From Streptococcus mitis (GTDB lineage: Bacteria > Bacillota > Bacilli > Lactobacillales > Streptococcaceae), in assembly GCF_016658865.1 (NCBI RefSeq), contig NZ_CP067992.1:62001-126000 (forward strand): 64,000 bases of DNA, read 5' to 3'. Positions 1 to 64,000 of the stretch are shown here, piece by piece. The first letter of the stretch is position 1; the number at the start of each line of letters is the position of its first letter. A program made the position numbers and the translations under genes. Below the pieces are notes generated by a model. It did no database searches and was not told the origin of the DNA. It worked only from the letters and a program-made list of their open reading frames with translations.

Positions 1-3303
<3,303 letters not shown>

Positions 3304-3305
3304 AG

Positions 3306-3335
3306 AAAAAGCCCAAGCGTTTAGGCTCAGGCTTT
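3306..3335 (-). terminator. Rho-independent terminator of gntR
   Basis: The 11-bp arms are AAAGCCCAAGC (3308-3318) and GCTCAGGCTTT (3325-3335), with two G-T wobbles and a 6-nt loop. On the minus strand they are followed by a run of T. The hairpin lies immediately downstream of the gntR stop codon. Confidence 0.8.
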
Positions 3336-3339
3336 CTTC

Positions 3340-4056
3340 TTAGTGATCACGGTCACATGAAATGAATTTGATTTTGTAGTAATCCGCTCGTTTATATGTT
3401 TCGCTGAATGCGAGAACTTGACCAGTAGACTCTAGTTTAGTAGTCTTGGTTTGTAAAACGGTTGGGAATTGTTCATCGACTCCGAGGACCGAAGCCGCAT
3501 GTTCTGGAGTTGGAAATGCTATTTCATTGATTTCTTCAAAATGTTCATCATTCATGTGAATGTGGTAATCCAATTTGAAACGGTTATAGATAGAGCTATA
3601 ATATTCAAGATTTGGATAATTTGCGTTGATGTATTGTTCTGGAATGTAAGATGTATGGTAGATGTAAACAACACCACCTGTTTCGCGAACGCGTTCAATC
3701 TTGTAGTAGAACTGATCTCCGCGTAGTCCAAGTTTTTCTAAGTAGCTTAGTTTATTTCCACGCTCAATAGAAAGGACGGTAACTTTATCATCTTTAGTTT
3801 CAAAAACTTCTACATCTGAAAACTCTACGAGTTTATGTTTGCGTGCGCGTGAAACGAATGTACCCTTTCCTTGTTGGCGGACAATATAGCCATCCTTGGC
3901 AAGGTCGTTTAAGGCGCGGACAACTGTGATAGAACTTACATCATACATTGCAATCAATTCAGCCTCAGTGTAGAATTTATCTCCACTGGCAAATTGACCA
4001 GAAATGATTTTGTTCTTTAATTCATCTTTAATATATTGATACTTTGGAATTGCCAT
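3340..4056 (-). CDS. bgaR: GntR/HutC-family regulator (BgaR-like)
   Basis: A 238-residue transcription factor. The N-terminal winged helix (residues about 4-70; YQYIKDELKNKIISGQ, then DVSSITVVRALNDLAKDGY and RQQGKGTFV) is typical of GntR. The C-terminal UTRA ligand-binding domain is of the HutC type, which senses sugar phosphates. The start is ATG 4056-4054, preceded by AGGTGA; an upstream in-frame codon that would add 14 residues lacks a ribosome site. The gene is divergent from bgaC and lies downstream of nothing, with its own extended -10 promoter. By family and position it should control the bgaC-PTS operon, and the neighbouring strH is a possible second target. No operator is proven. Confidence 0.88.
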   Translation of the reverse strand: MAIPKYQYIKDELKNKIISGQFASGDKFYTEAELIAMYDVSSITVVRALNDLAKDGYIVRQQGKGTFVSRARKHKLVEFSDVEVFETKDDKVTVLSIERGNKLSYLEKLGLRGDQFYYKIERVRETGGVVYIYHTSYIPEQYINANYPNLEYYSSIYNRFKLDYHIHMNDEHFEEINEIAFPTPEHAASVLGVDEQFPTVLQTKTTKLESTGQVLAFSETYKRADYYKIKFISCDRDH

Positions 4057-4088
4057 ATTTTCACCTCGATTTTCCTTCTCCGTTAAAG

Positions 4089-4097
4089 ATTTTACCA
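4089..4097 (-). promoter_or_regulatory. Extended -10 promoter of gntR
   Basis: The minus strand reads TGG-TAAAAT, a TGn extended -10, about 35 bp upstream of the start codon. No recognisable -35 hexamer is present at 17 bp. Confidence 0.55.
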
Positions 4098-4295
4098 TAA
4101 AACTGGAAAGAATAGTAGCCTTTTGAATAAAAAAATTAGAATAATAGGCTATAAGGTTAATTTACATAGGAATAAATAGAAAAATTTACATTTTTATACA
4201 TGGTGCTAAAATGTTGTTATGACTATAGATTACAAGATTTTTATAAGTTTTTTGTGTAAAATTTAGTGAAAAATGAAAAAAATTGTGAAAACCTA

Positions 4296-4333
4296 TTGAC
4301 AAATGCAAGATATTGAGATATATTTACTATATC
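4296..4333 (+). promoter_or_regulatory. bgaC operon promoter with overlapping inverted repeat
   Basis: -35 TTGACA (4296-4301), 17-bp spacer, -10 TATATT (4319-4324). The inverted repeat GATATA-tttac-TATATC (4317-4333) covers the -10 and is a candidate operator for the divergently encoded GntR regulator. Between this promoter and the gntR promoter (4098-4295) the DNA is AT-rich and I see no further feature. Confidence 0.7.
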
Positions 4334-4338
4334 AACAA

Positions 4339-4353
4339 ATGAAAGCGTAAACT
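4339..4353 (+). promoter_or_regulatory. CcpA box (cre) of the bgaC operon
   Basis: ATGAAAGCGTAAACT matches the cre consensus WTGNAANCGNWNNCW at every fixed position. It starts 15 bp after the -10, exactly as at strH. Confidence 0.82.
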
Positions 4354-4375
4354 TTAGTTGTCAGAAGGTAAGAAC

Positions 4376-6163
4376 ATGACACGATTTGAGATACGAGATG
4401 ATTTTTATCTCGATGGAAAATCATTTAAGATTTTATCTGGCGCCATTCATTATTTTAGGGTTCCTCCAGAAGATTGGTATCATTCGCTCTATAACTTGAA
4501 GGCTCTTGGTTTTAATACAGTAGAGACTTATGTGGCCTGGAATTTACACGAGCCTCGTGAGGGTGAGTTTCACTTTGAAGGAGCTCTGGATTTGAAGCGA
4601 TTTCTTGAGACAGCACAAGATTTGGGTCTCTACGCTATCGTTCGTCCCTCTCCCTTCATCTGTGCGGAGTGGGAATTCGGTGGCTTACCAGCTTGGCTCT
4701 TGACCAAGGATATGAGAATTCGTTCATCAGATCCTGCTTATATCGAAGCTGTCGGTCGCTATTATGACCAGCTCTTGTCACGGTTGGTGCCACATTTGTT
4801 GGACAATGGTGGCAATATCCTCATGATGCAAGTTGAAAATGAGTATGGTTCTTACGGAGAAGATAAGGCTTATCTGAGAGCCATTCGACAGCTGATGGAA
4901 GAGCGTGGTGTAACCTGTCCCCTCTTTACGTCAGATGGTCCATGGAGAGCTACTCTGAAAGCTGGAACATTAATCGAAGATGACCTCTTTGTAACAGGGA
5001 ACTTTGGTTCTAAGGCACCTTACAACTTTTCACAGATGCAGGAATTCTTTGATGAGCATGGCAAGAAATGGCCGCTCATGTGTATGGAGTTCTGGGATGG
5101 TTGGTTCAATCGTTGGAAAGAACCGATTATCACACGGGATCCAAAAGAGTTGGCAGATGCAGTTCGAGAGGTTTTGGAACAAGGCTCCATAAATCTTTAC
5201 ATGTTCCATGGTGGTACAAACTTTGGTTTCATGAATGGTTGCTCGGCTCGAGGAACTTTGGACCTACCACAAGTTACATCTTATGATTACGATGCCCTTC
5301 TGGATGAAGAAGGAAATCCAACTGCCAAATATCTGGCAGTCAAGAAGATGATGGCAACACATTTTCCAGAGTATCCGCAGCTGGAACCACTCTACAAAGA
5401 GAGTATGGAGTTGGATGCTATTCCACTAGTTGAAAAAGTTTCCTTGTTTGAAACCCTGGATAGCTTGTCAAATCCAGTAGAAAGCCTCTATCCTAAAAAG
5501 ATGGAGGAGTTGGGACAAAGCTATGGCTATCTACTCTATCGAACAGAAACAAACTGGGATGCAGAAGAAGAAAGACTTCGTATCATTGATGGTCGAGATA
5601 GGGCTCAGCTTTATGTCGATGGTCAGTGGGTTGAAACCCAATATCAGACAGAGATTGGGGACGATATTTTTTATCAAGGCAAAAAGAAAGCGCTATCTAG
5701 GCTAGATATCTTGGTAGAAAATATGGGGCGTGTCAACTATGGACATAAGTTCTTAGCAGATACGCAACGTAAGGGAATTCGGACAGGGGTTTGTAAGGAT
5801 TTGCACTTCTTACTAAACTGGAAACACTATCCACTCCCACTAGATAATCCTGAGAAAATTGATTTTTCAAAAGGATGGACAGAAGGACAACCAGCATTTT
5901 ACGCTTATGACTTTACAGTCCAAGAGCCAAAGGATACTTACCTAGACTTATCTGAGTTTGGTAAGGGAGTTGCCTTTGTCAATGGGCAGAATCTAGGACG
6001 TTTTTGGAACGTCGGCCCGACCCTCTCGCTTTATATCCCTCATAGCTATCTCAAGGAAGGTGATAACCGCATCATCATCTTTGAAACAGAAGGTGAATAT
6101 AAAGAAGAGATTTATTTAACTCGTAAACCTACACTAAAACATATAAAGGGGGAAAACTTATGA
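4376..6163 (+). CDS. bgaC: BgaC, GH35 beta-galactosidase
   Basis: A 595-residue GH35 enzyme. In pneumococcus BgaC releases Gal linked beta-1,3 to GlcNAc and lacks a signal peptide, as here. The ATG at 4376 follows AGAAGG by 7 bp; an in-frame TTG at 4358 has no ribosome site and is rejected. The catalytic acid/base is Glu156 in QVENEYGSYG and the nucleophile is Glu238 in MCMEFWDGWF. The C-terminal half carries two beta-sandwich domains, with the galactose-binding-like GQNLGRFWNVGPT near residue 545. The stop overlaps the next start (ATGA at 6160-6163), so PTS IIB is translationally coupled. The operon is under the promoter and cre described just upstream. Confidence 0.96.
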   Translation: MTRFEIRDDFYLDGKSFKILSGAIHYFRVPPEDWYHSLYNLKALGFNTVETYVAWNLHEPREGEFHFEGALDLKRFLETAQDLGLYAIVRPSPFICAEWEFGGLPAWLLTKDMRIRSSDPAYIEAVGRYYDQLLSRLVPHLLDNGGNILMMQVENEYGSYGEDKAYLRAIRQLMEERGVTCPLFTSDGPWRATLKAGTLIEDDLFVTGNFGSKAPYNFSQMQEFFDEHGKKWPLMCMEFWDGWFNRWKEPIITRDPKELADAVREVLEQGSINLYMFHGGTNFGFMNGCSARGTLDLPQVTSYDYDALLDEEGNPTAKYLAVKKMMATHFPEYPQLEPLYKESMELDAIPLVEKVSLFETLDSLSNPVESLYPKKMEELGQSYGYLLYRTETNWDAEEERLRIIDGRDRAQLYVDGQWVETQYQTEIGDDIFYQGKKKALSRLDILVENMGRVNYGHKFLADTQRKGIRTGVCKDLHFLLNWKHYPLPLDNPEKIDFSKGWTEGQPAFYAYDFTVQEPKDTYLDLSEFGKGVAFVNGQNLGRFWNVGPTLSLYIPHSYLKEGDNRIIIFETEGEYKEEIYLTRKPTLKHIKGENL

Positions 6164-6636
6164 CAATTGTAGGATGCCGTATCGATGGACGTTTGATCCA
6201 CGGACAAGTAGCCAATCTTTGGGCTGGAAAACTAAATGTTTCACGTATTATGGTTGTGGACGACGAAGTTGTCAACAATGACGTTGAAAAAAGTGGTTTG
6301 AAACTTGCGACACCACCAGGTGTAAAATTGAGTATTTTGCCAATTGAAAAAGCGGCAGCCAATATTCTTGCTGGTAAATACGATAGCCAACGTCTCTTTA
6401 TCGTGGCTCGTAAACCAGACCGCTTCCTTGGTTTGGTAGAAGCAGGTGTACCACTTGAAACCCTTAATGTTGGGAATATGTCTCAAACACCAGAAACTCG
6501 TGCCATCACACGTTCTATCAACGTAGTGGACAAGGATGTGGAAGACTTCCACAAATTGGCAGAAAAAGGTGTTAAACTTACTGCTCAAATGGTTCCAAAT
6601 GATCCAATTTCAGATTTTTTGAGCTTATTAAAATAG
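6160..6636 (+). CDS. PTS mannose-family IIB component
   Basis: A 158-residue cytoplasmic phosphocarrier. It takes phosphate from IIA and passes it to the sugar during transport. The motif GCRIDGRLIHGQV near the N-terminus holds the phosphorylated His14. Length and sequence fit the ManX-IIB/AgaV group (PTS_IIB, sorbose subfamily). The start overlaps the bgaC stop by four bases and follows AAGGGGG. Context (BgaC, AgaS, GalM) suggests the substrate is a galactose- or amino-sugar-containing product of BgaC. The exact sugar cannot be read from sequence. Confidence 0.93.
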   Translation: MTIVGCRIDGRLIHGQVANLWAGKLNVSRIMVVDDEVVNNDVEKSGLKLATPPGVKLSILPIEKAAANILAGKYDSQRLFIVARKPDRFLGLVEAGVPLETLNVGNMSQTPETRAITRSINVVDKDVEDFHKLAEKGVKLTAQMVPNDPISDFLSLLK

Positions 6637-6662
6637 GAAAAAATTTTTAGGAGGTCATTGTT

Positions 6663-7568
6663 ATGATACAATGGTGGCAAATTTTACTTCTCACTTTGTA
6701 CTCAGCTTATCAAATCTGTGATGAGTTGACGATCGTTTCATCTGCAGGTTCCCCTGTATTTGCTGGTTTCATTACTGGTTTAATTATGGGAGATGTGACT
6801 ACTGGTCTGCTTATCGGTGGTAACTTGCAACTGTTCGTTCTTGGGGTTGGTACCTTCGGTGGTGCTTCTCGTATTGACGCAACTTCTGGTGCGGTTCTTG
6901 CGACAGCCTTCTCTGTTTCACAAGGAATTGATACAGCACTTGCGATTACAACAATCGCTGTGCCAGTAGCAGCTCTCTTGACATACTTCGACGTTCTTGG
7001 ACGTATGACTACTACCTTCTTTGCTCACCGTGTGGATGCGGCAATCGAACGCTTTGATTACAAAGGTATTGAACGCAACTACTTGCTTGGTGCGATTCCT
7101 TGGGCTCTATCTCGTGCCCTTCCAGTCTTCTTCGCGCTTGCATTTGGTGGTGAATTTGTACAACACGTAGTAGACTTCGTTACAAAATACCAATGGGTTG
7201 CAGATGGTTTAACACTCGCAGGACGTATGCTTCCAGGTCTTGGATTTGCTATCTTGCTTCGTTACCTTCCGGTTAAACGCAACCTTCACTACCTTGCAAT
7301 GGGATTTGGTTTGACAGCTATGTTGACTGTTCTTTACTCATATGTAACAGGTCTTGGTGGCGCTGTTGCTGGTATTGTAGGTACTCTACCGAAAGATGTT
7401 GCTGAAAAAATTGGTTTCGTGAACAACTTCAAAGGTTTGTCTATGATTGGTATTTCTATCGTAGGTATCTTCCTTGCAGTGCTTCACTTCAAAAATAGCC
7501 AAAAAGTAGCTGTAGCAGCACCTTCTACACCATCAGAAAGTGGGGAAATCGAAGATGACGAATTCTAA
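6663..7568 (+). CDS. PTS mannose-family IIC component
   Basis: A 301-residue integral membrane protein of the EII-sorbose/mannose IIC family that forms the sugar channel with IID. Hydrophobic segments run through most of the chain. Family signatures are IVSSAGSPVFAGFITGLIMGD near residue 30 and NLQLFVLGVGTFGGASRIDA near residue 60. AGGAGG lies 8 bp before the ATG. The acidic C-terminal tail (GEIEDDEF) is encoded in DNA that also contains the IID start, so the two genes overlap by 14 bases. Confidence 0.93.
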   Translation: MIQWWQILLLTLYSAYQICDELTIVSSAGSPVFAGFITGLIMGDVTTGLLIGGNLQLFVLGVGTFGGASRIDATSGAVLATAFSVSQGIDTALAITTIAVPVAALLTYFDVLGRMTTTFFAHRVDAAIERFDYKGIERNYLLGAIPWALSRALPVFFALAFGGEFVQHVVDFVTKYQWVADGLTLAGRMLPGLGFAILLRYLPVKRNLHYLAMGFGLTAMLTVLYSYVTGLGGAVAGIVGTLPKDVAEKIGFVNNFKGLSMIGISIVGIFLAVLHFKNSQKVAVAAPSTPSESGEIEDDEF

Positions 7569-8379
7569 TTACAAACTTACAAAAGAAGATTTTAATCAAA
7601 TCAACAAACGTAGCTTGTTTACTTTTCAATTGGGTTGGAACTACGAACGTATGCAAGCTTCTGGTTACCTGTACATGATCTTGCCACAATTACGTAAAAT
7701 GTATGGTGATGGAACCCCTGAATTGAAAGAAATGATGAAAGTTCATACTCAATTCTTCAATACTTCACCATTCTTCCACACCATTATCGCTGGTTTTGAC
7801 CTTGCCATGGAAGAAAAAGATGGTGTAGGTTCAAAAGATGCCGTTAACGGTATCAAGACAGGTTTGATGGGACCATTCGCTCCTCTTGGAGATACTATCT
7901 TTGGTTCACTTGTACCTGCTATCATGGGTTCTATCGCAGCAACTATGGCTATCGCTGGACAACCTTGGGGTATCTTCCTTTGGATTGCAGTTGCAGTAGC
8001 GTATGACATCTTCCGTTGGAAACAGTTGGAATTTGCCTACAAAGAAGGGGTTAACCTTATCAACAATATGCAAAGTACCTTGACAGCTTTGATTGACGCT
8101 GCATCTGTACTTGGTGTCTTCATGATGGGTGCTCTTGTAGCAACAATGATCAACTTTGAAATTTCTTACAAGTTGCCAATCGGTGAAAAGATGATTGATT
8201 TCCAAGACATCTTGAACCAAATCTTCCCACGTTTGCTTCCAGCAATCTTTACTGCCTTTATCTTCTGGTTGCTTGGTAAGAAAGGTATGACCTCTACTAA
8301 AGCTATCGGTATCATTATCGCTCTTGCAGTAGGTCTTTCTGCCCTTGGTCACTTTGCATTTGGAATGGGACCTAAATAA
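7555..8379 (+). CDS. PTS mannose-family IID component
   Basis: A 274-residue IID membrane protein, partner of IIC. The N-terminus (LTKEDFNQINKRSLF, then QLGWNYERMQASGYLY) and the segment KTGLMGPFAPLGDTIFG near residue 100 are hallmark IID motifs. Hydrophobic helices lie in the C-terminal half. I chose ATG 7555 (MTNSNYK); the upstream in-frame GTG at 7540 is inside the IIC tail without a better ribosome site. Translation is probably coupled to IIC. Confidence 0.93.
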   Translation: MTNSNYKLTKEDFNQINKRSLFTFQLGWNYERMQASGYLYMILPQLRKMYGDGTPELKEMMKVHTQFFNTSPFFHTIIAGFDLAMEEKDGVGSKDAVNGIKTGLMGPFAPLGDTIFGSLVPAIMGSIAATMAIAGQPWGIFLWIAVAVAYDIFRWKQLEFAYKEGVNLINNMQSTLTALIDAASVLGVFMMGALVATMINFEISYKLPIGEKMIDFQDILNQIFPRLLPAIFTAFIFWLLGKKGMTSTKAIGIIIALAVGLSALGHFAFGMGPK

Positions 8380-8384
8380 GTTTT

Positions 8385-8789
8385 ATGGTAAAATCATTAA
8401 TTTTGGTCAGCCATGGTCGCTTCTGTGAGGAGCTTAAAGGCAGCACAGAAATGATTATGGGCCCACAAGATAACATTCATGCAGTGGCTCTTCTTCCAGA
8501 AGATGGCCCAGAAGAATTTACTGCAAAATTTGAAGCAGCTATTGAAGGATTGGATGATTTCCTAGTCTTTGCGGATCTTCTCGGTGGAACACCATGTAAC
8601 GTGGTAAGCCGTTTGATCATGGAAGGTCGTGATATTGACCTTTACGCAGGGATGAATCTTCCAATGGTGATTGAATTTATCAATGCGAGCCTTACAGGCG
8701 CAGATGCGGACTATAAGAGCCGTGCTGCAGAAAGTATTGTGAAAGTCAATGACCTGTTAGCTGGCTTCGATGATGACGAAGATGAATAA
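8385..8789 (+). CDS. PTS mannose-family IIA component
   Basis: A 134-residue cytoplasmic IIA (EIIA-Man/PTS_fructose_IIA fold). His10 in LILVSHGRF accepts phosphate from HPr. The segment FADLLGGTPCNVVSR near residue 62 is the conserved family loop. It starts five bases after the IID stop and is the last PTS gene. The stop codon lies inside the first copy of a 25-bp direct repeat, so the gene end borders a repeat-derived element. Confidence 0.93.
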   Translation: MVKSLILVSHGRFCEELKGSTEMIMGPQDNIHAVALLPEDGPEEFTAKFEAAIEGLDDFLVFADLLGGTPCNVVSRLIMEGRDIDLYAGMNLPMVIEFINASLTGADADYKSRAAESIVKVNDLLAGFDDDEDE

Positions 8790-8920
8790 GATGTGACAAC
8801 GTGAAAATCACAGGGAAAATAGGCGATAAGAGGATGGAGCGATGCTCCGACGATAATCGGTCTTTTTCCCAAAGATTTTAGTTGGAACTCGATTCAATAA
8901 GATGTGACAACGTGAAAATC
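8785..8920. repeat. 25-bp direct repeat bracketing a structured 86-bp spacer
   Basis: A perfect 25-bp repeat lies at 8785-8809 and 8896-8920 (period 111 bp); it begins aataagatgtgacaac and ends gtgaaaatc. Between the copies is an imperfect long hairpin from GGGAAAA (about 8813) to TTTTCCC (about 8871) with an internal GGAGC-gat-GCTCC. The 3' arm ends in a T run, so it may also end the PTS transcript. The layout suggests a small mobile or terminator-like repeat. I cannot assign it to RUP or SPRITE from memory. Confidence 0.65.
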
Positions 8921-8946
8921 GTTAGAGCATTTTATATAGAATATAC

Positions 8947-8975
8947 ATGGGAATGGGGCTTACTCCCATTCCCAT
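8947..8975 (+). other. Strong hairpin in the agaS leader
   Basis: Perfect 11-bp stem ATGGGAATGGG / CCCATTCCCAT with a 7-nt loop, 25 bp before the agaS ATG. No T tract follows, so it is more likely an RNA stabiliser or processing site than a terminator. It would separate agaS expression from the PTS genes. Confidence 0.6.
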
Positions 8976-9000
8976 ATTTAAATAGAAAAAGAGGAACTCA

Positions 9001-10167
9001 ATGCTACATTATACAAAAGAAGATTTGCTCGAATTGGGTGCAGAAATCACTACACGTGAAATCTACCAACAGCCTGATGTATGGAAAGAAGCTTTTGAAT
9101 CTTATCAAGCAAAACGTGAAGAAATTGCAGCCTTCCTACAAGGGATTGCTGATAAACATGACTATATCAAGGTTATCTTGACAGGTGCTGGGACTTCTGC
9201 TTATGTGGGAGATACCTTGGTACCATACTTTAAGGAAGCCTATGATGAACGCAAATGGAATTTCAATGCTATTGCGACAACAGATATCGTTGCCAATCCA
9301 GAAACTTATTTGAAAAAAGATGTGGCAACTGTCCTTGTGTCTTTTGCTCGTAGTGGGAACTCGCCTGAAAGTGTGGCGACTGTTGATTTGGCAAAAGCCT
9401 TGGTGGATGAGCTTTATCAAGTGACGATTACTTGTGCAGCGGACGGTAAATTAGCTCTTCAAGCTCATGGAGATGACCGCAATCTCTTGCTCTTGCAGCC
9501 AGCTGCTTCCAACGATGCTGGATTTGCCATGACTTCTAGCTTTACGTCTATGATGTTGACAGCTCTCTTGGTCTTTGATCCTACAGAATTTGCTGTGAAA
9601 TCTGAACGTTTTGAAGTTGTTTCTAGTCTTGCCCGTAAAGTTCTAGACAATGCAGAAGATGTCAAAGAGCTTGTTGACCTAGACTTTAACCGAGTCATCT
9701 ATCTAGGCGCCGGTCCTTTCTTTGGACTTGCTCATGAAGCTCAGCTCAAGATTTTGGAACTAACAGCTGGTCAAGTGGCGACCATGTATGAAAGCCCAGT
9801 CGGCTTCCGTCACGGTCCAAAATCTCTTATTAACGAAGATACAGTTGTCTTGGTCTTTGGTACAACGAAAGACTACACTCGCAAGTACGACTTGGACTTG
9901 GTTCGTGAAGTTGCTGGTGATCACATTGCTCGTCGTGTCGTGCTTTTGAGTGATCAAGCCTTTGGTCTTGAAAATGTCAAAGAAGTGGCCCTTGGTTGTG
10001 GCGGTGTCTTGAATGATATTTACCGTGTCTTCCCTTACATCGTTTATGCCCAACTCTTTGCCCTATTGACTTCACTCAAGGTAGAAAATAAACCAGACAC
10101 ACCATCACCTACTGGTACAGTAAACCGTGTGGTACAAGGTGTTATCATCCACGAATACCAAAAGTAA
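9001..10167 (+). CDS. agaS: AgaS, SIS-domain sugar-phosphate isomerase/deaminase
   Basis: A 388-residue protein with two SIS domains. The first begins at VILTGAGTSAYVGDTLVPYF (about residue 60) and the second at IYLGAGPFFGLAHEAQLK (about residue 232), followed by ESPVGFRHGPKSLI. AgaS proteins convert galactosamine-6-phosphate to tagatose-6-phosphate with release of ammonia, a step that follows PTS uptake of GalN/GalNAc. The ribosome site is GAGGAA, 6 bp before ATG. The location next to a mannose-family PTS supports intake of an amino sugar by this operon. The stop codon shares its last base with a BOX element. Confidence 0.92.
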   Translation: MLHYTKEDLLELGAEITTREIYQQPDVWKEAFESYQAKREEIAAFLQGIADKHDYIKVILTGAGTSAYVGDTLVPYFKEAYDERKWNFNAIATTDIVANPETYLKKDVATVLVSFARSGNSPESVATVDLAKALVDELYQVTITCAADGKLALQAHGDDRNLLLLQPAASNDAGFAMTSSFTSMMLTALLVFDPTEFAVKSERFEVVSSLARKVLDNAEDVKELVDLDFNRVIYLGAGPFFGLAHEAQLKILELTAGQVATMYESPVGFRHGPKSLINEDTVVLVFGTTKDYTRKYDLDLVREVAGDHIARRVVLLSDQAFGLENVKEVALGCGGVLNDIYRVFPYIVYAQLFALLTSLKVENKPDTPSPTGTVNRVVQGVIIHEYQK

Positions 10168-10271
10168 TACTCTTCGAAAATCAAATTCAAACCACGTCAG
10201 CTTCGCCTTGCCGTACTCAAGTACAGCCTGCGGCTAGCTTTCTAGTTTGCTCTTTGATTTTCATTGAGTAT
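10167..10271. repeat. BOX element (A-C type)
   Basis: A 105-bp element with the mitis-group BOX ends: it begins ATACTCTTCGAAAATC and ends GATTTTCATTGAGTAT, so the tips are inverted repeats (ATACTC/GAGTAT). The boxA core CAAACCACGTCAG and the boxC core CTGCGGCTAGCTTTCTAGTTTG are present and boxB is absent. It starts in the last base of the agaS stop codon. Confidence 0.93.
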
Positions 10272-10320
10272 AAGACAGTATTTATGAATTCTTGATAAGA
10301 GGATTTGTAAATTATCAGAT

Positions 10321-10360
10321 AAACCATAGATTGTCAGTAGGCTTTCTATGGTTTGTTTGC
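10321..10360 (+). terminator. Terminator between agaS and galM
   Basis: Perfect 10-bp stem AAACCATAGA / TCTATGGTTT (10321-10330, 10345-10354), followed by TGTTTGCTT. It should end transcripts from the PTS-agaS side, so galM may have its own promoter or depend on read-through. Confidence 0.75.
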
Positions 10361-10388
10361 TTGAGAGAAATAGTAAAAGGAGAACAGA

Positions 10389-11426
10389 ATGAAAGCATAC
10401 ACAGAGCGTGTATTTGGAAATGTTGAGGGACAAGATGTCTTAGCCTATCGTTTTGAGACGGACGGTGGTTACCAGCTTGAGGTCATGACTTATGGTGCGA
10501 CCATCTTGCGCTATGTCACACCTGACAAGGCTGGAAATTTTGCCAATGTTATCTTGGGTTTTGATGATTTTGATAGCTATGTAGGCAATAGCCCCAAACA
10601 TGGAGCTAGCGTAGGTCCTGTAGCAGGACGTATTGCAGGTGCGACTTTTGAGCTTAATGGTAAGACTTATGATCTTGAAGTCAACAATGCAAGCAATTGC
10701 AATCACAGTGGTTCAACAGGTTGGGATGCAAGTTTGTTTGAACTAATTGAAGTGAGCGACCATGGCTTGACCCTCTACACAGAACGTACAGATGGAACAG
10801 GAGGATTTCCTGGCAATCTCAAAATCTGGATCAGTTACCACTTGGAAGAAACTGGAGCCTATGAAATCAGCTATAAAGTAACAACCGATCAGGATACGCT
10901 GGTCAATCCAACCAACCACAGCTATTTCAACTTGTCTGGTGATTTCACACAGACAATTGACCGCCATGTCTTCCAACTAAACACAGAGGGAATTTATCCA
11001 ATTGCGCCCGATGGTGTTCCTGCCAAAACTCCAGATGCTAATCGTGATGTAGTGAAACACATTTATAATGGTGTCTTGTTGAAGGATATCTTTGCAGAAG
11101 AAGACGAACAAATCCAGCTAGTATCTGGTTTGGATCACCCATTTGCCCTTCCTGCAGGTCATGACAATGCTGGTTTCCTTTATGACCAAAATTCAGGTCG
11201 CTTCCTGCTTTTCAAGACAGAAGCTCCTTGCTTTGTAGTCTACACAGCAAACTTTGTGGATGAAAGTGTCATCATAGGAGGTCAGCCAATGGTACAGCAC
11301 AATGGGATTGCCCTTGAAGCGCAGGCTTTACCAGATGCCATTCACAGCGACCTCAAAGACCAAGTCGTTCTTAAAGCCGGTCAAACCTTTACAAGCAAGA
11401 CACGTTATGAGCTTGTTGTGAAGTAA
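10389..11426 (+). CDS. galM: GalM, aldose 1-epimerase
   Basis: A 345-residue mutarotase that interconverts alpha and beta anomers of galactose or glucose, supplying the alpha form for the Leloir pathway. The family motif VNPTNHSYFNLSG (about residue 178) carries a catalytic His, and the C-terminal GIALEAQALPDAIH carries the catalytic Glu. The gene starts after AAAGGAGAACAG with good spacing. It fits the neighbouring BgaC/PTS/AgaS genes as the step that handles free galactose released by BgaC. Confidence 0.94.
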   Translation: MKAYTERVFGNVEGQDVLAYRFETDGGYQLEVMTYGATILRYVTPDKAGNFANVILGFDDFDSYVGNSPKHGASVGPVAGRIAGATFELNGKTYDLEVNNASNCNHSGSTGWDASLFELIEVSDHGLTLYTERTDGTGGFPGNLKIWISYHLEETGAYEISYKVTTDQDTLVNPTNHSYFNLSGDFTQTIDRHVFQLNTEGIYPIAPDGVPAKTPDANRDVVKHIYNGVLLKDIFAEEDEQIQLVSGLDHPFALPAGHDNAGFLYDQNSGRFLLFKTEAPCFVVYTANFVDESVIIGGQPMVQHNGIALEAQALPDAIHSDLKDQVVLKAGQTFTSKTRYELVVK

Positions 11427-11606
11427 AAATTTAGAAATATGATAGGCATTCCAGCAGTTAGGTATCTAATTTTAGGGATGCCTTTTATTATTCCCTTATT
11501 TGTATATCTATCCCTAGAATCTTTTTTAAAATTGGTGTATAATGGGACAAGTTGTATATTTTACTATAAATTAACATACCAATTTAAAAATGTAAAAGAG
11601 GGGAAT

Positions 11607-14600
11607 ATGAATTTCAAAACTAGTGGAGAAGAAAGACAGAATTTCTCGTTAAGAAAATTGTCAGTTGGCCTTGTATCTGTAGCAGTTGCGTGTTTCTTTT
11701 TGATGGGAACTGGCCTACAGACTGTATCTGCCCAAGAATCTCATACCGTTAATTATACTTATGTTTTAGAGTCGGACTTGACTGATGAAGAGAAGGCTCT
11801 CTTGGTTACATCCCTACCACAAGTAGCGGAAGAAACTGATGCGACTTACTATCTGGTTTATCGAGCCAATCAAGTATTGCCCAATACGGGGACCAGCTCT
11901 TCATTAGGGACTGTTGCCTTGGTGGCAGGCCTTAGTTTATTGATTGTAGTAGTTCTTAAGGGACGTGATGGCAAGAGCAAGATTAGTCGATTCTTGTTAG
12001 TAAGCGCTCTAGGCAGTCAGTTGCTGTCTCCAACTGCCCTTGCCTTGACTAGCGAAACACTAGCTGCTTATAACACCCAACTATCGGTTCAGGCAGGAGA
12101 TGCCTTGCCAGCCCCGGTTGATATCCCTGGATATACATACATTGGATATGTGAAAAATAAAGTGACTGATGTTAAGCAATCAGATAAACAGAAGGCGCAT
12201 GACAGCAAGTCTAACTTAGAAAATGTAGATAGCTCAACGATAGAGGAACAACAAGGAGGAACACCTTCTCCTATAGAGCCTCAACTACAAAAAAACAAAG
12301 AAACTGTAGTGCAAGCAAAGGGGAGCCAAGAGCCGGGTCATGAAGGTGCTGCCCTAGTTCAACCCGTTCAACCGACTTATACAGAACCCGTTAGCACCCA
12401 AGGCACACAAGAGTCAGGTCATGAGGGCGATGCCCTAGTTCGACCAGTGCAACCAGCCTACACAGCACCAATCAGTACTCAAGGCACACAAGAGTCAGGT
12501 CATGAGGGCGAGGCTCTAGTTCGACCAGTGCAACCAGCCTACACAGCACCAATCAGTACTCAAGGTACACAAGAGTCAGGTCATGAGGGCGATGCCCTAG
12601 TTCAACCCGTTCAACCGACTTATACAGAACCCGTTAGCACCCAAGGTACACAAGAGCCCGGCCATGAAGGCGAATCCCTAGTCCAACCAGCACAACCTTC
12701 TTACACAGCCCCGTTAGAAGCAAAAGGCACACAAGAGCCCGGTCATGAGGGCGAATCTCTGGTTCAGCCAGCTCAGCCGTCTTATACAGAATCGTTAGAA
12801 GCAAAAGGTACGCAAGAGCCCGGTCATGAGGGCGAATCTCTGGTTCAACCAACTCAACCTTCTTACACAGCCCCGTTAGAAGCAAAAGGTACGCAAGAGC
12901 CCGGTCATGAGGGCGAATCCCTAGTTCAGCCAGAGCCGCCAACTTATACAAGCTCAATCAGTACCCAAGGCACGCAAGGGTCAGGTCATGAAGGAGAATC
13001 TCTGGTTCAACCAGAATTACCGTCTTATACAGATCCAATCAGTACTCAAGGAACACAAGAGCAGGGTCACGAGGGCGAGGCTGCTGTGGCAGAAGCTCTT
13101 CCTGAACTGCCTTTGACAAGTACTCGTCGAACAGTAACGGAAACTATCCCTCACGAAACTGAAGAAATCGAAGATGCGACCATCTTGAAAAATCATCGAG
13201 AAATTGCTCAGGAAGGAAAAGATGGTTTACGGACAATCGAGTTTGAAGATTATCTCGTAAATGGTAAGGTAGAATCTAGCAAGGAAATTTCACGTACAGA
13301 AGTAGAACCAACCAAAGAGATTGTCAAGGTTGGTAGTCTTGTTAAAACCAAACCGACAGTTGAAATTACTAATCTGGTTAAAGATGAGAGCAAAAAAGCA
13401 GTAGCGGTCAACTATCATCTAGATGATCCGACGTCTGCTTTTGTTAAGGCCAAGGCCCAAATTTTTCAAAATGGAACACTGATTAAAGAAGTGGATTTGA
13501 AAGATTTATCCGTTCAGCAAACGATTGATGGTTTGGACTACTATACTCCTTATACAATTAAGACTTACTTGACCTATAATCTAGGCCAATCTGATCAGGA
13601 AAATACAGAAGTATCAACGAAAGATTTTCAATTGGACTATAAGAAAATTGAAATCAAAGATGTGGATGAAGTGGGGCTCTATGGTAAGGAAGATGGTCAC
13701 TACCGTCGTTATCTGAATCTATCAGAAGTACCAAGCGACCTGTCACCTTATTTTGTCAAAGTCAAATCAGATAAGATGAAAGAAATGTTGCTACCAGTTA
13801 GCTCTATTAAGGAAACAGAAGATGGGAAATACAAGGTAACCGTTGCCTTCAATGAACTGGTTCAAGAGAAAGATTCAGCATACAAGGATAACTATAGCTT
13901 CACAGTTGATAAGCAAAAGCTTGCCAAGGACGGTGTCTATACTTCCTTCAAGAAACTGATTGCTGCCATGCAGGGTAATCTTGCTGGAACCTTTAAACTT
14001 GGAGCTGATATGACAGCTGATGAAGTGGCCTTAGCAAAGGGACAAACCAGCTATGTGACAGGCACTTTCACTGGTAATCTTATCGGTGCGAGTGATGGGA
14101 AGCCGTTTGCGATTTATGACCTCAAGACAGCCTTGTTTGATAACTTGACCAAGGCTACTGTGAAAGATATTGACCTTAAAGCAGTAGCGATTAAGAGTCA
14201 AGAAGACACAGCCAGTCTAGCAAAAGTGGCTACTAACAGTCAGATTAGTAATGTAGCTGTAGAAGGTCAATTGACAGGTAGCAAGTCAGTTGCAGGCTTG
14301 GTAGCGAAGGCTCAGGATACAGAAATCACTAATAGTTCCTTTACAGGTAGCATTCAGGCCAAGCATGCGGATGCTTCTCCTTACTATGTGGGAGGTATAG
14401 CAGGGCTCTTATCTGGTACTAAGGCTAAGATTGATAAGGTAGCTGTTGATACAAGTATTTCTAGCAATGCCCGCAACAATGACCAATTTGCTGGAGGTAT
14501 TGTAGGGAAAGTTCAAAGTGGTGCTTTGGTCTCTCATGCACTAGCAAGTGGAACTATCCTCAATACGACAACCTATCCACGTGTCGGAGGTATAGCTGGC

Positions 14601-17426
14601 TCTACATGGCAAAATGGCCGTATCCATCATGTCGTTAGCATGGTTAATACTGGAGATGGTTATGGCATCACAGGAGACCAATATAAGGGAGCGGACATCA
14701 AAGATGCCAGCACTGCTGTTGAGAACAAGAAGGCTGATCTCTATGCGACCCCAATCACCCAAGACCAGGCTAGAGAAAAGGTTCAGTCTTATGGGATGAC
14801 AGTGACACTAGACGATACAGGTCAAACACTAAAGAACAATCAACGAAGTGTGGACTATACTCAGTTAAGTCAAGGCCAAGCTAGTCGAAAAGTTGCTTAT
14901 CACAATATTGAGAAATTGATGCCTTTCTATAACAAAGAGTTAGTGGTTCACTATGGAAATCAAGTCGATCCTACGGATAAGCTCTACACCACAGAACTAC
15001 TGGATGTTGTACCAATGAAGGACAATGACATCATCACAGATATTCAGGCCAATAAAGCAGCAATCAATAAGCTTATGTTGCATTTTGCTGATAATACAAT
15101 CAGCTACTTGGACGTCACTTACAAAGATGACTTCAAAAATACACAAATTGCAGAGTACAGCGTAGCAGGCAAAAACTTTATCTTTACGCCAGAGGCCTTT
15201 CTATCTGATTATACGAAAGTGACCAATCAGGTTCTAGCAGATTTGCAAGGGGTCGAATATGACTCGGCAGCCATGAGAAAAGTCCTTGGTATTGAGGCAG
15301 ATGCTTCACTTGATCCACTATATTTGGATAAAGAATTTGAAAAAGTCAAGGCTAATATCGGTGAACATCTTCGTAAAGTACTAGCCATGGACAAGTCTAT
15401 CAATACGATGGGAGATAGTGTAGCGACCTACATCAGTGAGAAAATCAAGAACAACAAGGAAGCTTTCTTGCTTGGTTTGACCTACCTCAATCGCTGGTAC
15501 AATATCAACTATGATCACATCAATACCAAGGACCTCAATACCTATAAGTTTGACTTTGATGGCAATAGCACAGCCTCAACCCTGGATACCATTATTGCCC
15601 TAGGTCAGAGTGGTATGGAAAATCTCAAGGCATCAAATAATACAAGTGCCTATGAGACAACCTTGGCCGCCGCAAAAGGTCGCAAGACAGTGACGGATTT
15701 ACTAGAGTCTTACAGAAAACTCTTCCTACCAACCAAAACCAATAATGAATGGTTGAAGACAAATACCAAGGCCTATATAGTAGAGAGTAAATCAGCAATT
15801 CCAGAAGTGCGTGCTAAACAAGAGTCAGCTAGAGCGGATAGTAAGTATACGCTGGGAGTTTATGACCGTATTACGGCACCAAGTTGGAAATTAAAAAACA
15901 TGCTCCTACCGTTATTGACATTGCCAGAAGAGGATGTCTATGTGATTTCAAACCTTTCTACCTTGGCCTTTGGTGGCTACGAACGCTACCGTGACCGTGT
16001 CAATAATACAGTCTTGTCAGGAGAAGAACTGCGTCAGTATGTTCGTGCCAAGGTCGATCAGTCGGCTGAATGGCAACGAGACCACTACGATATCTGGTAC
16101 CATCTCCTTTCACCAGAATACAAAGAAAAACTCTTCCGTTCAGTCATGGTTTCAGATGGCTTTGGTATGAAAGATAGCAATAGCAAGTATTACTGGGCTA
16201 CCCTGTCTGATAAGGCCATTGATTCGATTTATAACTTCTTTGGACCAACTGGTAAGTGGTATGGGGAAAGCAAAGGAGCTGGAGCCTATGCCAACGGTTC
16301 AGAGGTCCACTATGTCAGCGACCGCTTGTTGGATAAATACGGAACATCTGTCTATACTCATGAAATGGTTCACAATTCTGACGGACATATTTACTTTGAA
16401 GGGAAAGGTCGTCGTGAAGGATTGGGAGCAGAGTTGTACGCCCTAGGATTGTTACAATCTGCTGACAACCTAGATAAGGATGCTATTGTCTTGAACACCC
16501 TCTATAAAGGGGATAAGGATTCACCAACTCGCTTGCATACTTATGACCCGACAAGCCGCTTTACATCAGCTGCAGCCTTGCAAGAGTATGTTCACGGTAT
16601 GTACGATGTCTTGTACACCTTGGACGCTATGGAAGCCAATGCCATTTTAACTAAGTCAAATGATGTTAAGAAAAAATGGTTTAGAAAAATAGAGAATTTC
16701 TACATTGAGGACAAGTATCATAAACAAACGCATGCAGGAAACTCTGTTCGTCCATTGACAGATGCTGAAGTTAGCAAACTAACCAGTCTCAATGCCTTGA
16801 TTGACAATGATATCATCAACCGTCGGGCTTACCGTGATAAGAGTGACTATACTCGTAATGGCTATCATCTTATCAGTATGTTCTCACCGATTTATGCGGC
16901 CCTCAGCAATCCAAAGGGTGCGCCTGGCGATATCATGTTTAGAAAGACAGCCTACGAATTGTTGGCAGAAAAAGGTTACCAAGATGGCTTCTTACCATAT
17001 GTATCGAATCAATATGCAGAAGAAGCTAAACGCAATGGGGATATTACCTATTCAGATTGGCTCCGAAAAGATGTGGGCCTCATCACTGATAGCCTCGTCT
17101 TGAAAAATGTTTTTGCCAACAAATACGGTTCATGGGCTGATTTCAAGAAGGATATGTTTAATAAACGTATTCGCAAGCAAGACCAGTTGAAACCAATCAC
17201 TATTCAGTATGAACTTGGTGTACCAAACAGCAGCAAGGAGATTACAATTCGTTCAGCTGCTCAAATGCAAGAACTGATCGATCAAGCAGTGGCAAAAGAT
17301 GTGGCTAACATTGACCGTACGACAAGCCACGCTCCTGCAAGTTGGGTCCACTTATTAAAACAAAAAATCTACAATGCCTACCTACGTAGCACAGATGATT
17401 TCAGAGAATCGATTTATAAACAATAA
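11607..17426 (+). CDS. zmpC: ZmpC-type M26 zinc metalloprotease
   Basis: A 1939-residue surface protease of peptidase family M26 (IgA1 protease/ZmpB/ZmpC). The start is ATG 11607 with AGAGGGG upstream; an open frame from 11439 adds 56 codons with no ribosome site. Order of parts: YSIRK-like signal (NFSLRKLSVGLVS); an N-terminal LPNTG at residues 91-95 followed by a membrane segment (anchor placed N-terminally, as in this family); nine 27-residue repeats (239-481); a G5 domain (about 510-580); the M26 N-terminal region with beta-helix-like repeats; and the catalytic domain. The zinc site is His1585-Glu1586-x-x-His1589 with Glu1609. I call it ZmpC rather than ZmpB or Iga from its position after galM; sequence comparison could change that. 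Its only visible -10 is TATAAT at 11538-11543. Confidence 0.85.
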   Translation: MNFKTSGEERQNFSLRKLSVGLVSVAVACFFLMGTGLQTVSAQESHTVNYTYVLESDLTDEEKALLVTSLPQVAEETDATYYLVYRANQVLPNTGTSSSLGTVALVAGLSLLIVVVLKGRDGKSKISRFLLVSALGSQLLSPTALALTSETLAAYNTQLSVQAGDALPAPVDIPGYTYIGYVKNKVTDVKQSDKQKAHDSKSNLENVDSSTIEEQQGGTPSPIEPQLQKNKETVVQAKGSQEPGHEGAALVQPVQPTYTEPVSTQGTQESGHEGDALVRPVQPAYTAPISTQGTQESGHEGEALVRPVQPAYTAPISTQGTQESGHEGDALVQPVQPTYTEPVSTQGTQEPGHEGESLVQPAQPSYTAPLEAKGTQEPGHEGESLVQPAQPSYTESLEAKGTQEPGHEGESLVQPTQPSYTAPLEAKGTQEPGHEGESLVQPEPPTYTSSISTQGTQGSGHEGESLVQPELPSYTDPISTQGTQEQGHEGEAAVAEALPELPLTSTRRTVTETIPHETEEIEDATILKNHREIAQEGKDGLRTIEFEDYLVNGKVESSKEISRTEVEPTKEIVKVGSLVKTKPTVEITNLVKDESKKAVAVNYHLDDPTSAFVKAKAQIFQNGTLIKEVDLKDLSVQQTIDGLDYYTPYTIKTYLTYNLGQSDQENTEVSTKDFQLDYKKIEIKDVDEVGLYGKEDGHYRRYLNLSEVPSDLSPYFVKVKSDKMKEMLLPVSSIKETEDGKYKVTVAFNELVQEKDSAYKDNYSFTVDKQKLAKDGVYTSFKKLIAAMQGNLAGTFKLGADMTADEVALAKGQTSYVTGTFTGNLIGASDGKPFAIYDLKTALFDNLTKATVKDIDLKAVAIKSQEDTASLAKVATNSQISNVAVEGQLTGSKSVAGLVAKAQDTEITNSSFTGSIQAKHADASPYYVGGIAGLLSGTKAKIDKVAVDTSISSNARNNDQFAGGIVGKVQSGALVSHALASGTILNTTTYPRVGGIAGSTWQNGRIHHVVSMVNTGDGYGITGDQYKGADIKDASTAVENKKADLYATPITQDQAREKVQSYGMTVTLDDTGQTLKNNQRSVDYTQLSQGQASRKVAYHNIEKLMPFYNKELVVHYGNQVDPTDKLYTTELLDVVPMKDNDIITDIQANKAAINKLMLHFADNTISYLDVTYKDDFKNTQIAEYSVAGKNFIFTPEAFLSDYTKVTNQVLADLQGVEYDSAAMRKVLGIEADASLDPLYLDKEFEKVKANIGEHLRKVLAMDKSINTMGDSVATYISEKIKNNKEAFLLGLTYLNRWYNINYDHINTKDLNTYKFDFDGNSTASTLDTIIALGQSGMENLKASNNTSAYETTLAAAKGRKTVTDLLESYRKLFLPTKTNNEWLKTNTKAYIVESKSAIPEVRAKQESARADSKYTLGVYDRITAPSWKLKNMLLPLLTLPEEDVYVISNLSTLAFGGYERYRDRVNNTVLSGEELRQYVRAKVDQSAEWQRDHYDIWYHLLSPEYKEKLFRSVMVSDGFGMKDSNSKYYWATLSDKAIDSIYNFFGPTGKWYGESKGAGAYANGSEVHYVSDRLLDKYGTSVYTHEMVHNSDGHIYFEGKGRREGLGAELYALGLLQSADNLDKDAIVLNTLYKGDKDSPTRLHTYDPTSRFTSAAALQEYVHGMYDVLYTLDAMEANAILTKSNDVKKKWFRKIENFYIEDKYHKQTHAGNSVRPLTDAEVSKLTSLNALIDNDIINRRAYRDKSDYTRNGYHLISMFSPIYAALSNPKGAPGDIMFRKTAYELLAEKGYQDGFLPYVSNQYAEEAKRNGDITYSDWLRKDVGLITDSLVLKNVFANKYGSWADFKKDMFNKRIRKQDQLKPITIQYELGVPNSSKEITIRSAAQMQELIDQAVAKDVANIDRTTSHAPASWVHLLKQKIYNAYLRSTDDFRESIYKQ
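12321..13049 (+). repeat. Nine 81-bp in-frame repeats in zmpC
   Basis: Nine consecutive units of exactly 27 codons, consensus GTQEPGHEGESLVQP followed by a variable Pro/Thr/Tyr half, plus a partial tenth unit up to about 13079. Unit variants are interleaved (ESGHEGDALV, EPGHEGESLV), which points to unequal crossing-over. The units form a Glu/Gly/Pro-rich stalk between the membrane anchor and the G5 domain. Confidence 0.9.
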
Positions 17427-17465
17427 GAAAACTCCCCCAAGCTATCCTGTCTAAACCAGTCCACC

Positions 17466-17494
17466 TTGCAGATGGTCAGTCTTTGTGATAGAAT
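17466..17494 (+). promoter_or_regulatory. Promoter in front of the sialylation operon
   Basis: -35 TTGCAG (17466-17471), 17-bp spacer, TGa extended -10 TAGAAT (17489-17494). The predicted start is near 17501. It is one of the better promoters in the window and points towards the short terminated transcript described next. Confidence 0.7.
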
Positions 17495-17500
17495 AGCATA

Positions 17501-17587
17501 AAGTCCTTTTGAGGGGGAACTTGCTAGGAAATCCCCAAGCATTGTAACGGAAAAACCACCCTCGCTTCTTTGTGAGGGTGGTTTTTC
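17501..17587 (+). ncRNA. Candidate small RNA or leader-attenuator
   Basis: A transcript from the promoter at 17466-17494 would run about 87 nt and end at an excellent intrinsic terminator (stem AAAAACCACCCTC / GAGGGTGGTTTTT, 17551-17587), 38 bp before the glycosyltransferase gene. A second stem can pair GGGGA and TCCCC inside it. It also holds a purine-rich GAGGGGG followed by a TTG-started frame of eight codons (17521-17547), which could be a leader peptide. It lacks the TTTAAG repeats of CiaR-driven csRNA promoters. The hairpin also serves as the terminator of zmpC. Small RNA and attenuator readings cannot be told apart here. Confidence 0.5.
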
Positions 17588-17625
17588 CTTTGTAAGTAGA
17601 AAATAAGAGAGAAAGAGTCTACATC

Positions 17626-18957
17626 ATGTCGAGAATTGTCACCATTCATCCAGCCAAGGAAATCCATCGCTATGGTTTTGAGAGTACCCAAGTCTATCGA
17701 GCCCGTATAGCACGATATCTGGGTTTGGAATATGTTCACCTTGTATCGAGCCCTCAGCTTCGTCCTGATTGGAAGAAAGATTTAATCAAGTTAGGATTTT
17801 TAGAAAAAGAACTGATATGTGTTCCGCATAGTTTTTCAGATATAGGCCATGCAGACTTATCAGTGAAGCCAGAAAGTCTGACACTATCAGCTGGAGATCA
17901 GGTTGAGCTCAATGAGGATGGTTTTGTGGCCTCTGTTACCCTAGGAGATGGCTCGGGGAGATATTACTATACCAAAGGTCCTTTCTTATTTGAAGATTTC
18001 AAGGAGAAGGAACTTCGTTGGTATCATGAAAATGGAGAACTGGCCCTTGAAGGACGCTTTATCGATCCCTTTAAAGAACCCTCTCCTGTAACCATCTTTT
18101 ACCCAGAATACATCTACCGCATAGGAGGAGAGATCCGTTCTGAAGAGGACTTGCTGGTTAAATTCTTAGCCAGATGGGCCCAGCAAACCGACCTCTTCAT
18201 CCGTGACCAACAAATCGTACCCAAGCCTAGCCTCTGGCGTTATATGGAAAACACGGACAAAAATTACTATGAAGTCATCCATGAAAATGTCATGCGAGAC
18301 TTACGCCTCGCCAATCTGCGCAAGACAAACAAATACTTGGTTGCCAGTGAAGTGTTGACTGATACTTTGGCGAAACAAGGGTATGATACCAAGTTTTTAC
18401 CACCAATGTTTACAGAAAAATTAGGTCAGCTAAGAAAAATCGGACCAGTTTTGGACTATTGCTTGGTGGGTCATATGGGAGAAGGTAAGAACGTTGAACT
18501 TGTCATTGAAGCTTTTATCGAACTCTACAAACGTGGCTCCAAGGCCCAGATTACCTTTTATGGTGGTACAGAGGAGCGTCTGGAGGAACTTCGTAATCGC
18601 TACGATCTGCCACCAACCATTCACTTTAAAGGTATCGTTGACGAAGTACCTTATCATCTCCACCAATGCTATTTGTCTGCAAGTTATACAGAGTTATTTG
18701 CCAATGCCTGTATTGAAGCCTTGAGTCAAGGTTTGTTAGCCTTGTTATCTGATGTGGAGATTGCCCATCGTTTTTATGCTGGCCAGTCCAATGCCATCAA
18801 CTTGTTTAAAACCAAATCAGAGTTGATTCAAAAGATAGAAGAGATGGAACAGCCTGATTTTTATCTATCGAATGAAAAAAATCTAGCTTTAGCCTCTCGC
18901 TATTCTCTGGAAAAAGTAGCTCACATATACAGAGAACTATTAGATAGGAACTTCTAG
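17626..18957 (+). CDS. GT-B glycosyltransferase, GtfA/TarM-like
   Basis: A 443-residue glycosyltransferase of the GT4 type. The C-terminal half has GHMGEGKNVELVIEAF (about residue 285), a nucleotide-sugar loop with GGTEERLEEL, and the E-x7-E signature ELFANACIE (about residue 352). The N-terminal half (GFESTQVYRARIARYLG, then LGFLEKELICVPHSFSDI and WYHENGELALEG) resembles GtfA of serine-rich-repeat protein glycosylation and TarM of wall teichoic acid, which carry an inserted acceptor-binding beta-sheet domain. The acceptor here is unknown. It is the first gene of a four-gene operon; the next start lies one base after its stop. No signal peptide is visible, so it acts in the cytoplasm. Confidence 0.75.
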   Translation: MSRIVTIHPAKEIHRYGFESTQVYRARIARYLGLEYVHLVSSPQLRPDWKKDLIKLGFLEKELICVPHSFSDIGHADLSVKPESLTLSAGDQVELNEDGFVASVTLGDGSGRYYYTKGPFLFEDFKEKELRWYHENGELALEGRFIDPFKEPSPVTIFYPEYIYRIGGEIRSEEDLLVKFLARWAQQTDLFIRDQQIVPKPSLWRYMENTDKNYYEVIHENVMRDLRLANLRKTNKYLVASEVLTDTLAKQGYDTKFLPPMFTEKLGQLRKIGPVLDYCLVGHMGEGKNVELVIEAFIELYKRGSKAQITFYGGTEERLEELRNRYDLPPTIHFKGIVDEVPYHLHQCYLSASYTELFANACIEALSQGLLALLSDVEIAHRFYAGQSNAINLFKTKSELIQKIEEMEQPDFYLSNEKNLALASRYSLEKVAHIYRELLDRNF

Positions 18958-18958
18958 G

Positions 18959-20314
18959 ATGTTGGGAATTCTAGTCACCCTATTGCTTTATTTTGGCTTG
19001 ATTTCCTGAATTGCCTATCGGAAAAAAGGGAGCGAAGAGGATTACTATCAGGTTAAGAAAGCTGTTCCAGTGACAGTTTTGGCCTTCTCAGTCTTTGCGA
19101 CCTTGCTCAGTCCCATTTCCTTTTTGACTCTGGTGGGGAATGCCTATACAGGCAGGCCCTATCTCTGGTTTGCTCAGTGTGGCATCTTTCTAGCCATTCC
19201 GCTGGCCCATCGCTACTTTTTGCCCCTCTATCAACAGGGAAACTACGAGACAGCCTATCATCTGTTAGAGGATAAGTTTCAATCGGCTGGCATTCGTTCA
19301 CTGGCTTCAGGACTTTTCATCCTCTACCAGTTGGGGCGAATAGCAGTGGTGACCTACTTGTTGTCTCAGGCCTTAGAGCCCTTTATCCCCATCAATCAGC
19401 TGGTCTTGTCAGCTTTACTTCTTCTCTTGACGGTCTATTATCTGGCAAGGGGTGGTCTCTTGGTTGTGCTGTGGACGGACTTCTTTCAGGGTTTGGTCCT
19501 GCTAGCTATACTAGCCCTCTTTCTACCGAGAATTGCCCAATCTGGCTTAGTCATGAATAGCAGTCAGCAACTCTCTCACTTTGCAGAGAAACTGGATGGG
19601 CAGACGGTCTTGATCCTAGTTGTAGGAGCAGGTTTTAGTAGCTTGTTTTCCTACGTTTCCTCGCAGGATATCGTCCAACGTTTTAATAGCAAAATGGGGC
19701 GTCAGAAGATTGGAAAAATCTTATGGCTACAGGGACTTTTGTCCTTTGGGATTGCCAGTTTGCTGTATCTGATTGGCTGCTTGATTCGTCAGGAAAATTT
19801 CGCTACCACATCGACCAATCCTGTTCTCATCGCTTACGCTCGGGAAGGTCTGGCACCTTGGTTTGGTAGTTTCATCATGCTGGCTCTCTTGGCAGCAGGC
19901 CAATCCACAGTTTCATCCAGTATGAATGCAATCGTGACCTGCTTGAAGTTGGATTTTGCTTGGACAAAGATTCGCTGGTCGCCAAGCCTCCTATCCTTTG
20001 CCTTAGCAGGCTTGTCCTGGCTCCTCTGCCTCTTACTCATGAATGCAGAAATCTACTCCATCTACGAATGGATTAACGGCTTTATGGGCCTGACACTAGG
20101 TGCGATAGGTGGTTTGTACCTCTTGGTCTTGCTCCTCAAAAGACCGAGTTTGTATCTAGCTAAAATCTATCTGGTCATTAGTCTAGGAGCCTTGGTTCTT
20201 TATCATTACAGTGGACTCTTTGCCAACCCCAATCCTTGGTTAAATAGCATTATCGCCCCCCTATCTGCCCTTTTTATCTCAATTCTAGGAAGACTATATG
20301 AAAGAAACATCTAA
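18959..20314 (+). pseudogene. Sodium:solute symporter broken by an in-frame TGA
   Basis: Read through, this frame is 451 residues of an SSS-family transporter with about 12-13 hydrophobic segments; FSYVSSQDIVQRFNSK and QSTVSSSMNAIVTC are typical SSS motifs. The ATG at 18959 has AGGA upstream and overlaps the operon logic (one base after the previous stop). Codon 17 is TGA (19007-19009) in the context FGLIS-stop-IAYRKKGSEEDYY, where relatives would most simply have TGG (Trp). The frame continues cleanly to 20314. A restart at GTG 19070 would lose the first helix. SSS members near sialic acid genes usually import sialic acid, which is my inference for the ancestral substrate. Sequencing error is possible. 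Confidence 0.8.
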
Positions 20315-21002
20315 ACCCATAGCCGTCATTTTGATCCGTTCGGGTTCACGCGGCTTGGTGGATAAAAATATCAAACCGCTTGCAGGCAAACCCTTGGTTT
20401 TCTATACCATAGAAGTCGCTCTAGCCTCCAAGCTATTTAGTGATATCTGGGTTTCCTCAGACTCATTAGCCTATTTAGAACTCTGTCGTCAAGCCTATCC
20501 AGAGATTCGTTGTGTCCACAGATCAAAAGAATTGGCCTTGGCAACAACCTCTAGCTTAGAAACCTTACGCGACTTTTTACAGCCCTTTGAGGAAGAGCAA
20601 GTCTTTGTCAATCTACAGGTGACTTCACCTCTTAGAGAGGTAGAGCACCTCATCGAATCCTATCAACTTTACTGTCAGTCTGGCGCCGACCATTTGATTT
20701 CCTGTGTTAAGGCGGACAAGAGTCGTAGTCTTTACTTGCAGTTTGCGGAGTCGTCATTTATCCATCCCCCTCAAGTTTCCAAGCACTATGCCCGGCAGAA
20801 AGAACCTGTCTATTACTATCCCAACGGTAGTATTTGGATTTCTCGCAAGGACCTTTACCTACGAGATGAGACCTTTTACACGGATAAGACAGTAGCCTAT
20901 GAAATGCCCAAACTCTATTCTTATGATATCGACGATGCCTTGGACTTTGAAGTCGTTGAGACCTTGCTTCACCATCACCACCTAGGAGAATCAAAGAGAT
21001 GA
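20298..21002 (+). CDS. CMP-N-acylneuraminate cytidylyltransferase-like (NeuA-like)
   Basis: A 234-residue nucleotidyltransferase. The N-terminus AVILIRSGSRGLVDKNIKPL is the CTP-binding P-loop-like motif of CMP-sialate synthetases, followed by GKPLVFYTIEVALAS, SSDSLAYLELC, and LQVTSPLRE near residue 103. The C-terminal YDIDDALDFEVVE fits the metal-binding Asp region. It is close to the short NeuA form (about 230 residues) and lacks the C-terminal hydrolase domain of the longer enzymes. It starts 17 bases inside the symporter frame and overlaps the next gene by ATGA, so expression is coupled. Expected reaction: CTP + sialic acid gives CMP-sialic acid. A related 8- or 9-carbon sugar acid is possible. 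Confidence 0.85.
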   Translation: MKETSKPIAVILIRSGSRGLVDKNIKPLAGKPLVFYTIEVALASKLFSDIWVSSDSLAYLELCRQAYPEIRCVHRSKELALATTSSLETLRDFLQPFEEEQVFVNLQVTSPLREVEHLIESYQLYCQSGADHLISCVKADKSRSLYLQFAESSFIHPPQVSKHYARQKEPVYYYPNGSIWISRKDLYLRDETFYTDKTVAYEMPKLYSYDIDDALDFEVVETLLHHHHLGESKR

Positions 21003-21877
21003 AACACCTCATCATTGCCACAACGCCCTTGCAGGCTAAAATAGCTCAGCATATAAAGAGCCTCTATCCTAATCAGGACTTTGTTAGCCTTTATGTCAGT
21101 CCTGTCAAAAATGCCCGACAGGAGCATTATGCCAAGGATTTTGACCATGTTCACTATCCTCAGACGGCAGAGGACTTGGCTCAGATTTGTCAGGAGCTGG
21201 CTGGCGACTATGACACCATTTTTTATGCTAGTTTTGATAATAGCTTGATTCTGGACTTGATTGCTAGTTCAAACTACCGGCACCTCATGAGTTTCGATGA
21301 TGGCTATGCGGATATTTATCCCTTGGGTATGTATGCTTGGCCTCTTCAGCCCAGTCAGGTGGGCTCTTTAGGCTTGACCAGAGATGACTTGATTGAGCGA
21401 ACGGAAAAGCACTATACCCTCTATCGCAGTGACTACCATGTCGTGGCTAGAGAAAAGCTAGTCTATCTGGAGCATTTTTTTGACCTGCCTCAAGCGCCTG
21501 TATCAAATGGTAAGACGGTCAAGGTTTTGCTGGGGCAAAAGTTCTCTGAAGAAGACGATCAGATCTCCATCCGCTTTATCAGTACCTATGCCAAGGCCTT
21601 GGCCATTGACCTCTATCTACCCCATCCCAAGGAAACCTTCACTATCCCTGATGTGACCTACTTGGAGACGGAGCTGATCTTTGAAGATGTCCTAGCCCAA
21701 CTCTTTCAAGAATACGAGTTCGTTCATGTCTATCATTTTACTTCATCGGTCAGCCTCCACTTGAAAGACCTGACCCATGTGACCATTACAGGTATTTCTC
21801 TCCCCTACTATGAGGACCGTCAAAAAGAATTGCGACGCTTAGGTTGTCAGTTTGAAAGGGTTTCACTTGGCTGGTAG
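20999..21877 (+). CDS. GT52-family sialyltransferase-like protein
   Basis: A 292-residue protein resembling glycosyltransferase family 52 (CpsK of group B Streptococcus, Lst of Neisseria), which transfers sialic acid from CMP-sialic acid to a terminal galactose. The N-terminus KHLIIATTPLQAKIAQHI fits the first beta-strand. LMSFDDGYADIYPLG near residue 95 corresponds to the family FDDG motif. The C-terminal VYHFTSSVSLHL matches the conserved Ser-Ser region. It is the last gene of the operon, overlapping NeuA by four bases, and is followed by a terminator. The linkage and acceptor are not readable. Confidence 0.75.
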   Translation: MKHLIIATTPLQAKIAQHIKSLYPNQDFVSLYVSPVKNARQEHYAKDFDHVHYPQTAEDLAQICQELAGDYDTIFYASFDNSLILDLIASSNYRHLMSFDDGYADIYPLGMYAWPLQPSQVGSLGLTRDDLIERTEKHYTLYRSDYHVVAREKLVYLEHFFDLPQAPVSNGKTVKVLLGQKFSEEDDQISIRFISTYAKALAIDLYLPHPKETFTIPDVTYLETELIFEDVLAQLFQEYEFVHVYHFTSSVSLHLKDLTHVTITGISLPYYEDRQKELRRLGCQFERVSLGW

Positions 21878-21902
21878 CATAAATGTATATTTTAAAATAT
21901 GT

Positions 21903-21928
21903 AAATCCATACGCTATATGGATTTTTT
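21903..21928 (+). terminator. Terminator of the sialylation operon
   Basis: Perfect 8-bp stem AAATCCAT / ATGGATTT with a 7-nt loop, followed by more T. It lies 26 bp after the last stop of the operon. Confidence 0.8.
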
Positions 21929-21955
21929 ATATATAAATATAGCAAAAAACTATAG

Positions 21956-22028
21956 TTTGAATGATCAAAAAGTATTCAAATTCCTTGTATAAGAGGTTTT
22001 AAAGTGTTAAAATTAAGTGTCTAATTTT
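21956..22028. promoter_or_regulatory. Two inverted repeats upstream of the MucBP adhesin gene
   Basis: TTTGAAT-(11)-ATTCAAA at 21956-21980 and AAAATTA-agtgtc-TAATTTT at 22009-22028, both perfect 7-bp arms in AT-rich DNA. They lie within the leader or promoter region of the gene that starts at 22103. They are candidate operators, but such repeats are common by chance in AT-rich sequence. I see no clear -35/-10 pair. Confidence 0.3.
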
Positions 22029-22102
22029 GAAGTTTTCAAGCAAGTATTAGCATAATAACAGCTTAAAAATAAAAATTATACAATAAAAAAAGGATGATGA
22101 AG

Positions 22103-25100
22103 ATGTTTATAAATAAAAAAGAAAAATTTTCCATTCGTAAGTTTAAAGACGGTCGTTCAGACTCAGTCAAAATCGGTACAGTCGGTCTGATTGTCGGTGC
22201 AGCCCTTGCAATGGCAGGACAACCCCATATTGCAGAAGCAGCGATGACAGAAAACAGCGACAACACAACAACGATCTCAAATGATAAGGGGTCAGTAATT
22301 GTAGATACAGCTAATATTGAGAACCCAGATGCAGGTAGGGCATTTTCAACTGATCCAACTGCAGAGGGAACAAATACAATTACTAAAACTGGAAAAGTAG
22401 ACTACAAATATGTAACTGCTGAGGGTAATACTGTATTAGAAGAAAACAAAAACCAAAACTCTGGTGCTGATAAAACTATCGAAACACCATACGATGTATA
22501 CGGTAAATCAGGAGAAGTTTTCAAAGGAACTACAGGTGGTGATGCAGAAGCTAGCGACCTAAACGACGCTAAAGAAAATGGTAAGAAAGAAACAATCGAA
22601 AAAGATGGGAAGACTTACCACCTAATCGGAGAACCTAAGGTTGAAACTACTGGAAACGGTGGAGGAGTGTACTCTGACACAACTCTAGGTGATGTAACTG
22701 CGAAATTGACTCCAGAAGGGTTAAGTAACGCAGAAGGTAAAATCACTTATGATACTGTAAAACCTGGTGGAAAAGCTTGGATTGTTGAACAAACAGGAAA
22801 AGGAACATATGGTAAATATGTACAAGCTGATTCAGGTGCAATCACTTCTGATGCTAAGATGATAGAAGCTTTCAAAGCTGGAGAAGCAACAGCAAAAAAC
22901 TTCAATTCAGCGAACGTAACGGCTGATGGAGGAATCAAAGAAGGAGATTATGTTTTCGTCCTTGAGAAAAATACCTATGTAACAGCTAAAACTGAGAGTT
23001 TCTCTTTAACAGCACAGATACAATTGTCATCTAGTGATAATGTAGCAGATGATAAAGATGGAACTGGTGCTACTTTAAATAGAACATATGCAATGGTACA
23101 AAACTTTAAAGCGGCTCCAGATACTTTAACAGGAGAAGCAAACAAAACTCTTGTAAAAAGCTATCTTGCATATCTTCAAGAAAAAGGATTTGAAGATAAC
23201 CTCCTTAATTTCAAACGATATATTACTTTAGGAATGGCGGCAAAAACTGGTGGTCCTCTGGAGATTAGTGCTGATAAGGGAGATCAAGTTGATGATAAAG
23301 GAAGACCTACAAGTGATATAACAGCTGATATAGCAAGCGTTACTGATCAAGAAACAAGTACTTTAGAAGATAGTAGTGATTTTCTTCTTAAATTTTCTGA
23401 TCCTTCGCCGGAAGTTGAAGAGTATTCTTACCGTGACGAAATCACTCCTCTTCGTGCATACCGTTTAGCAAGTGGTACTACAACAATCACTTACACTTAT
23501 GCAGAAGAAAAAACTCGTGAAATCGAGAAAAAAGGTTCTGTAGTCGTTAACTACCAAACAGAAGACGGAACAGAATTAAAATCTCCTTACACTGATACTC
23601 CTGAAACAGTAGCTGAAGTAGTAACTGAGAAATACTATGTTGATGCTGATGGAAATGATGTAATTGTAAGTAGTACTACAGCTTCTAAAAACGTACCTTA
23701 CAACACTAAAGAAAATGAAACTGAAAAACCTCAAAAACTTACAGATGCACAAGGAAATGTTTACTACCTAAACGAAGCAAACACAATGACATCTGTAAAT
23801 GGTACAGAAACTACATCACCAGCTGAAACAGGAACAGTAGTAGAAGGTGTTACAAAAGTAACTTACATCTATGAAAAAGCTGGATCAGTAATCGTTAACT
23901 ACAAAACTGAAGATGGAACTCCACTTGCAGGAACAGTAGTAGACGAAGATGGAGCTGGTAAAACTGTAGAATCAGGTGCAAAAGACATTGATAATGGTAA
24001 ACCAGGTACAGCTTATAACACTGCCGATAACGGAATGAAACCAACTCGTATTAAAACTGCAGAAGGCAAAGTATACGAATTAGTTCCAGACTTAACTGAA
24101 GGTGAAGAAACAGGTGAGGTTGAATCAGGAACAACTAAAGAAGTAACCTACGTTTACAAAGAAGTTAAAGGTAATGTTGTCGTTAAGTATGAAGATACTG
24201 AAGGTAACACACTTGCTGATGACGAAAAAGATGAAACAGATGCTTCTCTAAATGTTAAATACGATACAGCTGACCACAAAAAAGAATCTATCGAGAAAGA
24301 TGGTGTTAAATATTACTTAACAGCTAAAGAACTGAAAGATGGTTCTAAACCAGCTACTGGAGACGTAGTAGAAGGAACAACTACAGTAACTTACGTTTAC
24401 GAAAAAGCTGGATCAGTAATCGTTAACTACCAAACAGAAGACGGAACTCCATTAACAGGTACTGCAGACGGTACAGATATTGCTTCGGGTGCTAAAGACA
24501 CTACAGACGCTAAAGCAGGAACTGACTACAACACTGCAGACAACGGAATGAAACCAAACCGTATTACAACTGCAGAAGGTAAAGTATACGAATTAGTACC
24601 AACAGCAACTAAAGGTGATGAAACTGGTAAAGTTGTTGCAGGTGAAACGAAAGAAGTAACCTACGTTTATAAAGAAGTAAAAGGTAATGTTGTCGTTAAG
24701 TATGAAGATACTGAAGGTAACGTAATCGCAGAAGACGAAAAAGACGAAACAGATGCTTCTCTAAACGTTAAATACGACACAGCAGACCACAAAAAAGCTG
24801 AAATCACCAAAGACGGTGTTAAATACTACCTAACAGCTAAAGAATTGAAAGATGATTCTAAACCAGCTACTGGAGATGTTGTTGAAGGTACAACTACAGT
24901 AACTTATGTTTATGAAAAAGCTGGACAAGTAGTCGTTAACTATCAAACAGAAGATGGAACTCCATTAGTAGGTGTTGACCCAGCTGGTGCAAATGTAGCT
25001 TCAGGTGCTAAAGACACTGTAGATGGAAAACCAGGATCAGATTATGATACTTCTGATAACGGAATGAAACCAGCTCGTATCACAACTGCAGAAGGCAAAG

Positions 25101-28100
25101 TATACGAATTAGTACCAACAGCAACTAAAGGTGAAGAAACTGGTAAAGTTGTTGCTGGAGAAACTAAAGAAGTAACATACGTTTATAAAGAAGTAACTGG
25201 TGATGTAGTAGTTCACTATGTTGACACAGAAGGTAACAAAATCGCAGCTGATAAAGACGACCTTAAAGGTGCATCTCTAAGCGAAAAATATGATACTGCT
25301 GTTGATAACAAACCAGAAAAAATCACTGCAGAAGACGGAACTGTATACTACATTACAAAAGCTGGTCTTAAAGATGATTCTAAACCAGAAACTGGAAACG
25401 TAGTTGAAGGTAAAACTGATGTAACTTACGTTTATGAAAAAGCTGGATCAGTAATCGTTAATTACCAAACAGAAGACGGAACTCCATTAGTAGGAACTGC
25501 AGACGGTAAAGATATTGCTTCAGGTGCTAAAGATACTGACAATGGAAAACCAGGTTCTGAATACAACACTGCAGATAACGGAATGAAACCAACTCGTATC
25601 ACAACTGCAGAAGGAAAAGTATACGAACTAGTCCCAGCATCAACTAAAGGTGATGAAACAGGTACTGTAGAATCAGGTCAAACTAAAGAAGTAACATACG
25701 TTTATAAAGAAGTAAAAGGTAATGTAGTAGTTCACTATACAGATGAGGCAGGAAATAAAATTGCTGAAGATGCTAAAGATACAACAGATGGATCAATTAG
25801 CACACCATATGATACTTCTGATAACGGAATGAAACCAGAACGTATTACGACTCCAGAAGGCAAAGTCTACGAATTGGTACCAGCATCAACTAAAGGTGCT
25901 GAAACTGGTAAGGTTACTGAAGGAACTACAGAAGTAACCTATGTTTATAAAGAAGTAACTGGAGATGTAGTCGTTCACTATGTTGATACAGAAGGTAACA
26001 TCATTGCTGAAGATAAAGAAGATACTAAAGGTGCTTCTCTAAACGCTAAATACGACACAACTGACAACAAACCAGAGAAAATCGAAAAAGACGGAACTGT
26101 TTACTACTTAACAGAAAAAGCTCTTAAAGATGACTCTAAACCAGAAAACGGAGACGTAGTAGAAGGTAAAACTGAAGTAACTTACGTTTACGAAAAAGCA
26201 GGACAAGTAGTCGTTCACTACACAGATGAGAAAGGTAACACTATTCAAGTAGATGCTGTTGATACAAAAGACGGTAAACCAAACGCTGACTACAACACTG
26301 CTGATAACGGAATGAAACCAAACCGTATCACTACTCCAGAAGGAAAAGTATACGAATTAATCCCTCAATCAACTAAAGGTGATGAAACAGGTAAAGTTAA
26401 AGCTGGAGAAACTACAGAAGTAACTTATGTCTACAAAGAAATCACTGGTAATGTAGTCGTTCACTATGTTGATACAGAAGGAAACACATTAGCTGACGAT
26501 ACGAAAGATGTAGAAAATGGATCACTAAGTGAGAAATATGATACAACTGACAACAAACCAGCTAAACTTGAAAAAGATGGAACTGTATACTACTTAACAG
26601 CTAAAGAATTGAAAGACGGTTCTAAGCCAGAAAACGGTGCTGTTGTAGAAGGAACTACAGAAATCACTTATGTATACGAAAAAGCAGGAAACGTTCTTGT
26701 TCATTACGTAGACGAAGCTGGAAACACTCTTCAAGCAGATGCTGTTGATACTAAAGACGGTAAACCAGGAGCTAAATACGATACTTCTGATAAGGACATG
26801 AAACCAGCTCGTATCACAACTCCAGAAGGTAAAGTATACGAATTAGTACCAGCATCAACTAAAGGTAACGAAGCTGGTGATGTTGAAGCAGGTAAGACTA
26901 CAGAAGTGACTTATGTTTACAAAGAAATCACTGGTAATGTAGTCGTTCACTACACTGATGAAGCGGGTAACACAATCGCTGAAGATGTTAAAGATACGAT
27001 TGACGGATCAGTAAGCTCAGCATACGACACAAGTGACAACAAACCAGCTACAATCACTACAAAAGATGGTAAAGTATATGTACTTGTACCAACTTCAACT
27101 AAGGGTGAAGAGTTTGGTAAAGTAACAGAAGGGACAGTAGAAGTAACCTACGTTTATAAAGAAGTAACTGGTGATGTAGTGGTTCACTACGTTGATACAG
27201 AAGGTAACGTAATCGCTGACGATAAAGAAGATACAAAAGGTGCTTCTCTAAACGCCAAATACGATACAACTGACAACAAACCAGCAACAATCGAAAAAGA
27301 TGGTGTTAAATACTACTTAACAGAAAAAGCTGTTAAAGACGATTCTAAACCTGAAACAGGAGATGTAGTAGAAGGTAAAACTGAAGTAACTTACGTTTAC
27401 GAAAAAGCAGGACAAGTAGTAGTTCACTATGTAGACGAAGCTGGAAACACAATCCAAACTGACGCTGTTGATACAAAAGACGGTAAACCAGGAGCTGCGT
27501 ACAACACTACTGATAACGATATGAAACCAACTCGTATTACAACTCCAGAAGGAAAAGTATACGAATTAGTCCCAGCATCAACTAAAGGTAACGAAAACGG
27601 AAGTGTTGAAGCAGGTAAAACAACAGAAGTAACATATGTGTACAAAGAAGTAAAAGGAAACGTCGTCGTTCATTATGTAGACGAAGCGGGTAACACAATC
27701 GCAGAAGACGTTAAAGATACTACAGACGGATCAGTAAGCTCAGCATATGACACAACTGACAACAAACCAGCTACAATCACTACGAAAGATGGAAAACTAT
27801 ACGTATTAGTACCAACTTCAACTAAAGGTGATGAAAATGGTAAAGTAACAGAAGGAACAACAGAAGTAACTTACGTTTATAAAGAAGTCAAAGAAGGTAC
27901 TACAAATGGAGGCTCACTCACTCCATCTCAACCAGGTTCTCCATCAACACCTTCAACAAACCCAACAAGTCCGGTGAAACCGACAGACCCAAGTCAACCA
28001 ACAACACCGGTTGCTCCGGCTAATCCAACTAACCCAACAACACCGGCTAACCCAGCAACTCCAACGATGCCATCAGCACCAGTAAATGGTAAAGCACCAC

Positions 28101-28246
28101 AAGCTCCAGCAGCTTCATCAGAAGCTAAAGGACAAGCTGAACTTCCTAATACTGGTACAGAAGACCATGCTAGCCTAGCAGCACTTGGACTTTTAGGTGT
28201 CTTGAGCGGATTTGGGCTTGTTGCTCGTAAGAAAAAAGAAGACTAA
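22103..28246 (+). CDS. Giant MucBP-repeat LPXTG surface protein
   Basis: A 2047-residue cell-wall-anchored protein. I chose ATG 22103 (MFINKKEKFSIRKF) because AAGGA lies 8 bp before it; the ATG at 22094 abuts that site. Residues 1-49 are a YSIRK-like signal peptide. Residues about 50-477 form a unique N-terminal region, probably the adhesin head. Seventeen MucBP-type repeats of about 85 residues follow (478 to about 1930), alternating units that begin VIVNYQTEDGTPL or VVHYVDTEGN and end TYVYKE. A Pro/Thr/Ser-rich wall segment leads to LPNTG, a membrane helix and RKKKED. MucBP modules in lactobacilli and Listeria bind mucins or other glycans; binding here is inferred. The last codons and the terminator are shared with the next giant gene. 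Confidence 0.88.
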   Translation: MFINKKEKFSIRKFKDGRSDSVKIGTVGLIVGAALAMAGQPHIAEAAMTENSDNTTTISNDKGSVIVDTANIENPDAGRAFSTDPTAEGTNTITKTGKVDYKYVTAEGNTVLEENKNQNSGADKTIETPYDVYGKSGEVFKGTTGGDAEASDLNDAKENGKKETIEKDGKTYHLIGEPKVETTGNGGGVYSDTTLGDVTAKLTPEGLSNAEGKITYDTVKPGGKAWIVEQTGKGTYGKYVQADSGAITSDAKMIEAFKAGEATAKNFNSANVTADGGIKEGDYVFVLEKNTYVTAKTESFSLTAQIQLSSSDNVADDKDGTGATLNRTYAMVQNFKAAPDTLTGEANKTLVKSYLAYLQEKGFEDNLLNFKRYITLGMAAKTGGPLEISADKGDQVDDKGRPTSDITADIASVTDQETSTLEDSSDFLLKFSDPSPEVEEYSYRDEITPLRAYRLASGTTTITYTYAEEKTREIEKKGSVVVNYQTEDGTELKSPYTDTPETVAEVVTEKYYVDADGNDVIVSSTTASKNVPYNTKENETEKPQKLTDAQGNVYYLNEANTMTSVNGTETTSPAETGTVVEGVTKVTYIYEKAGSVIVNYKTEDGTPLAGTVVDEDGAGKTVESGAKDIDNGKPGTAYNTADNGMKPTRIKTAEGKVYELVPDLTEGEETGEVESGTTKEVTYVYKEVKGNVVVKYEDTEGNTLADDEKDETDASLNVKYDTADHKKESIEKDGVKYYLTAKELKDGSKPATGDVVEGTTTVTYVYEKAGSVIVNYQTEDGTPLTGTADGTDIASGAKDTTDAKAGTDYNTADNGMKPNRITTAEGKVYELVPTATKGDETGKVVAGETKEVTYVYKEVKGNVVVKYEDTEGNVIAEDEKDETDASLNVKYDTADHKKAEITKDGVKYYLTAKELKDDSKPATGDVVEGTTTVTYVYEKAGQVVVNYQTEDGTPLVGVDPAGANVASGAKDTVDGKPGSDYDTSDNGMKPARITTAEGKVYELVPTATKGEETGKVVAGETKEVTYVYKEVTGDVVVHYVDTEGNKIAADKDDLKGASLSEKYDTAVDNKPEKITAEDGTVYYITKAGLKDDSKPETGNVVEGKTDVTYVYEKAGSVIVNYQTEDGTPLVGTADGKDIASGAKDTDNGKPGSEYNTADNGMKPTRITTAEGKVYELVPASTKGDETGTVESGQTKEVTYVYKEVKGNVVVHYTDEAGNKIAEDAKDTTDGSISTPYDTSDNGMKPERITTPEGKVYELVPASTKGAETGKVTEGTTEVTYVYKEVTGDVVVHYVDTEGNIIAEDKEDTKGASLNAKYDTTDNKPEKIEKDGTVYYLTEKALKDDSKPENGDVVEGKTEVTYVYEKAGQVVVHYTDEKGNTIQVDAVDTKDGKPNADYNTADNGMKPNRITTPEGKVYELIPQSTKGDETGKVKAGETTEVTYVYKEITGNVVVHYVDTEGNTLADDTKDVENGSLSEKYDTTDNKPAKLEKDGTVYYLTAKELKDGSKPENGAVVEGTTEITYVYEKAGNVLVHYVDEAGNTLQADAVDTKDGKPGAKYDTSDKDMKPARITTPEGKVYELVPASTKGNEAGDVEAGKTTEVTYVYKEITGNVVVHYTDEAGNTIAEDVKDTIDGSVSSAYDTSDNKPATITTKDGKVYVLVPTSTKGEEFGKVTEGTVEVTYVYKEVTGDVVVHYVDTEGNVIADDKEDTKGASLNAKYDTTDNKPATIEKDGVKYYLTEKAVKDDSKPETGDVVEGKTEVTYVYEKAGQVVVHYVDEAGNTIQTDAVDTKDGKPGAAYNTTDNDMKPTRITTPEGKVYELVPASTKGNENGSVEAGKTTEVTYVYKEVKGNVVVHYVDEAGNTIAEDVKDTTDGSVSSAYDTTDNKPATITTKDGKLYVLVPTSTKGDENGKVTEGTTEVTYVYKEVKEGTTNGGSLTPSQPGSPSTPSTNPTSPVKPTDPSQPTTPVAPANPTNPTTPANPATPTMPSAPVNGKAPQAPAASSEAKGQAELPNTGTEDHASLAALGLLGVLSGFGLVARKKKED
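23534..27893 (+). repeat. Seventeen MucBP-like repeats
   Basis: In-frame units averaging 256 bp. Each begins with a G-x-V-x-V-x-Y motif and closes with VTYVYK or ITYVYE. Units fall into at least two alternating types, an NYQTEDGTPL type followed by a KYEDTEGN or HYVDTEGN type, which suggests duplication of two-unit blocks. Late units are closer to each other than early ones. Confidence 0.85.
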
Positions 28247-28272
28247 ATCTAATTAGATTTTCTGATAAGAAT

Positions 28273-28304
28273 AAGGAGTAGGATATCATATCCGCTCCTT
28301 TTTC
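28273..28304 (+). terminator. Terminator of the MucBP protein gene
   Basis: Stem AAGGAG-ta-GGATA / TATCC-g-CTCCTT followed by TTT. It is the same as the terminator after the next gene (38590-38619), together with the preceding 25 bp. The remaining DNA to 28397 is AT-rich with no gene that I can support. Confidence 0.85.
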
Positions 28305-28397
28305 TATGTAAATATGAGGTAATTTTTAATCTTTTTTGAAAGTTGTTAATCATATTTCTGAAGCTATTAATTATCTTTGCTTTTTTATATATTAACA

Positions 28398-28447
28398 TCG
28401 ATTAAAATATCGAATTGCTTGACATAATGAATGGATAGAGTTATTAT
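28398..28447 (+). promoter_or_regulatory. Promoter of the 3337-residue surface protein
   Basis: -35 TTGACA (28419-28424), 17-bp spacer, -10 TATTAT (28442-28447). The inverted repeat TCGAT-taaaat-ATCGA (28398-28413) ends five bases before the -35, a usual place for an activator site. The leader is about 95 nt. Confidence 0.65.
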
Positions 28448-28549
28448 GTTTATTATACAATAGGTGAAGTCAGGGATTTTCTTAGTATCAATTTGAGGAT
28501 TTTACTGACTTTTCTTGATGTAAATAAAAATATAAGTAAAGGAGTAGTA

Positions 28550-31500
28550 ATGTACTCACGAATAAAAAAATATCATGGACAAAAAGTTCAACGATTTTCA
28601 ATCCGAAAGTATAGTTTTGGTGCAGCATCAGTAGCGATTGCAGCGCTTATGATGTTTGGAGGTGGAGCCACTGCAAAAGCTGACACTATTCAAGGAAATG
28701 ATGCAAGAACGAGCTCAAATTTGTCTAATCAACAGTCATCGCCATCTCAAGAAAACCTAAATCACGAAGAGAATGTTTCGAGCTCTGATGCTAAGGGAAA
28801 AGAAATTCCTTCTAAAGATCCAGTTTCTAAACCAGTAGTAACTTCAGCTGAAGCTTTAGTTAATGAAGATAGGGTAGCACCAGAAAATATTGCAAAGGTA
28901 GACTTCAGTAAGTTATCAGAAGCGATTTCACGTATTCAATCAGCTATCGATAAAGTTGAAATTAGTAATAAAACATCAAAAACTATTGAGGATGCAAAGG
29001 CAGCACTATTAGAAGCTCAAGCTTTATCAGCAAATGATAAAGCAACTCAGGCAGAGGTAGATAAAACTGTTGCAAGATTAGGAGAAAAGGCTTTTGTAAT
29101 TGAGAGCATGCCCAAAGTGTCTCCTGCTGTAGAAGATAAATCAGAAACAGAAGCTAAAGTAGAAAAAACAAATAAAAACCAAGATCCACGAAACGGAAAA
29201 GCAATTCCTGGTAAAGGGGAAAGTGGGTTTAGAGCGACTCCTACTGGTGTAGGGGAACAAGCAGCGGAAGGTCCTACAAGTAATAATAAGAGGGGGGTAG
29301 GAGCTAACCCAGTAGATAACGTTATTTCAAGTTTGAAAAATCAATTTGGGGATATTGATTTCAATACTCCAGATGTTGAAACAAAATCCGCAACTGTTGA
29401 AAATCAATATTCAAGAAATAATGCTAGTAGTCCAAATCCAGCCCCAGTGAAGTTAGGGAAAATTACTTACAATTGGAAAGAAAAACGAATAGAAAATGAA
29501 ATTGATGGTTGGAAGATAGAAGGGACAAATAATTATGTAACAGCTATCAAACCTGAAGCTCCAACAGAAGTTGCGGCTGATAGACCTGCTGGATTTGAAC
29601 CAAAACCATCTAAAGTTTACGATAATAATGGAAGTATTGATAGACAGTATAACGATACTCCTACTCCAGACAATCCTTTAGCGCCTAATAAAGCTAATCA
29701 AAACTATGCAAATGGTGTCAACTACTCAAGTGTACCTGGTATTCCTTTAAATAATGCAGAACATTCTGCTGTCGGTAAAGGCTATTATATTCAGTTAAAT
29801 AAAAAAGGTACACAAATTTCGAAAGAATTTAATGTCAATCCGAATTCTAGATTATATCTTAGTGCATTAACGGGTGGTGCCTATGGGAATATGGGTACTG
29901 CTGGTACTGGTGAAAAAGTAGAAATTACCGTTACAGATGCAGACACAGGTGAAGTTTTAACAACACTGAAAGATGCGAATAATAATAGTGAAACAACACA
30001 CGTTTCAACTCCGTATGGTGATGGAGGGAATGGTAATGGTTTCGGATTCTGGAGAACGATTATTAATACTCCAAATACGACTAAAAAAATTAAAATAACA
30101 ATTAAGGCACTAGAGGATGGACCAGCATTTAAAAAGACCTATCCAGTAAATGGTAAATCAGAAATTGAAGATGGATATTTTGTAGGTGGGGTCAACTTAG
30201 CTGTTGGTGCTGCATTAGAAATGACAACAGATGTTGTTCGTAATAAGGCTACATCCTCTTATGGAGAAGACACTCTCTATAAAGACAAAGAATCCGGTCA
30301 ATTAAGAGTTACTGTGAAAAACGTTGGTGGGTTACCAACGTACGGCGCTTATGAATACACAATTAAAATTCCTGAAGGTGTCGAATTAAAAGATTCTCTA
30401 AAAAAAGCAAATGAATGGAATTGGCCTGGTCCTTTCCAAGTCGTATCGTATGATGAAGCAACAAGAACGCTTAGATTGAAATTCAATGCAGGGGATTCAG
30501 ATCCAGCAAAGAATGGGACAAGAACATTCGGTATTGATTTCACAACGGCAAAAAATTTCAAAGGGACAGCTACTTTTAAGGTAACTGCAGAAATTAAAGA
30601 AGGATTTACAGATTTACAAGGCAACAGAGTATTAGAAAATACAGGTGTTGTAAATCCAAATAGTCCATATAGAAATACATTCAATGCTCTAGGAAATACA
30701 GACAATCCAGATTACTACTACAACAAAACAATTTACATCGATACGATTAAACCAGTAACTCCTACTGTGGAACCAGTTCATACTGATAGCATTAATGGAG
30801 AAAAAACTGATAAAAATCAACCAACAGAATTATTAATTTCTGTTCCAACAGAAAAAGATACTAATTTAACAGATGTACCTAGAGAAAAACAAGATATCGC
30901 TGACAATGATAGAAACAATGGAACGGACCGTGATGCTGATACTGAGGTAGACAATATTAAAGAAGCTATTGGTGGAGTAACTTCAATGAAAGTTACGTTA
31001 CCAAATAGTAAAACTCCAATTACTTTAAATAAAAAAGAAGATGGTTGGTATATTGGTGAAACAAAAGTTGAAGTACGCGATGGTAAATTAGTTGTTCCAG
31101 TTCCAAAAGGAACAGATTTGACAGAAGCGAATGAGACAACAAATCCTGACAAACGTATCAAAGTTACTGTGCTTGATAAAGCAGGTAACGAATCAGATCC
31201 AGCTTATGCTAATGTTCTAAACGAAGCTCCAACAGTAGCAGTTGAGAAAAAAGATTTATATGTTTATAAAACCAAAGAAGCTGACAAATGGAATAATGAT
31301 AAAGTTCTAGAAAAAGCGAAACCATCAGCAACTGACTTAGAAGATGATCGTGATGGAGTTGATTCTACTAAACCAACAATTGCAGTAAGTGATGCAGGTA
31401 ATCTAGATACAACTAAAGTTGGAGATTACACTGTAAAAGTTCAATCAACTGATAGTGAAGGTAAGAAATCAACAGAAACAAATGTCACTGTTCATGTCTT

Positions 31501-34500
31501 AGACTTAATTAAAGTAGACCCAACAGTAACAACTGATCCAACAAATCCAAGCACAACAGCTCCAGTATCTCCAAAAACAGCAGATACACCTGTAAAAGAA
31601 GGAGATGAAAATCTTGGTAAATATCCAGCAGGAGTTACTCGTGAGGACTTAGTTAAAGAAGTTACACGTACAATTAAGTATCTAAAAGAAGAAGATGCAA
31701 ACAAAGATAATGCTACTCCTTTATATGCTGAAAAGGTGCAAAAAGTAACTTACAAACGTACAGCAACAGTTAATCCTGAAACAAAAGAAGTAACTTACTC
31801 TGATTGGGAAGTTTACAATGAAGCGGATAAACTAACTGATGCTAAAGCAGATGGTACTAATGGTAAGTATAACTCAGTTGAATCTCCAGTTATTAATAAT
31901 TATTTATTAGTGGATAATGCGGATAAACTTGTTCCAGAAAAAGATGCTCCTAAGCCAGCACAAAATGGAACAGCAACTTCTGAAGTGAAGAAAGTTCTTT
32001 ATAAAGAAATTGGTTCATTTGTACCTAACTATCCAGCAGGTAAGAAACCACAAGGAGCACCAGATAAGATCTCTTATCCAAATAACCCGACTGATCCAAC
32101 GGTTCCAGGTGATTTTAGCACGATAACAATTCCATATGTTCCAGGATATACTCCAGTATATAACGGACAAGAATTAACACCGAAAAATCCAAATGATCCA
32201 ACTCAAGGCTATAAAGTTCCAGATGGATTTACACCAACGGACAAATTTGGGGAATCACCAATTACATATATACCTTCTACTCAAACAGCTAAAGTAGTGA
32301 TTGAGAAGAAAGTCGATGGAGCCGCAAATGAAGTGGTTTCTAGCTTTGATTTAACAGGAAAATCTGGTTCAGAATTACCAGCAAGTACAGATGTTGACAA
32401 CAAAATCAAAGAACTTAAGAACCAAGGTTATGAAGTAGAAAGTGATGAATACCATATTCAAGATAATCATCATCCAATTTTTGATGACAAGGAAGATATT
32501 AACCCAACAGATGGTTCATCAGCACCTTCTCAAACATTTAAAATTGTGGTTAAACCTAGAATCATTGAAGTACCTTCATCAACACCACATGAAAAAGATA
32601 GTCCAGTAGATCCAAATGGGGATACACCAGAACTTAAATGGCCTGAGGGATTAGCTGAATCTGACTTGAATACAACAGCTAAACGTGTGATTTCATATGT
32701 GAAGAAAGATTCAGATACAGCAGCTGAAGAAAAAGCTAAGGATGATACTGTTCAAACGGTACCATTCACAAGAAAAGCGACCGTTAATCTTGTTACAAAA
32801 GAAGTAACCTATACTGATTGGGAAAGTCCAAATAAAACATGGGATAAAGTTGGAGTAGACGTTCTACCAGGATATATTGCTGATAAAAAAGAAATTCCAG
32901 CTAAAGAAGCAGCAACCCCTGCAAAAGATACAAAAGTAATCCCTGATGAAACGGATAAAGTTACTTATACGAAAATTGGAAGCTGGATTCCTGTTGATCC
33001 AACCACTGGTAAGGATGGAGATCCGATTCCATTCCCTAACGATCCAAATGATCCAACCAAGACTGGTGAAATTACGCAAATTATTCCTCATAAAGATGGA
33101 TATACTCCAAAAGATGGAAATGGAACACCATTAGAACCGGTAAATCCTGCTAAACCAGAAGAAGGATATAAACCACCAAAAATTACGGATCCAAAAGCAA
33201 ATATCAAGATTACCTATGATAAAGACGATCAAAAAGCAAAAGTAAAATTTGTTTCAGTAGATGATGAAGGTGTTGAAACACCATTAGATACGAAATATAA
33301 TATTGATGATCTTACTGGTAAATCAGGAGATAAAATTCCAGAAGAAAAAGTTCAAGCACGTGTTGATGTTTTGAAATCTATGGGATATGATGTTGTAGAT
33401 AATCCATTTGATCAGGATCCAACATTTGATACTAAGAAAGAAATAGATCAAGAGTTTACAATTAAAGTTAAACCACAAGTTTCAACTGCAAAACCTGTTT
33501 ATGTAGTAGAAGGAGATAAACCATCTTCAGAAAAATTAAAAGATGCTGTTACTACTAAAGGAAATGAGAAAACAGTAGATGAAACTAAACTTCCTGATAC
33601 AACTGATAAAGTTGGGGATGACACATTAACAGCTCCTGTGACAGTGACATATGGTTCAGGGGATAATAAACGTGAAGAAACTGTTAATGTACCGATTAAA
33701 GTTGTTGAAGGATATCCACAAATTGTCCCAGTAGATCCAAAAGAAGCTCCAAAAGCAGAAGATAGTATCAATCCAGATGATTATCCAGCTGGTTCTAAAT
33801 TCACTTACGAAAAAGAACCAGATACAACAACACCTGGAGATAAAGAAGTTAAGATTATTGTTACTGATGAAAATGGAAATGAACTAGTAAGAGTTCCAGC
33901 AACAGTACGTGTAGTTGACAGTATTCCACAATACGTTGTGGCTGATAAAGCTAATAAACAACCAGAAGCTAAACAAAGTATCACACCGGGTGAATATCCA
34001 GACGGAACGGAATTTACTTATGAAACTCCAGTAGATACAACTACATCGGGAGAGAAAGATGTAGTCGTTGTGGCTAAAGTTGGTGAAGATACGATTGTTA
34101 AAGTTCCAGCTAAAGTTGTGGTAGTAGATCCTGAAGTGCAATATGTATTTGAAAATCCTCAAAATACACAACCAGATCCATCTGAAAGCATTAATCCTGA
34201 TCAATATCCAGACGGAACTAAGTTCACCTATAAAGATGGTGATGTAGATACAACAACACCTGGAGATAAGAAAGTAACAGTAGTTGCGAAAGATGGTGAA
34301 GATAAACTTGTAGAAGTCCCTGCAGTTGTGAAAGTATTACCAGTTGTTAAACCAACGGGAGTAACAGTACTTAAAGATAGCACAGATTTAGAAACAATGG
34401 TTAAAGCAAAAGCTCAAGAAGTAGTGGATGCATTACCAAAAGATAATATTCCTGCAGGTGTAACAGTAACTGTTAAAGAAGTGAAAGAAAAACCTGAAAC

Positions 34501-37500
34501 AACTGCTACAGGAGAACAAAAACCAGCTAAGGTAGTTATTGAATATACTGATGAAAAAGGAAACGTTATTGGTACTAAAGAAGTAGAAGTCCCAGTAACA
34601 GTAGTTGGATCAACAACTAAACGAGTAGTCGTGTTTGAAGGTGATAAACCAACGAAAGCTGAAGATGCCGTAACACCAGGACAAGGCGGGACAGTTGGTA
34701 AACCAACAACATTACCAGAAACAACTGGAAAAGCAGGAACTACAGATGTAACAGTCGAAGTTCCAGTAACTTACGAAGGAATTAAAGATCCAGAGAAAGT
34801 AATAGTACCAGTAACAGTATTGCCAGTTGCTAAAGGTGAAGTAACAGTACCAAAAGGTGAAACTACAGATAAAGTTAAAGAAGTAGCTAAAGCTAAAGCG
34901 GAAGAAGTAGCAAACTCAGCAGATTTCAAAGCTAAATTACCAGATGGTGCCAAAGATGTAGAAGTTGGAGCGATTACAGAAGAAGTGCTTGCAACCATTA
35001 CATCGGAAGCAGGAACAAACAAAGGAACTGTAAAAGTCCCAGTAACCTATACAGTAGATGGCGTTAAGTATACAAAAGATGCAGAAATTACTGTAAATGT
35101 CGTTGGTTCAAATGCTGATCAAGTATACGTTGTTGAAGGCGACAAACCTGAAATAGCTAAAGTAAAAGATGCAGTAACACCAGGACAAGGTGGAACAGTA
35201 CAAGATCCAACAGAAGCTGATTTACCAGATACAAAGGATAAAGTTGGAGCAACCGATGTAACAGTACCAACTAAAGTTAAGTATGCAAATGGTGAAGAGA
35301 CAGTAAAAGTCCCAGTGACAGTATTACCAAAAGTAACCCCAGAAGGTGTAACAGTTCTTAAAGATAGTGATAAGCAAGAACTAGAAAAAGCTATTAAAGA
35401 ACAGGCTGAAAAAGCAGCTAATAACGTGAAGGGGCTTCCATCAGGAGTTACTGTAACAGTTACAGAAGTTAAAACAGGAACAGTACCACCTACAGCAACA
35501 GTTGGTGTACAAATCCCAGCGACAGTAGTGGTAGAGTATGTGAAAGATGGTAAAGTAGTTGCGACTAAAGAGGTACCTGTACCTGTTAACGTAGTAGAAG
35601 TCGTTCCAGTCTCAATAGAGACACCAGTCACCTCTACCCCATTAACACCAGAGGATTACACTAAAGGAATTAAGATTCCAGAAGGCGGTAAAGTCACAAA
35701 TGTTGAAAACATTCCAGACTTGACAACACCAGGTAAGAAGGATCCAGTTAAAGTCACGGTTGAATTACCAAATGGAAAAGTGATTACAGTAGAAGTCCCA
35801 GTTAATGTAACACCTGTTAAAGAGATTGAGACACCAGTCACCTCTACCCCATTAACACCAGAGGATTACACAAAAGGCATCAAGATTCCAGAAGGTGGCA
35901 AGGTCACAAATGTTGAAAACATTCCAGACTTGACAACACCAGGTAAGAAAGATCCAGTTCAGGTAACGGTTGAATTACCAAATGGAAAAGTGATTACAGT
36001 AGAAGTCCCAGTTAATGTAACACCTGTTAAAGAGATTGAGACACCAGTCACATCTACCCCATTAACACCAGAGGATTACACAAAAGGCATCAAGATTCCA
36101 GAAGGTGGCAAGGTAACGAATGTTGAAAACATTCCAGACTTGACAACACCAGGTAAGAAGGATCCAGTTAAGGTAACGGTTGAATTACCAAATGGAAAAG
36201 TAGTCACAGTAGAGATTCCAGTAACTGTAACACCTGTTAAGGAAATTGAAACTCCAGTTACGAAAACTCCATTAACACCAGAGGATTACACTAAAGGAAT
36301 TAAGATTCCAGAAGGTGGCAAGGTCACAAATGTTGAAAATATTCCAGACTTGACAACACCAGGTAAGAAAGATCCAGTTAAGGTAACGGTTGAATTACCA
36401 AGTGGCAAAGTGATTACAGTAGAAGTCCCAGTAACTGTAACACCTGTTAAGGAAATTGAAACTCCAGTAACTAAGACCCCATTAACACCAGAGGATTACA
36501 CAAAAGGCATCAAGATTCCAGAAGGTGGCAAGGTAACGAATGTTGAAAATATTCCAGACTTGACAACACCAGGTAAGAAGGATCCAGTTAAAGTCACGGT
36601 TGAATTACCAAATGGAAAAGTTATTGTAGTAGAAGTTCCAGTTAATGTAACACCTGTTAAAGAGATTGAGACACCAGTCACATCTACCCCATTAACGCCA
36701 GAGGATTACACAAAAGGAATTAAGATTCCAGAAGGTGGCAAGGTCACAAATGTTGAAAACATTCCAGACTTGACAACTCCAGGTAAGAAGGATCCAGTTA
36801 AAGTAACGGTAGAATTACCAAATGGCAAAGTGATTACAGTAGAAGTCCCAGTTAATGTAACACCTGTTAAAGAGATTGAGACACCAGTCACCTCTACCCC
36901 ATTAACACCAGAGGATTATACTAAAGGCATCAAGATTCCAGAAGGTGGCAAGGTCACAAATGTTGAAAACATTCCAGACTTGATAACTCCAGGTAAGAAA
37001 GATCCAGTTAAAGTAACGGTTGAATTACCAAATGGCAAAGTGATTACAGTAGAAGTCCCAGTTAATGTAACACCTGTTAAGGAAATTGAAACTCCAGTAA
37101 CGAAAACACCATTAACGCCAGAGGATTACACTAAAGGAATTAAGATTCCAGAAGGTGGCAAGGTCACAAATGTTGAAAACATTCCAGACTTGACAACTCC
37201 AGGTAAGAAGGATCCAGTTAAAGTAACGGTAGAATTACCAAATGGCAAAGTGATTACAGTAGAAGTCCCAGTTAATGTAACACCTGTTAAAGAGATTGAG
37301 ACACCAGTCACATCTACCCCATTAACACCAGAGGATTACACTAAAGGAATTAAGATTCCGGAAGGTGGCAAGGTCACAAATGTTGAAAACATTCCAGATT
37401 TGACAACTCCAGGTAAGAAAGATCCAGTTAAAGTCACGGTTGAATTACCAAATGGTAAAGTAGTCACAGTAGAGGTTCCAGTAAATGTAACACCTGTTAA

Positions 37501-38563
37501 GGAAATTGAAACTCCAGTTACGAAAACTCCATTAACACCAGAGGATTACACTAAAGGAATTAAGATTCCAGAAGGTGGCAAGGTCACAAATGTTGAAAAC
37601 ATTCCAGACTTGACAACTCCAGGTAAGAAGGATCCAGTTAAAGTCACGGTTGAATTACCAAATGGTAAAGTAGTCACAGTAGAGGTTCCAGTAAATGTAA
37701 CACCAATTAACGATATCATCAAAAATGTTGGAGACCCAATCACGAATGAAGATGTTGAGAAAAATGTTAAGATTCCAGAAGGTGGGAAAATCGTTTCTAT
37801 CGGAGATAAACCAGGAACTGAAACTCCAGGAGTAAAACCTGTTGTACCAGTAGTAATTGAATTACCAAATGGTAAACAAATTACAGTAGAGGTCCCAGTA
37901 ATTGTTAAACCAAAAGTTACTCCAATCGTAGTAGAAGTTGGAACTCCGGTAACAGAAGAAGATGTTAAGAAACATGTTGAGTTACCAGAAGGATGGAAGA
38001 TTAAAAAAGTTGGTGATATTCCAACGACTACAACACCAGGAACTAAGCCTTCGGTATCAGTAGTAGTTGAATTGCCAGATGGACGTACTGTGACGGTTGA
38101 TGTACCAGTAATTGTAACTCCTAAATCAACACCATCGACAGATGATAAAGTAAAAGTTACTCCAATTGTGGTAGAGGTTGGAACTCCAATTGGCAAAGAT
38201 GATGTTAAGAAACATGTTGAGTTACCAAAAGGTGCCGAAATCGTAGAGATTGGTGAAATCCCAACAACAGAAACTCCAGGACAAAAACCAAGTGTTAAAG
38301 TAAAAGTGAAACTACCATCAGGAGAAATCGTAGAGGTAGAAGTCCCAGTAACAGTCATACCTAAGCATGTTGAACCATCAACACCAGTTGGACCATCAAC
38401 TCCAAGCCAACAAGCTTCTAAACCAGAAACACCTAAATATGTTGAAGGTCAAAAAGAACTTCCAAACACAGGTACAGAAGCTAACGCTAGCCTAGCAGCG
38501 CTTGGACTTCTTGGAGCCCTAGGTGGATTTGGACTTGTTGCTCGAAAGAAAAAAGAAGACTAA
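28550..38563 (+). CDS. 3337-residue YSIRK/LPXTG repeat surface protein
   Basis: One of the longest genes in its neighbourhood (10 kb). ATG 28550 follows AAAGGAG; the longer frame from 28493 lacks a ribosome site. Order of parts: YSIRK signal (RFSIRKYSFGAASVAIA); a helical FIVAR-like module (about 95-175); a large unique region containing a DUF11-like beta-sandwich (about 545-720); repeated Thr/Pro/Asp-rich modules; three YPDG-type units (YPAGSKFTYE, YPDGTEFTYE, YPDGTKFTYK) of the Rib/alpha family; GDKP...VTPGQGGTV Rib-like units; ten 70-residue repeats; three diverged repeats; and a short Pro-rich wall segment with LPNTG, membrane helix and RKKKED. Rib-type stalks project adhesin heads from the wall. 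The head ligand is unknown. Confidence 0.88.
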   Translation: MYSRIKKYHGQKVQRFSIRKYSFGAASVAIAALMMFGGGATAKADTIQGNDARTSSNLSNQQSSPSQENLNHEENVSSSDAKGKEIPSKDPVSKPVVTSAEALVNEDRVAPENIAKVDFSKLSEAISRIQSAIDKVEISNKTSKTIEDAKAALLEAQALSANDKATQAEVDKTVARLGEKAFVIESMPKVSPAVEDKSETEAKVEKTNKNQDPRNGKAIPGKGESGFRATPTGVGEQAAEGPTSNNKRGVGANPVDNVISSLKNQFGDIDFNTPDVETKSATVENQYSRNNASSPNPAPVKLGKITYNWKEKRIENEIDGWKIEGTNNYVTAIKPEAPTEVAADRPAGFEPKPSKVYDNNGSIDRQYNDTPTPDNPLAPNKANQNYANGVNYSSVPGIPLNNAEHSAVGKGYYIQLNKKGTQISKEFNVNPNSRLYLSALTGGAYGNMGTAGTGEKVEITVTDADTGEVLTTLKDANNNSETTHVSTPYGDGGNGNGFGFWRTIINTPNTTKKIKITIKALEDGPAFKKTYPVNGKSEIEDGYFVGGVNLAVGAALEMTTDVVRNKATSSYGEDTLYKDKESGQLRVTVKNVGGLPTYGAYEYTIKIPEGVELKDSLKKANEWNWPGPFQVVSYDEATRTLRLKFNAGDSDPAKNGTRTFGIDFTTAKNFKGTATFKVTAEIKEGFTDLQGNRVLENTGVVNPNSPYRNTFNALGNTDNPDYYYNKTIYIDTIKPVTPTVEPVHTDSINGEKTDKNQPTELLISVPTEKDTNLTDVPREKQDIADNDRNNGTDRDADTEVDNIKEAIGGVTSMKVTLPNSKTPITLNKKEDGWYIGETKVEVRDGKLVVPVPKGTDLTEANETTNPDKRIKVTVLDKAGNESDPAYANVLNEAPTVAVEKKDLYVYKTKEADKWNNDKVLEKAKPSATDLEDDRDGVDSTKPTIAVSDAGNLDTTKVGDYTVKVQSTDSEGKKSTETNVTVHVLDLIKVDPTVTTDPTNPSTTAPVSPKTADTPVKEGDENLGKYPAGVTREDLVKEVTRTIKYLKEEDANKDNATPLYAEKVQKVTYKRTATVNPETKEVTYSDWEVYNEADKLTDAKADGTNGKYNSVESPVINNYLLVDNADKLVPEKDAPKPAQNGTATSEVKKVLYKEIGSFVPNYPAGKKPQGAPDKISYPNNPTDPTVPGDFSTITIPYVPGYTPVYNGQELTPKNPNDPTQGYKVPDGFTPTDKFGESPITYIPSTQTAKVVIEKKVDGAANEVVSSFDLTGKSGSELPASTDVDNKIKELKNQGYEVESDEYHIQDNHHPIFDDKEDINPTDGSSAPSQTFKIVVKPRIIEVPSSTPHEKDSPVDPNGDTPELKWPEGLAESDLNTTAKRVISYVKKDSDTAAEEKAKDDTVQTVPFTRKATVNLVTKEVTYTDWESPNKTWDKVGVDVLPGYIADKKEIPAKEAATPAKDTKVIPDETDKVTYTKIGSWIPVDPTTGKDGDPIPFPNDPNDPTKTGEITQIIPHKDGYTPKDGNGTPLEPVNPAKPEEGYKPPKITDPKANIKITYDKDDQKAKVKFVSVDDEGVETPLDTKYNIDDLTGKSGDKIPEEKVQARVDVLKSMGYDVVDNPFDQDPTFDTKKEIDQEFTIKVKPQVSTAKPVYVVEGDKPSSEKLKDAVTTKGNEKTVDETKLPDTTDKVGDDTLTAPVTVTYGSGDNKREETVNVPIKVVEGYPQIVPVDPKEAPKAEDSINPDDYPAGSKFTYEKEPDTTTPGDKEVKIIVTDENGNELVRVPATVRVVDSIPQYVVADKANKQPEAKQSITPGEYPDGTEFTYETPVDTTTSGEKDVVVVAKVGEDTIVKVPAKVVVVDPEVQYVFENPQNTQPDPSESINPDQYPDGTKFTYKDGDVDTTTPGDKKVTVVAKDGEDKLVEVPAVVKVLPVVKPTGVTVLKDSTDLETMVKAKAQEVVDALPKDNIPAGVTVTVKEVKEKPETTATGEQKPAKVVIEYTDEKGNVIGTKEVEVPVTVVGSTTKRVVVFEGDKPTKAEDAVTPGQGGTVGKPTTLPETTGKAGTTDVTVEVPVTYEGIKDPEKVIVPVTVLPVAKGEVTVPKGETTDKVKEVAKAKAEEVANSADFKAKLPDGAKDVEVGAITEEVLATITSEAGTNKGTVKVPVTYTVDGVKYTKDAEITVNVVGSNADQVYVVEGDKPEIAKVKDAVTPGQGGTVQDPTEADLPDTKDKVGATDVTVPTKVKYANGEETVKVPVTVLPKVTPEGVTVLKDSDKQELEKAIKEQAEKAANNVKGLPSGVTVTVTEVKTGTVPPTATVGVQIPATVVVEYVKDGKVVATKEVPVPVNVVEVVPVSIETPVTSTPLTPEDYTKGIKIPEGGKVTNVENIPDLTTPGKKDPVKVTVELPNGKVITVEVPVNVTPVKEIETPVTSTPLTPEDYTKGIKIPEGGKVTNVENIPDLTTPGKKDPVQVTVELPNGKVITVEVPVNVTPVKEIETPVTSTPLTPEDYTKGIKIPEGGKVTNVENIPDLTTPGKKDPVKVTVELPNGKVVTVEIPVTVTPVKEIETPVTKTPLTPEDYTKGIKIPEGGKVTNVENIPDLTTPGKKDPVKVTVELPSGKVITVEVPVTVTPVKEIETPVTKTPLTPEDYTKGIKIPEGGKVTNVENIPDLTTPGKKDPVKVTVELPNGKVIVVEVPVNVTPVKEIETPVTSTPLTPEDYTKGIKIPEGGKVTNVENIPDLTTPGKKDPVKVTVELPNGKVITVEVPVNVTPVKEIETPVTSTPLTPEDYTKGIKIPEGGKVTNVENIPDLITPGKKDPVKVTVELPNGKVITVEVPVNVTPVKEIETPVTKTPLTPEDYTKGIKIPEGGKVTNVENIPDLTTPGKKDPVKVTVELPNGKVITVEVPVNVTPVKEIETPVTSTPLTPEDYTKGIKIPEGGKVTNVENIPDLTTPGKKDPVKVTVELPNGKVVTVEVPVNVTPVKEIETPVTKTPLTPEDYTKGIKIPEGGKVTNVENIPDLTTPGKKDPVKVTVELPNGKVVTVEVPVNVTPINDIIKNVGDPITNEDVEKNVKIPEGGKIVSIGDKPGTETPGVKPVVPVVIELPNGKQITVEVPVIVKPKVTPIVVEVGTPVTEEDVKKHVELPEGWKIKKVGDIPTTTTPGTKPSVSVVVELPDGRTVTVDVPVIVTPKSTPSTDDKVKVTPIVVEVGTPIGKDDVKKHVELPKGAEIVEIGEIPTTETPGQKPSVKVKVKLPSGEIVEVEVPVTVIPKHVEPSTPVGPSTPSQQASKPETPKYVEGQKELPNTGTEANASLAALGLLGALGGFGLVARKKKED
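35618..37717 (+). repeat. Ten 210-bp tandem repeats
   Basis: Ten units of exactly 70 codons, each starting E-T-P-V-T-(S/K)-T-P-L-T-P-E-D-Y-T-K-G and ending with V-T-P-V-K-E-I. Units differ mainly at Ser/Lys in the first motif, IT/VT before VEVPV, and a few synonymous sites. The near-identity at DNA level indicates recent expansion and probable copy-number variation. Three diverged units follow up to about 38370. Confidence 0.95.
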
Positions 38564-38589
38564 TTCTAATTAGATTTTCTGATAAGAAT

Positions 38590-38619
38590 AAGGAGTAGGA
38601 TATCATATCCGCTCCTTTT
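38590..38619 (+). terminator. Terminator of the 3337-residue protein gene
   Basis: Stem AAGGAG-ta-GGATA / TATCC-g-CTCCTT plus TTT. It duplicates 28273-28304. The following 140 bp to the VOC promoter show nothing else. Confidence 0.85.
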
Positions 38620-38757
38620 CTTTTTGGGATTGAGATGAGAGTTATCATAGCATTGGTTAAAAATTTTCGGTGGTTTTATTGTCAATTCTCTGTAGATTTT
38701 CTCGTTCTAATCCCATATAGATAAGATTACAGAATCATGATCTATAAGTTGTCTGGC

Positions 38758-38785
38758 TTGACTTTCTTTATGGAAATTATATAAT
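38758..38785 (+). promoter_or_regulatory. Promoter of the VOC gene
   Basis: -35 TTGACT (38758-38763), 16-bp spacer, -10 TATAAT (38780-38785). The gene start is 43 bp downstream with AAAAAGAGGA as ribosome site. Confidence 0.7.
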
Positions 38786-38827
38786 AGTTGTAACAAAAAG
38801 AATTACAATTAAAAAAGAGGACCATTT

Positions 38828-39682
38828 ATGACCTATGAATACCATAGCCACATTTATTTGGCAGAGGCAGTTTTAAATGTGAAGGACTTGGCGAGTCAAA
38901 CAGCCTTTTATCAGCAGATTATTGGTTTAGAAATCTTATCTCAAACTGATACAGATGCTATTCTGGGACTTGGTGGAAAAGCCTTGGTACACTTGATTCA
39001 AGCACAAGAAAGCGGTGAAGTAAGGGAACATTATGGTCTTTATCATCTGGCCATTCTCTTGCCGACACGAAAGGCTTTGGCGGATGTCTTGAAGCATCTG
39101 ACAGATTTACAGATTCCTCTTGTCGGCGGTGCAGATCACGGTTACAGTGAGGCCCTTTATTTGGAGGATTTGGAGGGAAATGGCATTGAACTCTATCGAG
39201 ATAAGCCGGTTTCTACATGGGATATTCGAGAAGATGGACGCATTATCGGGGTGACTGAGGCCCTTGCGGCTCAGGATATCTATGAGTTGGGGGAAAGAGT
39301 AGAGCCCTTTGCTTTAGCCGAGGGTACGAGAATGGGGCACATTCATCTTTCTGTCAAGGATAGTCGAAAGTCTAGCCAGTTTTATCAAAAGATGTTAGGG
39401 CTAGAGGACAAATTCAGTGTGCCTAGTGCTAGTTGGATTGCAGCTGGAGACTACCATCATCATTTGGCAGTCAACGAATGGGGAGGAAGAGGTTTGGCTG
39501 CGCGTAAGCAAGGTTTACCAGGTTTAGCCTATTATGTTATTGAGGTAGCTCGTAAAGAAGAACTGTTAACGATTGCCCAGCGAGCACAGGCAGTTGATGC
39601 ACCAATCAAGTGGCTGACATCTAGCCAGCTGGAAATCACAGACCCAGACGGAATTGTGACTCGTATCTGTTTAGCAAGGTAA
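38828..39682 (+). CDS. VOC-superfamily (glyoxalase/dioxygenase-like) protein
   Basis: A 284-residue protein with two vicinal-oxygen-chelate halves. The first starts at AVLNVKDLASQTAFYQQIIGLE (about residue 14) and has HLAILLP and GNGIELYRDKP. The second starts at MGHIHLSVKDSRKSSQFYQ (about residue 165) with HLAVNEWGG and the metal-binding TDPDG region near the end. It resembles CatE-type metal-dependent dioxygenases or ring-cleavage glyoxalase-fold proteins of Firmicutes. The candidate metal ligands (His and Glu at the strand ends) are present, but substrate prediction is not possible. It stands alone with its own promoter and precedes cstR. Confidence 0.8.
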   Translation: MTYEYHSHIYLAEAVLNVKDLASQTAFYQQIIGLEILSQTDTDAILGLGGKALVHLIQAQESGEVREHYGLYHLAILLPTRKALADVLKHLTDLQIPLVGGADHGYSEALYLEDLEGNGIELYRDKPVSTWDIREDGRIIGVTEALAAQDIYELGERVEPFALAEGTRMGHIHLSVKDSRKSSQFYQKMLGLEDKFSVPSASWIAAGDYHHHLAVNEWGGRGLAARKQGLPGLAYYVIEVARKEELLTIAQRAQAVDAPIKWLTSSQLEITDPDGIVTRICLAR

Positions 39683-39775
39683 CACTAGAAAACTCTAGTA
39701 AATTATCAGTATGGCTAGTTTACCTTTTGAAAAGTCTTTGATAACAGAGCTGCGTGAGTTGGATGGGCGAGAATT

Positions 39776-39804
39776 TTGACAAAGAAGCTGATTAGAGATA
39801 TAAT
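39776..39804 (+). promoter_or_regulatory. Consensus promoter of cstR
   Basis: -35 TTGACA, 17-bp spacer, -10 TATAAT, a full consensus match. No GC-rich operator like the one at 42563-42579 is seen here, so autorepression is not evident. Confidence 0.85.
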
Positions 39805-39831
39805 GAAGAAAAATCGAGCAAGGAAAAAGAA

Positions 39832-40089
39832 ATGACAAACTCAAAGTATATTACTCGTTTGAAACGTTCAGAGGGTCAGTTGCGTGGGATTCAAAAGATG
39901 ATTGAAGAAGATCGTGACTGTGCTGATATTGTAACGCAATTGACTGCAGTGAAATCTAGTGTGGAACGCGTGATTGAGATGATAATTACGGAAAACCTTA
40001 CTGAATGTATCAATCAGCCACTAGATGATCCTGAAGCTCAAAAGGCACGTCTAGAAAAGGCTATCCGATACTTGATTAAACGGAAATAA
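39832..40089 (+). CDS. cstR: CstR-type persulfide-sensing repressor (CsoR/FrmR family)
   Basis: An 85-residue all-helical repressor. RLKRSEGQLRGIQKMIEEDRDC is the family DNA-binding helix. Cys30 and Cys59 are the only cysteines and keep the 29-residue spacing of the CstR sulfur sensors (Cys31/Cys60 in Staphylococcus aureus). The His and second Cys that CsoR uses to bind copper are missing. CstR forms disulfide or polysulfide bridges with reactive sulfur species and then releases DNA. The divergent rhodanese/CoA-disulfide-reductase operon is the expected target, as in Enterococcus faecalis. It starts after AAGGAAAAAG. Confidence 0.88.
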   Translation: MTNSKYITRLKRSEGQLRGIQKMIEEDRDCADIVTQLTAVKSSVERVIEMIITENLTECINQPLDDPEAQKARLEKAIRYLIKRK

Positions 40090-40173
40090 AGAGATGAGAG
40101 TTGCAAAGATCTCTGCTAATAGAATAGTTTAATGTGAATCAAGAGAGGCTGGAAAAAGTCTTTAAAATAAAAG

Positions 40174-40217
40174 AACGCATACTATCAGGTGTTGAAAACC
40201 TTGATAGTATGCGTTTT
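40174..40217. terminator. Bidirectional terminator between cstR and the rhodanese operon
   Basis: Arms AACGCATACTATCA (40174-40187... ) and TGATAGTATGCGTT (40202-40215) with a further GGT/ACC pairing, then TTTATT on the plus strand; A-rich DNA on the other side gives T on the minus strand. It serves both convergent units. Confidence 0.85.
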
Positions 40218-40277
40218 ATTGTGGGGAGATTTACTTCACTTTCTCCTGAAATTGAGTTTTTGCCCAGCTCCTTTTGA

Positions 40278-40574
40278 TTATTCTACTTGCCCAGGCCAAG
40301 CATTCATACCACCTTCTACGTTGATAACGGTGAGGCCTTGGGCGCTGAGAAAATGACAGGCAGAGGCAGAACGCACTCCACCTTGACAGATAACATGGTA
40401 TTCATGGTCAGGTTTGAGTTCTTTGTAGCCTTGTTCCAAGGTGCTTAAAGGCAGATTTTTTGCACCTGGTGCATGTCCTGCTTGGAATTCATGTACTTCA
40501 CGAACATCGATAAGATTTAGATTTTTATGTTGATATTTTTCATAAAAGTCAGCCATACTGATACTAGTTTCCAT
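40278..40574 (-). CDS. Single-domain rhodanese (last gene of the sulfur operon)
   Basis: A 98-residue rhodanese. The persulfide-carrying Cys lies in VICQGGVRSAS (C-x-x-G-x-R-S loop, about residue 68), and the N-terminal LIDVREVHEFQAGHAPGA is the standard substrate domain strand. Rhodaneses move sulfane sulfur from persulfides or thiosulfate to acceptors. The start (ATG 40574) lies inside the last codons of the CoA-disulfide-reductase gene, overlapping by 11 bases, with GGAGTAG before it. Confidence 0.92.
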   Translation of the reverse strand: METSISMADFYEKYQHKNLNLIDVREVHEFQAGHAPGAKNLPLSTLEQGYKELKPDHEYHVICQGGVRSASACHFLSAQGLTVINVEGGMNAWPGQVE

Positions 40575-42219
40575 ATTCTACTCCTTCTGGGTTAGCCATT
40601 TTGTATAGTGAATAAGCGCCGTCAAGGTTTTGGACGGTAAAGCCTGCTTGTTTGAGGATACGCTCTGCGATATAGCTGCGCAAACCACTGTGGCAGCTAA
40701 CGATGTAGGCTTGGTTCTTATCTAGTTCGTCCAAGCGTTCCCGTAGTTCGTTTAGGGGGATGTGTATAGTGTCTACCTTAAGTCGACCACTCTGGAATTC
40801 GCCACTTGTCCGTACATCTAGGAATTTCTTACCATTAGCTAGTTCGTCTTCGAGCTGGTACCATTGAATATTGTCGCTGAGACCTTCGATAAGGTTTAAG
40901 GCTGCGTAGCCCAGCATATTGACGGGATCCTTGGCAGAGCCAAATGGTGGCGCATAGGTGAACTCTAATTCTGGTAAGTCAAAGACGGTGAGATTTCCCT
41001 TGATAGCAGTCGCCAGGATATCAATTCGCTTGTCAACACCTTTCTTCCCAATTCCTTGGGCACCGTAGATTTTTCCAGTGGTTGGGTCAAAGAGGAGCTT
41101 CAAGGTCATATCAGTAGCATCTGGATAATAACCAGCGTGGTCTTTCCCACTGACATGAAGGGCCTTGTAAGGAAGTTGATTCATGCTAAGGATATGCTCG
41201 CTGAGACCAGTCGAAGCAGCGGTCATGTCAAAGGCACGAACGATAGCAGTGCCGATACTGCCCTTGTTTGTACGACCGAGTCCTGCGATGACGTCCGCGA
41301 CTTGGCGTCCCTGACGATTGGCAGGAGAAGCGAGAGAGATGAGGGCGTCTTGGCCCGTAATCTCTTGCTTGACAACGATGGCATCCCCAACTGCAAAAAT
41401 ATCTTTTTGACTGGTTTCGTAATGTTCATCGACCAGAATCCCACCTCTAAGTCCCAGTTCAATCCCCGCAGCTTTGGCCAGTCCATTTTCAGGTTCAACA
41501 CCAACAGAAAGGATAGTGAGGTCAGAAGTGATCATTTGACCATTTTCTAGAACGATGATTTTTCCTTGGTCTTCAAATCGAGTCGCAGACTGAGAAGTGA
41601 TAACACGGACGCCGTTTGCCAGTAATTCTGCTTGGACAAAGGCTGCCATTTCCTGATCTAATGGTGGCAAGACATGGGGAGCTTTCTCCACGATGGTGAC
41701 TTGCAAGCCACGTTTTGCCAGATTTTCAGCCATTTCAAGCCCGATAAAGCCTGCACCGATAACGACAGCTTCTTTTGGATGATTGTCCAAGGCTGCCATA
41801 ATTTCATCGAGATCGGGAACATTGCGGAGCGTGTAGGCATTCTTAGCTTCTACTAGTCCTTCAATAGCAGGAACAAATGGTTTGGCTCCTGGAGAGAGGA
41901 TCAGCTTGTCATAGCTTTCTGTGAATTCCTGTCCATCGTGTCGTACAGTCACAGTGTGCTCTGCTGGCGAAATGCTGATGACCTCATGGAAAGGACGAAC
42001 ATCCAGATTAAAGCGTGCTTTGAGACTTTCAGGAGTTTGGACCAATAAACTATCACGGTTTGCAATTTCTCCTGAAACATAGTAAGGAAGTCCGCAGTTT
42101 GCAAAGGAAACAAAGGGACCTTTCTCAAAAATAGTGATTTCAGCGCCTTCCATGAGACGTCTGAGGCGGGTTGCTGCTGACATACCGCCTGCAACTCCTC
42201 CGACAATGATAATTTTCAT
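40564..42219 (-). CDS. CoA-disulfide/persulfide reductase with C-terminal rhodanese
   Basis: A 551-residue FAD/NAD(P)H enzyme. The N-terminus IIVGGVAGGMSAATRLRR binds FAD. The single redox Cys42 lies in SFANCGLPYY, the hallmark of CoA-disulfide reductases. A second dinucleotide fold, AVVIGAGFIGLEMAENLAKRG, is near residue 150 and DIFAVGDAI near residue 275. A rhodanese domain with SCHSGLRS occupies about residues 455-551. This fusion is the CoA-persulfide reductase (CoAPR) type, which reduces CoA-persulfide and releases sulfide, so it clears reactive sulfur. The start at 42219 has AAAGGAGAAGG. It is the second gene of the CstR-controlled operon. Confidence 0.93.
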   Translation of the reverse strand: MKIIIVGGVAGGMSAATRLRRLMEGAEITIFEKGPFVSFANCGLPYYVSGEIANRDSLLVQTPESLKARFNLDVRPFHEVISISPAEHTVTVRHDGQEFTESYDKLILSPGAKPFVPAIEGLVEAKNAYTLRNVPDLDEIMAALDNHPKEAVVIGAGFIGLEMAENLAKRGLQVTIVEKAPHVLPPLDQEMAAFVQAELLANGVRVITSQSATRFEDQGKIIVLENGQMITSDLTILSVGVEPENGLAKAAGIELGLRGGILVDEHYETSQKDIFAVGDAIVVKQEITGQDALISLASPANRQGRQVADVIAGLGRTNKGSIGTAIVRAFDMTAASTGLSEHILSMNQLPYKALHVSGKDHAGYYPDATDMTLKLLFDPTTGKIYGAQGIGKKGVDKRIDILATAIKGNLTVFDLPELEFTYAPPFGSAKDPVNMLGYAALNLIEGLSDNIQWYQLEDELANGKKFLDVRTSGEFQSGRLKVDTIHIPLNELRERLDELDKNQAYIVSCHSGLRSYIAERILKQAGFTVQNLDGAYSLYKMANPEGVEYGN

Positions 42220-42239
42220 TGACCTTCTCCTTTATGATT

Positions 42240-42554
42240 CTAGATGACTTTTCCTGTCCAAGCGCTCATACCGCCTCGTACATTGATGACATCGTAGCCT
42301 TTTTTCTTAAGCTTTTTCGCAGCTAGTTTGCTTCGCACACCAGAATGACAAATGACATAGAGTGTTTCTTTTGTTGTTGGTGTGTAGGAACCAATTTCGG
42401 TTAGAGGAACATTTTTGGCATTTTTGATATGACCTCTACGAAATTCCATTGGTGTCCGAACATCCAGTAGCTGAATCGGTTCTCTGAGTTTAGCTTCTAA
42501 CTCGCTGGTAGAAATACTGTCAATTTTTGTAAATAATAAGTGAAACATAGGCAC
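42240..42554 (-). CDS. Single-domain rhodanese (first gene of the sulfur operon)
   Basis: A 104-residue rhodanese with a short hydrophobic start (MPMFHLLFTKIDS). LLDVRTPMEFRRGHIKNAKN is the family strand-turn, and VICHSGVRSKLAAKKLKKKG holds the active Cys near residue 71. The gene begins five bases before a CsoR/CstR-like operator region, with GGAGGTG as ribosome site, and is followed after 20 bp by the CoA-disulfide reductase. Confidence 0.92.
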   Translation of the reverse strand: MPMFHLLFTKIDSISTSELEAKLREPIQLLDVRTPMEFRRGHIKNAKNVPLTEIGSYTPTTKETLYVICHSGVRSKLAAKKLKKKGYDVINVRGGMSAWTGKVI

Positions 42555-42562
42555 CTCCGAAC

Positions 42563-42608
42563 ATACCCTTGTGGGGTATATTAAACCATGAAGTCAAGCT
42601 TTTGTCAA
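42563..42608 (-). promoter_or_regulatory. Promoter and CstR operator of the sulfur operon
   Basis: Minus strand: -35 TTGACA (42603-42608), 17-bp spacer, TGg extended -10 TTTAAT (42580-42585). The inverted repeat ATACCC-ttgtg-GGGTAT (42563-42579) directly abuts the -10 and would cover the transcription start. G/C-cored repeats flanked by TA of this kind are the DNA sites of CsoR/CstR proteins. A bound CstR would block initiation. Confidence 0.85.
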
Positions 42609-42680
42609 GCAAGTTGTTTCGACTTGGTGGAGATTGGTTGCGATTGTATTGTTTTTCTCCTCAATTTATCAGCCTCCTCC

Positions 42681-42708
42681 TTGACACTCGGCCAGCTTTT
42701 GATACAAT
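42681..42708 (+). promoter_or_regulatory. Promoter of the nucleoside phosphorylase gene
   Basis: -35 TTGACA (42681-42686), 16-bp spacer with TGa, -10 TACAAT (42703-42708). The ribosome site AGAGGAGGTAGG is 4-10 bp before the ATG at 42734. Confidence 0.75.
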
Positions 42709-42733
42709 AGTACAAAATTAGAGGAGGTAGGTT

Positions 42734-43498
42734 ATGATTCAGAAACATGCGATTCCTATTTTAGAGTTTGATGACAATCCTCAGGCGGTCATCATGCCCA
42801 ATCACGAGGGGCTGGACTTGCACTTGCCCAAGAAGTGTGTCTATGCATTTTTAGGTGAGGAGATTGACTGCTATGCGAGAGAAGTAGGGGCGGACTGTGT
42901 CGGCGAATTCGTTTCTGCCACCAAGACCTATCCAGTCTATGTCGTGGACTATAAGGGCGAGGAAATTTGTCTGGCCCAGGCTCCTGTCGGTTCCGCTCCA
43001 GCGGCCCAGTTTATGGATTGGTTGATTGGCTACGGTGTGGAGCAAATCATTTCCACTGGTACCTGTGGTGTGCTAGCTGATATAGAGGAGAACGCCTTTC
43101 TAGTCCCGGTTCGGGCTTTACGAGATGAGGGGGCTAGTTACCACTATGTGGCACCTTCTCGTTATATGGAAATTCAGCCAGAGGCTATTGCTGCCATTGA
43201 GCGAGTTTTGGAAGCCAAAGGGATTCCCTATAAGGAAGTCATAACCTGGACGACAGATGGCTTTTACCGAGAAACGGCTGAAAAGGTAGCTTATCGCAAG
43301 GAGGAAGGCTGTGCTGTTGTGGAGATGGAGTGTTCTGCACTTGCGGCAGTAGCTCAATTGCGTGGCGTTCTCTGGGGAGAGTTGTTGTTTACAGCAGATT
43401 CTCTTGCTGACTTGGACCAGTACGACAGTCGTGACTGGGGTTCAGAAGCTTTCGAAAAGGCCTTGGAACTCTGTCTTGAGATAGCTTCTCAGATCTAG
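42734..43498 (+). CDS. Nucleoside phosphorylase (Pnp/Udp family)
   Basis: A 254-residue protein of the PNP_UDP superfamily. Signatures are ISTGTCGVLADIEENAFLVP (phosphate/ribose pocket, about residue 113) and CAVVEMECSALAAVAQLRG near residue 195 (the Met-Glu that binds ribose hydroxyls). The reaction is phosphorolysis of a purine or pyrimidine nucleoside to base plus ribose-1-phosphate. The base specificity is not clear from sequence. It is monocistronic or co-transcribed with trkH, which starts 33 bp after the stop. Confidence 0.87.
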   Translation: MIQKHAIPILEFDDNPQAVIMPNHEGLDLHLPKKCVYAFLGEEIDCYAREVGADCVGEFVSATKTYPVYVVDYKGEEICLAQAPVGSAPAAQFMDWLIGYGVEQIISTGTCGVLADIEENAFLVPVRALRDEGASYHYVAPSRYMEIQPEAIAAIERVLEAKGIPYKEVITWTTDGFYRETAEKVAYRKEEGCAVVEMECSALAAVAQLRGVLWGELLFTADSLADLDQYDSRDWGSEAFEKALELCLEIASQI

Positions 43499-43519
43499 CT
43501 ACTCTTCTTCTTTTTATGG

Positions 43520-43525
43520 TACAAT
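43520..43525 (+). promoter_or_regulatory. Extended -10 promoter next to the trkH start
   Basis: TGg-TACAAT, with the hexamer at 43520-43525. The expected transcription start (about 7 bp on) coincides with the trkH ATG at 43532. No Shine-Dalgarno sequence is present between them. Confidence 0.55.
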
Positions 43526-43531
43526 GGATGT

Positions 43532-44911
43532 ATGTTATTTAAATTATTTGTGAAAAAAATTGAAAGAGCCTTGGGCGGACTTTCGCCAGCTCGTCGGATT
43601 TTTCTGAGTTTCGCTGGAGTTATTTTTATAGGTTCTCTTCTTTTGAGTTTGCCTTTTGTTCAGGCAAGTGGTTCTCAGGCTACTTATTTTGACCATCTCT
43701 TTACGACGGTGTCCATGGTCTGTGTGACTGGTCTTTTTACGCAACCAGTGGCTACTACCTATAATGTCTGGGGGCAGTTGATTTGTATGCTCTTGATACA
43801 GATTGGTGGTCTGGGGCTCATGACCTTTATCGGGATTTTTTATATCCAAGGCAAGCAAAAGCTTAGTCTGCGTAGTCGTGAAACCATTCAGGAGAGTTTT
43901 AGTTATGGGGAAAGTAAGTCTTTGAAGTCCTTTATGCGGTCTATCTTTTTGACGACTTTTCTGGTGGAGGGCTTGGGTGCCTTTCTACTAAGTTTCCGTT
44001 TTATTCCTGAGTTCGGCTGGGGAAGGGGCATTTTTACCTCCATCTTTTTAGCCATTTCAGCCTTTTGTAATGCTGGTTTTGATAATTTCGGCAGTAGCAG
44101 TTTAGTGGCTTTTCAGACGGATCCCTTGATCAATCTGGTCATTGCTGGTTTGATTATCACGGGTGGTCTCGGCTTTATGGTCTGGTTTGACTTAGCAACC
44201 CAGTTTGATAAGAAGAAAAAACGCCGTCTGCGTTTCCACACCAAGTTGGTTCTCTTCTTGACTGCAGGGATTTTGCTGTTTGGGACAGTATCTACACTCT
44301 TTACGGAGTGGCACAATCCAGGAACCATTGGCAATCTCAGCGTTCCAGAGAAAGTGCTGGTTAGCTTTTTCCAAACCGTCAGCATGAGAACAGCTGGCTT
44401 TGCCTCTATTGACTACACTCAAGCTCGGCCTGTGACCCTGTTTATCTATATCCTACAGATGTTTCTCGGAGGGGCGCCTGGAGGGACGGCTGGGGGTCTC
44501 AAGATTACGACTTTCTTTGTCTTGTTGGTTTTTGCGCGTAGTGAATTGCTGGGCTTGCCTCATGCCAATGTTGCGCAGAGAACCATTGAGGCTCGAACAG
44601 TTCAAAAATCCTTTAGTGTCTTCATTATCTTTTTGATGACCTTCTTGTTGGGCTTGATGTTGTTGGGAATTACAGCAGAAGGAACACCGCGATTTATTTA
44701 CCTCATGTTTGAGACCATTTCAGCCCTTGCGACAGTTGGGGTAACGGCAAATCTGACACCAGAACTGGGCAAGTTAGCTCTCAGCATTGTCATGGTACTC
44801 ATGTTTATTGGCCGTATCGGTCCCTTGACCTTGCTGGTCAGTCTAGCGGATTACCAGCCTGATAAGAAAGATTTGATTCAGTATATGAAAGCAGATATTA
44901 GTATTGGATAA
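43532..44911 (+). CDS. trkH: TrkH/KtrB-family potassium uptake membrane subunit
   Basis: A 459-residue potassium channel-like subunit with four M1-P-M2 repeats. Selectivity-filter segments include TVSMVCVTGLFTQP (about residue 60), FCNAGFDNFGS (about 187), MRTAGFASIDY (about 290) and ISALATVGVTANLTPELG (about 405). The segment GGAPGGTAGGLKITTF near residue 315 is the intramembrane gating loop of this family. It pairs with TrkA, whose gene starts 13 bp downstream. The short N-terminus before the first helix and the lack of a ribosome site make the start codon choice depend on leaderless initiation. Confidence 0.93.
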   Translation: MLFKLFVKKIERALGGLSPARRIFLSFAGVIFIGSLLLSLPFVQASGSQATYFDHLFTTVSMVCVTGLFTQPVATTYNVWGQLICMLLIQIGGLGLMTFIGIFYIQGKQKLSLRSRETIQESFSYGESKSLKSFMRSIFLTTFLVEGLGAFLLSFRFIPEFGWGRGIFTSIFLAISAFCNAGFDNFGSSSLVAFQTDPLINLVIAGLIITGGLGFMVWFDLATQFDKKKKRRLRFHTKLVLFLTAGILLFGTVSTLFTEWHNPGTIGNLSVPEKVLVSFFQTVSMRTAGFASIDYTQARPVTLFIYILQMFLGGAPGGTAGGLKITTFFVLLVFARSELLGLPHANVAQRTIEARTVQKSFSVFIIFLMTFLLGLMLLGITAEGTPRFIYLMFETISALATVGVTANLTPELGKLALSIVMVLMFIGRIGPLTLLVSLADYQPDKKDLIQYMKADISIG

Positions 44912-44924
44912 GAAAGGAAGAACT

Positions 44925-45590
44925 ATGTCAGATCGTACGATTGGAATTTTAGGTTTGGGGATTTTCGGGAGTAGTGTCCTGACGGCCCTAGCCAAGCAAG
45001 ATATGAATATTATTGCCATTGACGACCACGCTGAGCGTATCAATCAATTTGAGCCAGTTTTGGCGCGTGGAGTTGTGGGCGATATTACAGATGAGGAACT
45101 CCTCAGAACTGCAGGAATTGATACCTGTGATACGGTTGTAGTGGCAACAGGGGAAAATCTAGAGTCGAGTGTGCTTGCAGTTATGCATTGTAAGAGTCTA
45201 GGGGTACCAAGGGTTATTGCCAAGGTCAAAAGCCAGACAGCCAAGAAGGTGCTAGAAAAAATCGGTGCTGACTCGGTGATTTCACCTGAGTATGAAATGG
45301 GGCAGTCTCTAGCGCAGACCATTCTCTTTCATAACAATGTTGATGTCTTTCAGCTGGATAAAAATGTCTCTATCGTGGAGATGAAGATTCCGAGTGTTTG
45401 GGCAGGTCAAAGCCTGAGTCAGCTAGATTTACGTGGTAAATATAACCTCAATGTCCTAGGATTTCGTGAACAAGAAAATTCACCACTGGATGTCCAGTTT
45501 GGACCTAATGACCTCTTGAAAGCAGATGCCTATATCTTGGCAGTCATTAACAACCAGTATCTAGATGACTTGGCAGAATTAAATTCGTAA
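44925..45590 (+). CDS. trkA: TrkA/KtrA-family regulatory subunit
   Basis: A 221-residue cytoplasmic RCK protein. The N-terminal Rossmann domain has IGILGLGIFGSSVLTALAKQ and an acidic residue after the second strand (IIAIDDH) for nucleotide binding. The C-terminal TrkA_C domain starts near residue 140. It gates the TrkH channel through ATP/ADP or NAD(H) and, in KtrA relatives, cyclic di-AMP. ATG 44925 follows GAAAGGAAG; the in-frame upstream extension from 44904 has no ribosome site. Confidence 0.93.
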   Translation: MSDRTIGILGLGIFGSSVLTALAKQDMNIIAIDDHAERINQFEPVLARGVVGDITDEELLRTAGIDTCDTVVVATGENLESSVLAVMHCKSLGVPRVIAKVKSQTAKKVLEKIGADSVISPEYEMGQSLAQTILFHNNVDVFQLDKNVSIVEMKIPSVWAGQSLSQLDLRGKYNLNVLGFREQENSPLDVQFGPNDLLKADAYILAVINNQYLDDLAELNS

Positions 45591-45622
45591 AAAAATTAAT
45601 ATAAGTATTTTATAAGAGGGAT

Positions 45623-45649
45623 TTAAGAAAAATTTTAACTTTTTCTTAA
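45623..45649. repeat. Inverted repeat between trkA and pavB
   Basis: Perfect 10-bp arms TTAAGAAAAA / TTTTTCTTAA around a 7-nt loop. The stem is all A/T except one G-C pair, so it is weak as a terminator. It sits 22 bp upstream of the pavB -10 (TATACT, 45671-45676) in the place of a -35 or activator site. It is a candidate regulator-binding site. Confidence 0.4.
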
Positions 45650-45714
45650 TCCTTTTTAATTTTAGGAGATTATACTAGAGTCATCAAATAAAGAAAAACT
45701 CTAAGGAGAATCCT

Positions 45715-48276
45715 ATGAAATTCAATCCAAATCAAAGATATACTCGTTGGTCTATTCGCCGTCTTAGTGTCGGTGTTGCCTCAGTTGTTGTGGCTAGTGG
45801 CTTCTTTGTCCTAGTTGGTCAACCAAGTTCGGTGCGTGCCGATGTAGTCAATCCAACCCCTGCTCAAGTCGTACCAGACGCTGCTTCGGTGAGTGAAAAG
45901 AGCGACTTACCAGCAGAGGTTCTTAAGAAAGCAGTTGATGTAGCTCTTCCTTCAGAACAGGCAGAGTCAGCACCTAAAGCAAGCTTGGATACTACAAGCT
46001 CTCCAGAAAAAACGGATGTAGCTGCTAAAGACCAAGTAGTAGCACCTAAAGAAGAAGTACAAGCAAAACCAGAGTCTAAGAAAGAAACAGAAGATGCGGT
46101 TAAACCTGCGACAAATCCTGCGCCTACAGTTTCTGGACAAGACCGTGAAGCAAATGAAGCGCAACCAGAAACTACCCCAGCTGAAGTCCAAAAAGGTGTG
46201 GCTGACAATACTAAAGACACAGTAGATGTTCCAGCTACATACTTGGACAAAGCCAACTTCCCAGGTCCATTCACAGCTGGTGTCAACCAAGTCATCCCAT
46301 ATGAATTCTTCGCTGGTGACGGTATGTTGACTCGTCTGATTTTGAAAGCCTCAGACAAGGCTCCATGGTCAGACAATGGTTCAGCTAAAAATCCTGCCCT
46401 TCCACCAGTAGAGAAATTGGGCAAAGGCCTTTACTTCTATGAAGTAGATTTGGCAGGCACCCAAGGTAAGTCAGATAAAGAGCTTCTAGACCTCTTGAAA
46501 CAAAACGGCACTCAAAGCTATAAAGCTACCATCAAAGTGTACGGTGCTAAAGACAGCAAGGCAGATTTGAACAATCTTGTAGCGACTAAAGAATTGAATG
46601 TCAATTTGAATGGCTTGACCACTCCAGCTGAAGTTCAAAAAGGTGTGGCTGACAATACTAAAGACACAGTGGATGTCCCAGCTTCTTACTTGGACAAGGC
46701 CAACTTCCCTGGCCCATTCACAGCTGGTGTCAACCAAGTAATTCCATACGAATTCTTCGCCGGAGACGGTATATTGACTCGTTTGATTTTGAAAGCATCT
46801 GACAAGGCTCCATGGTCAGACAATGGCTCAGCTAAAAATCCTGCCCTCCCACCAGTAGAGAAATTGGGCAAAGGCCTCTACTTCTATGAAGTAGATTTGG
46901 CCGGTACCCAAGGCAAATCTGATAAAGATCTTCTTGACCTCTTGAAACAAAACGGCACTCAAAGTTATAAAGCTACTATTAAAGTGTACGGTGCGAAAGA
47001 TGGTAAGGCTGATTTGACAAATCTCGTAGCGACAAAAGATTTGGATGTCAATTTGAACGGCTTGACTACTCCAGCCGAAGTTCAAAAAGGCGTGGCTGAC
47101 AATACTAAAGATACAGTGGATGTTCCGGCTACATACTTGGACAAGGCCAACTTCCCAGGTCCATTCACAGCCGGTGTCAACCAAGTCATCCCATACGAAT
47201 TCTTCGCCGGAGACGGTATGTTAACTCGTTTGATTTTGAAAGCTTCTGACAAGGCCCCATGGTCAGATAATGGTTCAGCTAAAAATCCAGCTCTCCCACC
47301 AGTAGAAAACTTGGGCAAAGGCCTCTATTTCTATGAAGTAGATTTGGCAGGAACTCAAGGTAAATCTGACAAAGACCTTCTTGACCTCTTGAAACAAAAC
47401 GGTACTCAAAGCTACAAGGCAACCATCAAGGTGTACGGCGCAAAAGATGGCAAAGCCGATTTGACAAATCTCGTAGCGACTAAGGAGTTGGATGTCAACT
47501 TGAACGGCCTAACTACTCCAGCTGAAGTACAAAAAGGTGTAGCCGATAATACCAAAGACACAGTAGATGTTCCAGCCACTTACTTGGATAAAGCGAATTT
47601 CCCAGGTCCATTTACAGCCGGTGTTAACCAAGTTATTCCATACGAATTCTTCGCTGGTGACGGTATGTTGACTCGTCTCATCTTGAAAGCCTCAGACAAG
47701 GCTCCATGGTCAGACAACGGTTCAGCTAAAAATCCTGCCCTCCCACCAGTAGAAAAATTGGGCAAAGGCCTTTACTTCTATGAAGTGGACTTGGCCGGCA
47801 CTCAAGGCAAATCAGATAAAGACTTGTTAGACTTGTTAAAACAAAACGGCACTCAAAGTTACAAGGCAACTATCAAAGTGTACGGTGCAAAAGATGGCAA
47901 GCCTGACTTAACTAATTTGGTAGCGACAAAAGAGTTGACAGTGAACTTGAATGGGTATAAGTCTCTCAATCCGATGAAATCGCAAATGCCAGCTGCTAGC
48001 CAAGATAAGATGATGCCTAACAAAGAGCAGGACAAAACCATGAATGCTAGCCAGCCTATGGTAACCTCAAGCAAAATGTCTGATGAAGGTAAGATGGCAT
48101 CTAATAACAAGGCGTCAAATCCAATGATGGCTGATCAAATGAAAGAGCAAAAAGGCATGCTTCCATATACCGGTGAAGCGCAAACATCAATGGCTACTCT
48201 TGGATTCTTTGGATTAGCTTTGGCCGGACTTCTAGGTGGCCTCGGTTTGAAAGCTAAAAAAGAGGAAAATAACTAG
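45715..48276 (+). CDS. pavB: PavB, SSURE-repeat fibronectin/plasminogen-binding adhesin
   Basis: An 853-residue wall-anchored adhesin. The YSIRK-like signal is RWSIRRLSVGVASVVVA (residues 10-26). A Glu/Lys/Ala/Pro-rich segment (about 43-150) leads to four SSURE repeats of 149 residues. A Met-rich linker with 12 Met in about 65 residues follows, then LPYTG, a membrane helix and KAKKEENN. In pneumococcus the SSURE protein PavB binds fibronectin and plasminogen, and is under TCS08 control. Here too the TCS08 genes lie immediately downstream. ATG 45715 follows CTAAGGAGAATC. Confidence 0.93.
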   Translation: MKFNPNQRYTRWSIRRLSVGVASVVVASGFFVLVGQPSSVRADVVNPTPAQVVPDAASVSEKSDLPAEVLKKAVDVALPSEQAESAPKASLDTTSSPEKTDVAAKDQVVAPKEEVQAKPESKKETEDAVKPATNPAPTVSGQDREANEAQPETTPAEVQKGVADNTKDTVDVPATYLDKANFPGPFTAGVNQVIPYEFFAGDGMLTRLILKASDKAPWSDNGSAKNPALPPVEKLGKGLYFYEVDLAGTQGKSDKELLDLLKQNGTQSYKATIKVYGAKDSKADLNNLVATKELNVNLNGLTTPAEVQKGVADNTKDTVDVPASYLDKANFPGPFTAGVNQVIPYEFFAGDGILTRLILKASDKAPWSDNGSAKNPALPPVEKLGKGLYFYEVDLAGTQGKSDKDLLDLLKQNGTQSYKATIKVYGAKDGKADLTNLVATKDLDVNLNGLTTPAEVQKGVADNTKDTVDVPATYLDKANFPGPFTAGVNQVIPYEFFAGDGMLTRLILKASDKAPWSDNGSAKNPALPPVENLGKGLYFYEVDLAGTQGKSDKDLLDLLKQNGTQSYKATIKVYGAKDGKADLTNLVATKELDVNLNGLTTPAEVQKGVADNTKDTVDVPATYLDKANFPGPFTAGVNQVIPYEFFAGDGMLTRLILKASDKAPWSDNGSAKNPALPPVEKLGKGLYFYEVDLAGTQGKSDKDLLDLLKQNGTQSYKATIKVYGAKDGKPDLTNLVATKELTVNLNGYKSLNPMKSQMPAASQDKMMPNKEQDKTMNASQPMVTSSKMSDEGKMASNNKASNPMMADQMKEQKGMLPYTGEAQTSMATLGFFGLALAGLLGGLGLKAKKEENN
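46174..47961 (+). repeat. Four 447-bp SSURE repeats
   Basis: Units begin at 46174, 46621, 47068 and 47515, all exactly 149 codons, starting T-P-A-E-V-Q-K-G-V-A-D-N-T-K-D. The protein units are nearly identical while codons vary at many third positions. This suggests older duplication held together by selection or gene conversion. Repeat number varies between strains in pneumococcus. Confidence 0.95.
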
Positions 48277-48320
48277 TCTAGCTACAGACTTTCTATCTAG
48301 GATTTGAAAAATTCAGATAT

Positions 48321-48376
48321 CGATTAGAATGTTCGTAAAACGATTAAAATAGTGTTATACTATTGTGGTATAGCAC
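48321..48376 (+). promoter_or_regulatory. Candidate control region of the TCS08 operon
   Basis: The direct repeat CGATTAGAAT (48321-48330) and CGATTAAAAT (48341-48350) has a 20-bp period, two helical turns, as used by OmpR-type regulators. It ends five bases before -10 TATACT (48356-48361). An inverted repeat GTGTTATAC-(7)-GTATAGCAC (48352-48376, one mismatch) overlaps the -10. Autoregulation by the response regulator is the simplest reading. Confidence 0.45.
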
Positions 48377-48399
48377 TGTTTTTTTCAAAGGAGAGACAG

Positions 48400-49098
48400 A
48401 TGGGAAAGACAATTTTACTCGTTGACGACGAGGTAGAAATCACAGATATTCATCAACGCTATCTGGTTCAGGCAGGTTATCAGGTTTTGGTGGCTCATGA
48501 TGGAGTAGATGCCTTAGAAATCTTCAAGCGGAAAGCGATTGATTTGATTATTACAGATATCATGATGCCTCGGATGGATGGTTATGATTTGATTAGTGAG
48601 GTTCAGTATCAATCTCCAGATCAGCCTTTTCTCTTTATCACGGCTAAGACTAGCGAGCAGGACAAGATTTATGGCCTGAGCTTAGGGGCAGATGACTTTA
48701 TTGCCAAGCCCTTTAGCCCACGTGAGCTGGTTTTGCGTGTCCACAATATCTTGCGACGCCTTCATCGAGGAGGTGAGACAGAGGTCATCAGTCTAGGGGA
48801 TTTACGGATGAATCACAGTAGTCATGAGGTCCAAGTCGGAGATGTGGCGCTTGATTTGACCGTCAAATCCTTCGAACTTCTATGGCTTCTAGCCAGCAAT
48901 CCAGAGCGGGTTTTCTCTAAGACAGACCTCTATGAAAAGGTCTGGCAAGAAGACTATGTGGATGATACCAATACCTTGAATGTTCATATTCATGCTCTTC
49001 GACAGGAGTTGGCTAAACATGCCAGTGCAGCAACACCGACCATCAAAACCGTCTGGGGCTTGGGCTACAAAATTGAGAAAGCACGAGGTAGTCAATGA
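48400..49098 (+). CDS. rr08: Response regulator of TCS08 (OmpR family)
   Basis: A 232-residue OmpR/PhoB-type regulator. The receiver domain (1-120) has the acidic pair Asp9-Asp10, phosphoacceptor Asp53 in LIITDIMMPRMDG, Thr in FITAKTS and Lys in IAKPFSPREL. The winged helix (about 130-228) includes LTVKSFELLWLLASNPERVFS and TLNVHIHALRQEL. I chose ATG 48400, with GGAGAGACAG upstream, over the longer frame from 48352, which runs through the promoter. It shares ATGA with the kinase gene. In pneumococcus this system controls pavB and pilus genes. Confidence 0.93.
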   Translation: MGKTILLVDDEVEITDIHQRYLVQAGYQVLVAHDGVDALEIFKRKAIDLIITDIMMPRMDGYDLISEVQYQSPDQPFLFITAKTSEQDKIYGLSLGADDFIAKPFSPRELVLRVHNILRRLHRGGETEVISLGDLRMNHSSHEVQVGDVALDLTVKSFELLWLLASNPERVFSKTDLYEKVWQEDYVDDTNTLNVHIHALRQELAKHASAATPTIKTVWGLGYKIEKARGSQ

Positions 49099-50147
49099 AA
49101 TTAAAAAGTTACATTTTAGTGGGGTATGTCATTTCAACACTCCTAACGATTATCGTGGTTTTTTGGGCCATCCAGCGAATGTTAATTGAAGAAAGAGAAA
49201 TTTATTTCCTAGTGGGTATGACTCTAGTGGCTAGTTTTATCGGTGCTGGGATTAGTCTCTTTCTCCTATCGCCGGTCTTTACTTCATTGGGCAAACTCAA
49301 GGAACATGCCAAGCGGGTAGCGGACAAGGACTTTCCTGCAAATCTGGAGGTTCAAGGTCCTATGGAATTTCAGCAGTTAGGCCAAGCCTTCAATGAAATG
49401 TCCCATGATTTGCAGGCGACCTTTGATTCCTTGGAAGAAAGTGAACGAGAAAAGGGCTTGATGATTGCCCAGCTATCGCATGATATCAAGACCCCCATCA
49501 CTTCGATCCAAGCGACGGTAGAAGGGATTTTGGACGGGGTTATCAAGGAGGGAGAACAAGCCCATTATCTAGCAACCATTGGACGCCAGACAGAAAGACT
49601 CAATAAACTGGTTGAGGAATTGAATTTTTTGACCCTAAACTCAGCTAGAAATCAGATAGAAACTAATAGTAAAGACAGCATTTTTCTAGATCAGCTCTTG
49701 ATTGAGTGCATGAGTGAATTTCAGTTCTTGATTGAGCAGGAGGAACGAGACGTCCACTTGCAGGTAATCCCAGAGTCTGCCCGGATTGAGGGAGATTATG
49801 CCAAACTTTCTCGTATCTTGGTGAATCTGGTCAATAATGCTTTTAAATACTCAGCTCCAGGAACCAAGCTGGAAGTGGTGGCTAAGCTGGATAATAACCA
49901 GCTTTCAATCAGTGTGACCGATGAAGGGCAGGGCATTGCTCCAGAGGACTTGGAGAATATTTTCAAACGCCTTTATCGTGTAGAAACTTCGCGCAATATG
50001 AAAACAGGTGGTCATGGCTTAGGCCTTGCAATTGCGCGTGAATTGGCCCATCAATTGGGTGGAGAAATCACAGTCAGCAGCCAGTACGGCCTCGGAAGCA
50101 CCTTTACCCTCCTTCTCAACCTCTCTGGCAATGAAAATAAAGCCTAA
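49095..50147 (+). CDS. hk08: Sensor histidine kinase of TCS08
   Basis: A 350-residue membrane kinase. Two helices close together (about 7-26 and 36-60) leave almost no extracellular part, as in intramembrane-sensing (SaeS-like) kinases. A HAMP-like region, dimerisation helix with His129 in QLSHDIKTPITSIQ, N box NLVNNAFKYS, G1 DEGQGIAPEDLENIFKRLY and G2 GGHGLGLAIARE follow. It is translationally coupled to rr08 by a four-base overlap. The very short loop suggests that the signal is a membrane or wall state rather than a soluble ligand. Confidence 0.93.
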   Translation: MKLKSYILVGYVISTLLTIIVVFWAIQRMLIEEREIYFLVGMTLVASFIGAGISLFLLSPVFTSLGKLKEHAKRVADKDFPANLEVQGPMEFQQLGQAFNEMSHDLQATFDSLEESEREKGLMIAQLSHDIKTPITSIQATVEGILDGVIKEGEQAHYLATIGRQTERLNKLVEELNFLTLNSARNQIETNSKDSIFLDQLLIECMSEFQFLIEQEERDVHLQVIPESARIEGDYAKLSRILVNLVNNAFKYSAPGTKLEVVAKLDNNQLSISVTDEGQGIAPEDLENIFKRLYRVETSRNMKTGGHGLGLAIARELAHQLGGEITVSSQYGLGSTFTLLLNLSGNENKA

Positions 50148-50153
50148 AACCCC

Positions 50154-50341
50154 TTTACAAATCCAGCTATTCATGGTAAAATGGATTTTGTGTGAAATAT
50201 CAGCAGGAAAGCATGAAGCTCGTCAACAGGTGTCTTATGATAAGTAACCTTGGCTGTTTAGGCGAAGGGCATCTGCACGAATCAGGGCTTTCTAAGTGAC
50301 TATTTCCACCGAAATATTATTTATATCAGGAGGACATTCAC
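50154..50341 (+). promoter_or_regulatory. rpsD promoter and long leader
   Basis: -35 TTTACA (50154-50159), 17-bp spacer, TGg extended -10 TAAAAT (50177-50182), start near 50190, so the leader is about 150 nt. Ribosomal protein S4 represses its own synthesis through leader structures in many bacteria. This leader is long enough and GC-richer than the nearby spacers, but I could not fold it by hand. The ribosome site is AGGAGGA, 6-12 bp before ATG. Confidence 0.55.
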
Positions 50342-50953
50342 ATGTCACGTTATACAGGACCATCTTGGAAACAAGCTCGTCGCCTTGGCCTTTCACTTAC
50401 AGGTACAGGTAAAGAATTGGCACGTCGTAACTACGTACCAGGACAACACGGACCAAACAACCGTTCTAAATTGTCAGAATACGGTTTGCAATTGGCTGAA
50501 AAACAAAAACTTCGTTTCACTTACGGTGTAGGTGAAAAACAATTCCGTAACTTGTTCGTACAAGCTACAAAAATCAAAGGCGGAATCCTAGGTTTCAACT
50601 TCATGCTTCTTTTGGAACGTCGTTTGGATAACGTTGTTTACCGTCTTGGTCTTGCGACTACTCGTCGTCAAGCTCGTCAATTCGTAAACCACGGTCACAT
50701 CCTTGTTGACGGAAAACGCGTTGATATCCCATCATACCGCGTAACTCCAGGTCAAGTGATCTCAGTTCGTGAAAAATCATTGAAAGTTCCAGCTATCCTT
50801 GAAGCAGTAGAAGCTACTCTTGGACGTCCAGCATTCGTATCATTTGACGCTGAAAAATTGGAAGGTTCATTGACTCGCTTGCCAGAACGCGACGAAATCA
50901 ACCCAGAAATCAACGAAGCACTTGTCGTTGAATTCTACAACAAAATGCTTTAA
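50342..50953 (+). CDS. rpsD: Ribosomal protein S4
   Basis: A 203-residue 30S subunit protein. It binds the 5' domain of 16S rRNA early in assembly. The N-terminus [25 protein letters not shown] and the S4 RNA-binding motif [27 protein letters not shown] (read as two pieces) at about residues 92-118 are clear. Codon use is strongly biased, as in highly expressed genes. This S4 has no four-Cys zinc site, as usual in streptococci. Confidence 0.98.
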
Positions 50954-50973
50954 TTTTAAGATATATCTTACAG

Positions 50974-50997
50974 AAAGCCTACAACAGTGGGCTTTTT
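50974..50997 (+). terminator. rpsD terminator
   Basis: Nine-bp stem AAAGCCTAC / GTGGGCTTT with a 4-nt loop and TT following, 20 bp after the stop codon. Confidence 0.85.
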
Positions 50998-51146
50998 GCT
51001 TTGTCTTAAAAGGTTGATTTCTGGGTTTTCTTAGAGATTTGTTAGTAAGGTTATTTGTGTATCTAAGTCTATCTATTCCAAGAATTACACGATGTTGATG
51101 ATATAATATTTTGGCCCCCTCAATTCAAAGAAGGGAGGTGTTATAT

Positions 51147-51239
51147 ATGCTAGAGTTACTTTCCCTTTTTCTAGCTCCGTCACTTGTTAACGTACTATCT
51201 GAGCTTTTCAAACTATGGATAAAGAAACGTAGCAAGTAG
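51147..51239 (+). CDS. Fst/Ldr-family type I toxin, copy 1
   Basis: A 30-codon gene coding for a small membrane peptide: a hydrophobic helix (LSLFLAPSLVNVLSELFKLW) with the conserved Ala-Pro and Trp, and a basic tail IKKRSK. This is the layout of Fst-type toxins, which damage the membrane when translated in excess. Extended -10 TGa-TATAAT is at 51097-51107. The leader has CCCCCTC, able to pair with the GAGG of the ribosome site GGGAGGTG, so translation is probably masked until processing. A terminator (stem AAACCCCATCG / CGGTGGGGTTT, 51267-51297) follows. An antisense RNA gene faces it from the other side. Confidence 0.83.
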   Translation: MLELLSLFLAPSLVNVLSELFKLWIKKRSK

Positions 51240-51265
51240 CTTTTAACCCCTTAAGAGGGTAGCAA

Positions 51266-51332
51266 GAAACCCCATCGGTGGCACGGTGGGGTTTTTTAGT
51301 TACATATGCTAGAAGCATTGTTTTCCCTTTAT
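51266..51332 (-). ncRNA. Antisense RNA antitoxin, copy 1
   Basis: Minus-strand promoter -35 TTGAAA (51362-51367), 17-bp spacer, -10 TAGAAT (51339-51344). A transcript starting near 51332 would run into the shared hairpin at 51267-51297 and so overlap the 3' end of the toxin mRNA. Convergent transcription across a common terminator is the standard design of Fst/RNAII modules. The 3' end is estimated. Confidence 0.7.
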
Positions 51333-51458
51333 GTTTTCATTCTAACACATAAGCCCCGATATTTCAAGCTTTTGTTTTTTATACGTGATGTTGATGATAT
51401 AAATCTGGTATGTTATAATGTTTTAGCCCCCTCACTTTAAGGAAGGGAGGTGTTGCCG

Positions 51459-51554
51459 ATGTTAGAAATTATCATCACAATTTTTCTAGCACCCTTAGTA
51501 GTCAATATTTTGACAACCTTGTTTGAGAAATGGCTTAACTCACGCAAGAAATAA
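51459..51554 (+). CDS. Fst/Ldr-family type I toxin, copy 2
   Basis: A 31-codon paralogue of the gene 300 bp upstream: hydrophobic stretch IIITIFLAPLVVNILTTLFE, then KWLNSRKK. It has the same Ala-Pro and Trp positions, the same leader (GCCCCCTC then GGAAGGGAGGTG) and a promoter with -35 TTGATG (51391-51396), 17-bp spacer, TGt extended -10 TATAAT (51414-51419). The terminator stem CCTCAACG / CGTTGGGG lies at 51582-51603, followed by CTTTTT. Sequence differences between the two hairpins suggest that each toxin has its own antisense partner. Confidence 0.83.
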   Translation: MLEIIITIFLAPLVVNILTTLFEKWLNSRKK

Positions 51555-51577
51555 CCTTTAAGGGGCGATAAGTCAAA

Positions 51578-51639
51578 AAAACCTCAACGCTGGAACGTTG
51601 GGGCTTTTTGTTGCCTTGTTAGACAATTATCATCACTAT
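51578..51639 (-). ncRNA. Antisense RNA antitoxin, copy 2
   Basis: Minus-strand promoter -35 TTGAAA (51669-51674), 17-bp spacer, -10 TAGAAT (51646-51651), identical in design to copy 1. The RNA should begin near 51639 and end at the hairpin shared with toxin 2. The 3' end is estimated. Confidence 0.7.
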
Positions 51640-51816
51640 AAACCCATTCTAACACACATCCCCTGATATTTCAAGCTTTTGTTTTGATATTCCTCAGAGT
51701 GTGTTTGTGGCTTGAGTCAGCTTCACTGAAATTAGCACACGCGCTACCAAGTTCCATTCTACAGCAAAGAAATCAACTCTTTTCTAGGGGATTTCCGCCC
51801 TCATTTTTGTCTTTTG

Positions 51817-51825
51817 TGCTAAAAT
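51817..51825 (+). promoter_or_regulatory. Extended -10 promoter of the xpaC-telA operon
   Basis: TGc-TAAAAT with the hexamer at 51820-51825, 31 bp before the start codon at 51856. The -35 is weak. Confidence 0.5.
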
Positions 51826-51855
51826 AGACTTATAAATTGAAAATAAGGAATGTTT

Positions 51856-52662
51856 ATGAAATCAGGTAATGGTTTTTGGAAAGGCTGTCTCTATTTTTGG
51901 GGCTTCTTGTTCTTACTGGGCCTTTTGGTTCAATATGCTCTTCCACTTGCGGCTTGTGTCCTGCTAGGCTATGGTGGTTATCGTCTCTATAAACGCTTAC
52001 GCTATCCTCTTTTGCAGGATCGTTCGCTCGACGATCGGATTGAGTTTTTAAAAGCTAGGATTCGCCAGGCGGACAAAGATATTCAGCAACTAGAGGGAAC
52101 TTTAGTAGAAAAAGGCTCGGATTCATATAAAAGTCTGGCCAATCAAGTATTGATCGAACTGCGAGAAATCCATCAGGAGGCGGATCGTCTCAAGTCCTAT
52201 ATCGATGCTGATGTCTACAACCGTATTGACAAAAAGGTTCGTACAGTAAGGGCAACTATTGATGTTCAGCTAGAACGTTTGGATAGAGAAAGTCAGGTAG
52301 ATCTTGAAAATGCGGAGCCAGAGGAATTAGCTCCAGAATTGTCCCAGACCTTGGCCAATATTGCCACTGACCATCAGGCCATTCTAGACAAGATTGCTAC
52401 CTCTGCTGATGGTGATAAGGAAGAATTGACGGCTATTCATAGTTTGAAGATGGAGAAATTCCAAACAATTTTAGAAGGCTATTTAAAGATTAAGGTCAAT
52501 CCTAAAAACTATAATCGAGCAGAAGAACGCTTAGAGCAAGCTAAAGCAGCTATCGAACAATTTGACCTTGAGCTAGACCAAGTCTTGAGAGAACTCAATG
52601 AAACAGATATGCGTGATTTTGATATCAGTCTGCGTATCCTAGAAAAAGATCGTAAAGAATAG
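51856..52662 (+). CDS. XpaC-like membrane protein
   Basis: A 268-residue protein with two hydrophobic segments in the first 55 residues (about 8-30 and 33-48) and a long, charged, largely coiled-coil cytoplasmic part. It resembles the XpaC / 5-bromo-4-chloroindolyl phosphate hydrolysis family that occurs beside TelA in Firmicutes. The start is ATG 51856, with AAGGA 6 bp upstream; the ATG at 51850 touches that site. It is 21 bp upstream of telA. The molecular role is unknown; the pair is linked to envelope and toxic-anion stress. Confidence 0.75.
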   Translation: MKSGNGFWKGCLYFWGFLFLLGLLVQYALPLAACVLLGYGGYRLYKRLRYPLLQDRSLDDRIEFLKARIRQADKDIQQLEGTLVEKGSDSYKSLANQVLIELREIHQEADRLKSYIDADVYNRIDKKVRTVRATIDVQLERLDRESQVDLENAEPEELAPELSQTLANIATDHQAILDKIATSADGDKEELTAIHSLKMEKFQTILEGYLKIKVNPKNYNRAEERLEQAKAAIEQFDLELDQVLRELNETDMRDFDISLRILEKDRKE

Positions 52663-52683
52663 GTTAGAAATAAAGGAGTAACC

Positions 52684-53931
52684 ATGACAGAATTTAATTT
52701 TGATATTGACCAGATTGCCAACAATACGGTAGCTAAGGTGGATAAAACAACTCAAATCATCGAGACAAATACTGGCTCAGACAAGACCTTAACCTTCCTT
52801 GAGAAGCTGAGCCCTGAGCAGCAAGAAGGAATCAAAGCGCGCGTGCCCCAGTTAGTAGACCAATTTGTCACCAATCAAAATGCTCTTTTGGATTTTGGAC
52901 AATCTGCTGTCGAAGGTGTGAACAATACGGTCAATCGTATCTTATCAGAACAAAAGAAATTGCAGATTCCCCAAGTGGATGACTTACTCAAGAATACCAA
53001 CCGTGAGTTGCAAGGCTTTGTCGTCAAATACAAGAACGCTGAAATTGCTGAGTTAGAAGAAAAACCAAACTTTTTGCAACGATTGTTTAACAAGAGTAAA
53101 AATACGCTACAAGAATTTTACTTTGACTCAAAAACAGTAGAGCAAAAGCTCGATGGTATGGCTGCCGCAGTGGTTAAGCAAGAAGATGTGCTAGCTCGAA
53201 ATATCGTCTCTGCTGAGATGTTGATTGAGGACAATACCAAATCCATTGAAAATCTAGTGGGAGTAATTTCCTTTATTGAAGCCAGCCAGACAGAAGCTGG
53301 CAAGCGCGCTGCCGAACTAAAGGCCCAAGTTGACCAACTCGATACAAGTACGGTAGAATACCAGGCCAAGTCACAAGAATTGGCCCGCATGGCAGAAGTG
53401 GTCAATACCCTTGAACAACAACATACTGAGTATGTCAGCCGTCTCTATGTTGCCTGGGCAACAACACCTCAGATGCGCAATCTTGTGAAGGTCTCATCTG
53501 ATATGCGCCAAAAATTGGGCATGCTTCGTCGCAATACGATTCCGACAATGAAGCTTTCCATTGCCCAACTTGGTATTTTACAACAATCAATGAAATCAGG
53601 TGTCGTGGCAGATGCCATTGTTAATGCCAACAATGCTGCCCTTCAGATGCTAGCTGAAACCAGCAAGGAAGTGATTCCACAGATGGAACGAATTGCCCAA
53701 AGCCCGACAGTCGCTGTTGAGTCTGTTACCAAACTGGCTGAAAGTCTGGTTGCACAAAACCAAGGTATCGTCGCAGCTATTGAATTGGGACGCCAGAAAC
53801 GTGCCCAACTAGAAACAACCATCGTCAAGTCCGCAGAAATGATCAACGATTCTGTCAAACTACGCGATGAGAAAATCGTCCAAGCCCTTCTAGACCAAGG
53901 AAAGGCTGCTCAGAAAGAAGTACAAGAATAA
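52684..53931 (+). CDS. telA: TelA-family toxic anion resistance protein
   Basis: A 415-residue helical cytoplasmic protein of the TelA (tellurite resistance) family. Segments typical of the family are NTNRELQGFVVKYKNAEIAELEEKPNFL (seen as two pieces near residue 100), RLYVAWATTPQMRNL (about 257) and RRNTIPTMKLSIAQLGILQQS (about 285). Predicted coiled coils fill the first half. It is second in a two-gene operon with the XpaC-like gene. The name comes from plasmid tellurite resistance; in Listeria and relatives it affects resistance to cell-wall antibiotics, which may be its natural role. Confidence 0.88.
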   Translation: MTEFNFDIDQIANNTVAKVDKTTQIIETNTGSDKTLTFLEKLSPEQQEGIKARVPQLVDQFVTNQNALLDFGQSAVEGVNNTVNRILSEQKKLQIPQVDDLLKNTNRELQGFVVKYKNAEIAELEEKPNFLQRLFNKSKNTLQEFYFDSKTVEQKLDGMAAAVVKQEDVLARNIVSAEMLIEDNTKSIENLVGVISFIEASQTEAGKRAAELKAQVDQLDTSTVEYQAKSQELARMAEVVNTLEQQHTEYVSRLYVAWATTPQMRNLVKVSSDMRQKLGMLRRNTIPTMKLSIAQLGILQQSMKSGVVADAIVNANNAALQMLAETSKEVIPQMERIAQSPTVAVESVTKLAESLVAQNQGIVAAIELGRQKRAQLETTIVKSAEMINDSVKLRDEKIVQALLDQGKAAQKEVQE

Positions 53932-53938
53932 TACACAA

Positions 53939-53970
53939 GTCCCCTGTAATGTAGATTTACAGGGGATTTT
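53939..53970. terminator. Bidirectional terminator after telA
   Basis: Perfect 9-bp stem CCCCTGTAA / TTACAGGGG (53941-53949, 53957-53965), then ATTTTATT. It also covers the end of the convergent HXXEE gene. Confidence 0.85.
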
Positions 53971-54490
53971 ATTCGTTTTTGTGGACAAGCCAGGTGGAAT
54001 ATTTTTTCCCAATCCAAAGGGCAAAGAGGAGATTGATGACGACGATGCCTGAACCGACCAGTGAAAATAGGAAAAATTCGCTAGTCGAAACCTGCCACAA
54101 ATGCACGATGTCTGTAATCAAATAAGCACTGATAGGGAAACAAAGGATAGAAGTGATGAGAGCAGGGATATACTTACGGAGAAGAATTGATTGTCCAATA
54201 TGGAGCAAGAGATGGAGTGCAAAGGCCACAAAGCCTCCTAACCAAACTAATTCGAGCGCTCTAGATTGACTAAAATACGCTAATAAAGTGATGGATAAGA
54301 CAATGATAAACTCCTCAAAAACAGCAAGGGCAAATCCCTCTGTTGTCATTTCTTTGTGGATTTTTAGAATAGTTGGCACCTTTTGGGCCAGCAAGGTTTC
54401 GTTGAGACGGATCCAAGGGACAAGACCGATAATTTCTTCCATATCGTGAAAGATAAAAAGTAGAGGAAACATCCAAAGATAAAATGCCAT
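53969..54490 (-). CDS. HXXEE-domain membrane protein
   Basis: A 173-residue protein with about five hydrophobic helices. The motif His-Asp-Met-Glu-Glu in PLLFIFHDMEEIIGLVPW near residue 14 defines the HXXEE family, whose function is unknown; the conserved acidic and His residues inside a membrane helix suggest a metal site. I chose ATG 54490, with GGAGAG before it, over a TTG at 54505. On its upstream side lies a terminator and then a remnant of rpmG, so before the island inserted this gene lay directly downstream of rpmG. Confidence 0.75.
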   Translation of the reverse strand: MAFYLWMFPLLFIFHDMEEIIGLVPWIRLNETLLAQKVPTILKIHKEMTTEGFALAVFEEFIIVLSITLLAYFSQSRALELVWLGGFVAFALHLLLHIGQSILLRKYIPALITSILCFPISAYLITDIVHLWQVSTSEFFLFSLVGSGIVVINLLFALWIGKKYSTWLVHKNE

Positions 54491-54533
54491 AAATCTCTCC
54501 TGCAAAGCTATAGACTGTTAGCAAATAAAACAA

Positions 54534-54592
54534 AAAACGCCCAGTAAGGCGTTTTGAGTTATGAATGCTTATTTAACCTCTGTAAACATAAA
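54534..54592 (-). repeat. rpmG 3'-end remnant with terminator (left end of the RM island)
   Basis: 54562-54591 matches 58065-58094 at 27 of 30 positions, beginning TGAATGCTTA. On the minus strand it still reads Met-Phe-Thr-Glu-Val-Lys-stop, the end of ribosomal protein L33. A perfect 8-bp terminator stem AAAACGCC / GGCGTTTT (54534-54555) follows, comparable to the hairpin after the intact rpmG. This is the layout left by insertion into the 3' end of a gene: the displaced old tail is on the far side and the new tail is carried in by the element. Confidence 0.75.
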
Positions 54593-55068
54593 ATAATACG
54601 CCTATAAAGCTTATTATACCAGACTTTAAGGCTATTTCTAAGAAAAATGTAGAGATTCATACAGTATCTAGATTTTCCAAAAAAATTTTATTAAACTTAA
54701 AACCTAGTTTGATAAAAATGTATTTCAGTATATATCAAACTTGCTCTATAAGCGAAATTTATTTAATGTCTATTCTTATATAATTTGAAAAACTTTGATT
54801 ATAATGAAAGTAGTAGTATACCTATTAATTTTCTCATAATCTGTGCCTTCTTCTATAATTTTAATTATACCAAAATAATATTACAAGAGTATGTCAGTGT
54901 CTGTTATAACGGAAAAATGAAGAAATGTCTATTATAATAGCAAATAATAACTTTCGGGAAAAGACTTGTTTTTCGGAAAGAAAGGGATAGATGTCCGTTC
55001 CCTTAATTATTGCTAAATGCCGATGGTAATAGTATAATTAAATTAACCATAGCTTAGGAGTAATATTT
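54593..55068. other. AT-rich left part of the RM island
   Basis: No open frame that I can support and no recognisable controller (C) gene. The RM promoter at the right end is -35 TTGCTA (55010-55015), 17-bp spacer, -10 TATAAT (55033-55038). The composition is visibly lower in G+C than the flanking housekeeping genes. Confidence 0.6.
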
Positions 55069-55932
55069 TTGAAACCGATACTAAAATACAGAGGTGGTAA
55101 GTCGAAAGAAATTCCATCATTTATAGATTTTATACCCGAATTTGATACCTATTATGAACCATTTTTGGGTGGAGGTGCAACATATTTTTATTTAGAACCT
55201 GAAAAGGCTTTTATTAGTGATGTCAATGAACTACTAATAAACTTTTATTCAGAAGTAAGTAGCACAAAATTTGAAAAAATTAAACAAGAGCTGTTTGAAC
55301 TACAAACTCAATATGAAAATAATAGGAGAATCTTTAATTATAGAAAATCGCTCTCTCCGACAGAAAGAGTTGAAGACCCAAATGATGAACTATACTACAA
55401 AATAAGAGATATGTTCAACGGGAAAATTCCATCAGAGTATGAAAGAGCAACTCTATATTTTTTCATAAATAAGACTGCTTATTCAGGCATGATTAGATAT
55501 AATTCATTAGGAGAATTTAACGTACCCTATGGGCGCTACGCTAATTTTAATACAAATTTATTAACTAATGACCATCATAAATTGCTGAAGCAATCTACCA
55601 TTTTCAATGGCACTTATGAAAAATCATTTGAGTTAGCTACTTATAATGACTTTATTTTCTTAGACCCTCCATATGATACTGTTTTCTCGGAATACGGAAA
55701 CGAAACATTCACTGGTGATTTTGGTGAAGCTGAACATGTCAGACTTGCAGAAAATTTTAAGAATCTATCTAGTCCTGCTTTGATGATTATAGGGGAAACG
55801 CCACTAATATCTGAATTATACTCGGGTTATATAAAAGGGAAATATCCTAAAAGCTATATGGTCAATATAAGAAACAGATTTAAGGCAGAAGCGAACCATT
55901 TGATAATAACAAATTACGACACTGAGAGGTAA
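55069..55932 (+). CDS. Dam-type DNA adenine N6-methyltransferase
   Basis: A 287-residue D12-class methylase. Motif order is KYRGGKS (residues 6-12) and EPFLGGGATYFYL (about 31) for S-adenosylmethionine, then the catalytic FLDPPYD with Asp199. Relatives modify the A in GATC (Dam, DpnM). The start is TTG 55069, with TTAGGAG 8 bp upstream; the next in-frame ATG is far inside and would cut motif I. The endonuclease gene follows after three bases, so the two form one unit with the methylase first, which favours protection before cutting. Confidence 0.88.
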   Translation: MKPILKYRGGKSKEIPSFIDFIPEFDTYYEPFLGGGATYFYLEPEKAFISDVNELLINFYSEVSSTKFEKIKQELFELQTQYENNRRIFNYRKSLSPTERVEDPNDELYYKIRDMFNGKIPSEYERATLYFFINKTAYSGMIRYNSLGEFNVPYGRYANFNTNLLTNDHHKLLKQSTIFNGTYEKSFELATYNDFIFLDPPYDTVFSEYGNETFTGDFGEAEHVRLAENFKNLSSPALMIIGETPLISELYSGYIKGKYPKSYMVNIRNRFKAEANHLIITNYDTER

Positions 55933-55935
55933 GTC

Positions 55936-57648
55936 ATGGCAGGATTTGGAGAAAGATTTTTATTAGGCTTTACCAGCCCTAGAACACCTAAACTAATAAG
56001 TGAGTATATTAAGGTTATTGAAGAAAACAAGATGAATAATCTACCTTATGATACCGCATTTCAGGAAAAGTTTTATACGGTTCTCTCTAAAGCACAGGTA
56101 GCAGGAGAAGAAGCTGGGACAGCAAAAGATAAAGCCCTTGCAGGGAGAGATAAATTAACTAGAATGCCACAGGCATTAGGTTTTTTTATTACACAAAGAC
56201 ATAAAAATTTTCAAGTAACAGAAGCAGGACAACTGTTAAAAGATGAGGACTTATTTGAAGATGTCTTACTTCATCAAATATTAAAATTTCAACTTCCATC
56301 GCCTCTTCATAAAGAAAAAGACTCCAATAAAGGAAGATTCAGAATAAAACCATTCTTAGAAATCATCAGACTTATTGACGAACTAGAATATTTATCGTAT
56401 AAAGAATTAATGATTTTTGGAATGACTTTAACGGATTATCGTAATTTTGAAAATGTTGTAAAAAAAATAAGGGAGTATAGAAATCAGAGGGAAGTAATTA
56501 AAAAGCAAAAAAAATCTCTAAAGATCTTTGATCATGGAACTCAGTTGAATGTTTTTAAGGAGCTGTATGCTGATATTATTCAAATGGGTGATTTTAAAAC
56601 AAGAGAAACTGAAACGAAAACCGTTGAAGCTTACATGAAAAAGAAATTAAGCAATTGGGGCGATTACACAGACTCTATTTTTCGTATTTTGAGGGCAACG
56701 GGCGTTGTTGTATTCAGTAAAGGAAGGACTCTTACATTAAGTACAGAACGAATCACCGAGATCAGGTATATGCTAGACAATGTTAGTAGAGAAATTATTT
56801 CTATTGATATGAGTCGAGATGATTTTGACAAATATATTTCCAATCCATATGAACCTGTATTACTAAACGATAATAAAGACAACTTAGTAAATACTTTAAC
56901 AAGTATCGGTAGTTATGGAGATAAAGATGAAGATATTTATGTACTTAAACACAGACTAAATCAACAAAGGAATTTGAGAAAACGAGAAAAAATTAAAAGT
57001 GAATCACTTAAATTAAAAACTCGTTCTCAAGCTGATATTGAAGATATACTACAAACATTTGAAGCGATTAGTAATAAGGAAATTGAACCTGCAAGTATGC
57101 GACCTACTTTCTTTGAATGGAATATCTGGAGAGCAATGACTATGATTAACCATGGTGATGTAAAAGGTAATTTCATTGTTGATGATTCAGGAATGCCAGT
57201 TTCTACAGCAGGCGGTGGTCAAAGTGACATAGTTGGTGATTATGGGGACTTTAATATAGGTGTTGAGGTTACACTTTCTACTGGTCAGAAACAATTTGAA
57301 ATGGAAGGAGAACCTGTAAGTAGACATATCGGTGAAATGCAGATACAAAAACCAACATTTGGAATTTTTATAGCAAATACTTTAAATGAAACAGTTATCA
57401 ATCATTTTTACACTTTGTCTCATCAGAAATCAAAAATATATAATGGTATAGTAGATATCATTCCAATGGACACCAAAACTTTCATTGAATTTTTCAAACA
57501 AGCAACCAGTAAAGACATCGGTCCAAAGGACTTGTATTCAATTCATGAACATTCCACATCAATATCAATACAAATGTTGATAGAGGGTAAAACAGAAGAA
57601 GATTGGCATAATTCCGTAATAGAGAAAGTCTTTGAGATTGTAAATTAA
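55936..57648 (+). CDS. Type II restriction endonuclease, AlwI-like
   Basis: A 570-residue protein directly after a Dam-type methylase. The C-terminal part has PTFFEWNIWRAMTMI (about residue 390) and GVEVTLSTGQKQFEMEGEPV (about 440), with acidic residues and a Glu-Val-Thr core like the metal site of PD-(D/E)XK nucleases. This resembles the AlwI family of type IIS enzymes that recognise GGATC and cut to one side. The N-terminal part would then be the DNA recognition domain. The assignment rests on remembered family motifs. If right, a GATC methylase suffices to protect both strands of GGATC. Confidence 0.7.
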   Translation: MAGFGERFLLGFTSPRTPKLISEYIKVIEENKMNNLPYDTAFQEKFYTVLSKAQVAGEEAGTAKDKALAGRDKLTRMPQALGFFITQRHKNFQVTEAGQLLKDEDLFEDVLLHQILKFQLPSPLHKEKDSNKGRFRIKPFLEIIRLIDELEYLSYKELMIFGMTLTDYRNFENVVKKIREYRNQREVIKKQKKSLKIFDHGTQLNVFKELYADIIQMGDFKTRETETKTVEAYMKKKLSNWGDYTDSIFRILRATGVVVFSKGRTLTLSTERITEIRYMLDNVSREIISIDMSRDDFDKYISNPYEPVLLNDNKDNLVNTLTSIGSYGDKDEDIYVLKHRLNQQRNLRKREKIKSESLKLKTRSQADIEDILQTFEAISNKEIEPASMRPTFFEWNIWRAMTMINHGDVKGNFIVDDSGMPVSTAGGGQSDIVGDYGDFNIGVEVTLSTGQKQFEMEGEPVSRHIGEMQIQKPTFGIFIANTLNETVINHFYTLSHQKSKIYNGIVDIIPMDTKTFIEFFKQATSKDIGPKDLYSIHEHSTSISIQMLIEGKTEEDWHNSVIEKVFEIVN

Positions 57649-58022
57649 GCAACTAATCAATTCCCGAACATTTAAAAAAACGAACACCTCACTTAAAAAT
57701 TCATTTGTTGGTGTGAGATAGTTTAGAGTATCGAAAAAGTTACCTTACTTATTTCAAATTAGTTGAAATTTATTCATATTTCAAGCAAAATAAAAAACTC
57801 AATCCCTGACTGTTAAAGCTTATTCAAGATTTATCAAATTATCACCTGACAAACCAGGTCATACGATTTATAAGTAAAAGAACAAATAAAAAAGAGGAGC
57901 TTCACACTAAAGTTCCTCTTTTTTTAAATATCCGAATCAATATTCTTATTTCAAAAAAGGTGGTGAAAAAGGTAGTGATTTGAATGATTTTTATTGTAAT
58001 GTACTGAAATTAACAAAAAGAA
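57649..58022. other. Right part of the RM island, with terminator
   Basis: AT-rich and non-coding. It contains one good terminator (AAAAAAGAGGA...TCCTCTTTTTTT, 57888-57925) that ends the RM transcript. No integrase or transposase frame is visible between the endonuclease and rpmG, so the island cannot move on its own. Confidence 0.65.
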
Positions 58023-58045
58023 AAAAACGCATATTATGCGTTTTT
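58023..58045 (-). terminator. Terminator of rpmF-rpmG
   Basis: Perfect 10-bp stem AAAAACGCAT / ATGCGTTTTT with a 3-nt loop. T runs on both strands make it bidirectional. Confidence 0.8.
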
Positions 58046-58071
58046 CTTCTGTATTGATTCGTATTGAATGC

Positions 58072-58221
58072 TTACTTAACTTCTGTAAACACAACGTGTT
58101 TGCGAAGTTTTGGTGAGTATTTCTTCAATTGAAGACGGTCTGGAGTGTTACGTTTGTTTTTAGAAGTAAGGTACAAGCGTTCACCAGATTCTTTGTGTTC
58201 AAGTGTAATATTTACGCGCAT
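58072..58221 (-). CDS. rpmG: Ribosomal protein L33
   Basis: A 49-residue 50S protein: [17 protein letters not shown], then [19 protein letters not shown] and a KHVVFTEVK end. It has no Cys pairs, so it is the zinc-independent form. ATG 58221-58219 follows GGAGAT and lies 15 bp after rpmF. Its last 30 bases plus a short stretch beyond are repeated at 54562-54591. The gene is therefore intact, but its tail appears to come from the inserted island. Confidence 0.93.
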
Positions 58222-58236
58222 GGTATCTCCCTTCTA

Positions 58237-58419
58237 TTATTCAGCTGATGCAGCTTTAGCGATTTTACGTCCTTTGTAGTATCCTTTAAGTGATACACGG
58301 TGAGAACGTGAGTAATCTCCAGTAGTTTCGTCAAAGTTTACAGATGGAGCTGTTACTTTGTAGTGTGTACGACGTTTGTTTTTCTTCGCTTTTGAAGTGC
58401 GACGTGCAGGTACTGCCAT
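58237..58419 (-). CDS. rpmF: Ribosomal protein L32
   Basis: A 60-residue 50S protein beginning [20 protein letters not shown], the L32 signature. No zinc-binding Cys pairs are present. It is first in the rpmF-rpmG unit. AAAGGAG lies 7 bp before the start. A plausible promoter on the minus strand is TTTACA, 17 bp, TTATAT, placing the start about 65 bp upstream. Confidence 0.96.
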
Positions 58420-58613
58420 TTTGATTTCTCCTTTAGGTATTTATATTCGATTCAATCTACTGATTTTCATCAACCATATAAGAATAACACATTTTTTTTG
58501 TAAAGTAAAGTTACTTGACAAAAAAAGATGAAAAAAATAGAAGCTATTCAATCTAATTAATCGAAATTTTCTGAAAATTCAAGAATTTTCTTCTGTTCAT
58601 TGCTTTTAAAATG

Positions 58614-58622
58614 TGCTATAAT
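58614..58622 (+). promoter_or_regulatory. Extended -10 promoter of ilvD
   Basis: TGc-TATAAT (hexamer 58617-58622), 28 bp before the ATG at 58650. The -35 is poor. There is no room for a T-box or other leader control. Confidence 0.65.
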
Positions 58623-58649
58623 AGTAAAAACTGAAATGGGAGGGAACAA

Positions 58650-60353
58650 ATGACTGAATTAGATAAACGTCATCGCAGTAGCATTTATGACAGTATGGTA
58701 AAATCACCAAACCGTGCCATGCTTCGTGCGACTGGTATGACAGATAAGGACTTTGAAACACCGATTGTGGGAGTGATTTCGACTTGGGCGGAAAATACAC
58801 CATGTAACATCCACTTGCATGATTTTGGGAAATTAGCCAAAGAAGGTGTCAAATCGGCAGGTGCGTGGCCTGTGCAGTTTGGGACTATCACTGTAGCGGA
58901 CGGGATTGCCATGGGAACGCCTGGTATGCGCTTCTCTTTGACATCTCGTGATATCATTGCGGACTCAATTGAGGCAGCTATGGGTGGTCACAATGTGGAT
59001 GCCTTTGTTGCTATCGGTGGCTGTGACAAGAACATGCCGGGTTCTATGATTGCCATTGCCAACATGGATATTCCAGCTATTTTCGCCTATGGTGGAACTA
59101 TTGCACCGGGAAATCTTGATGGTAAAGATATCGACTTGGTTTCTGTCTTTGAGGGTATCGGAAAATGGAACCACGGTGATATGACAGCTGAGGACGTGAA
59201 ACGTCTTGAATGTAATGCCTGCCCTGGCCCTGGTGGCTGTGGTGGTATGTACACTGCTAATACCATGGCGACTGCTATCGAAGTTTTGGGTATGAGTTTG
59301 CCAGGTTCTTCATCTCACCCAGCTGAATCAGCTGATAAGAAAGAAGACATCGAAGCAGCAGGACGTGCTGTTGTTAAGATGTTGGAACTTGGTCTCAAAC
59401 CATCAGATATCTTGACTCGTGAAGCCTTTGAAGATGCTATCACTGTAACTATGGCTCTCGGTGGTTCTACAAATGCCACTCTTCATTTGCTTGCCATTGC
59501 CCATGCTGCCAATGTTGACTTGTCACTTGAGGACTTCAATACGATCCAAGAGCGTGTGCCTCACTTGGCCGACTTGAAACCATCTGGTCAGTATGTCTTC
59601 CAAGACCTCTACGAAGTCGGTGGTGTGCCTGCGGTTATGAGATATCTCTTGGCAAATGGTTTCCTTCACGGAGACCGCATTACATGTACTGGTAAGACTG
59701 TTGCTGAGAACTTAGCTGACTTTGCAGACCTTACACCAGGTCAAAAAGTTATTATGCCACTTGAAAATCCAAAACGTGCGGATGGTCCGCTTATCATCTT
59801 GAACGGAAACCTTGCTCCTGACGGTGCGGTTGCCAAGGTTTCAGGTGTTAAAGTGCGTCGTCACGTTGGACCAGCTAAGGTCTTTGACTCAGAAGAAGAT
59901 GCTATTCAAGCCGTTCTGACAGATGAAATCGTTGATGGTGATGTAGTCGTTGTTCGTTTCGTTGGACCTAAGGGTGGTCCTGGTATGCCTGAGATGCTCT
60001 CACTTTCATCCATGATTGTTGGTAAAGGTCAAGGAGATAAGGTGGCCCTCTTGACGGACGGACGTTTCTCTGGTGGTACTTATGGTCTGGTTGTTGGACA
60101 TATCGCCCCTGAAGCTCAGGATGGTGGACCGATTGCTTACCTCCGTACAGGCGATATCGTTACGGTTGACCAAGATACCAAAGAAATTTCCATGGCCGTA
60201 TCGGAAGAAGAACTTGAAAAACGCAAGGCAGAAACAACCTTGCCACCACTCTACAGCCGTGGTGTTCTTGGTAAATATGCCCACATCGTATCATCTGCTT
60301 CACGCGGAGCCGTGACAGACTTCTGGAATATGGACAAGTCAGGTAAAAAATAA
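58650..60353 (+). CDS. ilvD: Dihydroxy-acid dehydratase
   Basis: A 567-residue enzyme that dehydrates 2,3-dihydroxy acids to 2-keto acids in valine, leucine and isoleucine synthesis. It holds an Fe-S cluster through Cys in [10 protein letters not shown] (about residue 51), [11 protein letters not shown] (about 124) and [16 protein letters not shown] (about 197). The C-terminal [13 protein letters not shown] and [10 protein letters not shown] motifs are typical. The start follows GGGAGGG. It stands alone without other ilv genes. A DUF59 Fe-S assembly gene lies close by on the other strand. Confidence 0.97.
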
Positions 60354-60357
60354 ACTC

Positions 60358-60509
60358 ATACTCTTCGAAAATCAAATTCAAACCACGTCAACGTCGTCTT
60401 GCCGTAGGTATGGTTACTGACTTCGTCAGTTCTATCTACAACCTCAAAACACTGTTTTGAGCAGCCTGCGGCTAGTTTCCTAGTTTGCTCTTTGATTTTC
60501 ATTGAGTAT
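60358..60509. repeat. BOX element (A-B-C type)
   Basis: A 152-bp complete BOX. Ends are ATACTCTTCGAAAATC and GATTTTCATTGAGTAT, boxA has CAAACCACGTCAACGTCG, boxB GGTATGGTTACTGACTTCGT and boxC CTGCGGCTAGTTTCCTAG. It starts five bases after the ilvD stop. Confidence 0.94.
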
Positions 60510-60513
60510 TAAA

Positions 60514-60540
60514 AAGCAAGCCAACTTTGGCTTGCTTCTT
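60514..60540. terminator. Terminator between ilvD and the DUF59 gene
   Basis: Stem AAGCAAGCC / GGCTTGCTT with CTTTT following, placed between convergent genes. Confidence 0.8.
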
Positions 60541-60566
60541 TTCATCTTCAAAAGTAATTTACCTGC

Positions 60567-60908
60567 TTAACGAGGTGGCAGTCCAAGGGCAATGCGGCCG
60601 TAGCGACTGATTCGTGTAATCTTCCAGGCAGGCGACCAGGTAACTTCAACCTTGACATCTTCGATACCCTCGATTTGTTTCAGACCTGCGACGATTTCGA
60701 TAGGCAGGCTTTCGGCGCAATCACAGGCGGTGTCGGTGAAGGTCATGACAATCTTACAGAGCCCTGTTTCATCCAGATTGATTTCATAAATCAGCCCTAG
60801 ATTGTAAACATCCAATTCCACATCTGTATCAAAAACCTTCTCTAGTTTTTCGATAATTTGGTCTTGTATGGCCAAAGCGCGGTCATTGATTTTGATATCG
60901 TCTCTCAT
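60567..60908 (-). CDS. DUF59/SufT-like Fe-S cluster assembly factor
   Basis: A 113-residue MIP18-type protein. The motif ELDVYNLGLIYEINLD (about residue 31) and the loop FTDTACDCAESLPIEI with two Cys (about residue 63) fit the PaaD/SufT family, which helps mature Fe-S proteins. The C-terminal VEVTWSPAWKITRIS is also conserved. The ribosome site is GGAGGGAC. It is convergent with ilvD, whose product needs an Fe-S cluster, so a functional link is plausible though not shown by co-transcription. Confidence 0.85.
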   Translation of the reverse strand: MRDDIKINDRALAIQDQIIEKLEKVFDTDVELDVYNLGLIYEINLDETGLCKIVMTFTDTACDCAESLPIEIVAGLKQIEGIEDVKVEVTWSPAWKITRISRYGRIALGLPPR

Positions 60909-61032
60909 TACAGTCCCTCCACATGATAAATATCCTCTATTTTCTCATAATTCTGACAATTTGGCAAGTTTTTGATGAATTTCTGAAAAAAATATGATAA
61001 TATAAAGAAAACACTGAATCAAGGGGAAGCCT

Positions 61033-61884
61033 ATGGAGCAGATTGGAAAAGTCTTTAGACAATTACGAGAGTCAAGAAATATCTCGCTGAGACAAGCAAC
61101 TGGGGGACAATTTTCGCCGTCTATGTTATCCCGATTTGAAACTGGTCAGAGTGAGCTTTCGGTGGAAAAGTTTCTATTTGCTCTGGGGAATATATCTGCC
61201 AGTGTGGAGGAAATCCTTTTTCTTGCGAGAGGTTTTCAGTATGATGCAGATTCTGAGTTGAGAAAAGAAATCAAAGATGTCTTGGATCCAAAGAATATAG
61301 CTCCGCTTGAGGACTTGTATCGCAAGGAGTATCAAAAGCATGCCCATTCTCAAAACAAACAGAAACATATTCTAAATGCCATTATTATCAAGTCTTATAT
61401 AAAGAGCATGGATGAAAGGGTAGAGTTAACGGCAGAGGAAGAGAGAGTTCTTCATGACTACTTGTTTTCTACTGAGATTTGGGGAATCTATGAACTCAAT
61501 TTATTTTCAATCAGTTCTCCATTTTTATCTGTTTCTCTTTTCACTAGATATGTACGAGAAATGGTACGTAAATCTGATTTTCTAATGGAAATGTCTGGCA
61601 ATCGAAACCTTTTTCACACTATACTATTGAATGGTTTTTTAGCCAGCATTGAATGTGAAGAATTTACCAATGCCTCTTATTTTAAACGTGTTATCGAAGA
61701 GCATTTCTACAATGAAAATGAAACCTATTTCCGAACTGTCTATTTGTGGGCGGAAGGTCTCCTTGATAGCAAGCAAGGTAGAGTCAAGGAAGGACAGAAA
61801 AAGATGGAGAATGCTGTCCGTATTTTTGAGATGCTCGGCTGTAATAAATCTGCCGAATACTATAGAAATACGACCGATTGTTGA
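61033..61884 (+). CDS. Rgg/MutR-family transcriptional regulator
   Basis: A 283-residue protein. An N-terminal XRE-type helix-turn-helix (IGKVFRQLRESRNISLRQA, then SPSMLSRFETGQSELSVEKF; residues 4-60) is followed by an all-helical TPR-like domain of the Rgg type (about 70-280), which in relatives binds short peptides. The start follows AAGGGGAAGCCT. I looked for a short SHP-like peptide gene on both sides and found none that was convincing. The next gene, an MFS exporter, is the likely target. The end is marked by a hairpin CGATAGAA / TTCTATCG (61922-61967) with T run. Confidence 0.88.
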   Translation: MEQIGKVFRQLRESRNISLRQATGGQFSPSMLSRFETGQSELSVEKFLFALGNISASVEEILFLARGFQYDADSELRKEIKDVLDPKNIAPLEDLYRKEYQKHAHSQNKQKHILNAIIIKSYIKSMDERVELTAEEERVLHDYLFSTEIWGIYELNLFSISSPFLSVSLFTRYVREMVRKSDFLMEMSGNRNLFHTILLNGFLASIECEEFTNASYFKRVIEEHFYNENETYFRTVYLWAEGLLDSKQGRVKEGQKKMENAVRIFEMLGCNKSAEYYRNTTDC

Positions 61885-61921
61885 ATATCTGCAAACCAAG
61901 AAAATCATTTGAAATTTTAAG

Positions 61922-61976
61922 CGATAGAACTGTTGGGCTCTCTCGTGTCATTGGAGAAATTCTATCGTTTCTTTTT
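61922..61976 (+). terminator. Hairpin after the rgg gene
   Basis: An 8-bp stem CGATAGAA / TTCTATCG closes a longer imperfect stem and is followed by TTTCTTTTTG. It probably ends the rgg transcript. Confidence 0.65.
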
Positions 61977-62028
61977 GTTCATTTTATTTGTTGCATATAT
62001 TCAAAGTTTTTCCTCTAAAATTTCTAAG

Positions 62029-62037
62029 TGCTATACT
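62029..62037 (+). promoter_or_regulatory. Extended -10 promoter of the MFS gene
   Basis: TGc-TATACT (hexamer 62032-62037), 47 bp before the start codon. The weak -35 would fit activation by the adjacent Rgg protein. Confidence 0.55.
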
Positions 62038-62083
62038 ATAGTCATACTTCACATAAAACTTCGAACAAGAAGGGAGATTACCT

Positions 62084-63331
62084 ATGAAACTATTGTTCAG
62101 AAATCAAGCTTATCGTCTCTTGACTTTGTCACGCTTCTTCAATGCTTTTGGTGCTTCAATTTTCAACCTGGTCTTTATCGTCTATGCATCGACCCTGCCA
62201 CAAGCCTCCTTTGCTGTTGCTATGGCGAATATTGTCATGCTTCTTCCGACTCTCTTTACAGTTTTTGTAGGGATTCGGGCAGATTACACGAGGGACAAGG
62301 TCAAATGGATGGTCTATAGCGGTTTGTTTCAGGCGGTTTTATTTTTTCTAGCAGCCCTAGTTGTTCAGCAAGCTAGTCTCTTTGCCTTTTCTAGCCTGTG
62401 TTTAATCAATGTCATTAGTGATGTCATCAGTGATTTTGCTGGTGGTTTGCGTATGCCTCTCATTAAGGAAAAAGTAGCTGAAGATGATCTGATGGAGGCT
62501 TATTCTTTTTCCCAATTCATCACCTATATTTCAGCTATTGGTGGTCAAGCTTTTGGAGTCTGGCTCTTAGGACTATCGGTCAACAATTTTTCCCTCGTTG
62601 CAGGAATCAATGCCTGTTTTTTCCTCGTATCAGCTTCTGTTCTATTTTTAGGAAAAAGCAAATTGAGCCTGTCAATTTCATCTCCTGATGGTGAATCACT
62701 AAAAAATGAGAAGCTTTCTATCAAAGACCAATTTCTAACGATTTATCGAAATTTACGCCTTGTTTTTCTTAAAAGTGGACAGAAAAACTTTGGTTTTATG
62801 CTCTTTGCTGTCTTGCTTATCAATGCCTTGGGTGGCGCTTTGGGTGGAATTTATAATATCTTCTTTTTGAGCCATTCTCTCTTGAATTTTTCTTATACAG
62901 AGGCATTATTTATCAGTCAATTCTGTGCTTTGTTAGCAATCATCATTAGTAGCCTTACGGGCAATGATTATTTTGGGAAGCAGTCCTTGCCTAGATTGAT
63001 GATGTGGGCTACCGTAGGGCTCACTCTAATTGGTCTGGCTAACGTATTCAATCAAGTCGTGCTTGGTTTGCTATTTCTATTTTTAACTCTGTATGTGTCT
63101 GGTAAAGTTGCTCCAAAGATTAATGCCATGCTCATGAAAAATCTAGCTCCAGAGGTTTTAGCTCGTACCAGTAATTTTTTAGGTTTATTGTTTACCTTAT
63201 CCATACCTGTGGGAACAGCTTGTTTTTCACTAGTAGCCGTATGGAATATACAGTTGACTTGGATGCTATTTGTTGGTTTTTCCTTGCTAGCTATTCTTTT
63301 GACAGGTCTTAATCTCAAAAATGATATCTAA
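62084..63331 (+). CDS. MFS-family exporter
   Basis: A 415-residue transporter with about 12 hydrophobic segments. The N-terminus (RNQAYRLLTLSRFFNAFGASIFNLVF) and the loop GIRADYTRDKVKWMVYSG near residue 64 resemble the MFS_3/MefA-like drug efflux branch. The start follows GAAGGGAG. The substrate cannot be read. It stands behind the rgg gene, with its own promoter, and ends in a stop codon whose last base opens a BOX element. Confidence 0.85.
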   Translation: MKLLFRNQAYRLLTLSRFFNAFGASIFNLVFIVYASTLPQASFAVAMANIVMLLPTLFTVFVGIRADYTRDKVKWMVYSGLFQAVLFFLAALVVQQASLFAFSSLCLINVISDVISDFAGGLRMPLIKEKVAEDDLMEAYSFSQFITYISAIGGQAFGVWLLGLSVNNFSLVAGINACFFLVSASVLFLGKSKLSLSISSPDGESLKNEKLSIKDQFLTIYRNLRLVFLKSGQKNFGFMLFAVLLINALGGALGGIYNIFFLSHSLLNFSYTEALFISQFCALLAIIISSLTGNDYFGKQSLPRLMMWATVGLTLIGLANVFNQVVLGLLFLFLTLYVSGKVAPKINAMLMKNLAPEVLARTSNFLGLLFTLSIPVGTACFSLVAVWNIQLTWMLFVGFSLLAILLTGLNLKNDI

Positions 63332-63434
63332 TACTCTTCGAAAATCTCTTCAAACCACGTCAGTGTCGCCTTACCGTACTCAAGTACAGCTTGCGGCTAA
63401 CTTCCTAGTTTGCTTTTTGATTTTCATTGAGTAT
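63331..63434. repeat. BOX element (A-C type)
   Basis: A 104-bp BOX with ends ATACTCTTCGAAAATC and GATTTTCATTGAGTAT. It lacks boxB, like the element at 10167. It starts inside the stop codon of the MFS gene and lies between that gene and hisS. Confidence 0.93.
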
Positions 63435-63513
63435 AAATCCTAATTTTTTTCTTACTGTTTTAATCCCTTTATTTATGGTAAAATAAGACTATTAAGTTTA
63501 AAGAGGATTCCCT

Positions 63514-64000
63514 ATGAAATTACAAAAACCAAAAGGAACGCAGGATATTTTACCTGCTGAATCTGCCAAATGGCAGTACGTTGAGGGCTTTGCCCGTGAA
63601 ATTTTCAAGCGCTATAACTATGCAGAAGTGCGTACGCCTATTTTTGAGCATTACGAGGTCATCAGTCGCTCTGTCGGAGATACAACGGATATCGTAACCA
63701 AGGAAATGTACGATTTCTATGACAAGGGTGACCGTCATATTACCCTCCGTCCAGAAGGAACTGCGCCCGTTGTCCGTTCCTATGTGGAAAATAAACTTTT
63801 CGCCCCAGAAGTGCAAAAGCCAAGCAAGTTCTACTACATGGGTCCTATGTTCCGTTACGAGCGTCCACAGGCAGGACGTTTGCGCCAGTTCCACCAGATT
63901 GGTGTTGAGTGTTTTGGATCTAGCAATCCAGCTACCGATGTGGAAACAATCGCGATGGCAGCCCATTTCTTGAAAGAAATCGGTATCCAAGGTGTCAAAT
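63514..64000 (+). CDS. hisS: Histidyl-tRNA synthetase (3' end outside window)
   Basis: The first 162 codons of a class II synthetase. [14 protein letters not shown] is the HisRS start, motif 2 is seen as [20 protein letters not shown] followed by [10 protein letters not shown], and [14 protein letters not shown] binds the substrates. The start follows AAAGAGGATT. Extended -10 TGg-TAAAAT is at 63476-63484, which leaves only about 25 nt of leader, so there is no T-box here. Confidence 0.97.

What the first reader, a model, noticed from the sequence alone, without database searches (positions are those of the whole stretch)
17466..21928. Compact operon for surface sialylation with scavenged sialic acid
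Four overlapping genes encode a GtfA/TarM-like glycosyltransferase, an SSS symporter (broken here), a NeuA-like CMP-sialate synthetase and a GT52 sialyltransferase-like protein. Seen directly: gene order, overlaps of 17 and 4 bases, a 1-bp gap, and family motifs. Known: GT52 and NeuA act together in group B Streptococcus and Neisseria, where neuB/neuC/neuD make sialic acid. Inference: no biosynthesis gene is here, so the symporter would have imported host sialic acid, and the first enzyme may build the acceptor on teichoic acid or on a surface protein. The neighbours are five YSIRK surface proteins and glycan-degrading enzymes. Sialic acid capping without a capsule locus would be host mimicry by a commensal. 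By eye the 19-21.8 kb DNA is richer in G+C than its surroundings.
Basis: partly seen in the sequence, partly recalled or inferred. Interest (0 to 1): 0.85.

Follow-up and report, generated by a model that had tools for sequence, protein, structure and literature searches.

The report
Sialic acid kit for a surface adhesin
This streptococcus carries a small set of genes that probably puts sialic acid taken from its host onto a neighbouring giant mucin-binding surface protein, a likely form of host mimicry that recurs in related bacteria.

Summary
The four genes are real: GT1 17626-18957, a symporter frame 18959-20314 with an in-frame TGA at 19007-19009, NeuA 20298-21002, GT52 20999-21877. Sequence supports a CMP-sialate synthetase, a sialyltransferase-like GT52 and a SiaT-like symporter. 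NeuB is absent from the complete genome and from 12 of 12 genus genomes with a match to this GT52, against 13 of 15 present in other NeuA-bearing ones. So sialic acid is most likely scavenged; ABC importer-like genes near NanE offer a second route.

All 15 GT52 places in 284 genus genomes lie beside a GT1 homologue, 14 beside an adhesin-like protein (here 2,050 aa, MucBP/LPXTG, 22094-28246); the 15th is at a contig end. Gemella and Granulicatella repeat this. By sequence GT1 is nearest to the adhesin glycosyltransferases GtfA and SdgB; by fold it is tied with TarM. Best reading: a dedicated adhesin-sialylation cassette, a new variant of the SdgB/GtfA kind. Acceptor and sugar are inferred, not shown.

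The parts
17466..17494 (+). promoter-like element TTGCAG-17-TAGAAT, extended -10 (putative)
   Evidence: read by eye; conserved in the relatives that share this site; not among the sites of the scan
17551..17586 (+). terminator-like hairpin in the leader between that element and GT1
   Evidence: read by eye, conserved in relatives; not among the sites; no Rfam family reaches its gathering score
17626..18957 (+). GT1: glycosyltransferase of the GtfA/SdgB/TarM kind; proposed initiating O-glycosyltransferase of the adhesin
18959..20314 (+). SSS-family symporter frame, sialic acid transporter-like, interrupted by in-frame TGA at 19007-19009
   Evidence: the part after the stop matches 5nv9 at 1.3e-31; uninterrupted 451-aa copies in 4 other genomes
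20298..21002 (+). NeuA-like CMP-sialate synthetase
   Evidence: CTP_transf_3; CMP-Neu5Ac synthetases 6ifd, 1eyr, 1qwj at 2e-21 to 4e-20; 41-44% to NeuA of three NeuB-bearing genomes, 17% to E. coli KdsB
20999..21877 (+). GT52 sialyltransferase-like enzyme; proposed sialic acid capping step
   Evidence: Pfam GT52 72.6 bits, cut-off 26.1; alpha-2,3-sialyltransferase 2yk4-2yk7 at 3e-11 by single sequence and 1e-30 by profile
22094..28246 (+). 2,050-aa adhesin: FSIRK motif in the signal, 14 MucBP stretches, Ser/Thr/Pro linker, LPNTG anchor; proposed acceptor
   Evidence: relatives beside the cassette

Best explanation
A dedicated adhesin-sialylation cassette. In the cytoplasm GT1, a GtfA/SdgB-type glycosyltransferase, puts a first sugar (GlcNAc or another HexNAc) on Ser/Thr of the MucBP/YSIRK adhesin encoded next to it. 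Host sialic acid, imported by the symporter where it is intact or by another importer, is activated by NeuA to CMP-Neu5Ac, and GT52 caps the first sugar with it. The glycoprotein is then exported by the ordinary Sec route and anchored by sortase. Shown by sequence: enzyme families, gene linkage, absence of NeuB. Inferred: acceptor, sugars, linkage, order, export route and benefit (host mimicry, shielding from proteases or from self-binding).
For: NeuA and GT52 match characterised sialic acid enzymes; NeuA keeps the residues aligned with meningococcal Q104, R165, N175, D209 and D211 (numbered from the alignment; their roles recalled). NeuB: 0 of 12 genomes with a match to this GT52, 13 of 15 other NeuA-bearing genomes. 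NeuA in 12 of 12, NanE in 12 of 12. Linkage: 15 of 15 GT52 places beside a GT1 homologue and 14 of 15 beside an adhesin-like surface protein, in about seven neighbourhoods by my reading of the flanking ORFs, Gemella and Granulicatella included. GT1 relatives without a GT52 beside them: 5 of the 6 loci looked at lie beside a MucBP protein, the sixth beside an LPXTG protein not scanned for MucBP. GT1 profile: GtfA 1.5e-22, SdgB 6e-11, no TarM listed up to E 10. G090: the class A GT1 is broken, and another GT1 (41-42% identical) stands beside another adhesin (32% identical at the N-terminus), while GT52 and NeuA stay 96% identical. G047: the old site has lost GT52 and most of GT1 but keeps symporter and NeuA open, and a GT52-GT1-adhesin cassette lies elsewhere in that genome. 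Granulicatella: one NeuA-like gene and one symporter between two cassettes.
Confidence: 0.6

Rival explanations
1. The enzymes sialylate a wall or lipoteichoic acid or a glycolipid; GT1 is a TarM-like polymer glycosyltransferase, and the adhesin is only a neighbour in a variable surface-gene island.
For: TarM fold tie; the window is rich in surface-protein genes; TarM puts GlcNAc on wall teichoic acid (PMC3794999, passages).
Against: TarM is not listed in the profile search while GtfA and SdgB are high; 14 of 15 GT52 places lie beside an adhesin-like protein and 5 of 6 GT1-only loci beside a MucBP protein.
Confidence: 0.2
2. The same cassette acts on the adhesin, but with another donor: NeuA makes a different CMP-nonulosonate, or GT52 is a hexosyltransferase and NeuA serves something else.
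For: The best NCBIfam hit of NeuA is PseF, 98.7 bits, under its cut-off of 205.7; GT52 is said to hold alpha-glucosyltransferases too (recalled).
Against: Three capsule-type NeuA controls score 110-122 on PseF, so that hit does not discriminate; window NeuA is 41-44% identical to NeuA of three NeuB-bearing genomes; without a NeuB-family synthase no nonulosonate can be made in the ways known to me, and the free nonulosonate at hand in a host is sialic acid.
Confidence: 0.11
3. In this strain the module is decaying and idle: the symporter is interrupted and the other genes persist by inertia.
For: Symporter interrupted in 3 and missing in 2 of 9 genomes with this NeuA type; GT1 remnants in G047, G226, G228 and a broken GT1 in G090.
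Against: GT1, NeuA and GT52 are full length here; NeuA is 93-96% and GT52 90-97% identical to those of the seven other class A streptococci; importer-like genes near NanE are a second possible entry.
Confidence: 0.09

Closest known systems
SdgA/SdgB of Staphylococcus (O-GlcNAc on Ser-Asp repeat adhesins)
   Same: GT-B enzyme with DUF1975 insert, encoded beside surface adhesins that it modifies (PMC3794999 and PMC8561734, passages read)
   Different: SdgA/B add GlcNAc only; here the proposed acceptor is a MucBP adhesin and NeuA plus GT52 would add sialic acid
GtfA/GtfB of streptococcal SRR adhesin loci with accessory Sec
   Different: no accessory Sec gene was recognised among the window ORFs scanned; no GtfB partner or SRR protein in the cassette; a GT52 instead
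neuBCDA capsule loci of streptococci
   Same: NeuA and a GT52 in one locus
   Different: those loci carry NeuB and (recognised from ORF starts, recalled) flippase and capsule genes, and no GT1 homologue or adhesin in the stretches seen
Sialylated PilA and Srr1 of Streptococcus agalactiae
   Same: streptococcal surface adhesins reported to carry sialic acid (PilA: PMC4583379, abstract and Discussion; Srr1: review PMC12355684, passages)
   Different: the PilA Discussion names only CpsK, of the capsule, as a characterised sialyltransferase, and a glycosyltransferase cluster near the pilus locus; no sialyltransferase dedicated to those adhesins is named in what I read
AsaA (PMC7846122, passages)
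   Same: YSIRK adhesin with orthologues in Gemella and Granulicatella, linked to sialic acid
   Different: binds sialic acid through Siglec-like domains and has DUF1542 repeats; not this protein

Membership tests
CMP-sialate synthetase (NeuA) | sequence family and conserved active-site residues | tested here: met
   CTP_transf_3 over cut-off; 1eyr, 6ifd, 1qwj hits; Q107, R166, N176, D210, D212 align with 1eyr Q104, R165, N175, D209, D211 (roles recalled)
CMP-sialate synthetase (NeuA) | Neu5Ac rather than Pse, Leg or Kdo as substrate | tested here: inconclusive
   41-44% to NeuA of three NeuB-bearing genomes, 17% to KdsB; PseF model under cut-off for it and for three controls alike
GT52 sialyltransferase | family match over curated cut-off and match to a solved sialyltransferase | tested here: met
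   72.6 against 26.1 bits; 2yk7 at 1e-30 over profile positions 3-265 of 292, HP and SL motifs aligned
GT52 sialyltransferase | transfer of Neu5Ac from CMP-Neu5Ac | not testable with these tools
   needs an enzyme assay
GtfA/SdgB adhesin O-glycosyltransferase | GT-B fold with DUF1975-type beta insert | tested here: met
   only GtfA, TarM and SdgB align over more than 400 residues among the 50 entries shown; beta strands at residues 92-172 of the model
GtfA/SdgB adhesin O-glycosyltransferase | closer to protein-acting members than to TarM | tested here: inconclusive
   sequence profile favours GtfA and SdgB; fold tied with TarM
GtfA/SdgB adhesin O-glycosyltransferase | gene beside an adhesin gene | tested here: met
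   14 of 15 GT52-GT1 places, the 15th at a contig end
GtfA/SdgB adhesin O-glycosyltransferase | glycosylation of that adhesin | not testable with these tools
   needs mass spectrometry
SRR/accessory Sec glycosylation locus | secA2, secY2, asp genes and SRR protein in the locus | tested here: inconclusive
   none recognised among the window ORFs scanned; not every ORF was scanned and the rest of the genome was not searched for SecA2
neuBCDA capsule locus | NeuB present | tested here: not met
   no match in the one-contig genome
SiaT-type SSS sialic acid symporter | family match | tested here: met
   5nv9 at 1.3e-31 (listed as putative sodium:solute symporter, the name SiaT is recalled); 34-37% kin beside NanE and a NanA-lyase homologue in G099
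SiaT-type SSS sialic acid symporter | uninterrupted reading frame | tested here: not met
   in-frame TGA at 19007-19009

The most novel reading that the evidence does not exclude
A commensal makes its own mucin-like surface: a mucin-binding adhesin decorated in the cytoplasm with a two-sugar sialylated O-glycan (possibly resembling sialyl-Tn) built from sialic acid stripped from host mucin, by a mobile adhesin-glycosylation cassette shared among Streptococcus, Gemella and Granulicatella. The adhesin would both bind mucin and look like it.
Probability: 0.35. Interest if true: 0.88.

Novelty: new variant of a known kind. Interest (0 to 1): 0.7.

Why it matters
If right, these bacteria sialylate a single adhesin with host sialic acid, separately from any capsule. 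That would give a testable basis for how commensals present self-like glycans to Siglecs, resist proteases, or keep a mucin-binding protein from sticking to the cell's own surface. It would also extend the SdgB/GtfA principle (a glycosyltransferase beside its adhesin) to sialic acid. A 2026 study (PMC12979206, passages) ties MucBP-type proteins of S. mitis (SmdA-E) to host FUT2 secretor status; whether any of them is this adhesin was not checked.

Tried and rejected
Considered and rejected: NeuA as a pseudaminate enzyme (PseF), because three capsule-type NeuA controls score as high or higher; the adhesin being AsaA (different repeats); this GT52 being part of a capsule locus (capsule-type GT52 loci look different).

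Tried without use: the adhesin N-terminal model had mean pLDDT 59 and was not searched; the profile of that domain found nothing convincing in the PDB; the NeuA tree was poorly resolved, 5 of 22 inner branches well supported, with a very long KdsB branch; Rfam on the leader gave no family over its gathering score; Foldseek 'pdb' was never accepted because the machine was busy, so fold results come from the VIA-align second look. TarM was not listed in the profile search up to E 10 but was in the fold comparison. The covariation test weakened on re-test. Literature: ten searches listed no paper whose title or shown abstract describes this cassette; the library holds open-licence PMC papers only, and I read passages or sections of a few papers, none as a whole.
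Full report
Observation. The four genes are present with the stated order and overlaps. The first CDS begins at 17626, not 17466; from 17466 there is a promoter-like element followed by a terminator-like hairpin, both conserved in the relatives that share this site. The symporter frame starts at 18959 and carries one in-frame TGA at 19007-19009, inside what is the first hydrophobic segment (residues 1-22) of the G227 copy; downstream the frame is open to 20314. G+C and GC3 are raised in symporter, NeuA and GT52 and very low in the adhesin, which suggests a mosaic.

Where the sugar comes from. The genome is one contig of 2,033,396 bases and has no NeuB match. Of 284 genomes of the genus searched with the window's GT52, 12 have a match; the genus is Streptococcus by the record titles. 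All 12 have a NeuA match, none a NeuB match, all NanE. As control, 28 genomes have a NeuA match; leaving out the 12 and G137 (a weak fragment), 13 of the other 15 have NeuB. In this genome NanE lies near genes for an ABC substrate-binding protein and two permeases (all below NCBIfam cut-offs), an N-acetylneuraminate lyase homologue (214.5 bits, cut-off 281) and a ROK kinase; that this importer carries sialic acid is inferred from its place. So scavenged sialic acid is the simplest source, with two possible entries. The symporter is open in 4, interrupted in 3 and missing in 2 of the 9 genomes with this NeuA type. A Granulicatella relative of 392 aa appears to lack the first hydrophobic segment, so whether the shortened frame here is dead cannot be told from sequence.

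What is sialylated. The 15 GT52 places were looked at with 18-20 kb around each, the window's own in the window. All 15 lie beside a GT1 homologue; 14 lie beside a repetitive, adhesin-like surface protein, and at the 15th (G226) the contig ends there, with an adhesin N-terminus at the edge of another contig. The surface proteins are not all alike: class A and B share the N-terminal domain, most with MucBP or Muc_B2 repeats, but the G090 one has no MucBP match, and the class C ones share only MucBP and carry an LPXTG motif that is not at the C-terminus. The adhesin N-terminal domain matched in 12 of 284 genomes at E 0.001; the 12 places with E below 1e-20, in 9 genomes, are all at GT52-GT1 cassettes or at that contig edge; the other three matches are weak. 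Three classes of GT52 exist: A (90-97% to the window's), B (25-28%, fused to a GT2 domain) and C (26%, NeuA at the end of the cassette). They occupy different neighbourhoods. Gemella haemolysans has GT1-GT52-adhesin; Granulicatella elegans has two cassettes (B and A) around one NeuA-like gene (27-30% to the window's) and one symporter.

Result against a simple rule. A search with the Pfam GT52 model over 395 genomes sampled from the order found 10 genomes with GT52. Five (G000, G088, G202, G227, G573 = Granulicatella) are of the adhesin type. Five (G001, G009, G043, G052, which the protein search had missed, and G422 of another genus) are not: the 14-20 kb around theirs hold NeuB or a NeuB-like ORF, NeuA in the four stretches that reach it, and no GT1 homologue or adhesin. 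So adhesin-type and capsule-type GT52 loci are separate kinds.

GT1 relatives without a GT52 beside them were looked at in six loci taken from the hits, five of the stronger and one weaker, not at random. Five lie directly beside a protein with MucBP domains; the sixth (371 aa) lies beside one LPXTG protein with a second one a gene further.

Natural experiments. In G090 the class A GT1 is broken, and another GT1 (41-42%) with another adhesin (32%) stands after GT52, while GT52 and NeuA are 96% identical to the window's. In G047 the zmpC-side locus keeps open symporter and NeuA but only a GT1 fragment and an adhesin remnant, and a class B cassette lies elsewhere. Both fit GT1 as the adhesin-specific step and NeuA plus symporter as a shared donor supply. 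A correlation of identities favoured GT1 over GT52 (0.60 against -0.08, 10 loci), but re-testing showed that this rests mainly on G090 and reverses in the smallest subset, so I give it little weight.

Acceptor. The window's adhesin has an FSIRK motif, 14 MucBP stretches, a Ser/Thr/Pro-rich linker (12.5, 17.5 and 25% of 80 residues) and an LPNTG anchor; the repeats are 14% Thr. Which part is modified is unknown.

Known relatives. SdgA/SdgB lie beside sdr genes and glycosylate SD-repeat adhesins, and their deletion exposes these to proteolysis (PMC3794999, passages). In GBS, PilA (PMC4583379: abstract and Discussion) and Srr1 (review PMC12355684, passages) are reported as sialylated. The cassette here differs by carrying its own GT52 and synthetase, by the absence of NeuB and by its MucBP neighbour. 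I therefore call it a new variant of a known kind. The searches for print are listed under Tried and rejected; none showed it, in an incomplete library.

Verdict. Module for sialic acid transfer: likely. Host-derived sialic acid: likely. Adhesin as acceptor: more likely than not, unproved.

Noticed in passing
window 17466-17625: Leader of about 130 bases between a promoter-like element and GT1 with a hairpin plus T-run, conserved also in G202 where no zmpC gene stands upstream; could be an attenuator or a small RNA.
   Followed up: partly
L069, L070, L075, L076 and L139: Class B GT52 is longer; in the two scanned (L069, L075) it is fused to a GT2 domain. In G088 and Granulicatella dTDP-sugar genes and a GT11-like gene stand beside it, so the adhesin glycan may vary by locus.
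   Followed up: partly
L154-L158: GT1 relatives (40-42% to class C GT1) directly beside MucBP proteins without GT52, in five Streptococcus genomes.
   Followed up: yes
L159 (G189) 6237-14904: A 371-aa glycosyltransferase directly beside one LPXTG protein, with another LPXTG protein one ORF further on the other side.
   Followed up: no
L077 and L080: After zmpC in G226 and G228 a GT1 fragment is followed by a surface protein of 2,563 or 2,704 aa, a likely remnant of the cassette at its other site.
   Followed up: partly
L139 13009-14187: Granulicatella symporter of 392 aa that appears to lack the first membrane segment of the Streptococcus form.
   Followed up: partly
L153 7361-8863: A second GtfA-like ORF of 500 aa in this genome, outside the window, beside a 436-aa ORF.
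   Followed up: no
window 12001-13000: Local G+C peak (50.3%) with AT skew 0.28 inside the ZmpC-like M26 protease gene, over its repetitive stretch.
   Followed up: no
literature, PMC12979206: MucBP-type proteins SmdA-E of S. mitis are reported as associated with host FUT2 secretor status (passages); identity with this adhesin not checked.
   Followed up: partly
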